DNA from: a virus
DNA length: 24,715 nt
Reading direction: 5' to 3' (one strand)
IMG/VR virus record: IMGVR_UViG_3300033146_000597
Location: 1 to 24,715 of that record
The notes under the pieces are model-generated. The model saw only the letters and a program-made list of their open reading frames with translations, did not search any database and was not told the origin of the DNA. Numbering within the stretch: position 1 is the stretch's first letter; the number at the start of each line of letters is the position of its first letter. A program made the translations under genes and the position numbers. Shown piece by piece: positions 1-24,715 of this stretch.

Positions 1-201
1 CACATTAACAGGAGTACCTGAATCAATATACCTAAGTAAACTGTATTGATCTTCTGTGGGTAAAGCTAAATCTAATGTTGCTGCTAATAATGCAGTACTA
101 TTTGTTTCAGTAACTGAAGACCCTTTACCTTCAGCAATTGAGTTTGAATATAAAGTAGCTGCATCTAGCAACTTCAATATATCTCTTTTATTTAATGTCA
201 T
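1..201 (-). CDS. Partial unknown protein, N-terminal 67 residues, fibre region
   Basis: An ATG at 201-199 opens a frame that runs without a stop to the window edge, so the C-terminal part is missing. It begins MTLNKRDILKLLDAATLYSN and looks like a mixed helical, Ala/Leu/Thr-rich soluble protein with no signal peptide or membrane segment. The start is the first ATG after the stop of the upstream fibre gene, 18 nt away. The DNA just before it is A/T-rich with no Shine-Dalgarno, as usual in Bacteroidota. It lies downstream of two fibre-like genes on the same strand, so a tail or fibre-associated role is possible, but no family is recognised. Confidence 0.7.
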   Translation of the reverse strand, partial: MTLNKRDILKLLDAATLYSNSIAEGKGSSVTETNSTALLAATLDLALPTEDQYSLLRYIDSGTPVNV

Positions 202-219
202 AGTATATTTTATTTATGT

Positions 220-1914
220 TTAGGCTGCAACCCCATTTCTGGTTATTTCTATAGTATCTAACGTTGTACCTTTAGAATCTATTAATTTATATATTCCTAT
301 TGAATATGCTGTTGTAGTAGCAGTAAATCTTATAGGTATTTCAGTAGCTGTTCCTGATATACTATTAGGATTAACTGTAGCACAATCAACCCCAGAACTG
401 AACACAACTTCAAAAGTATCTGTCTCTAAGCCACCAGCATAACTAAATAAAGTTGAATTTACTGTTTGCCCAATTTCTATTGTCAAGTTAGCAGCTTGAA
501 TCATACCAGTACCAAATGCACTTCCTTGTTCCATTATAACTCCATCAACAACTCTCATAGCCATAGCTACTCCATTATAATCAAATAATACATTATCTGT
601 TATACCCCCTAAAGTATGAGTATGATCACTCCTAGAAGATGTTTCTGCTACACCTGTACCTGCATAGTTAACTCCTATAAAAAAATGATACCTATCTTCA
701 GCAAAAGATTTAAAGAGAGTGTCTACAAGTCCTGAACCAGGGTCATATTGAATATGTATACTACCATCTATATTGTCTAAGGTATTTTGCCATGTTGATA
801 TATCTGTAACGTTCACATTAGTTATATGTCCTTCAGAAACATCATAGCTTGTATGTACTTTTAATCTATCTAAAGATGTAGTTAATATTCCACTATCTAA
901 ATGAGTTAATTCATTACCTGTAAGGACTAAAGGACTAACAGCAGTTAAACCAACCATCAAATCAGGTATGTTAGTTAAATTATCCCAATGTACTTCAGCA
1001 CTACTATCTGTATTTAATTCTGTTTCAGTATAGTATCTATTATCTAATTGCCCTGCATTCAGTTCAGCTCTAGTATAGTATGAATCAAATAAAACATTAA
1101 TTTCAGTTTCTGTATAATAGATATCATCATGTGAGTGATTACCCTCAGCAACAGTACCTCCAATAGTACCTAAATCTAAGTTAAATCCTGTATTCTCTGT
1201 AAATACATCCTTTTTAGTTAATAACAGTACATCTAACTCCGTTTCTGTATAATACCTATCATCATGATTATGTAAAGACCCATCAGCAAATAAACTTAAT
1301 AATTTATCTATTGAATATGTATATGTAGGAGCCGTACTAAGAGTATCATCTATGACTGCACTCCTAGCATCATTATCATTGTAGATATCAGTTTGTTCTA
1401 TCCATATAGCACTAACTCCATTAGTCGATAATATTTGTCCACTATCCCCCATAGGGAATGTCTCACTTATTATAGCATCCGAACCTACAATCTTAAACCA
1501 TTCAGAAGTACTATATGGGTCTTTCTTAAACCTTACAAATATAACACTATTAGAAGTACCAGATACTAAATTCTTATTTATATCAGCATATTCAACTTCA
1601 ATACTTATACCAGCAGCCCCTTTATTACCTACATCTCCTTTAATTCCCTGGATTCCATCATCTCCTTTATTCCCTTGAGATAGTACAGGATTAGTTATTT
1701 TCATAGGACTAGTCCATATATCTCCCTCTCCTACTTTAAATTTCATCCACATATGATAGGCTACTAAATTACCTTCACTATTTTCCTTTACAGGTATAAA
1801 ATTAGGAGACCATTCAAATACACCATCAGATTCTTTTGGGTATATATTACTACTCCAATCCCATATAATATCTGGGCTATATAAAATATATATACCTTCA
1901 TTTATGTTATTCAT
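220..1914 (-). CDS. Tail fibre-like protein with collagen-like and YYTETEL repeats
   Basis: A 564-residue probable receptor-binding or tail fibre subunit. Residues 1-75 form an N-terminal module with W35-x3-F-x-P and PMKI at 70-73. Eight collagen-like Gly-X-Y triplets (G81 to G102) follow. The middle carries repeated fibre-shaft motifs: HNHDDRYYTETEL, NHSHDDIYYTETEI and DNRYYTETEL. Similar H-x-H/D-D-x-YYT repeats are common in phage long tail fibres. The C-terminal half is Gly/Thr/Asp-rich beta-type sequence and could be the tip. Its start overlaps the stop of the 125-aa gene by 4 nt (ATGA), suggesting coupled translation. The N-terminal module is shared with the 897-aa protein upstream, which suggests attachment to the same virion position. 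Host receptor unknown. Confidence 0.85.
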   Translation of the reverse strand: MNNINEGIYILYSPDIIWDWSSNIYPKESDGVFEWSPNFIPVKENSEGNLVAYHMWMKFKVGEGDIWTSPMKITNPVLSQGNKGDDGIQGIKGDVGNKGAAGISIEVEYADINKNLVSGTSNSVIFVRFKKDPYSTSEWFKIVGSDAIISETFPMGDSGQILSTNGVSAIWIEQTDIYNDNDARSAVIDDTLSTAPTYTYSIDKLLSLFADGSLHNHDDRYYTETELDVLLLTKKDVFTENTGFNLDLGTIGGTVAEGNHSHDDIYYTETEINVLFDSYYTRAELNAGQLDNRYYTETELNTDSSAEVHWDNLTNIPDLMVGLTAVSPLVLTGNELTHLDSGILTTSLDRLKVHTSYDVSEGHITNVNVTDISTWQNTLDNIDGSIHIQYDPGSGLVDTLFKSFAEDRYHFFIGVNYAGTGVAETSSRSDHTHTLGGITDNVLFDYNGVAMAMRVVDGVIMEQGSAFGTGMIQAANLTIEIGQTVNSTLFSYAGGLETDTFEVVFSSGVDCATVNPNSISGTATEIPIRFTATTTAYSIGIYKLIDSKGTTLDTIEITRNGVAA

Positions 1915-2288
1915 TCTTCAATTTTTAAAGTTTTCCACTTATCTTTCATTCTTATTCTAACTATATTACCATCAGTGTATATACTTCCTACAGTATCTAT
2001 TAGTTTTTCAACACTTCTATTATGTAATATATTAAATATGCCATTAAACTTAATTACTTCGTCATCTTTAAAGACATTAGATAGCATCTCTTTACTCAAA
2101 GAGATATTACTTATCTTATCTTCTAATTCTTTAAACTTAGCCTCATCTTTAATTAATAACTTCAAATCCTTTAAAGATACTTGATACTTATTCCCTTTAA
2201 GAGTAAATACAAGGAAAGACAAATCCTTCCTTGTATTATCAACCTTGTCATATAAATGAGCTTTAGGTGTTGACTTACTATTATCCAT
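1911..2288 (-). CDS. Small protein between two fibre genes
   Basis: A 125-residue Lys/Asp-rich soluble protein with no signal peptide or membrane segment and no family that I recognise. Secondary structure looks like a short beta section (LSFLVFTLKGNKYQVSL), a charged helical middle and a C-terminal beta section ending in a basic strand (NIVRIRMKDKWKTLKIEE). Its start overlaps the end of the 897-aa fibre-like gene by 8 nt. Its stop overlaps the start of the 564-aa fibre gene by 4 nt, so the three are very likely translated together. Position between two fibre genes fits a small fibre adaptor, trimerisation factor or assembly chaperone. That role is inference from position only. Confidence 0.8.
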   Translation of the reverse strand: MDNSKSTPKAHLYDKVDNTRKDLSFLVFTLKGNKYQVSLKDLKLLIKDEAKFKELEDKISNISLSKEMLSNVFKDDEVIKFNGIFNILHNRSVEKLIDTVGSIYTDGNIVRIRMKDKWKTLKIEE

Positions 2289-4974
2289 GAGTAATTATTT
2301 CGCCATTATCATCTACAGACATCTTCCACCATTGACCTGATGGAGCTCTATAATAAGATCCATCTACTTCAACTTTAAAGTCTCCGTAAACTTGTCCTAT
2401 AACTAATCTCTCATCTAGTTCATCTTGTAACCCGTCAATTTCAGGTATAGTATGTGTATGAGGCGTTATACCAGTACCTACTGTATCTAATATTAACTGT
2501 TGTAAATTAGCTACATTAGTCTCAGGTTTAACTATAACCTTCTGTGCATCTCTAGTAATCTTAATATCTATATAAGTATCAGCATTTATATCACCTTCTA
2601 TAACAATATCTCCTGTTATATCACCTTGATAGTTAAATCCTGTATATTCCCATACTTCAACCTTCTTTACTACGTTGTCATTTAACCAACTTAAATCAGT
2701 AGTATCTATAGCAATCTCACCACCATCAAACATTAAACCACCGGCACTCTTGAGTAATACCTCAAGCATGTCAGTTGACTCATCCATTTGAATACCTTTG
2801 GCTATATCAGCCACATTATGATTTAAATGCCACCCTTCTATAGTATGATTAGTTACTTTTAATCCTATAGAATCAAAATCTAATGTCTTATGATCAGTAG
2901 AAAGCAATATCTCAATACCAGTAGAGTTATCTACCTTTAATCCTTTAAGTTCATTAGCTACATCAGGGTTTAAATGTATTGCCAATATCCCATCATTACC
3001 TGCTATATAAGGTTTAACTTTTACTTTATTATCAGCTATGTCAACTATAACAGATAAATCATCTACATTAACAAATAAACCAGTGGCATCAATAGCAAGA
3101 CCATAACTAGTTTTCACTTTTATATCATCAAATCCATCAGTATTAGTGAATGTAACTAGCGCACTTAAATTAGTATCAACTAAATCATTTACATTAACCA
3201 TAGACAATATAACATCCTCACCATCTACGCTGTTAATATCATTTAATCCATTATTATTGAATGCAGTTAATCCATCCCCTATAAAATCTACAACATCCAC
3301 TTGCAAGTCAGTGAACCCATCACTGAGGCTTGTATATGTCTTTAACCCAAACCCATCAAAGTCATCTACCTTAATAAATAAGTTATTAGTCTTATATCCT
3401 TCAGGACCTACACTACCTTCCTCTAATCCATCACTGAATATGCCATCCTTAAAGTGCTTAGGCTCTATACTGTTCATCTTAACTCCTAAAAGAAAAGAAG
3501 TAGCATTCATAGCAATAGTACCTCCATCATCCGGAGTAATACTATATAAAGGACTAACATAATCAGTCATATATAGACCATCCAAATTAGAAGTAACATA
3601 ATCTTGTGTTGGTGCCATCTTATAACTATCAGCAGCTATATTAGACATTATAACCCAACCTAGTTCAGTACATATATAAACATTACCTCTAACTCCTTCT
3701 CCAGTTTGACCTACCCCAGCAGTTTCCCCTGGATAACGCTCATCAACTACTGCAGCTATAGCTTCTATACCTCTAGTAACTATCTCATGATTTATATCTA
3801 TACCAGTATTACCTACAGTTAAGTTCCCATCAACAGAACCTGCAGTAAGTAACCTAGTAACATTAACTCCATTAGATATACCTTCCTCAGCATACCCAGT
3901 AGGAGCAGTTATAGCTAATACCTTATTAACTTGCTCACTTACTGTATTAGCACCTTTATTAACACCTCCATTGAAGGCTACTACTGTACCTGCAGCAGCT
4001 CCAGACGTAGTTATTCCTAAAGCCCTTGAATCACCTGACTCACCACTCCCTATAGGGCAAGTTACATAAAACCCAGTAGTACCAAATACTGTACCAACAT
4101 ATCCATTAGATAAAGAAGAAGCCAGAGAAAGACAAATATCCTGTATACTCTCCGAACCTTTTGTTGTATAAGTACCTATAGTCAATCCATCAACATCAAT
4201 TGTAAATACATCACCTACAGCTCCCGTATTACTAATACTAACAGAACCTTCCGATAACACTTCATTACCTATATATATAATACCAGCTGGCAAATCTTCT
4301 GCATCCACTTCAGTGAATGTTACTGACTTACTTCCATAAGACAAAGACTGTTCTCCTATAACTGGGCTATTAAATACTATAGTATCCACCGATAGGACAC
4401 CTTCTATTGCATCAGTACCATCAGACTTACCTAAACATAGGTAGGTGTTTCCAATGCCTCCAACTACTGGTGGAGTAGTACCTGTACTGCAACTTTTGCA
4501 CGATGTATCAGTACTACATTGTGGACATTGTGGTATCTTATTCAAATAACCAGCAGAAGATATATTTAAACCCTCTCCTTTATCTCCTTTATCTCCAGCC
4601 TCACCTTTAAGCTCTAGTAAATCATATAATAATACAAACTTACTATCATCTTCTGTAATATATTTTTGATACAATTTATCATCTTCTACCTTAAACACAG
4701 GGGTTAACCCATCCTCAGGAACTATCTTCATAGGTTTCTGAAAATAATCATCTCCTGCATGCCTAACTCTTCTATACTTATGACCTAATAACGTATTATT
4801 TAAATTATTAGGGTCTGGATGATTTAAAGGCTCAAACTCAGTTTCCCAGTTGTTACCATCCCCAGAGTACTGTACTTCTTCTATAAATATATATTTACCA
4901 TTCTCAAATAAAAATATACCTTTATTAAAGTAGTCTTTACTCACATTAACTAAACTACTATTCTCTTCACTCAT
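2281..4974 (-). CDS. Large tail fibre/appendage protein with collagen-like segment and CxxC pairs
   Basis: An 897-residue Gly/Thr/Asp-rich beta-type structural protein, most likely a tail fibre or appendage subunit. Residues 15-84 resemble the N-terminus of the 564-aa fibre protein: W43-x3-F-x-P, a conserved His, then PMKI at 81-84. A short collagen-like run (glycines at 124, 127, 130, 133) follows. At 150-162 there is C-x2-C-x5-C-x2-C, unusual for a fibre and possibly a metal site. Residues from about 480 to 770 contain many imperfect repeats of the type GLKVDNST / GLxVxVDDL, typical of fibre shafts. The C-terminus resembles a small tip domain with WWKMSVDDNGEI. Start overlaps the stop of the 186-aa gene (ATGA). 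Exact receptor and location in the virion are unknown. Confidence 0.82.
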   Translation of the reverse strand: MSEENSSLVNVSKDYFNKGIFLFENGKYIFIEEVQYSGDGNNWETEFEPLNHPDPNNLNNTLLGHKYRRVRHAGDDYFQKPMKIVPEDGLTPVFKVEDDKLYQKYITEDDSKFVLLYDLLELKGEAGDKGDKGEGLNISSAGYLNKIPQCPQCSTDTSCKSCSTGTTPPVVGGIGNTYLCLGKSDGTDAIEGVLSVDTIVFNSPVIGEQSLSYGSKSVTFTEVDAEDLPAGIIYIGNEVLSEGSVSISNTGAVGDVFTIDVDGLTIGTYTTKGSESIQDICLSLASSLSNGYVGTVFGTTGFYVTCPIGSGESGDSRALGITTSGAAAGTVVAFNGGVNKGANTVSEQVNKVLAITAPTGYAEEGISNGVNVTRLLTAGSVDGNLTVGNTGIDINHEIVTRGIEAIAAVVDERYPGETAGVGQTGEGVRGNVYICTELGWVIMSNIAADSYKMAPTQDYVTSNLDGLYMTDYVSPLYSITPDDGGTIAMNATSFLLGVKMNSIEPKHFKDGIFSDGLEEGSVGPEGYKTNNLFIKVDDFDGFGLKTYTSLSDGFTDLQVDVVDFIGDGLTAFNNNGLNDINSVDGEDVILSMVNVNDLVDTNLSALVTFTNTDGFDDIKVKTSYGLAIDATGLFVNVDDLSVIVDIADNKVKVKPYIAGNDGILAIHLNPDVANELKGLKVDNSTGIEILLSTDHKTLDFDSIGLKVTNHTIEGWHLNHNVADIAKGIQMDESTDMLEVLLKSAGGLMFDGGEIAIDTTDLSWLNDNVVKKVEVWEYTGFNYQGDITGDIVIEGDINADTYIDIKITRDAQKVIVKPETNVANLQQLILDTVGTGITPHTHTIPEIDGLQDELDERLVIGQVYGDFKVEVDGSYYRAPSGQWWKMSVDDNGEIITHG

Positions 4975-5531
4975 ATTTTAAAATTATCTGTGTTTATTAT
5001 AGACATAACTCTATTTAATTTAAGAATTAATGCGTTAACCTTGTCATTATCAAACAACGAAGCTGTCATATTAATAAGATTAACATATAATGAACATGCA
5101 TAATAGTAATTAAGCATATCATCAGTCATCTCATTACTTCTTACATACTCATCCGTAGCAACATCATCATTAGGCATAAATTCGGAGAGTTCTTTTATCT
5201 TTCTCTGGATTGAAGTAAGTACTACTACATTTATTCTACTATCCTCGACATTATTAACTCTTACAACAATAGTATAAGTACCGTCAGGTATCTCTAGTCC
5301 TTTAGGTAATCCTAATGTATTACTATCAATTATATATAGCTCACTTTCATTTCTATTACTGTACATATAGCCAAGCACATCTAGGTCTCTAGCTGAGTCT
5401 TGACTAACTATATCACTTAAAACATCCAAACTTATAGAGTGGACTACAGATGGTAACTTAGATACACTATTCCTAGTCTCATCATACACTATAATCCTAT
5501 AAGTATCAATTAATCCTGCTTTAATATCCAT
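4971..5531 (-). CDS. Probable small virion/tail protein, unknown family
   Basis: A 186-residue soluble protein. The first 110 residues are beta-rich and include PDGTYTIVVRVNN, a pattern common in Ig-like or other beta-sandwich virion domains. The last 75 residues are helical (ELSEFMPNDDVATDEYV...NLINMTASLFDNDKVNALILKLNRVMSII). No family is recognised. It is the first gene after the intrinsic terminator at 5543-5574 and is coupled by an ATGA overlap to the 897-aa fibre gene. A role as a tail or fibre adaptor is plausible from position but not shown. No Shine-Dalgarno is visible before the ATG; the leader is A-rich. Confidence 0.75.
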   Translation of the reverse strand: MDIKAGLIDTYRIIVYDETRNSVSKLPSVVHSISLDVLSDIVSQDSARDLDVLGYMYSNRNESELYIIDSNTLGLPKGLEIPDGTYTIVVRVNNVEDSRINVVVLTSIQRKIKELSEFMPNDDVATDEYVRSNEMTDDMLNYYYACSLYVNLINMTASLFDNDKVNALILKLNRVMSIINTDNFKI

Positions 5532-5542
5532 AAAGTATAAAC

Positions 5543-5574
5543 AAAAAAAGAGTACTTAAATTAATAAGTACTCT
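5543..5574 (-). terminator. Rho-independent terminator after the 458-aa structural gene
   Basis: Read on the minus strand, AGAGTACTT and AAGTACTCT form a perfect 9-bp stem around an 8-nt A/T loop. It is followed directly by seven T residues. It starts about 20 nt after the TAG stop of the 458-aa gene and ends before the 186-aa gene. It should end or reduce the capsid transcript before the fibre genes. Confidence 0.85.
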
Positions 5575-5594
5575 AAATTTACATAATATGTAGA

Positions 5595-6971
5595 CTATAA
5601 ATCTACACCTGCACTAAAAATGCCATCAGCTGCTAAACTTGAACCTCCATTACTGACTGTATTCAGTCCAGTAGTTATAACACCACTACCTACCATAAAA
5701 GCATTCAATACATTCAAGAAGCTATCACCATCAACAGTATCAGCTCCAGTTCCTGTTATGATATTAGTACCATAAGCAGTTCCAGCTGTACTATCTTCTA
5801 TATCTTGATAGTTACCTCTTTCAGTAAATATTGTTATGTTCTTAGAAGAACCATTACTTTCTCCTAAGTTAATCTTCTCATTACTATAAAAATCAATAGT
5901 AATACCTGAATAACCATATCCATTCTTTGTCTCTTTAACATACTGAGCAAATTCTCTATGAATACCTGCATCCCTAACATTACCTTGATAGTAAAATTCT
6001 TCAATAGATACAGACTCATGTCTACCATTACCTAAATCTATTTCAAACCCAGTGCCACTATCTGTAAAAGTAGTAACACCAAAATTGTCTCTTTGAATAT
6101 GAGTGAATGTCTTAACATAATCACCAAATCCAACATTAAATTTATTAACTTTACCTTCAATCACTATACCATAATCATCAGTAGTAGTATCGGCAATAAC
6201 TCCTATTGCAATACCGGACTGAGTCATATTTTGATATTCTTTATCAAGTATTACTATATTATTAACAGTATCTATCGAAACAGCTTCATAAATACCATTA
6301 AGTTCATCTCTATAAGGAGTTCCAGTCTTACCAGGAATTGAGTATACAGCACCTACAACTGGAGTTCCAGTAGTATAAGATATAGCTTTAGAACCTTCAA
6401 TTACTTCACAACCACCTAATCCAGTACCTGGAGTTGCATCTGATATAACATTAACTTTTATATTAAAGTTAGTTATATAATCTATATTTGCAGCATATTG
6501 ATTAGCTAATGCTTTAGCAACCATATATTGAGTAGTACCTGATAAAGGACTCTTATATACTAATTTATGAAAGTCAAAATCATTTTGTATGGCTGACCCA
6601 GTATTATCATACTCTATAATTAAAGAATAAGAATTATCGTCTACAAGATCAATTGACCCAGAAGTACCATTATACCCTAATGCAACTCTTTGTTCTTTTG
6701 ATTGTCTAAACTTAAATCCTTTAAAAGAATTAACTTTATTCTTTTGAATTAAGTCAGTCATATAAACTCCACCACCTGTAATTCCTTGCATTAATTTAAT
6801 ACCAGAAGCTGCTTTAGCTTTAGCTGCTGTATTTACTATATTACCTCTTTCATCTAATACTATAATTTCACCTGCTCCTAAATTAATAGCTAAATTAGCA
6901 GGAGTCAACCCTACTGTTCTAGTACAATTGGAAGCTACAAGTACCTTTTTTACTTCTTTTTTATTATGCAT
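5595..6971 (-). CDS. Probable abundant virion structural protein (tail or head-decoration candidate)
   Basis: A 458-residue Gly/Thr/Asn/Ile-rich beta-type protein without signal peptide or membrane segment. The N-terminus is basic (MHNKKEVKKVLVASN) and is followed by long stretches of alternating beta strands and a Gly/Ser-rich C-terminus. It has no recognised enzymatic motif. It is the last gene before a strong terminator and follows the head and connector genes. That placement and the lack of charged linkers suggest a major virion component made in quantity, for example a tail-tube-like, collar or decoration protein. Which of these cannot be decided from the sequence. It ends with TAG, one of several amber stops here, so TAG is unlikely to be recoded in this phage. 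Confidence 0.75.
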   Translation of the reverse strand: MHNKKEVKKVLVASNCTRTVGLTPANLAINLGAGEIIVLDERGNIVNTAAKAKAASGIKLMQGITGGGVYMTDLIQKNKVNSFKGFKFRQSKEQRVALGYNGTSGSIDLVDDNSYSLIIEYDNTGSAIQNDFDFHKLVYKSPLSGTTQYMVAKALANQYAANIDYITNFNIKVNVISDATPGTGLGGCEVIEGSKAISYTTGTPVVGAVYSIPGKTGTPYRDELNGIYEAVSIDTVNNIVILDKEYQNMTQSGIAIGVIADTTTDDYGIVIEGKVNKFNVGFGDYVKTFTHIQRDNFGVTTFTDSGTGFEIDLGNGRHESVSIEEFYYQGNVRDAGIHREFAQYVKETKNGYGYSGITIDFYSNEKINLGESNGSSKNITIFTERGNYQDIEDSTAGTAYGTNIITGTGADTVDGDSFLNVLNAFMVGSGVITTGLNTVSNGGSSLAADGIFSAGVDL

Positions 6972-6988
6972 TCTTGTTGTTTTTTAAA

Positions 6989-7282
6989 CTATTTATTACT
7001 CTTTATAGGCTTACTATTAGCCTCAACTTTAGCTTTAGCTTCAGTCTTAATTACAGTCTCTTTCTTTAGAGGGCTAACAACCTCTTTACTTTCTTTGATT
7101 GAAACACCTTTAACTTTCTTTATTGTAGCTTCCAATCTAGTAGTTAAGCTTTCAAGTTCATTAACTTTACTAACCAGTTCATTAAATTTTACAGCTAGTA
7201 GATTAAATCTAGTGTAGTCAATCTTAGTTTTGTTCCCTAATTTAGAAACTTTATTGATTTTCTTTGTCATTCTTATCTGCAA
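6989..7282 (-). CDS. Small basic coiled-coil protein
   Basis: A protein of 97 residues if started at 7282 (MQIRMTKK); the second ATG at 7270 gives 93 residues and is equally plausible. Residues 22-60 form a heptad-like coiled coil (FNLLAVKFNELVSKVNELESLTTRLEATIKKV). The tail is Lys/Ala/Glu-rich and probably disordered. It overlaps the end of the 306-aa connector-like gene by up to 32 nt, so it is translated from the same message. Such small coiled-coil proteins in head-tail modules are often scaffolding or neck components, but no family is recognised. Confidence 0.7.
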   Translation of the reverse strand: MQIRMTKKINKVSKLGNKTKIDYTRFNLLAVKFNELVSKVNELESLTTRLEATIKKVKGVSIKESKEVVSPLKKETVIKTEAKAKVEANSKPIKSNK

Positions 7283-8171
7283 TTTGTATTTTAACTTGTT
7301 CAGGTAATCTACTTGATATTGCTTTAGCTACAGCCTTATCTACTATCTCAGTATGTATTGCTAAATGTAACTCACAATTCTTTTGATTTGCTGGACTTAT
7401 TGTATCAACTAATATTCTATTAGGTCTTTTAACATAGTGCATTCTGTACTTCTCTATTGTCCAATCCTTACCAGGAATTAACATAGAACTTCTAAATGTA
7501 TTAATAGTTAAATTTCTACCAGTCATATCAGAAGACTTACCAGTAAATCCTGTTAATTGCCCATCAGTAAATTTAGTAGATATAGTAGAGCCTTCAGTAC
7601 CTGCTATTGTATAGCTACCAAAACTTAATCTCCATATCTTATTATAATAGGGGTTTTCATAAGTATTGTGTAATTTAGCATAATACTCTTCATGAGTTAC
7701 TACTTCAACAGGAACTGCATGTTTAATCACAGTGCCTTTACTAGTCTCGCATGAATCAGCTATAACAAATAAGCACTCATCAGGTACCCTAACAAATACA
7801 CCATACTTGTTTTCACTTCCAGCATTAACACCAGTATTATTGATACTATCTACTTGATAGTCTAAATCAGGAGTCTCTAATCCACCGTTATCTCTATTAC
7901 CTAATATAAAATCACCAACAGTACCATCACTCTGTACTCTATTGAATGAAGTATGTGATGTAATTAAACCATCAAGGTCTAGCCTTCTTTTAACATCAGA
8001 TTCAAATCCTTTCCTCTTGATATTCATATCAGCTAGATACCTCTCGGTTATAAACTCATCCATTGCCTCATTTAATAATACAGATTTCTCTCTATCGTCA
8101 AAATTAACGAGGTTGTAGTTACTAGACCCTAAACGTCTAAGTAACTCAGCCCCCATTGTATTGGCATCCAT
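7251..8171 (-). CDS. Probable head-tail connector/adaptor protein
   Basis: A 306-residue protein that begins with a helical segment, MDANTMGAELLRRL, then FDDREKSVLLNEAMDEFITERY. This helix-turn-helix arrangement, with a 'sensing' helix that places residues in the head-tail interface, is typical of adaptor or ring proteins of short-tailed phages of Bacteroidota. A middle beta-rich insert carries YPxKIWRLSFGSYTIAG-like strands. The C-terminus returns to a helix (LHLAIHTEIVDKAVAKAISSRL). It sits after scaffold, capsid protein and one unknown gene, the normal place for connectors. The family assignment rests on the N-terminal pattern and gene order and is moderately supported. Confidence 0.6.
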   Translation of the reverse strand: MDANTMGAELLRRLGSSNYNLVNFDDREKSVLLNEAMDEFITERYLADMNIKRKGFESDVKRRLDLDGLITSHTSFNRVQSDGTVGDFILGNRDNGGLETPDLDYQVDSINNTGVNAGSENKYGVFVRVPDECLFVIADSCETSKGTVIKHAVPVEVVTHEEYYAKLHNTYENPYYNKIWRLSFGSYTIAGTEGSTISTKFTDGQLTGFTGKSSDMTGRNLTINTFRSSMLIPGKDWTIEKYRMHYVKRPNRILVDTISPANQKNCELHLAIHTEIVDKAVAKAISSRLPEQVKIQIADKNDKENQ

Positions 8172-8176
8172 ATAAT

Positions 8177-9043
8177 TTAATCTTTAAGGGCAGCCTTGAA
8201 CTTCATATATTCGTCCTGCTTACCATTGTTTGTACTCAAATCCTTTATGTACTCTAATACCTCAGATATTCCATTTCCTATTAATCTACCATCTCCCATA
8301 CCTAAATTATAATCAAACCCATTTCTATTAATAATCCCTCTTCTTAAGGCTTTATATAAAATGGCTTTAGTTTTATAATCATCTGCTTCTATAGTATCTA
8401 TAAATTGAACAGGGTAAGCCTCAGCATAATTAAATAAAGTAGCTTTAGCTGTATTACTATTCATCCCAGTAGGAACTTTTTTAGTGTCTCCTTTATAAAT
8501 TACCATTAAAGCATTCAATATAGAAACATCAGATTTAGCTAATTCAGAGAATAATACGCTAGCTTTTATTTTACTATCTATAAGAGCAACTTTATTTTTA
8601 TCAGCACTTTCTTTATTTTCAATATAATATACATACTTAGCATCCAATCTAGTTTCAAAGCTACTAGCTATATCTTTTTTATTGGCTAGTAGTATTTTAT
8701 ACTTAATAAAGTCAATATAATTACTTAAATCTAATTCAATTGGATTTAACCCCAATTCAATCTTAAATCTATTGTTTCCTTTCCAAGCGTTTAACTTACT
8801 TTGTACATAAGGGGATAACCATCCTTTAGGTCTTGAACTATCTAATAGTCCTTCTAACTCTTCTCTCTCTTCCTTAGAGAGTACTTCGGCGATTGTATTA
8901 TGTTTAGTTAATGGAGCATCATACGTACTAAATGAACCTTCAAACTTTAAATGTCCATTCTTCCCTTTAGGGATGTGCATTGCATGGTTTTCTTCAATTA
9001 ACTTTACAATTACAATTTCATTTCTCAAGCAGCTGTCTGACAT
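8177..9043 (-). CDS. Unknown head-module protein downstream of the capsid gene
   Basis: A 288-residue soluble, mainly helical protein. Residues 1-40 look beta-type (EIVIVKLIEEN...GHLKFEGSFSTYD). The rest is helical, with an amphipathic segment LSKEEREELEGLLDSSRPKGW and a C-terminal EVLEYIKDLSTNNGKQDEYMKFKAALKD. No family or motif is recognised. It starts 1 nt after the stop of the capsid-like gene, so it is certainly co-transcribed, and it precedes the connector-like gene by 5 nt. A role in head assembly or the neck is inferred from position alone. Confidence 0.7.
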   Translation of the reverse strand: MSDSCLRNEIVIVKLIEENHAMHIPKGKNGHLKFEGSFSTYDAPLTKHNTIAEVLSKEEREELEGLLDSSRPKGWLSPYVQSKLNAWKGNNRFKIELGLNPIELDLSNYIDFIKYKILLANKKDIASSFETRLDAKYVYYIENKESADKNKVALIDSKIKASVLFSELAKSDVSILNALMVIYKGDTKKVPTGMNSNTAKATLFNYAEAYPVQFIDTIEADDYKTKAILYKALRRGIINRNGFDYNLGMGDGRLIGNGISEVLEYIKDLSTNNGKQDEYMKFKAALKD

Positions 9044-9044
9044 T

Positions 9045-10499
9045 CTATTGTACGTTTAATCTATAAATCATTGTGTTGTTAGGGTTCTTAATTACAGCCA
9101 TAAATTGACTCATTCTTGACTCTACCCAACCATCTTTCATTGTGGCTACATCTTTAACTACTTTATCACTCATTGGAGTGTAAGGGTCTCTCATACCTTT
9201 AAGTACACCGGTAATATCTTGTGCAGACTTAACATAATTAAGCTTGATGTTATCAGTTCCGCCAGTTTGGCCTAAGTCCATAATGTGATACTCATAACTT
9301 CTAACATAACCTTTAGCAGGGTGTCTCACAGGAGTTCTGTATTCATCATCTAACATAGGCTCCAATCTAAAGTCAATATAGAATCCAGCAGGGTGCATAT
9401 AACGTCTAAAGCTATTACCTAAACCTAAATTCTCTCTATCACCAAAGATATCCTTATTATCAACTCTTTCCCATCCTTGAGCTTTCTCTGAGATCGCGTT
9501 ATGAGCTTGTAATAGTCCATAAGAACCAGTACTAACTACATAATGTGTCTTATCTGTCTGGTTCTTACCAACTCTAAGCCTCATTATGTGGTCTGAAAAC
9601 TCATCAATATCAAAGTCATTATAATAGTTTAGATTAGCTCTTTCCATTTGTTGTACTAAACCAGGACCTTGTATTACATTCTCTCCTGAGTGTCTATCGA
9701 AATCGTCATAACCACCATTCTTGTTCATGTTATCTCTACCCCATAAGATAGTCTTATTCTTCAATTCTTTAAAGTGTAAGTCATTAACCCATGTATCATA
9801 ATGTTCCCATGTAGTTAATACATTGTTATTGTCATCTTTCCATGAAAATGCAACAGGTCTGTTAGCCATATCACCACCAGCTTCTCTTTCAGTTCTAGTA
9901 GAACTCCAGTTAAACGTGATAGCATAAGGACTAGTATAACTAGCTTTAGCACCTTTCATAGAACGTGTCATAGGTACAGAAGCACCATCTCTACTCCATA
10001 AAGTACCACTAGCTAATTCACTTGCAGGTATAAAGCTTTCAATAGGACCAAATACCTCACATGTATAAGAATAATTAGTACCCTCTTGTACAGGTCCTTC
10101 TATAATCTTAACTCTGTATCTGTCATTCATACCCACAATCTCATGCACTTCACTAAATAATGGGTCAGTAAATACCATATTAAACCTAGACTTATTGATA
10201 CCAACTCTATTCATATCATCAGCTCTATAAGAAACAAGTTTAGTATTACCTTTAACTTCACCATATATTCTGTAATTAATAGGGTCATCTGTTTCCATTA
10301 CCCCTACATTACCTCCTAATACAGTCTTTAAATAAGAATCTAAAGCCATACCTGTTGTATTTACTGAGTGTAAATAAGTCATAGTATCATCTCCCCATAC
10401 AGGGTCAATAGCTCTTATCTTTAATAAATTGTTTTTGTCTGTTAGACCATTCCACATTGGTTCTGGTCTAAACAAAATTCCGTTTGCATTAAAACTCAT
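9045..10499 (-). CDS. Probable major capsid protein
   Basis: A 484-residue protein placed directly after a scaffold-like gene and two genes after the portal, where tailed phages carry the major capsid protein. The composition is balanced, rich in Asn, Asp, Tyr and Trp, with alternating strands and helices and no signal peptide. It has a long N-terminal arm (MSFNANGILFRPEPMWNGL) and an extended segment near residues 200-260 that could be an E-loop or insertion. No sequence motif proves an HK97 fold, so the call rests on context, length and composition. The leader has an A-rich start region and no Shine-Dalgarno. It is transcribed with the scaffold gene 4 nt upstream. Confidence 0.7.
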   Translation of the reverse strand: MSFNANGILFRPEPMWNGLTDKNNLLKIRAIDPVWGDDTMTYLHSVNTTGMALDSYLKTVLGGNVGVMETDDPINYRIYGEVKGNTKLVSYRADDMNRVGINKSRFNMVFTDPLFSEVHEIVGMNDRYRVKIIEGPVQEGTNYSYTCEVFGPIESFIPASELASGTLWSRDGASVPMTRSMKGAKASYTSPYAITFNWSSTRTEREAGGDMANRPVAFSWKDDNNNVLTTWEHYDTWVNDLHFKELKNKTILWGRDNMNKNGGYDDFDRHSGENVIQGPGLVQQMERANLNYYNDFDIDEFSDHIMRLRVGKNQTDKTHYVVSTGSYGLLQAHNAISEKAQGWERVDNKDIFGDRENLGLGNSFRRYMHPAGFYIDFRLEPMLDDEYRTPVRHPAKGYVRSYEYHIMDLGQTGGTDNIKLNYVKSAQDITGVLKGMRDPYTPMSDKVVKDVATMKDGWVESRMSQFMAVIKNPNNTMIYRLNVQ

Positions 10500-10503
10500 A
10501 ATC

Positions 10504-11562
10504 TTAATTTAATTTTAATTTATTCATTATTAAACTCCTATTATTAGACTTATCTCCTTCCTTTTTGTAAGGAGACTTACTAAAAGCCTTCTCTATGGCT
10601 GCGATACCATTACTTCTCTTACTCTCAATTAATTTACTATCTGCTTTACTGCCTATTTTATTAGCTATAATAAGATAATTAATCTCAGCCAGCAGTCCAG
10701 GGTCTTCTTGTAATGCCTTCTCTAAATAAGAAATAGGTCTTTTATTTCCTCCTTGCTCTACAACTTCTACAGGTTCTAATACACTCTTTAGTACTTCTGT
10801 TTTAACTTTTTGATTAATTTTGTATCTATCAGATAATAAAGTATTCACAGTAGACTCAGTATTATTAACCCAATTATCATATTGTTGCTTTCTCTCATTA
10901 CTTAGTCTTATATTTTCTTCTTCTTCTCTTTTTATTCTAGCTTGACTAGTAACAAGTAATCTATCTATAGCGACATCCCCTTCTAACTTAATACTATCAG
11001 TATCCTCAGCAGATTCTATTCTTTTATTTACATACTCTTCACTATATCCATCAGACATTAGACTTTGCTTTATATACTTTTTATAAGTATCAGTGTCTAA
11101 TTTAGCAGTCTTAGCAGCCTCTAAATCTTTAACATTAAACAAATCTTGCTTAACTCTAGAAACATCCATACCTTTATTACCATACTTAATCAACTCCTGT
11201 ACTTCATTAGGGAGTCCTTCAAGATAGTTACTTATGACATCCTCATCTTTAGCATCAAATGCTTTAATAAGTTCATCAAAATTATCTACTTTACTATCCT
11301 TATCTAATACATTATTTTCTATCAGTAAGTCAGCAGTTAATTTAGCATAATTAACAGTATCATCTGCACCTTCTGGAATAACCTCTTCAGTAGGTAAATT
11401 ACTATTATCAACTTCTACAACTTCTCCATTAATTACAGGAGAAGCCTCAGTATCATCTATAACAGTATCTTTTATTATACTTGTATCTTCTTTGTTAGGT
11501 TCAGTAGTATCGGTAACTTTGTTATCGTCTTCACTAGAAACCATTAAATCTTTAATTTCCAT
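10504..11562 (-). CDS. Scaffold-like capsid assembly protein
   Basis: A 352-residue acidic protein. Residues 1-70 are Asp/Glu/Thr/Ser-rich and probably disordered. The middle and C-terminal parts are helical and coiled-coil-like (ARIKREEEENIRLSNERKQQYDNWVNN), and the last 40 residues are basic (KSPYKKEGDKSNNRSLIMNKLKLN). An acidic head, a coiled-coil body and a basic tail located between portal and capsid genes are the usual marks of a phage scaffolding protein, whose basic end binds the capsid subunit. It is the first gene after a host-type promoter at 11613-11620. No protease motif is seen. Confidence 0.65.
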   Translation of the reverse strand: MEIKDLMVSSEDDNKVTDTTEPNKEDTSIIKDTVIDDTEASPVINGEVVEVDNSNLPTEEVIPEGADDTVNYAKLTADLLIENNVLDKDSKVDNFDELIKAFDAKDEDVISNYLEGLPNEVQELIKYGNKGMDVSRVKQDLFNVKDLEAAKTAKLDTDTYKKYIKQSLMSDGYSEEYVNKRIESAEDTDSIKLEGDVAIDRLLVTSQARIKREEEENIRLSNERKQQYDNWVNNTESTVNTLLSDRYKINQKVKTEVLKSVLEPVEVVEQGGNKRPISYLEKALQEDPGLLAEINYLIIANKIGSKADSKLIESKRSNGIAAIEKAFSKSPYKKEGDKSNNRSLIMNKLKLN

Positions 11563-11604
11563 AAATTAAATATATCGTTTATTTTGAACTCGTTTTTATT
11601 CCTT

Positions 11605-11625
11605 TATTATTACAAAGGTAAAAAT
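11605..11625 (-). promoter_or_regulatory. Putative Bacteroidota-type promoter for the capsid operon
   Basis: On the minus strand the octamer TACCTTTG (11620 to 11613) matches the Bacteroidota minus-7 consensus TAnnTTTG. Its predicted start near 11605 leaves a leader of about 43 nt before the scaffold ATG at 11562. No clear TTG minus-33 element lies at the usual distance, so strength is uncertain. Confidence 0.5.
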
Positions 11626-11634
11626 TTAACATCG

Positions 11635-11663
11635 TTTAAAAACCATAAAAAACCGTTTTTAAA
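11635..11663 (-). terminator. Hairpin at the end of the portal gene (weak terminator or attenuator)
   Basis: TTTAAAAAC at 11635-11643 and GTTTTTAAA at 11655-11663 form a perfect 9-bp stem that includes the portal stop codon. The sequence after it on the minus strand is T-rich but interrupted, so termination would be partial. It lies just before the promoter for the scaffold gene and marks an operon boundary. Confidence 0.45.
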
Positions 11664-14070
11664 GCTTTTTTTGAGCAGGTTTCGATGAATTTTGAGACTT
11701 TTGTCGAGCGACAATTTCTTTTTCTTTTAACCTCAATTCTTCTTCTTTCAATCTAATATCCTCTTCATCTTTAAACTGCTTCATATTCAGTTCTCTATTC
11801 TTAACCTCATTTGACATCTTTTCTTTTTCAATTTCTATATTATCTTTAATACCATTAGAGTTGTCATCTCTAAAGTTACTTCTTTCATCTGTATAATCTT
11901 TAGCATCCAGTTCAATAGTCTTAATGTCTAATCTACTTTTAGCCCTTATAGATTCTAATTGTAACTCAAGTTCACCTTTAAGTTTTATTTTATCCATCTC
12001 TAATTTAGTAGTAGCCTCTATCTTAGCAACATCGGCTTCATTTTGACTCTTAGCTGCATCCTTAGCTTTCCTTTCTTTCTCATCTTCAAGTTTCTGTGCT
12101 TCAACTATCAACTCAAAACTATTATTAGTTTTAAATATCTTTATAAGCTCAGAATAAGTAATCTGTCCATTAGGTAATCCCTGTACTACTGCATTCTCTA
12201 ATATACCTACAAGCTTCTTAAACTTCCTTGTATTAACAGGAAATAAATCTATCTGTGCATTACTAAAGTCCTCATTAGTGCCTTCAAATACTGAGTAAGA
12301 GTAATCATCTAATATAGCTTGAAATGCTACACCACTCTTAAGTAATTGTCTACCTGTATTAAGTAACAAGTAATTCAAATCTAACATTATCTGCTCATAT
12401 CTATCGAACCAATACTCTGTAATATGCGAACTACTTACTCTACTCCTCTCAACATTACCAACTAACTCTCTCGTCGAAATAGAACCTAATCTTTGTGGTG
12501 TTATACCCGTAATCTTAGAAATCTGTTCCTCAGCCTTAGCTATCATATCTAGTATATGCACAATACTACTACCAACTTCCATATCTAATGGTTTAGAAGA
12601 CGTATTATACATACCAGCCAATTTACTTTGTGCTATACCTTTATTACCAGCTTTAAAACTATCTTTAACTCTTACACCATGTTGTTTCATATACCTCATA
12701 ACTTTAGGTACATCCCAACCATCAGGTATATTATGTAAATCTAATTCTATTATCTTACCAAAGTTCTTACTTAATATATCTTCAGCTCTAGCAAACAACA
12801 AGTTAATTAAATACACATAAGGAGATATTAAAGATACCATCGAACGTGATTTGTTATTTACAACATTAAAGTAGCCTCCTACATATCCAGAGTAACTCTC
12901 AAATGGATTATCTGGAGATATTACTCTAGGTTCTTTAACACCTTCACCAACAATAAGTTCACCACCAATTAAAGTGGCTTTATACCATTCAGCAACATAT
13001 CTAACAGTAAGCTCCTCACCTTCATCCTTATTTACAGTATAGTATTCACTTACATAATCATACTTAACTTCAGCATCCTCATCATAATACTTTCTTTTAT
13101 ATATCTTTCTAAATCCTTTCCAAGAGACATCTACAACTCTTATATTACCTTCCGAATCAGTTAAGCTAGTATTACCTACACTTTTACCTACCTTAAGAAA
13201 TTGATATGCATTGTCTCCTTCAAAGGCTTGGTGATATAGATTATATTCTGCCGCAGAAAGCTTACCACTTCCTGTTGCAGATGTTAATGTATTTTGTAAT
13301 ATATCACTAAATACAGATTTAGTTTTTATATACTCACCATATTCATCTATAATTTTACCTCTAGGTAAATATCTAACTTCAGCTACTATCTCAGCATCCT
13401 TTACATTATTACTGTTACCTGACCTTACTGTATAAGTATTCAAAGGATTACATCTTCTTACAAAAATATTGTCATTTCTAACCCCCACATAAAATATAGC
13501 TTGCCCTAATATAAGAGCTTCCCTCATACCTTCAGTTTTCAGTCTAGGAATATCATTAGTCTTCTTTATAATATTAAGTAACTTATTAGCACTTTTCTCT
13601 AAAGTTGACATAAACCTATCTGGCTGTAACGCTCTCATACTTTCTCTTAATTTCTCTTTATCTTTTATCTTACCACTAAGTGCATCTTGTAGTAACTCGA
13701 CAGTCTTCTGTCTTCTTTCTTCTGATTTAATAGACAGAGAATTTACATCAGTAACTGCTACACCGTATTCTTCATTTCGTTCTAAATACTCACCATGTAA
13801 TAAGTCAATCTTATCTCTTATTACTGCAAAGTTCTTAAAACTAGGAGTATAATTAGCATTAAATACTTTCATAGTATCAAAATGCTTCTTAAGTTCCTTA
13901 ACGTCTACAATACCATCATATAAATTGAGATTAGTTTGTTTTTCTTCATTTGTTAAAGAAATATTATTAACCTCACTTAATGCCATTGATACAGCTGCTA
14001 ATGTACAGTCTTTAAACCATTTCTTAGTCTTATCCTTAGATGAGACTTTCTGAATAGGTAATTTTTCCAT
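11659..14070 (-). CDS. Portal protein
   Basis: An 803-residue protein between TerL and the scaffold gene. The N-terminal 150 residues are charged and helical. The central part has the helix-strand pattern and 'arm' segments expected of portals (NPFESYSGYVGGYFNVVNNKSRSMVSL; ITGITPQRLGSIS). From about residue 655 to the end there is a long coiled coil, very rich in Lys and Glu, broken by DDNSNGIKDNIEIE at 735-748, which looks like a D-x-N-x-N-G-x-x-D calcium-binding loop. Portals of crAss-like and related Bacteroidota phages are of this size and have such tails, to my knowledge. It forms the dodecameric DNA gate at the capsid vertex. It follows TerL by 18 nt. The call rests on size, order and the absence of other candidates. 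Confidence 0.75.
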   Translation of the reverse strand: MEKLPIQKVSSKDKTKKWFKDCTLAAVSMALSEVNNISLTNEEKQTNLNLYDGIVDVKELKKHFDTMKVFNANYTPSFKNFAVIRDKIDLLHGEYLERNEEYGVAVTDVNSLSIKSEERRQKTVELLQDALSGKIKDKEKLRESMRALQPDRFMSTLEKSANKLLNIIKKTNDIPRLKTEGMREALILGQAIFYVGVRNDNIFVRRCNPLNTYTVRSGNSNNVKDAEIVAEVRYLPRGKIIDEYGEYIKTKSVFSDILQNTLTSATGSGKLSAAEYNLYHQAFEGDNAYQFLKVGKSVGNTSLTDSEGNIRVVDVSWKGFRKIYKRKYYDEDAEVKYDYVSEYYTVNKDEGEELTVRYVAEWYKATLIGGELIVGEGVKEPRVISPDNPFESYSGYVGGYFNVVNNKSRSMVSLISPYVYLINLLFARAEDILSKNFGKIIELDLHNIPDGWDVPKVMRYMKQHGVRVKDSFKAGNKGIAQSKLAGMYNTSSKPLDMEVGSSIVHILDMIAKAEEQISKITGITPQRLGSISTRELVGNVERSRVSSSHITEYWFDRYEQIMLDLNYLLLNTGRQLLKSGVAFQAILDDYSYSVFEGTNEDFSNAQIDLFPVNTRKFKKLVGILENAVVQGLPNGQITYSELIKIFKTNNSFELIVEAQKLEDEKERKAKDAAKSQNEADVAKIEATTKLEMDKIKLKGELELQLESIRAKSRLDIKTIELDAKDYTDERSNFRDDNSNGIKDNIEIEKEKMSNEVKNRELNMKQFKDEEDIRLKEEELRLKEKEIVARQKSQNSSKPAQKKL

Positions 14071-14088
14071 ATTTACAAAAGTAATTTA

Positions 14089-16182
14089 TTATACCCTCAA
14101 AATCAAGTCATCAATGTTTAATTTAGGGCTACCCTCACCTATAGAGTCATCCCAAAACGAATCTTTAGCTGGGTCATACACTTCATCTTCTTTATAATTC
14201 TCCATACCTACTATTCCTTTCTTGGCTTCATATAAAATCATTAACATACCTAAAGCACTTACTCTATCGTAGTTATTACTAGAATCCCAAGCACTCAACT
14301 CTTGTAGTAATGCAACAGAGTTTATAACATTAACATATTGAACTAACTCATCCTTAAATATCTTATCTAATAGCCATATCTTAATTAATCCTCTAGCATA
14401 CTTATTTATATTAGTAGTTCCAGGAGTACCATACTCTCTATCATTAGATACTTTAGACATTTTCTTTATTATTTCAGGGGCAGGTTCTAACAATCCAAGC
14501 TTACCTTTCTTCTCAAAGTACCATTTCAACCCTAGTAAGTTATTTTCAAAGTTAACAGTTGCATTATAATACATAGTTAAATACAATACTTGTTCATAAT
14601 ACTCAGCCGCTGTCTTAGGTCTACCTGTATATTCGGCAACAAGCATCCCTGTAACAACATTCATTACAAAGCAACTACCTAAACTCATAGTTTCACTACT
14701 ATCCTGGTCATAAGGGTCAACTCCTACTATATATAATCCTTGAGGTACTTCACCGTCAACCTTAGCAGGTACATCCCATATCTCTATAGCACCCTCATTA
14801 TTACCACCTTTTGCATGTGGAAAATTCCTAACTAATGGAGCAGTTAAATCATCTTCAAATACTATAGCTTTATTCCTTATCTTCATAAGACCAACTCTAC
14901 TAAAGTCAACCTCATTAGATAATGTAAGCAAATCAGCTAACCTATCATCTAATTTACGTACCGGAAAATCATTACCATCTACACGTAATAAAGCATCCTC
15001 AGGTCTAAGAGGTCTCTCTGACCTCCTTTGTAAGATAGCTGTAGCATCAGTACCTAACACTTCCATATTCTCTAGCTTATTGAACTCTACCTCGTAAGCT
15101 CCAAGTACCTCAGTGTTACCATCCTTATCCATGAATGCATTAATATTAGAATAGGAAGGAGCAAAGAATCCAGTCTTCTGATTTTCTCTTCTCTTCTTAC
15201 TCCATATATTATCTATAGAATGTATATTATATGCAGCTGGCTTAAAGAAAAATTCATTTAATGTCTTATATGATACCATCTTAGAACCACCAGTACCAAA
15301 TGCAACCATTAATCCATATGTTACACCATCCTGCTCAACACTCTCACGTGCTATTTGCCATGCTTTAAGTAATCCAGGGAACTCACCAGCCTCCTCATAC
15401 AATATAAGCTTACCTCTAACCCCCCTAGCCTTATCTGGTTTATTATTAAGTGACTTACCTATAATCTCACTTTTAAAGCCAACTTCTATCTTATTAGAGT
15501 AATGAGAAGCTCTCAAATGTAATAACGTATTATGTCTTTGGGAGTGCTTAAAAAAACCTGTATGTTGATTTATAAAGTTACCTATATCTTGTGCTTTATT
15601 CAATATACCATCCTTAACTAAATAAGTCTCCTCAGCTGCAAATACAAAGCTACTACTCTTAGGAATCAAATGAAAATTCCTCCTTAGCATACTAGCTCCC
15701 TTAAATGAATACCCTTTACCTCTACTCTTCAATACACTAGCATGCTTACCTAACTTCTCAGCTTCTTCTAAATAGTGAAAGTAATAATAGTCATAGTCCC
15801 ATATATCAGGAAACCATTCTTCTCTAGTACCTTTAACTTGCATACCCATTCTTACCTTTTCTTTATCTTCCTCTTTGTACTTTACTTTCATTATTCTACT
15901 AAAGTTAAGATAAAAGTAATAATACCCAGGTATCCAATCACTACCTATACTGTAACCTTCTATACTTCTCCTAGTCTGCTCTACCCAATACTTATAATAA
16001 GGACTATCAGGATAAGGACTATATGGGTGTTTAGTGTAGTACCCATACTCATCAAAATGTGCAGCTTCCTCTCTAAACTTATCTACATTAGCAAGCTTAT
16101 GCCCAAAATTACACCCAACTTCTACATCAGCTCCTACATCTCTATTGTATGGACTAACTAAACTCAAGTTCTTTTCTAACAT
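14089..16182 (-). CDS. terL: Terminase large subunit (packaging ATPase and nuclease)
   Basis: A 697-residue motor that packs DNA into the procapsid through the portal and cuts concatemers. The ATPase domain shows a Walker A-like LKSRGKGYS at 151-159, a Walker B LILYEE at 259-264, and a coupling motif AFGTGGS at 294-300. The nuclease domain shows acidic residues in VGVDPYDQD (D489), NFENN (E546) and NYDRVSALGM (D639), as in RNase H-fold terminase nucleases. Length is normal for Bacteroidota phages, and the SRGKGYS form of Walker A is seen in crAss-like terminases as far as I know. The first ATG overlaps the preceding gene by 29 nt. The next Met is far inside, so this start is likely. Confidence 0.95.
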   Translation of the reverse strand: MLEKNLSLVSPYNRDVGADVEVGCNFGHKLANVDKFREEAAHFDEYGYYTKHPYSPYPDSPYYKYWVEQTRRSIEGYSIGSDWIPGYYYFYLNFSRIMKVKYKEEDKEKVRMGMQVKGTREEWFPDIWDYDYYYFHYLEEAEKLGKHASVLKSRGKGYSFKGASMLRRNFHLIPKSSSFVFAAEETYLVKDGILNKAQDIGNFINQHTGFFKHSQRHNTLLHLRASHYSNKIEVGFKSEIIGKSLNNKPDKARGVRGKLILYEEAGEFPGLLKAWQIARESVEQDGVTYGLMVAFGTGGSKMVSYKTLNEFFFKPAAYNIHSIDNIWSKKRRENQKTGFFAPSYSNINAFMDKDGNTEVLGAYEVEFNKLENMEVLGTDATAILQRRSERPLRPEDALLRVDGNDFPVRKLDDRLADLLTLSNEVDFSRVGLMKIRNKAIVFEDDLTAPLVRNFPHAKGGNNEGAIEIWDVPAKVDGEVPQGLYIVGVDPYDQDSSETMSLGSCFVMNVVTGMLVAEYTGRPKTAAEYYEQVLYLTMYYNATVNFENNLLGLKWYFEKKGKLGLLEPAPEIIKKMSKVSNDREYGTPGTTNINKYARGLIKIWLLDKIFKDELVQYVNVINSVALLQELSAWDSSNNYDRVSALGMLMILYEAKKGIVGMENYKEDEVYDPAKDSFWDDSIGEGSPKLNIDDLILRV

Positions 16183-16708
16183 CCCCTCTTAATTTATTCT
16201 CACTTAAATTACTTTCTTCATCTACCATATCTATAGCCCCTTTCAAACTCTTCAGTAATTCAGTTTGCTTACTTAATATATCACTATACTGTTTAGGATT
16301 ATGTATCAGTTTGCCATTCAAGTCTCTCTCATCTAAATCTACCGCAGTAAGGAAATTACGTAATTTGCCTATATTGTTTATTATATCCCTAAGAAACTCC
16401 TTAGTATGAGACTTATCTAATGTAATCATAGAGTTGACTGCATTATTTATTACTTTATCATCTCTATAATCAACAGAATAACCAAACACTAAATCAGCTA
16501 CTACTTTAACTCTTTCATTCTTATGATATTCCCTAAAACTGTTATCAGGGTTCATACTAGTTATAAAATACACAAATGATATTTCTTTTATAGCCATCTC
16601 TTTATTCTCAGACTCATCTCTATCCCAAATTTGAAAGAAAGCATCTACTCCTAGTAGCTTATCATCAAATTCAATCTTACCTTTACTATTTACTTTAATT
16701 AATCTCAT
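16154..16708 (-). CDS. Unknown protein upstream of TerL (small terminase position)
   Basis: A 184-residue helical, charged protein. Features seen: an N-terminal beta section (MRLIKVNSKGKIEFDDKLL), an acidic helical core and a basic C-terminus ending NKLRGDVRKELEFS. No helix-turn-helix is obvious and no family is recognised. It lies immediately upstream of TerL, overlaps it by 29 nt, and its start overlaps the GIY-YIG gene by 4 nt. The position is where a small terminase subunit often sits, but the sequence does not show one. Its stop is TAG. Confidence 0.75.
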   Translation of the reverse strand: MRLIKVNSKGKIEFDDKLLGVDAFFQIWDRDESENKEMAIKEISFVYFITSMNPDNSFREYHKNERVKVVADLVFGYSVDYRDDKVINNAVNSMITLDKSHTKEFLRDIINNIGKLRNFLTAVDLDERDLNGKLIHNPKQYSDILSKQTELLKSLKGAIDMVDEESNLSENKLRGDVRKELEFS

Positions 16709-17160
16709 TTAAACCTTGTTTTATAGTATTTAGAATTATTTTTATTTAACATCTTAAATCCATTACTCCTCAGATACGTTATCCACTCTTGTTCATACAT
16801 GTAAACATCTGAAGTTTGTACTTTATTTAACTCAACTATAGTTAATTTACCGTTACTATCTATTATCTGTCCCATCCATAAATATTTAGAGTTCCAATCT
16901 TTCTTACCTAATCCCATAGCCTTAATTTGGTTAAGGTGGTTCTTAAATCTCTTCTCTATAGTCTGGGAAGTCTTACCTACATACAAAGTAGTGGGGGCAT
17001 CATTACCAGCAACAGCTCTAAATATTAAATATATGGTTTGCTTACTCTCTAAGTATTTAAAATTCTTTAACCTGTTCATATCTTTTTGATATACATTATT
17101 AGTTATAAGATTAATTTTACTTTTTATAAGAGGGTAAGCATTACCTAACTCTTTTTCCAT
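16705..17160 (-). CDS. GIY-YIG family endonuclease
   Basis: A 151-residue single-domain nuclease. The GIY equivalent is IYLI at 43-46, the YIG equivalent is LYVGKT at 59-64, then R71 and H75 (RFKNHL), the metal-binding glutamate in YEQEW (about E125) and N139/N141 in LNKNN. These are all the catalytic positions of the family, so it should be active. GIY-YIG enzymes cut DNA and are often free-standing homing endonucleases in phages. It sits inside the packaging operon with overlaps of 16 nt and 4 nt to its neighbours. The next gene upstream carries NUMOD-like repeats, which are often fused to such nucleases. A homing or mobile origin is likely; a packaging or repair role cannot be excluded. 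Confidence 0.88.
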   Translation of the reverse strand: MEKELGNAYPLIKSKINLITNNVYQKDMNRLKNFKYLESKQTIYLIFRAVAGNDAPTTLYVGKTSQTIEKRFKNHLNQIKAMGLGKKDWNSKYLWMGQIIDSNGKLTIVELNKVQTSDVYMYEQEWITYLRSNGFKMLNKNNSKYYKTRFK

Positions 17161-18044
17161 TTAAACCCGTACATAGAATTGTCGGTATCTAATTTTTTAA
17201 TTATATTACTTGGATTTGGTTTATTATAATCACCTATTATCTTTATAAACTCGACACACTCATTAACATCTCCATAATCTTTATGTAATATCTCACCTGT
17301 ATCTTTACTTATTATATCTATTTTATATGTATGCTTTATATTATCCCTAGAGTTCCTAAATATACCTAAAACATTATAGTCATCTTCTTTTACCCATATA
17401 TAACTACCAACCTTCATGGATACTTGAGAAGTTTTCTTACTCCCATTATATATAATAGATTTTAATATCTTAGTACTCTCATTCCCATAAAGTTCTTCTA
17501 ATTCTTCATAACTTTCTAATGTTTTAACTATATCTCCACTACTACTACACATAAGTAATTTCCCGGAATAGCTCAACTCTAATATTAAGTTACTCTTCTC
17601 ATCATCAGTCAGATAATGATAAAAATAGACAGTAGCCTGTATCTTACCTTTAACAAATTCCTTATTTAACCAATATTCTTCTCCAGTTATGTCATTATAA
17701 AATATATATCCTTTATTCTTAGTCCATTTCAATAAAGACCACCCACTTAAATAAATTAAAGTATTAATAGACTTGTAATAATTAAAATCTATCATGTTAT
17801 TCATCTTACCTTCAGTAGCTCTCCTTAATACATTATGATTAAAAGAAAAACTACCTAAATAAGGTAGTTTAATTCTCTTAACATATGTATCGTCATTTAA
17901 TTTATTACCATTAGATAAAGCTCTATGTACATTATTAAAGTAATCAGATATTATACTACGTATCTTAGTCTTACGTATCTTAGGGTATTTAATAATTAAA
18001 TCATCTAATACTTTATTAATTAAATATATATCTGTCCTTTCCAT
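17145..18044 (-). CDS. HU/IHF-like domain fused to NUMOD-like DNA-binding repeats
   Basis: A 299-residue basic protein. Residues 1-75 resemble an HU/IHF fold: two helices (IYLINKVLDDLI; SIISDYFNNVHRALSNG) followed by VKRIKLPYLGSFSF, comparable to the conserved LPGFGTF strand of HU. The part after about residue 185 contains two repeats, each with a hydrophobic strand, 'SSSGDIVKTLESYEELEELYG' or 'SKDTGEILHKDYGDVNE', and a terminal YIW or FKWK, which is the layout of NUMOD1-type modules of homing endonucleases. It is coupled by a 1-nt overlap to the nuclease gene upstream and by 16 nt to the GIY-YIG gene. Together they could be a split homing system or a phage DNA-bending factor. Both domain calls are from pattern only. 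Confidence 0.55.
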   Translation of the reverse strand: MERTDIYLINKVLDDLIIKYPKIRKTKIRSIISDYFNNVHRALSNGNKLNDDTYVKRIKLPYLGSFSFNHNVLRRATEGKMNNMIDFNYYKSINTLIYLSGWSLLKWTKNKGYIFYNDITGEEYWLNKEFVKGKIQATVYFYHYLTDDEKSNLILELSYSGKLLMCSSSGDIVKTLESYEELEELYGNESTKILKSIIYNGSKKTSQVSMKVGSYIWVKEDDYNVLGIFRNSRDNIKHTYKIDIISKDTGEILHKDYGDVNECVEFIKIIGDYNKPNPSNIIKKLDTDNSMYGFKWKKS

Positions 18045-18886
18045 TAGAGCTTATCCATCGTATTACTATTCAATGTAACATCTGTAATACTATGCTTTAT
18101 TTGGTCTTTAAGTATCTCCTTAACTAAATGAGGAACTAAAGGTATCTCATAAGCTTTAAATCCTTTCTCTCCATAGAAACTACTTAATCCATCAACATGA
18201 AATAAGAAACCTCCATCAACTTTGATACCTTCCTCCAATAAAAACTCTATATATACATTTAACTGTAATATACCTTTATCATGTCCTACATCTCTAAAAT
18301 CTTTCAATATTCCAGTCATTCTAGCAGGTAATCTTTTCTTATCTGCCTTATACTGTTCACTTGTAAATGCTTTACTAAACTTAAAATCCCCTACATAATA
18401 TTTACCTGTTATCTTATTCTGTAATAAAATATCAACTGTATAACCCATAGCATACTTTTTACTACCTTTAGGAGTCTCCATTCTAATTATATTAAAATTC
18501 TTATCTATCTGCTCCATTAACTTCTTGGCATTCTCATCTAATTTAGTAATAGGGATTGCATTAACTCTATCCATCCACCACATTTCACAATACTCATGCC
18601 CAGTAGTACCTAAAGCACTACTACGTTTGCCGAGAAGTCTCCAATACTTTCTTACACTTGCAGGATTAGTTAAAGCATTACCTTCCCTTGTATTCTTTTT
18701 AGCTACCATAGAGCTAACTATATTAGCATCAAAAGGCTTAGACCATTCCTTTATATGTTGTGTAGTACTTTTTAATACTACTCCATCCATTGTATAAGTA
18801 TGTGAAGGGTCATCATATGTAAACCCTTTCTTGTTATTTATCTTAGTTCTTTTATTCGAATTACTTTTTTTAATATTCAAGTCCAT
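18044..18886 (-). CDS. PD-(D/E)XK nuclease, RecB/Cas4-like
   Basis: A 280-residue nuclease. Key motifs visible: GTTGHE at 93-98 (conserved His and Glu), D152 in TVDILL, the core D167-F-K169 in YVGDFKF, and QLNVY at 208-212, the QxxxY motif of RecB/Cas4/exonuclease families. No four-Cys iron-sulphur cluster set is seen, unlike many Cas4 proteins, so a phage exonuclease is more likely. The first 20 residues are Lys/Asn-rich. It belongs to the late block upstream of TerL and could serve recombination, DNA end processing or packaging. Overlaps are 17 nt with the gene before it and 1 nt with the gene after it. Confidence 0.85.
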   Translation of the reverse strand: MDLNIKKSNSNKRTKINNKKGFTYDDPSHTYTMDGVVLKSTTQHIKEWSKPFDANIVSSMVAKKNTREGNALTNPASVRKYWRLLGKRSSALGTTGHEYCEMWWMDRVNAIPITKLDENAKKLMEQIDKNFNIIRMETPKGSKKYAMGYTVDILLQNKITGKYYVGDFKFSKAFTSEQYKADKKRLPARMTGILKDFRDVGHDKGILQLNVYIEFLLEEGIKVDGGFLFHVDGLSSFYGEKGFKAYEIPLVPHLVKEILKDQIKHSITDVTLNSNTMDKL

Positions 18887-19109
18887 ATCTACTATTATTT
18901 AATACCATTGTTAATTTATCTTTGTTTTCTTCAGTATTCTCTACATAGTAAGCTCTACCATGTACTACCATGAAAATCTTAAAGTCATTCTCATTAACTA
19001 TGAAGCTTTCTAATAGAATATCCTTAAATACTAAGGTTTCTAACTCATAGTTTCCCTCATTCATTTTTTTCTCCTTATCTTTATCTATTGATATAATCTC
19101 TATTATCAT
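18870..19109 (-). CDS. Small acidic hypothetical protein
   Basis: A protein of 79 residues if started at the ATG at 19109, which overlaps the upstream stop as ATGA; an internal Met at residue 16 (MNEGNYELETLVFKDIL) gives 64 residues. It is Glu/Lys/Asp/Asn-rich, with alternating strand and helix patterns (ETLVFKDILLESFIV; FKIFMVVHGRAYYV), and soluble. No family is recognised. The ATGA overlap favours the longer start. It overlaps the nuclease gene by 17 nt, so it is part of the same operon. Confidence 0.65.
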   Translation of the reverse strand: MIIEIISIDKDKEKKMNEGNYELETLVFKDILLESFIVNENDFKIFMVVHGRAYYVENTEENKDKLTMVLNNSRYGLEY

Positions 19110-19384
19110 CTTTGCATTATCTTTATGATTTTATCTAATTCTTCATAACTATGTAATTTACCTCTAAATAAGTTAATAAACATTATAGTGTATCCTTCCC
19201 CATCGTCATCTTCAATCTTAGATTTCCTAGCATACTTTACCATATCATTAGATTCAAATAAAATAACATCATCAACTACTTCCATCCCATCTCTTAATAA
19301 AGCAATACCATTCTTTTCAAACTTAGTACTTGTTATTTGTTTAAATCCATTCTCTTCTAAGCATTTTAAAAACTCATTTTCCAT
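19106..19384 (-). CDS. Small hypothetical protein, first gene of the minus-strand block
   Basis: A 92-residue soluble protein with a helix-strand pattern (FLKCLEENGFKQITSTKFEKNGIALLRDG; YTIMFINLFRGKLHSYEELDKIIKIM). No family is recognised; the length and fold pattern resemble small phage hypothetical proteins. It is the first gene of the leftward transcript that leads to TerL and the portal. Its stop and the next start overlap as ATGA. The upstream DNA is extremely A/T-rich, and I found no exact TAnnTTTG box within 200 bases. Confidence 0.65.
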   Translation of the reverse strand: MENEFLKCLEENGFKQITSTKFEKNGIALLRDGMEVVDDVILFESNDMVKYARKSKIEDDDGEGYTIMFINLFRGKLHSYEELDKIIKIMQR

Positions 19385-19992
19385 TCTAATCTATTTATAT
19401 ATTAATTACTAATTTTATTTTTTTTATTTATTTTATTATTATAATAAATTAAGATAAGTTAAATACTTATTATTTTTTTATTTATACTTATATTAAATCT
19501 TACTAATAATTCCTTCGGCTCTTTGTTTCTTTTACGAAGTTACAAAAAATAATTGAGACTTACAAGTGCCTAAAAATAAAAAAAGAGGGGTTAGAGCTAT
19601 GAAGGTTGATAGGTAAGGCAGGGTAAAACTAAAAAAAAATTACAAGTAAATAATGAGAAGTACTAAGTAAACTAAATAAAATAGAGCTTACACTTTTTGA
19701 TTGAAAGAAGACTTAGTATGCACGCGTCCAATGGAGGGTAAGAAAACTCAAAAACTAAATTTAACTTTAGCTTATATAAGTATTTAGCTTTATTAAAATA
19801 TAACAAATTGCACTTAAGACCCTACCAGGGATGTAGGCTGTATTAGAGACTTCATAGCCCTTTTAGCCTCCACAAGTAAATTCAAATTGTATTGGGTGGG
19901 ATAGAAAGGGGAACTTGAGAGTGGGGCTGACTTGATAGGGGAGCTGTGTTATTCCTTATAAAAGTAAATGTAGAGTTGATACTTAGGGGAGG

Positions 19993-20167
19993 CTCTTTAA
20001 ATTTCCAGAGAAAGATATACTAACTCGCCGAACATTTACATCTATGAGGCACTTAGAGCCTATAAGTAATATGAGTTATATTAAACATACATAATGAGTA
20101 TTACAAAAGACACGTATTACATTTAACCATATTCTCGGAGATTTTATCTTTCTCTGGAAATTAAGAG
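19993..20167. repeat. Inverted repeat, 23 bp arms, enclosing two smaller hairpins
   Basis: CTCTT at 19993-19997 and AATTTCCAGAGAAAGATA at 20000-20017 pair with TATCTTTCTCTGGAAATT at 20145-20162 and AAGAG at 20163-20167, with a 2-nt bulge. The 127-nt interior has AGGC/GCCT (20047-20050 with 20058-20061) and TAATAT-GAGTT-ATATTA (20067-20083). It could be a compact structured RNA of about 175 nt, or a DNA site with two mirrored binding sequences. Confidence 0.75.
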
Positions 20168-20281
20168 GCATAGGATAGTAATACTAAGAACACTTATACT
20201 TTACAACAACAAAGCTACCACCCTTATCTTAACCTATCCCCACATAAAATTTTTATATATAAAATTTTTCCTAATCTATAT

Positions 20282-20400
20282 AGGTGGGTAAATTAGAAGG
20301 ATGGGAATTAGGGGGGGGGTAACTAAAATAAGGAATGAAGGAGGGAGTAGTTAGGAAGTAAATAGAGTGTTAGGGGAGGGAGAGAGGTAGGAGGGAATTT
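20282..20400 (+). other. G-rich tract with nine-G run
   Basis: The plus strand has GGG at 20285-20287, GGG at 20303-20305 and nine consecutive G at 20311-20319, then several GGG and GAGGGAG groups up to 20396, in an otherwise A/T-rich phage. This could form a G-quadruplex. A poly-G run may also be a slippage site, so its length could vary. Confidence 0.5.
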
Positions 20401-20463
20401 TTTTATGTGATTTTTTTGTTGGATTAAGAAAGTAGGGGAAGTCAGTTGATGTGAAATACCTAT

Positions 20464-20564
20464 GGGGATGACCCCTACTATAATTTGAGTGGGAAACATG
20501 CGGGGGTTAATCCGTGTGTAAAGCTCAGTGCAAATACCGAAAGGCACTTAAAAAATTAGGAGGT
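20464..20564 (+). promoter_or_regulatory. Structured 5' leader of the 150-aa gene
   Basis: Three hairpins lie in a row: GGGG-ATGA-CCCC (20464-20475); ACATGCGG with CCGTGTGT, 8 bp including two wobbles (20496-20519); and AGTGC with GCACT (20527-20548), whose loop holds a CCGAAAG segment. They are followed by AGGAGGT at 20558-20564. The stem array suggests a regulated or stabilised leader. It matches no riboswitch I know. Confidence 0.5.
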
Positions 20565-20584
20565 AAATTAAAAAAATAAGCTTT

Positions 20585-21037
20585 ATGATAAAAGCGGAAA
20601 TAAGAGACGAGTTAACCATAGCTGGGGAACTTGTTAAGCCTGCGAGAGAGACGCAGGCAAATTCTAACGGAAAGATACAGTTAGAATTAAAGATTAAGAC
20701 AGACCATGGTTATAGGACTGTCTACATCCCGAAAGGGTTCGCTACTAACCAGCTAGTCACTGGGAATAATGTAGTGATAGAATTCAGCCAACCTCTAGCT
20801 GGGTTGACTGGATACATAAATGAAGGAGAAGAAGTCCTTCATGGTATAGATCCTACAACAGGTAAGTTGTGGGAAGGCTTAATTAAAGGGCAAGAGTTAA
20901 GCCCTAAGTTAGAGAATCTGTTCAGTTATTCTCAAAAGGAGAATGAACTGAATAAGAAGTTAACGGCTCTAGAATCTCTGTCAGAGGAGAAATTAGAGTA
21001 TTTGACTAAATATAATACAGTTGCACAATTAGTGTAA
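20585..21037 (+). CDS. 150-aa plus-strand protein of unknown function
   Basis: The first rightward gene. Residues 1-85 are beta-rich (ELTIAGELVKPARE; IQLELKIKT; YRTVYIPKGF; NNVVIEFSQPL), compatible with an OB-like or other small barrel. Residues 105-150 are helical and coiled-coil-like (NELNKKLTALESLSEEKLEYL). No family is recognised, and a DNA- or RNA-binding role is only a possibility. A stop at 20564-20566 excludes an upstream in-frame start. The perfect AGGAGGT is 20 nt before the ATG, too far for normal use. A 12-bp hairpin covers the stop codon. The gene is followed by a long structured region with no coding. Confidence 0.75.
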   Translation: MIKAEIRDELTIAGELVKPARETQANSNGKIQLELKIKTDHGYRTVYIPKGFATNQLVTGNNVVIEFSQPLAGLTGYINEGEEVLHGIDPTTGKLWEGLIKGQELSPKLENLFSYSQKENELNKKLTALESLSEEKLEYLTKYNTVAQLV

Positions 21038-21043
21038 CTGTAT
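21015..21043 (+). other. 12-bp hairpin spanning the stop codon
   Basis: ATACAGTTGCAC (21015-21026) pairs with GTGTAACTGTAT (21032-21043), including one G-T wobble, around the loop AATTA. The TAA stop at 21035-21037 lies within the 3' arm. No T-run follows, so this is not a standard terminator; it may cap or protect the message end or begin the downstream RNA. Confidence 0.6.
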
Positions 21044-21054
21044 TGTAATGTATA

Positions 21055-21805
21055 GTACACATCAATAGTCAGCAAGACTAGTTCTATTGGTGTGTACGAA
21101 TTCTTATACGTTTTAGACGTAGCCTTCAATGGCATATAAGAACACAACATGTGTGATGAGCATAGGAACAAATCATTGACAAGTCTATTACACAAGAGCT
21201 AATTTGAAGTGTAATTAGTTAACTAACTCGTATGTGGGAGTTAGTTATTAAAACTGAGAAGAAGTCCAAGTAGAATTGGATTAGGTTTCACATAGCATTA
21301 TAGTGAATTGGTACAAATCGAATAATTGATGGTAGGACAAGTAACCCTACAACAGGTCGAATAGTACATAAAGTATCTATATGCAGTGCAGAACAGTAGC
21401 TAACTCTCAATACCATGAGAGAACTACCCTAAGAGATTGGGAATTACATGAGTTAAATTACATGTGGTATTAATATTATAGTCTGATTTGCTATCAATCT
21501 ATTACAGACTTTAAACTCGTAAAGCATACCTAGTGTATGTGTAAGATTGGATTACCATTAATCTTAATGGTTATTGAACTCGTTATAGGGAGGGATATAT
21601 AAAAACACAAAGAAGTCCTTAGGGATGAGTTGTCTATAATGCTCACGATACACACCATGCAGAGAGATAACTTCAAAGATGGTTTAAATGTGTATAACCT
21701 TAAAGTAATTTAGGGAGGTACCGAAAGCAGGTGATTACCATATAGTGGTAGGTTTGATGCTCCTAAGCATTAATTTAGTAGCATCCTAATAAGTGATTGG
21801 TTAGG
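21055..21805 (+). ncRNA. Candidate large structured noncoding RNA
   Basis: No coding frame is credible, yet hairpins follow one another. Main helices: 21055-21068 with 21084-21097 (14 bp); 21101-21106 with 21137-21142, enclosing TACGT/ACGTA and GCC/GGC as a three-way junction; 21187-21193 with 21209-21215; AACTAACTC at 21221-21229 with 21238-21246 (9 bp); 21263-21269 with 21276-21282; 21404-21409 with 21416-21421; 21480-21485 with 21505-21510; 21554-21560 with 21565-21571; 21648-21658 with 21679-21695; 21757-21761 with 21766-21770. It ends 13 nt before a tRNA-like element. The form recalls GOLLD or ROOL RNAs of phages, but class membership is not shown. Confidence 0.6.
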
Positions 21806-21817
21806 GTGTTGCTTTAT

Positions 21818-21892
21818 CTCTCAATAAATGCTAATAGATTAATAGTCTATTAGTATATATAGGTAATGTCAGTTCGATTCTGACTTGAGAGA
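21818..21892 (+). ncRNA. tRNA-like element lacking a D arm
   Basis: The acceptor stem is perfect (CTCTCAA 21818-21824 with TTGAGAG 21885-21891) and the T arm is standard (GTCAG-TTCGATT-CTGAC, 21868-21884). Total length is 75 nt, as in a tRNA. The middle instead forms one 8-bp arm, CTAATAGA with TCTATTAG around TTAATAG (21831-21853). There is no GG-containing D loop, so the anticodon is unclear (AAT if the 7-nt loop is used). It may be a degenerate tRNA or an RNase P-recognised processing element. Only 6 nt separate it from the fMet tRNA. Confidence 0.6.
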
Positions 21893-21898
21893 CTAGAT

Positions 21899-21971
21899 TG
21901 CAGGATGGAGCAGTTGGTGGCTCGTTGGGCTCATAACCCAGAGGTCGTAGGTTCGAATCCTACTCCTGCTA
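21899..21971 (+). tRNA. Initiator tRNA-fMet, anticodon CAT
   Basis: A complete cloverleaf of 73 nt. D stem GAGC/GCTC, anticodon stem TTGGG/CCCAG, loop CTCATAA with anticodon CAT at 34-36, T arm GTAGG-TTCGAAT-CCTAC, discriminator A. Three initiator marks are present: positions 1 and 72 (T-T) cannot pair, the D stem has A11-T24 (purine 11), and the anticodon stem has three consecutive G-C pairs. No CCA is encoded, so it is added after transcription. It follows a tRNA-like element by 6 nt and probably shares its transcript. Phages that carry tRNAs more often carry elongators. Confidence 0.95.
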
Positions 21972-22021
21972 CAATACCAATATGCTGTTACTAGTCATTT
22001 AGATTAGTGATGGTGGTTGGT

Positions 22022-22380
22022 TAATAGTCCTAACTAGGACTAGCCCTTGATTATGAATTAAGGTGAGATACATTTGAGTATTTTGTGGGGCTTTAAAGAT
22101 TACAAAGACTGAAATGTTAAAGGGGTTTAGGATTGATTGGGGGAATGTGAGGAGTGATTGGGAAGTTGTGGGTGAAGGGGGCGAAGTGCCCTTATTAGTA
22201 TCCACCTAACGAAACACCAACCCACCCACCCCCACAACCTCCCCCCAATCCTAACAATACCACCAAATCCCACCTCTCAAAATAATCCCCTAAATAATAA
22301 CAAATCAAATGGGCATACAGAGAGGAGGGAGAAAAGCTATAACATAGATAGTAGAGCAATCTGTATCGAAAGTAATAGCT
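22022..22380 (+). ncRNA. Candidate structured noncoding RNA with G-rich/C-rich long hairpin
   Basis: Downstream of the fMet tRNA. Helices: TAGTCCT-AACT-AGGACTA (22025-22042). A long interrupted stem: TTAGGATTG at 22127-22135 with CAATCCTAA at 22246-22254, then GGGGG with CCCCC, and GTTGTGGGTG at 22165-22174 with CACCCCCACAAC at 22227-22238. TCCC-A-CCTCTC at 22268-22278 with GAGAGG-A-GGGA at 22320-22330. AGCTAT/ATAGCT at 22335-22340 with 22375-22380. The strong G-then-C strand bias is explained by the pairing. No coding frame is credible. Confidence 0.55.
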
Positions 22381-22853
22381 ATAAAAATAAAATTAAGTAG
22401 TCCATCTTTGTGCTGGGGTTCAAACCTAAGTATTTTATTGGACATAAATAATTATAAAGTTGATTGAGGAGGAATTGCAAGAAACTGGAGTAAGTATTAG
22501 ATATATAACTATACTAATTCACATTCCATACATATTGTAATTCTTCCTTACAACACTAACAACTATAATAATATCTAAAATACCATCCTAACTTCCCAAG
22601 GGTTAGCTACATTATGTAGAGTATTGAGGGGATATTAATATCTAAATATCAGAATAACAGAGACAACCCTATATTAATATAGGAATCTTTAAAGCTATAT
22701 ATTTGTTTAGGTATTTATTACACTCAACTTCAATTCAGGAGTTAGAGTTAAAACATCTATCATGAAAAGTCCTATGACCATTGGTCAATCATAGGCATAA
22801 ACAGTTTGTACCAGCTCTTATGATACTGAGTAATGTATCTACAAATAATTTAA
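22381..22853 (+). other. Noncoding stretch with palindromes and a candidate promoter
   Basis: No gene is seen. It holds two palindromes sharing the core ATATTAATAT (GATATTAATATC at 22631-22642 and CCTATATTAATATAGG at 22668-22683), a TAnnTTTG box (TATATTTG, 22698-22705) and a hairpin CCTATGA/TCATAGG (22771-22795). The layout could be an operator and promoter for the transcript that covers the start-less frame downstream. Confidence 0.5.
22668..22711 (+). promoter_or_regulatory. Putative operator palindrome and Bacteroidota-type promoter
   Basis: The 16-bp perfect palindrome CCTATATTAATATAGG (22668-22683) lies in the minus-33 area of TATATTTG (22698-22705), an exact TAnnTTTG match with a start expected near 22711. 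A related 12-bp palindrome lies 25 nt upstream. A dimeric regulator could use both. No TTG minus-33 element is visible. Confidence 0.4.
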
Positions 22854-23195
22854 CTTTCTTACATAACAGTAAGCGTAGGTACAGATTTTAATGAAACAGA
22901 TAATAACATATTAATCGTAAACAAAGAATTCAAATTAAAGTATTTGAATTTTCTAAATCATAAGCATGGGTTTAAAGTCATATACGACAACGTGCTGCTC
23001 CTATCTGATAAGGGGTTAGAAAAATTCTTTAATGAAATTATTAAGGAAGAGATTAAAGTTTCCGTTACATTTGACGGAAATTGGAGTAAGAGCTTAGCAG
23101 CTCTATATCAAAGAGCTTCGAATATATCCACTATGCCTGCCCCAAACGGGAGTGAGGAAGGATGGACATGGTGTAAAGAAACCATATTCTCCTAA
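22854..23195 (+). pseudogene. Open frame of 114 codons without a start codon
   Basis: The frame follows a TAA at 22851 and is open to TAA at 23193-23195. It contains no ATG or GTG at its head; the only usual alternative is TTG at 22944, which gives 83 residues. The translation looks protein-like (ITVSVGTDFNETDNNILIVN; KHGFKVIYDNVLLLSDKG; a C-terminal GWTWCKETIFS) and an open run this long is unusual in such A/T-rich DNA. No family is recognised. The DNA also contains strong hairpins, for example TTTCCGT/ACGGAAA near 23060. It may be a 5'-truncated gene, a coding piece split by an intron, or a gene starting with a rare codon. Confidence 0.45.
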
Positions 23196-23200
23196 AAAAT

Positions 23201-23900
23201 AACGTTATCCATTTATTGGATTCACAATCTACTACGTTAAGGTAAGATTATATAGATAGAGGTAGCATTAACATTATAATATTAAGGCATCCGAAAGGTA
23301 TAAGTCCTTATTTCCCATGTTGTAGGGAATTAAAATTGCATTAGTCTCAATGCGTTACTATTTATAGTAATATACAAAATGTCGAATCAATAGATATGTA
23401 CTTACATAGAGGGTTGATTATAAGTGGCAGGTAGTACAATAAGTCTAACAACTTAGAAAACTATTAGTAGTAAATATAAAGAGTCATTATGTTAGTAATG
23501 ATGTGGTTATATTTACAATATAGGTATACTGAACAAACCTATAAAGACGAATCTATCTTATAGCAAAACTTGCTATATAATAAAACAGAACTGGAAAAAT
23601 ATGTTTAAGTCTTTTAAATGAGGAGCTTAATGATATAAAGTAAAATTTATATTGTCTTCGAGAGAAGTATTGTTGGAAACTATACCAGTAGTGAAAAATA
23701 ATAACTCAATAATCATAATAGTTTAGCGGCTAGATAGGATTAAAGAGTAGAAGTTTAGAAGAGTCATTACAGTTGATTGTCTGACCATACAATTCAAGCT
23801 AAGTACAGTGAAGTGATTTATCATCACGTTTACAGATTATACTTTAAAATAGTATAAGGCATTGTACATTAAACCTGAGAGATTGTAATAGGGTTTAAAT
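23201..23900 (+). ncRNA. Second candidate structured noncoding RNA
   Basis: No credible frame; consecutive hairpins. AACGT at 23201-23205 with ACGTT at 23234-23238, enclosing ATCCA/TGGAT; TTCCC at 23312-23316 with 23325-23329; TGCATT/AATGCG (23337-23354); TTACTA/TAGTAA (23355-23370); AATCAA at 23385-23390 with 23414-23419 enclosing TATGT/ACATA; a compound stem TAAATATAA + TCATTA with TAATGA + TTATATTTA (23471-23515); TATAGGT/ACCTATA (23519-23543); TATAGCAA-AAC-TTGCTATA (23559-23577); CTTC-GAGA-GAAG (23656-23667); GTGAT/ATCAC (23813-23827); TATACT/AGTATA (23838-23856); TTAAACC/GGTTTAA (23869-23898). Confidence 0.55.
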
Positions 23901-23914
23901 ATTAATACTAACAT

Positions 23915-24123
23915 GAGCTATAACACTTCGATAATTTACAAACTCAATTATTAAAATTACTAATTTTAATAGTTGTTTGACTATTTATTTTGATGGTACG
24001 TAACGTCAATCATATAATAGTAAGTAAAAATATAAAATTTAGTACATTTTATATATGCGATATAATGGTATCTTATTTGAAAAAATAATAAGTAGTAAGT
24101 TCGATTCTTACATAGCTCCACCA
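23915..24123 (+). ncRNA. tRNA/tmRNA-like domain with a ~135-nt structured insert
   Basis: GAGCTAT (23915-23921) is the exact complement of ATAGCTC (24112-24118), which follows a standard T arm GTAAG-TTCGATT-CTTAC (24095-24111) and is followed by CACCA. Just before the T arm are a D-arm-like hairpin GATA-TAATGG-TATC (24059-24072) and an anticodon-like arm TTATT/AATAA with a 9-nt loop TGAAAAAAT (24073-24091). Between the 5' acceptor strand and the D-like arm lie a 14-bp hairpin (23945-23975), a compound hairpin (23980-24021) and ATATAAAAT/ATTTTATAT (24030-24054). This is a closed multibranch RNA, either tmRNA-like or a tRNA carrying an insertion after acceptor position 7. The end AGCTCCACCA is as in tmRNA and tRNA-Ala. 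Confidence 0.5.
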
Positions 24124-24175
24124 AGACATTAATATATAAACCTTTAGAATTGAAATATTCACGGTAATGTCGTTA

Positions 24176-24191
24176 AACCTTTTTAAAGGTT
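24176..24191 (+). terminator. Hairpin, possible weak terminator
   Basis: AACCTTT (24176-24182) pairs with AAAGGTT (24185-24191). It follows the tRNA-like domain and precedes the small membrane gene by 45 nt. It is not followed by a T-run, so it may be only a 3'-end stabiliser. Confidence 0.35.
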
Positions 24192-24236
24192 ACAAATTAT
24201 ATAATTAAATAGAATTATTAATTAAATACATATATT

Positions 24237-24374
24237 ATGGCAGTAATATTAATAGTATCTCTAATTGGTTGGATTCTAATAGGGATATTAAATAAGAAAT
24301 TAATTACAGGAAGCTATATAGCCACTCTTGTATTACTATTAATAGCTAATGGAACAATGTTAGCTATTATATAA
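24237..24374 (+). CDS. Small two-helix membrane protein
   Basis: A 45-residue protein. It has two hydrophobic segments (residues 2-18, AVILIVSLIGWILIGIL, and about 28-45, IATLVLLLIANGTMLAII) joined by a short NKKLITGSY turn. That is a simple hairpin membrane protein, similar in shape to many small phage membrane or holin-like proteins, but no family is recognised. The ATG follows an A/T-rich leader without Shine-Dalgarno, as expected for Bacteroidota. The gene is 45 nt after the hairpin at 24176-24191 and 52 nt before the next membrane gene, so they are probably one transcript. The codon pattern is consistent with real coding. Confidence 0.65.
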   Translation: MAVILIVSLIGWILIGILNKKLITGSYIATLVLLLIANGTMLAII

Positions 24375-24386
24375 AAAAACTTAAAT

Positions 24387-24402
24387 CCTACAATATTGTA
24401 GG
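24387..24402. repeat. 16-bp perfect palindrome
   Basis: CCTACAATATTGTAGG is self-complementary over all 16 bases. It lies between the two small membrane-protein genes, 13 nt after the first stop. It could be an operator or a short transcript hairpin; no T-run follows on the plus strand, but a run of A precedes it, which would be a T-run after the hairpin on the minus strand. Confidence 0.55.
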
Positions 24403-24426
24403 TAACAGTATAAACAAAATTAAGTT

Positions 24427-24715
24427 ATGAAAGATAACAATAATTACTCAGAAGGAGTAAAAGAATTAGCTATTTTTATAATAGCATTTTTTGTCTTTAT
24501 GCTAGTAATGACTAGCATAATGAAAGGTCAAGACAGTTGGCAACTTGCCAATGATGACTATGGAATATGTGTCCATAGTGAAGAGTCTAAAGTAGGCTCA
24601 ATAGAAGTGTTTAAATTTCAATTAGTGAAACAATTCACTTACAAATTGAAATTTAAAGGAAGTCAAGATATTAAGGTAACAGTAAACAATACTGTACTCT
24701 ATCTTAATGAAATGA
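24427..24715 (+). CDS. Partial membrane-anchored protein, C-terminus cut by window end
   Basis: An ATG at 24427 opens a frame to the window edge (96 codons visible). Residues 1-13 are polar and include KDNNNYSEG; residues 14-32 form one hydrophobic segment (LAIFIIAFFVFMLVMTSIM); the rest is a polar, beta-type domain with one Cys (ICVHSEESKVGSIEV). This suggests an N-in single-pass protein with an extracytoplasmic domain, or a signal anchor. No family is recognised. It lies 52 nt after the 45-aa membrane gene. A role in lysis or in changing the host surface is possible but not shown. Confidence 0.7.
   Translation, partial: MKDNNNYSEGVKELAIFIIAFFVFMLVMTSIMKGQDSWQLANDDYGICVHSEESKVGSIEVFKFQLVKQFTYKLKFKGSQDIKVTVNNTVLYLNEM

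Follow-up and report, generated by a model that had tools for sequence, protein, structure and literature searches.

What does a stretch of about 3 kb, lined with hairpins, nearly free of genes and carrying a tRNA, do in the genome of a phage? To approach this question, we analyzed the whole of IMG/VR record IMGVR_UViG_3300033146_000597 (24,715 bases; hereafter the window), which is probably a fragment of a phage genome. Matches to the TerL, portal, and major head PHROGs place the window within the Crassvirales, and its TerL is ~40% identical to those of annotated crAss-like genomes; judged by these sequences, the source is a crAss-like phage of a little-known group. Rightward genes begin at ~20585, after a leftward block (Table 1), and the product of the first of them has no family match in PHROG or Pfam. 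The stretch of interest, 21038-24236, follows directly.

Coding content and folding of the stretch

The initial annotation had found no credible genes between 21038 and 24236 apart from one frame without a start codon. This description holds when open reading frames of at least 50 aa are counted. The exception, at 22887-23195, has no family match, and a TTG at 22944 would give it an 83-aa ORF (22944-23195, plus strand). Two minus-strand frames (68 and 54 aa) were also counted, and the remaining 1.85 kb and 1.04 kb are as open as shuffled sequence (p = 0.44-0.58). We also looked for remnants of known genes, as had been proposed, by translating all six frames through their stop codons and comparing them with PHROGs and Pfam; nothing emerged beyond one match at E = 0.04, and decayed genes are thus unsupported. 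Missed or recoded protein genes, whether through an alternative code or as frameshifted remnants, are disfavored and very improbable. The ATG-less frame does exceed its expected length, but the read-through frames yielded no family beyond that one match, and openness elsewhere is that of shuffled sequence.

The dense perfect stems that had been claimed for the region are indeed present. Counting perfect, non-overlapping stems with a loop of up to 30, we found 21 of at least 7 bp versus 8.6 +/- 2.8 in shuffled sequence (~2.4-fold) and 4 of at least 10 bp versus 0.2, whereas stems of 6-7 bp in the structural genes (1-19400) occur at the shuffled level. Folding energies relative to dinucleotide-shuffled controls, computed in 150-nt windows, tell the same story: the mean z of 21038-24236 is -1.90 on the plus strand and -1.12 on the minus strand, versus -0.43 to -0.56 for the structural genes. 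The annotated start of the structured zone, 21015 or 21038, proved wrong, as the preceding ORF (20585-21037) has a z of -4.4. Both flanking ORFs are in fact as structured as the stretch or more so, with a z of about -3 for the ORF that begins at 24427, and the boundary of any RNA is therefore not clear. We considered and rejected copies of one mobile hairpin as the source of the stems, because no stem family is repeated and k-mer repeats are near shuffled levels. A scan for promoters and terminators was uninformative (38 promoter-like sites versus 27 expected).

Table 1. Features of the window, in order of position
Feature	Position	Strand	Basis and remarks
Leftward gene block	1-19384	-	Tail-fibre-like protein (weak match), major head protein, portal, large terminase, exonuclease
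153-nt inverted repeat, CCAGAGAAAGA...TCTTTCTCTGG, inner CCGA/TCGG	20005-20157	+	Upstream of the locus; kept in relatives
Structured leader of the first plus-strand gene, TATGGGGATGACCC hairpin	20440-20584	+	102 nt align to G001 at 73.5% identity
First gene of the plus-strand block	20585-21037	+	150 aa; ORF list; itself strongly structured, z -4.36
Structured noncoding block A, consecutive hairpins	21038-21817	+	Many pairs above 0.9 probability in the fold; z
tRNA-like element	21818-21892	+	Rfam tRNA, 31.8 bits, E 0.0007
tRNA-Met (CAT)	21899-21972	+	ARAGORN; Rfam, 62.2 bits
Structured noncoding block B, three stable hairpins	21973-22109	+	Fold
Strand-asymmetric arms: G-rich/C-free arm (22110-22181), GAAGT-capped tip, C-rich/G-free arm (22212-22310)	22110-22310	+	Skew scan; fold
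Structured noncoding block C	22311-22886	+	z down to -5.4 at 22401-22550
Open frame, possible small gene	22887-23195	+	102 stop-free codons without ATG; p = 0.015 versus shuffles
Structured noncoding block D	23199-23914	+	z -3.5 to -3.9 at 23376-23600; fold
tRNA-like 3' element	23915-24122	+	Acceptor, T arm, CACCA end; z -3.73

Position and strand bias in related phages

Terminase and capsid searches in IMG/VR identified relatives, three of which contain the complete region: G001 (L003; 73 kb, TerL 65% identical to that of the window), G002 (L006; 92.6 kb, 49%), and G007 (L077-L082; 93.9 kb with overlapping ends, 50%), the last found via its capsid protein. All three share one layout, in which a terminase/exonuclease block and an origin-like leader are followed by a rightward gene of 139-169 aa. 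After this gene come 1-2.5 kb of mostly noncoding sequence, in which very small genes may or may not be present. Together with the window, four divergent phages thus carry such a stretch (1-3 kb) directly after the first rightward gene. Its mean plus-strand z is -1.96 in G001 and -2.09 in G007, and in both genomes it forms the strongest plus-strand 4-kb bin (-2.24 and -2.42, respectively). Folding is weaker in G002 (plus -0.67, minus -1.08; 8 windows), where small genes break up the stretch. This weakness counts against the explanation that we favor below, as do two other features of the relatives: two small ORFs and probable terminators interrupt the zone in G001, and neither G001 nor G002 has an ordinary tRNA. 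G007 carries a tandem tRNA-Met pair at another place in its genome. One gene of G007 (10051-10419) folds strongly on the plus strand only (z -3.4 and -5.1), and a 719-aa gene adjoining the zone in G001 is unstructured (z -0.93).

Inside the block, nucleotide similarity among the four phages is undetectable, and no two sequences can be aligned. Noncoding gaps at other crAss-like loci mostly have a z of -0.1 to -1.2, and one or two stand out at about -1.7; strong folding is therefore characteristic of this clade rather than of crAss-like phages as a whole. A nucleotide search of 50,697 phage genomes returned only tRNA-Met among the matches listed, and the upstream element had no match in the same set. 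Used as protein queries, the product of the first gene, the exonuclease, and the 719-aa G001 protein led to no further genomes. In IMG/VR, the conserved leader and the 153-nt element, searched as DNA patterns, recovered only G001; contigs of prokaryote genomes yielded only distant crAss-like phages, and literature searches turned up nothing specific on such a locus in crAss-like phages.

Does the structure reside in RNA or in DNA? Over 73 non-overlapping windows from the four genomes, plus-strand folding exceeds minus-strand folding (-1.54 versus -1.07, paired p = 0.00096); taken singly, the bias is significant in G007 (p = 0.0014) and in the window (p = 0.018) but not in G001 or G002. Where a stem contains a single mismatch, GU is seen more often than AC, with ratios of 25:12, 35:19, 29:15, and 10:2 under four settings (p about 0.04-0.05) and 47:33 under a fifth (p = 0.15), the five settings being overlapping and not independent. 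Hairpins capped by GNRA or UNCG loops number 9 on the plus strand of the window versus 2.1 expected, and 1 versus 1.0 on the minus strand. Because a palindrome that arises at the DNA level has no preferred strand, the plus bias, the GU excess, and these loops favor, with moderate strength, selection on plus-strand RNA structure. The initial annotation had argued for such selection, and the folding excess and the structured state of the same locus in the relatives lend it further support.

tRNA-like elements and the upstream leader

One true tRNA and two tRNA-like elements had been proposed on the plus strand, and Rfam, ARAGORN, and a search for stems and T arms bear out all three. The element at 21818-21892, detected solely under permissive Rfam filters, has a perfect 7-bp acceptor, a canonical T arm, and a long "anticodon" hairpin, and lacks a normal D arm. 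The element at 23915-24122 combines the acceptor stem, T arm, and CCA end of a tRNA-like structure: its acceptor GAGCTAT/ATAGCTC pairs perfectly over 7 bp (p = 0.006 in shuffles), its T arm (GTAAG-TTCGATT-CTTAC) is canonical, and it terminates in CACCA. A GAAA-capped arm takes the place of the anticodon arm, and a hairpin-rich insertion of about 140 nt is present. No T arm of such form occurs on the minus strand, and the shuffled expectation is close to zero. Two of the three tRNA elements of the window are degenerate.

Each of the four genomes has its top switch from a G-rich arm almost devoid of C to a C-rich arm almost devoid of G inside the homologous block, at 22188 in the window, 56905 in G001, 17423 in G002, and 89057 in G007. 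Around this switch in the window, 22122-22256 is predicted to fold into a hairpin of ~135 nt; pairing is weaker in the G001 counterpart. A switch in the opposite direction, from C-rich to G-rich, lies just upstream of the block. The cumulative GC-skew minimum falls at 19535 in the window and at 54379 in G001, and the former makes the divergent region a probable origin.

Copies of the 153-nt inverted repeat, matching in length and ends, occur in G001 (L003 6243-6395, minus strand) and in L002 (251-410, minus strand; E 1.3e-4 with model R1). A similar inverted repeat of 156 nt is visible in G007 (the element ranges from 152 to 156 nt), although model R1 matched neither G002 nor G007. In the alignment, which could be made for this upstream element only, 5 of 24 pairs are changed on both sides, a count taken from two sequences whose structure was predicted from the same two. 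This element is probably part of an origin or a leader. Within the leader of the first plus-strand gene, 20527-20562 resembles the DUF805b RNA at 19.4 bits, below the cut-off, and the equivalent place in G002 (L006) gives a full match at 44 bits (cut-off 35.6).

Candidate RNA products and their likeness to known systems

We compared the locus with known RNA families, as had been recommended. At gathering score, Rfam 15, with OLE, group I and II introns, and tmRNA included in the search, matches only tRNA in the window; up to E 10, the window and its relatives add only the DUF805b leader. The suggestion that the locus may be a relative of GOLLD or ROOL gained no detectable match. The GOLLD covariance model (RF02032) found nothing up to E 10 in the window, G001, G002, G005, or G006, and the ROOL model (RF03087) was likewise unmatched, one of its searches being weak in that its control genomes gave no match either. 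For tmRNA, ARAGORN reports only the tRNA-Met, and the Rfam tmRNA models are unmatched. Given its position in four phages, its hairpin folding, and its lack of a catalogued family, the locus is a promising candidate for a large phage RNA of a new kind.

We favor, with a probability of about 0.45, an explanation in which the rightward early transcript bears one or a few large structured RNAs resembling GOLLD and ROOL, possibly cut at the tRNA-like elements. Transcription would run rightward through the first early gene, tRNA-Met, and this region, whose product would be a structured RNA rather than a message. As it is made, the RNA would fold locally into a series of hairpins and small domains with several branches. 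The tRNA-Met, the element without a D arm, and the CCA-ending element at 24122 may then serve as processing marks for host RNase P and tRNA 3' nucleases, and processing might free one or a few stable, discrete RNAs of roughly 0.8-2 kb. By analogy with GOLLD and ROOL, the released RNAs could work in trans during infection. A single large RNA is one possible reading among several, since the structure runs into the neighboring genes. Only tentatively do we suggest that the locus encodes a very large noncoding RNA of a new phage class, whose place and folding, though not its sequence, are conserved throughout a distinct crAss-like clade, and which has a CCA-ending tRNA-like 3' structure and a strand-asymmetric long hairpin.

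The main rival, which we regard as rather unlikely, holds that folding is maintained along the entire early mRNA, in coding and noncoding parts alike, with no discrete large RNA in it; hairpins would act as UTRs, leaders, and terminators for very small genes or shield the transcript against nucleases or RNA-targeting defence. Such folding would account for the structured flanking ORFs (z -4.36 and about -3), the plus-only folding of the G007 gene, the small genes scattered through the zone in G001 and G002, and the DUF805b cis-regulatory RNA ahead of the first gene of G002. On the other hand, the longest near-codeless pieces, 1.85 kb in the window and 1.4 kb in G007, far exceed the needs of UTRs, the internal tRNA and CCA-ending tRNA-like elements suggest processing, and the 719-aa gene next to the zone in G001 is unstructured. 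Genome-wide ordered RNA structure has been described in some RNA viruses, and an early mRNA kept folded throughout would be its counterpart in a DNA phage.

Two further explanations dispense with an RNA product, and we consider both improbable. The locus might be part of a replication origin, with inverted repeats and skew switches providing single-stranded DNA hairpins, R-loop sites, or primer sites. It does lie 1-5 kb from the GC-skew minimum in the window and G001, close to the conserved inverted repeat and the C-rich to G-rich switch, and the opposite switch is present in 4/4 genomes; but the plus bias, the in-stem preference for GU over AC, and the GNRA/UNCG loops indicate RNA, and ordinary origins need neither 3 kb of hairpins nor tRNA-like folds. 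Alternatively, the sequence could be neutral, an accumulation of template-switch palindromes and decaying tRNA genes without selection. Hairpins that share no sequence among themselves, a folding excess on both strands (minus z -1.1), the degenerate tRNA elements, and the unconserved primary sequence would all fit this account. It is harder to reconcile with 1-3 kb kept at the same place in four divergent phages, whose genomes shed useless DNA, with a strand bias and GU preference that DNA-level palindromes would not be expected to produce, and with acceptor stems and T arms that are still perfect.

If the favored explanation is true, the locus would be a third, unrelated kilobase-scale structured RNA locus beside a phage tRNA, now in crAss-like phages. 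A third case would suggest that phages have repeatedly invented large RNAs, and it would offer another system in which to probe their role, where the tRNA-like end and a placement shared by four genomes serve as testable handles.

Both GOLLD and ROOL, large structured RNAs of phages, are encoded near tRNAs and form empty cages, and their function is not known (PMC12286853). One studied GOLLD sits downstream of a tRNA-Met, and the GOLLD linker can hold tRNAs (PMC12286853). The window resembles GOLLD, a large RNA of phages and prophages found near tRNAs, in that its block contains a tRNA-Met, but it differs in that the covariance model is unmatched in these phages and no alignable common core exists. 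With ROOL, which is found close to tRNA islands, it shares a putative large structured RNA of a phage, whereas the ROOL model finds nothing in the window. Likeness to the DUF805b RNA (RF02914), a cis-regulatory motif before the first gene of G002, is confined to the gene leader and does not extend to the structured block. The element at 23915-24122 recalls tmRNA and viral tRNA-like 3' structures in that a large insertion is framed by an acceptor stem, a T arm, and a CCA end, but neither ARAGORN nor the Rfam tmRNA models recognize it, and no tag reading frame was identified. Finally, the locus resembles phage tRNA arrays in that tRNA-Met is preceded within a few nucleotides by a second tRNA-like gene, but it differs from them in that the intervening and following sequence consists mostly of non-tRNA hairpins.

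Elements upstream of the first rightward gene

A switch from a C-rich to a G-rich strand lies 5' of the first rightward gene, next to the GC-skew minimum. Its C-free runs are long (119 nt in the window), and it also carries G8-G9 tracts. We suggest that this region looks like an origin. Four phages have an inverted-repeat element shortly before the first rightward gene; its length is constant (152-156 nt), its ends are nearly invariant, and an inner CCGA/TCGG is present. This element is a candidate origin or regulatory RNA.

Coordinates of features in the window and in loci of crAss-like relatives (L003, G001; L006, G002; L078, G007) and a further locus (L002)
Feature	Location (strand)
C-rich to G-rich switch	window 20190-20442; L002 1-180; L078 about 6700-7050
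Inverted-repeat element	window 20005-20157; L003 6243-6395 (-); L002 251-410 (-); L078 6454-6609
DUF805b RNA	L006 5983-6017 (-)
178-aa ORF, frame open further upstream	L006 about 4463-4570 (-)
Very small membrane-like protein	window 24237-24374; L006 5308-5163 (-)
T arm AGGGG-TTCGATT-CCCCT	G001 contig 62377 (+)

Open frames, small proteins, and other stretches of G001

Upstream of the 178-aa ORF, the open frame reaches an ATG that is followed six codons later by an in-frame TGA. In the start-less frame of the window, an ATG likewise stands six codons ahead of a TAA (both by eye). Readthrough or recoding at the 178-aa ORF is possible. Membrane-like proteins of about 45-50 aa are encoded near the structured blocks in the window phage and G002.

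In G001, a separate noncoding gap 3' of the 719-aa gene holds a strong T arm with an imperfect acceptor partner, an additional degenerate tRNA-like element. A second structured bin spans 64-68 kb, with z between about -2.1 and -2.4. A second long, weakly coding stretch (contig 304-4103) occupies the distal end of the structural block and is not structured.

A DUF805b match in G002

Immediately 5' of the G002 first rightward gene is a full Rfam match to DUF805b (44 bits), a known cis-regulatory RNA, here within a phage early leader.

Follow-up and report, generated by a model that had tools for sequence, protein, structure and literature searches.

The window, by which we mean the whole analysed stretch of 24,715 bases (an IMG/VR record), carries on its minus strand genes for the terminase large subunit (14089-16182; phrog_6681, 2.2e-110), the portal protein (11659-14070; phrog_6547, 1.8e-88) and the major head protein (9045-10499; phrog_11589, 3.5e-56). 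Because these genes lie on the same record as the tRNA that is our main subject, the tRNA sits in a phage genome and not in host DNA. Identity of the terminase to that of Crassvirales such as cr60_1 is about 40%, to those of the IMG/VR contigs L002 and L003 65-67%, and to that of L006 49%. Since it matches Crassvirales, we placed the window with the crAss-like phages; it is a fragment of a standard-code member of this group, a virus infecting bacteria of the gut type. A GIY-YIG domain protein (16705-17160, minus strand), likely a homing endonuclease, separates the terminase-side genes from a 299-aa unknown protein. For a 150-aa ORF and an exonuclease gene of the window, no relatives were found in IMG/VR.

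In the genes of the window TAA, TAG and TGA all serve as stops, the start is nearly always ATG, and the leaders are AT-rich. Opening TAG or TGA brought no gain in frame length in the window, which therefore uses the standard code. We also considered an alternative code restricted to the noncoding right part of the window, and rejected it when opening TAG gave no convincing genes there. A code-switch tRNA, as in recoded crAss-like phages, was likewise rejected: neither TAG nor TGA is sense here, and ARAGORN called no suppressor tRNA in the window.

The tRNA gene occupies positions 21899-21971 on the plus strand, has the anticodon CAT and ends in A73 followed by CAA, so that CCA is not encoded. 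ARAGORN reported it as tRNA-Met(cat) at 21899-21972, its sole tRNA call in the window, and found nothing in any of 60 dinucleotide-shuffled versions of the full sequence; the Rfam tRNA model scored 21899-21971 at 62.2 bits (E 1.7e-11). The original prediction had named it an initiator tRNA from three marks, and reading of the stems located each of them. The 1:72 position is T.T (U1xU72), with no Watson-Crick pair. The D stem, GAGC/GCTC, includes A11:T24, the purine 11:pyrimidine 24 state that cellular initiators among the matches listed share. The anticodon stem, TTGGG/CCCAG, has the three G-C pairs GGG:CCC at 29-31:39-41. A fourth mark, beyond those three, is the anticodon loop CTCATAA; the T loop is TTCGAAT. 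ARAGORN, Rfam and the four marks thus support the identification: the locus is an intact and probably functional initiator tRNA, carried by a phage and originating in Bacteroidota. Its fold energy by itself is unexceptional (z = -1.0 against shuffles), and no promoter or terminator signal is conspicuous.

For comparison, we collected cellular initiators by a pattern derived from the tRNA core, in which the core was fixed, 1:72, 4:69, 7:66 and 27:43 were free, and position 21 was A or G. This gave a sample of 127 cellular initiators among the matches listed, mostly from Bacteroidota. The 1:72 position in these 127 listed sequences is C.U in 61, U.U in 31 and C.A in 26, with others making up the remainder; U.U is therefore an ordinary cellular state. 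CCA is encoded in only 15 of the 127 among the matches listed, and in lacking it the window tRNA resembles most Bacteroidota initiators there. The closest cellular initiator among the matches listed, from a Bacteroidales (L117), is identical at 66 of 73 bases and likewise has U1xU72; the two have in common the D stem, the core of the anticodon arm and the absence of an encoded CCA. Their seven differences fall at 4:69 and 7:66 (both sides of each) and at 43, 21 and 59, where the window tRNA has G43, G21 and A59. Four of the seven are thus taken by two compensated acceptor pairs, namely A:T in place of G:C at 4:69, where all 127 cellular initiators among the matches listed have G:C, and A:T at 7:66, which is G:C in L117. 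The wobble pair at 27:43 (U.G) is kept despite the change at 43. These compensated acceptor changes argue for selection on the fold. Position 21 is truly unusual: it is A in 127 of 127 cellular initiators among the matches listed, and G21 could make the tRNA core weaker. An exact search of IMG/VR for the G21 variant returned no match. From this likeness, the tRNA gene was presumably taken from a Bacteroidota cell at some time, L117 not necessarily being the donor.

A scan for T arms picked out three and no more in the window; they share the plus strand and the same region, and one of them is that of the initiator. The same scan found none in L003 or L006. The second belongs to a tRNA-like element just upstream of the initiator (21818-21892), supported by the Rfam tRNA model, the T-arm scan and its fold. 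This element has a complete 7/7 acceptor stem (CTCTCAA/TTGAGAG) and a normal T arm, but no D arm: a single long hairpin replaces the D and anticodon arms, its 7-base loop closed by 8 perfect pairs, or by 13 when the fold is left unconstrained. It scores 31.8 bits with Rfam, above the gathering threshold of 29, is not called by ARAGORN, folds with z = -4.7, and has no exact match in IMG/VR. The third T arm (GTAAG-TTCGATT-CTTAC, around 24095-24111) belongs to a possible long tRNA-like RNA or decayed tRNA at 23915-24119, seen by the T-arm scan and the fold. D-arm-like and Phe-like anticodon segments precede it at about 24060-24092, and it has no adjacent 5' acceptor strand. The 3' acceptor strand, ATAGCTC after the T arm, has a single perfect partner (7/7), GAGCTAT at about 23915-23921, which sits 185 bases 5' of the T loop; the same 7-mer partner arises in 65 of 3000 shuffles. 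The resulting RNA of about 206 nt folds with the acceptor as closing stem (z = -4.1). Each of the two elements could be a stable RNA or a decayed tRNA, the longer one tRNA-Phe-like if decayed; neither had a homologue for comparison.

Among crAss-like records, an initiator-type tRNA match was found in 7 of 24. No tRNA is present in L003 and L006, the closest relatives that span the matching region, and the initiator is therefore dispensable in the group. A CTCATAA hairpin at a neighbouring place in L003 was discarded as a candidate, not being a tRNA by Rfam and occurring near chance frequency. The crAss-like initiators of cr60_1, L007, L021, L043, L048 and L049 share with the window tRNA the CTCATAA loop and a weak or unpaired 1:72, but have A29:U41 or weaker anticodon stems, and their genomes are TAG-recoded whereas the window uses the standard code. 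A link between the initiator and TAG recoding was tried and rejected: 7 of 7 carriers are recoded against 12 of 15 non-carriers (Fisher p = 0.52), and the window carries the initiator yet is not recoded. Because recoding is general in the crAss-like set, no such association can be claimed. A CTA (suppressor-type) tRNA adjoins the initiator-type tRNA in L007, L021, L053 and L245 (cr60_1), and the same adjacency occurs in an unrelated mycobacteriophage, Mycobacterium phage Phox (L236).

More broadly, blastn with the window tRNA (E <= 1e-3) matched 288 of 50,697 GenBank phage records, including phages of Mycobacterium, Erwinia, Caulobacter, Vibrio, Streptomyces, Gordonia, Campylobacter and Prevotella (Lak), among others. 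Ten of the matched tRNAs were inspected, and most combine an unpaired 1:72 with CTCATAA; the Erwinia phage examples have less typical TTCATTA loops, one of them being annotated as tRNA-fMet. A tRNA-fMet has also been named in Erwinia jumbo phages (PMC7760394) and in huge wastewater phages (PMC10747093). A further annotated case is phage T5 (AY543070), with an 'initiator tRNA fMet', tRNAfM (CAU). The T5 and window tRNAs are both phage-encoded, with U1xU72 and a CTCATAA loop, and each has tRNA-like company: tRNAfM is situated among tRNA-like stable RNAs of unknown function, which the elements at 21818-21892 and 23915-24119 recall in outline. They differ in that T5 has over 20 tRNAs and the window one ARAGORN-called tRNA, that the T5 gene encodes CCA, and that GGG:CCC in the anticodon stem is found only in the window tRNA. 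Phage-borne initiators are thus already known and not rare, and the unusualness implied by the original prediction is weak in view of T5, the 288 matched records and the seven crAss-like carriers. The window is a new example; we found no earlier mention of an initiator tRNA in its phage lineage. It extends phage-borne initiators to a standard-code crAss-like lineage, and shows that the class, mostly annotated just as tRNA-Met, is spread across many phage groups.

What might such a gene do? Codon compensation cannot simply explain a phage initiator, and a tractable phage that carries one would for this reason offer a direct test of the purpose of phage tRNAs. We consider it likely that the gene is a functional initiator of Bacteroidota origin that increases or maintains the fMet-tRNA pool in the infected cell. 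This reading has its basis in the initiator sequence identity, the intact cloverleaf, the compensatory changes and the placement in a phage, from which we infer expression, charging, formylation and a benefit to the phage. The phage transcript would be trimmed in the infected cell, receive CCA from the host CCA-adding enzyme, and be charged by host MetRS and then formylated. Host IF2 would bring the phage fMet-tRNA into use at the P site, and this use would raise or sustain the pool for late phage synthesis; support of initiation is plausible. We counted in favour of a functional gene its complete cloverleaf, set against the missing cloverleaf parts of the two tRNA-like neighbours, and the retention of initiator-type genes across diverse phages. 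Counted against it were the absence from L003 and L006, G21, the lack of a promoter or terminator signal, and the z of -1.0.

Some of the same observations would suit a captured host tRNA carried in a decaying array with no present benefit: the close relatives have no tRNA, two neighbours are damaged or odd, and G21 is atypical. Nevertheless, compensated acceptor changes and retention of all initiator marks are not expected in a neutral relic, and we regard this reading as unlikely. To the same degree unlikely is a role in counter-defence, in which the phage initiator would replace host tRNA-fMet cut by an induced VapC-type nuclease, by dosage or by resistance. Such a role has been proposed for phage tRNAs, including evasion of anticodon nucleases through changes in the loop (PMC10264068), and VapC toxins that cleave initiator tRNA exist according to work cited in the literature. 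However, phages are reported to shun, in general, a tRNA-fMet gene where this tRNA is the VapC target (PMC10264068), and the CTCATAA loop and adjacent GGG:CCC are the same as in cellular initiators, without the signature of resistance by loop mutation. Because the loop is unchanged relative to Bacteroidota initiators, escape of this kind is not supported, nor is the earlier suggestion that the tRNA survives tRNA-fMet cleavage through resistance; resupply of cut host tRNA-fMet by dosage is possible. By analogy with T5, the initiator and stable RNAs with an acceptor and T arm but no cloverleaf could jointly redirect host translation initiation late in infection, which we think very improbable. 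That the gene is an elongator tRNA-Met or tRNA-Ile(CAU) mistaken for an initiator is hardly credible and already contradicted by the sequence, for although the anticodon is shared and other crAss-like phages (L062 and others) have CAT tRNAs with G1:C72 and C11:G24, here the unpaired 1:72, A:T at 11:24, GGG:CCC and CTCATAA all occur together, and identity to elongator-type CAT tRNAs is 44-45/73 against 66/73 to an initiator.

Upstream of the tRNA-like elements, positions 21038-21817 (plus strand) hold no credible ORF and no Rfam match and are hairpin-rich in parts. A giant RNA of the GOLLD/ROOL type was considered here and rejected: relaxing the thresholds still gave no Rfam match, fold scores were raised only in parts of 20600-22500, and perfect hairpins of at least 8 bp are few. 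Several 150-base windows in 20600-22500 and 24400-24650 fold well below shuffles (z to -7.5), on both strands and also within the 150-aa ORF; no Rfam family matched either region. In the crAss-like relative L006, a 140-aa ORF has in its leader a DUF805b RNA motif detected by Rfam (44 bits; 5983-6017, minus strand).
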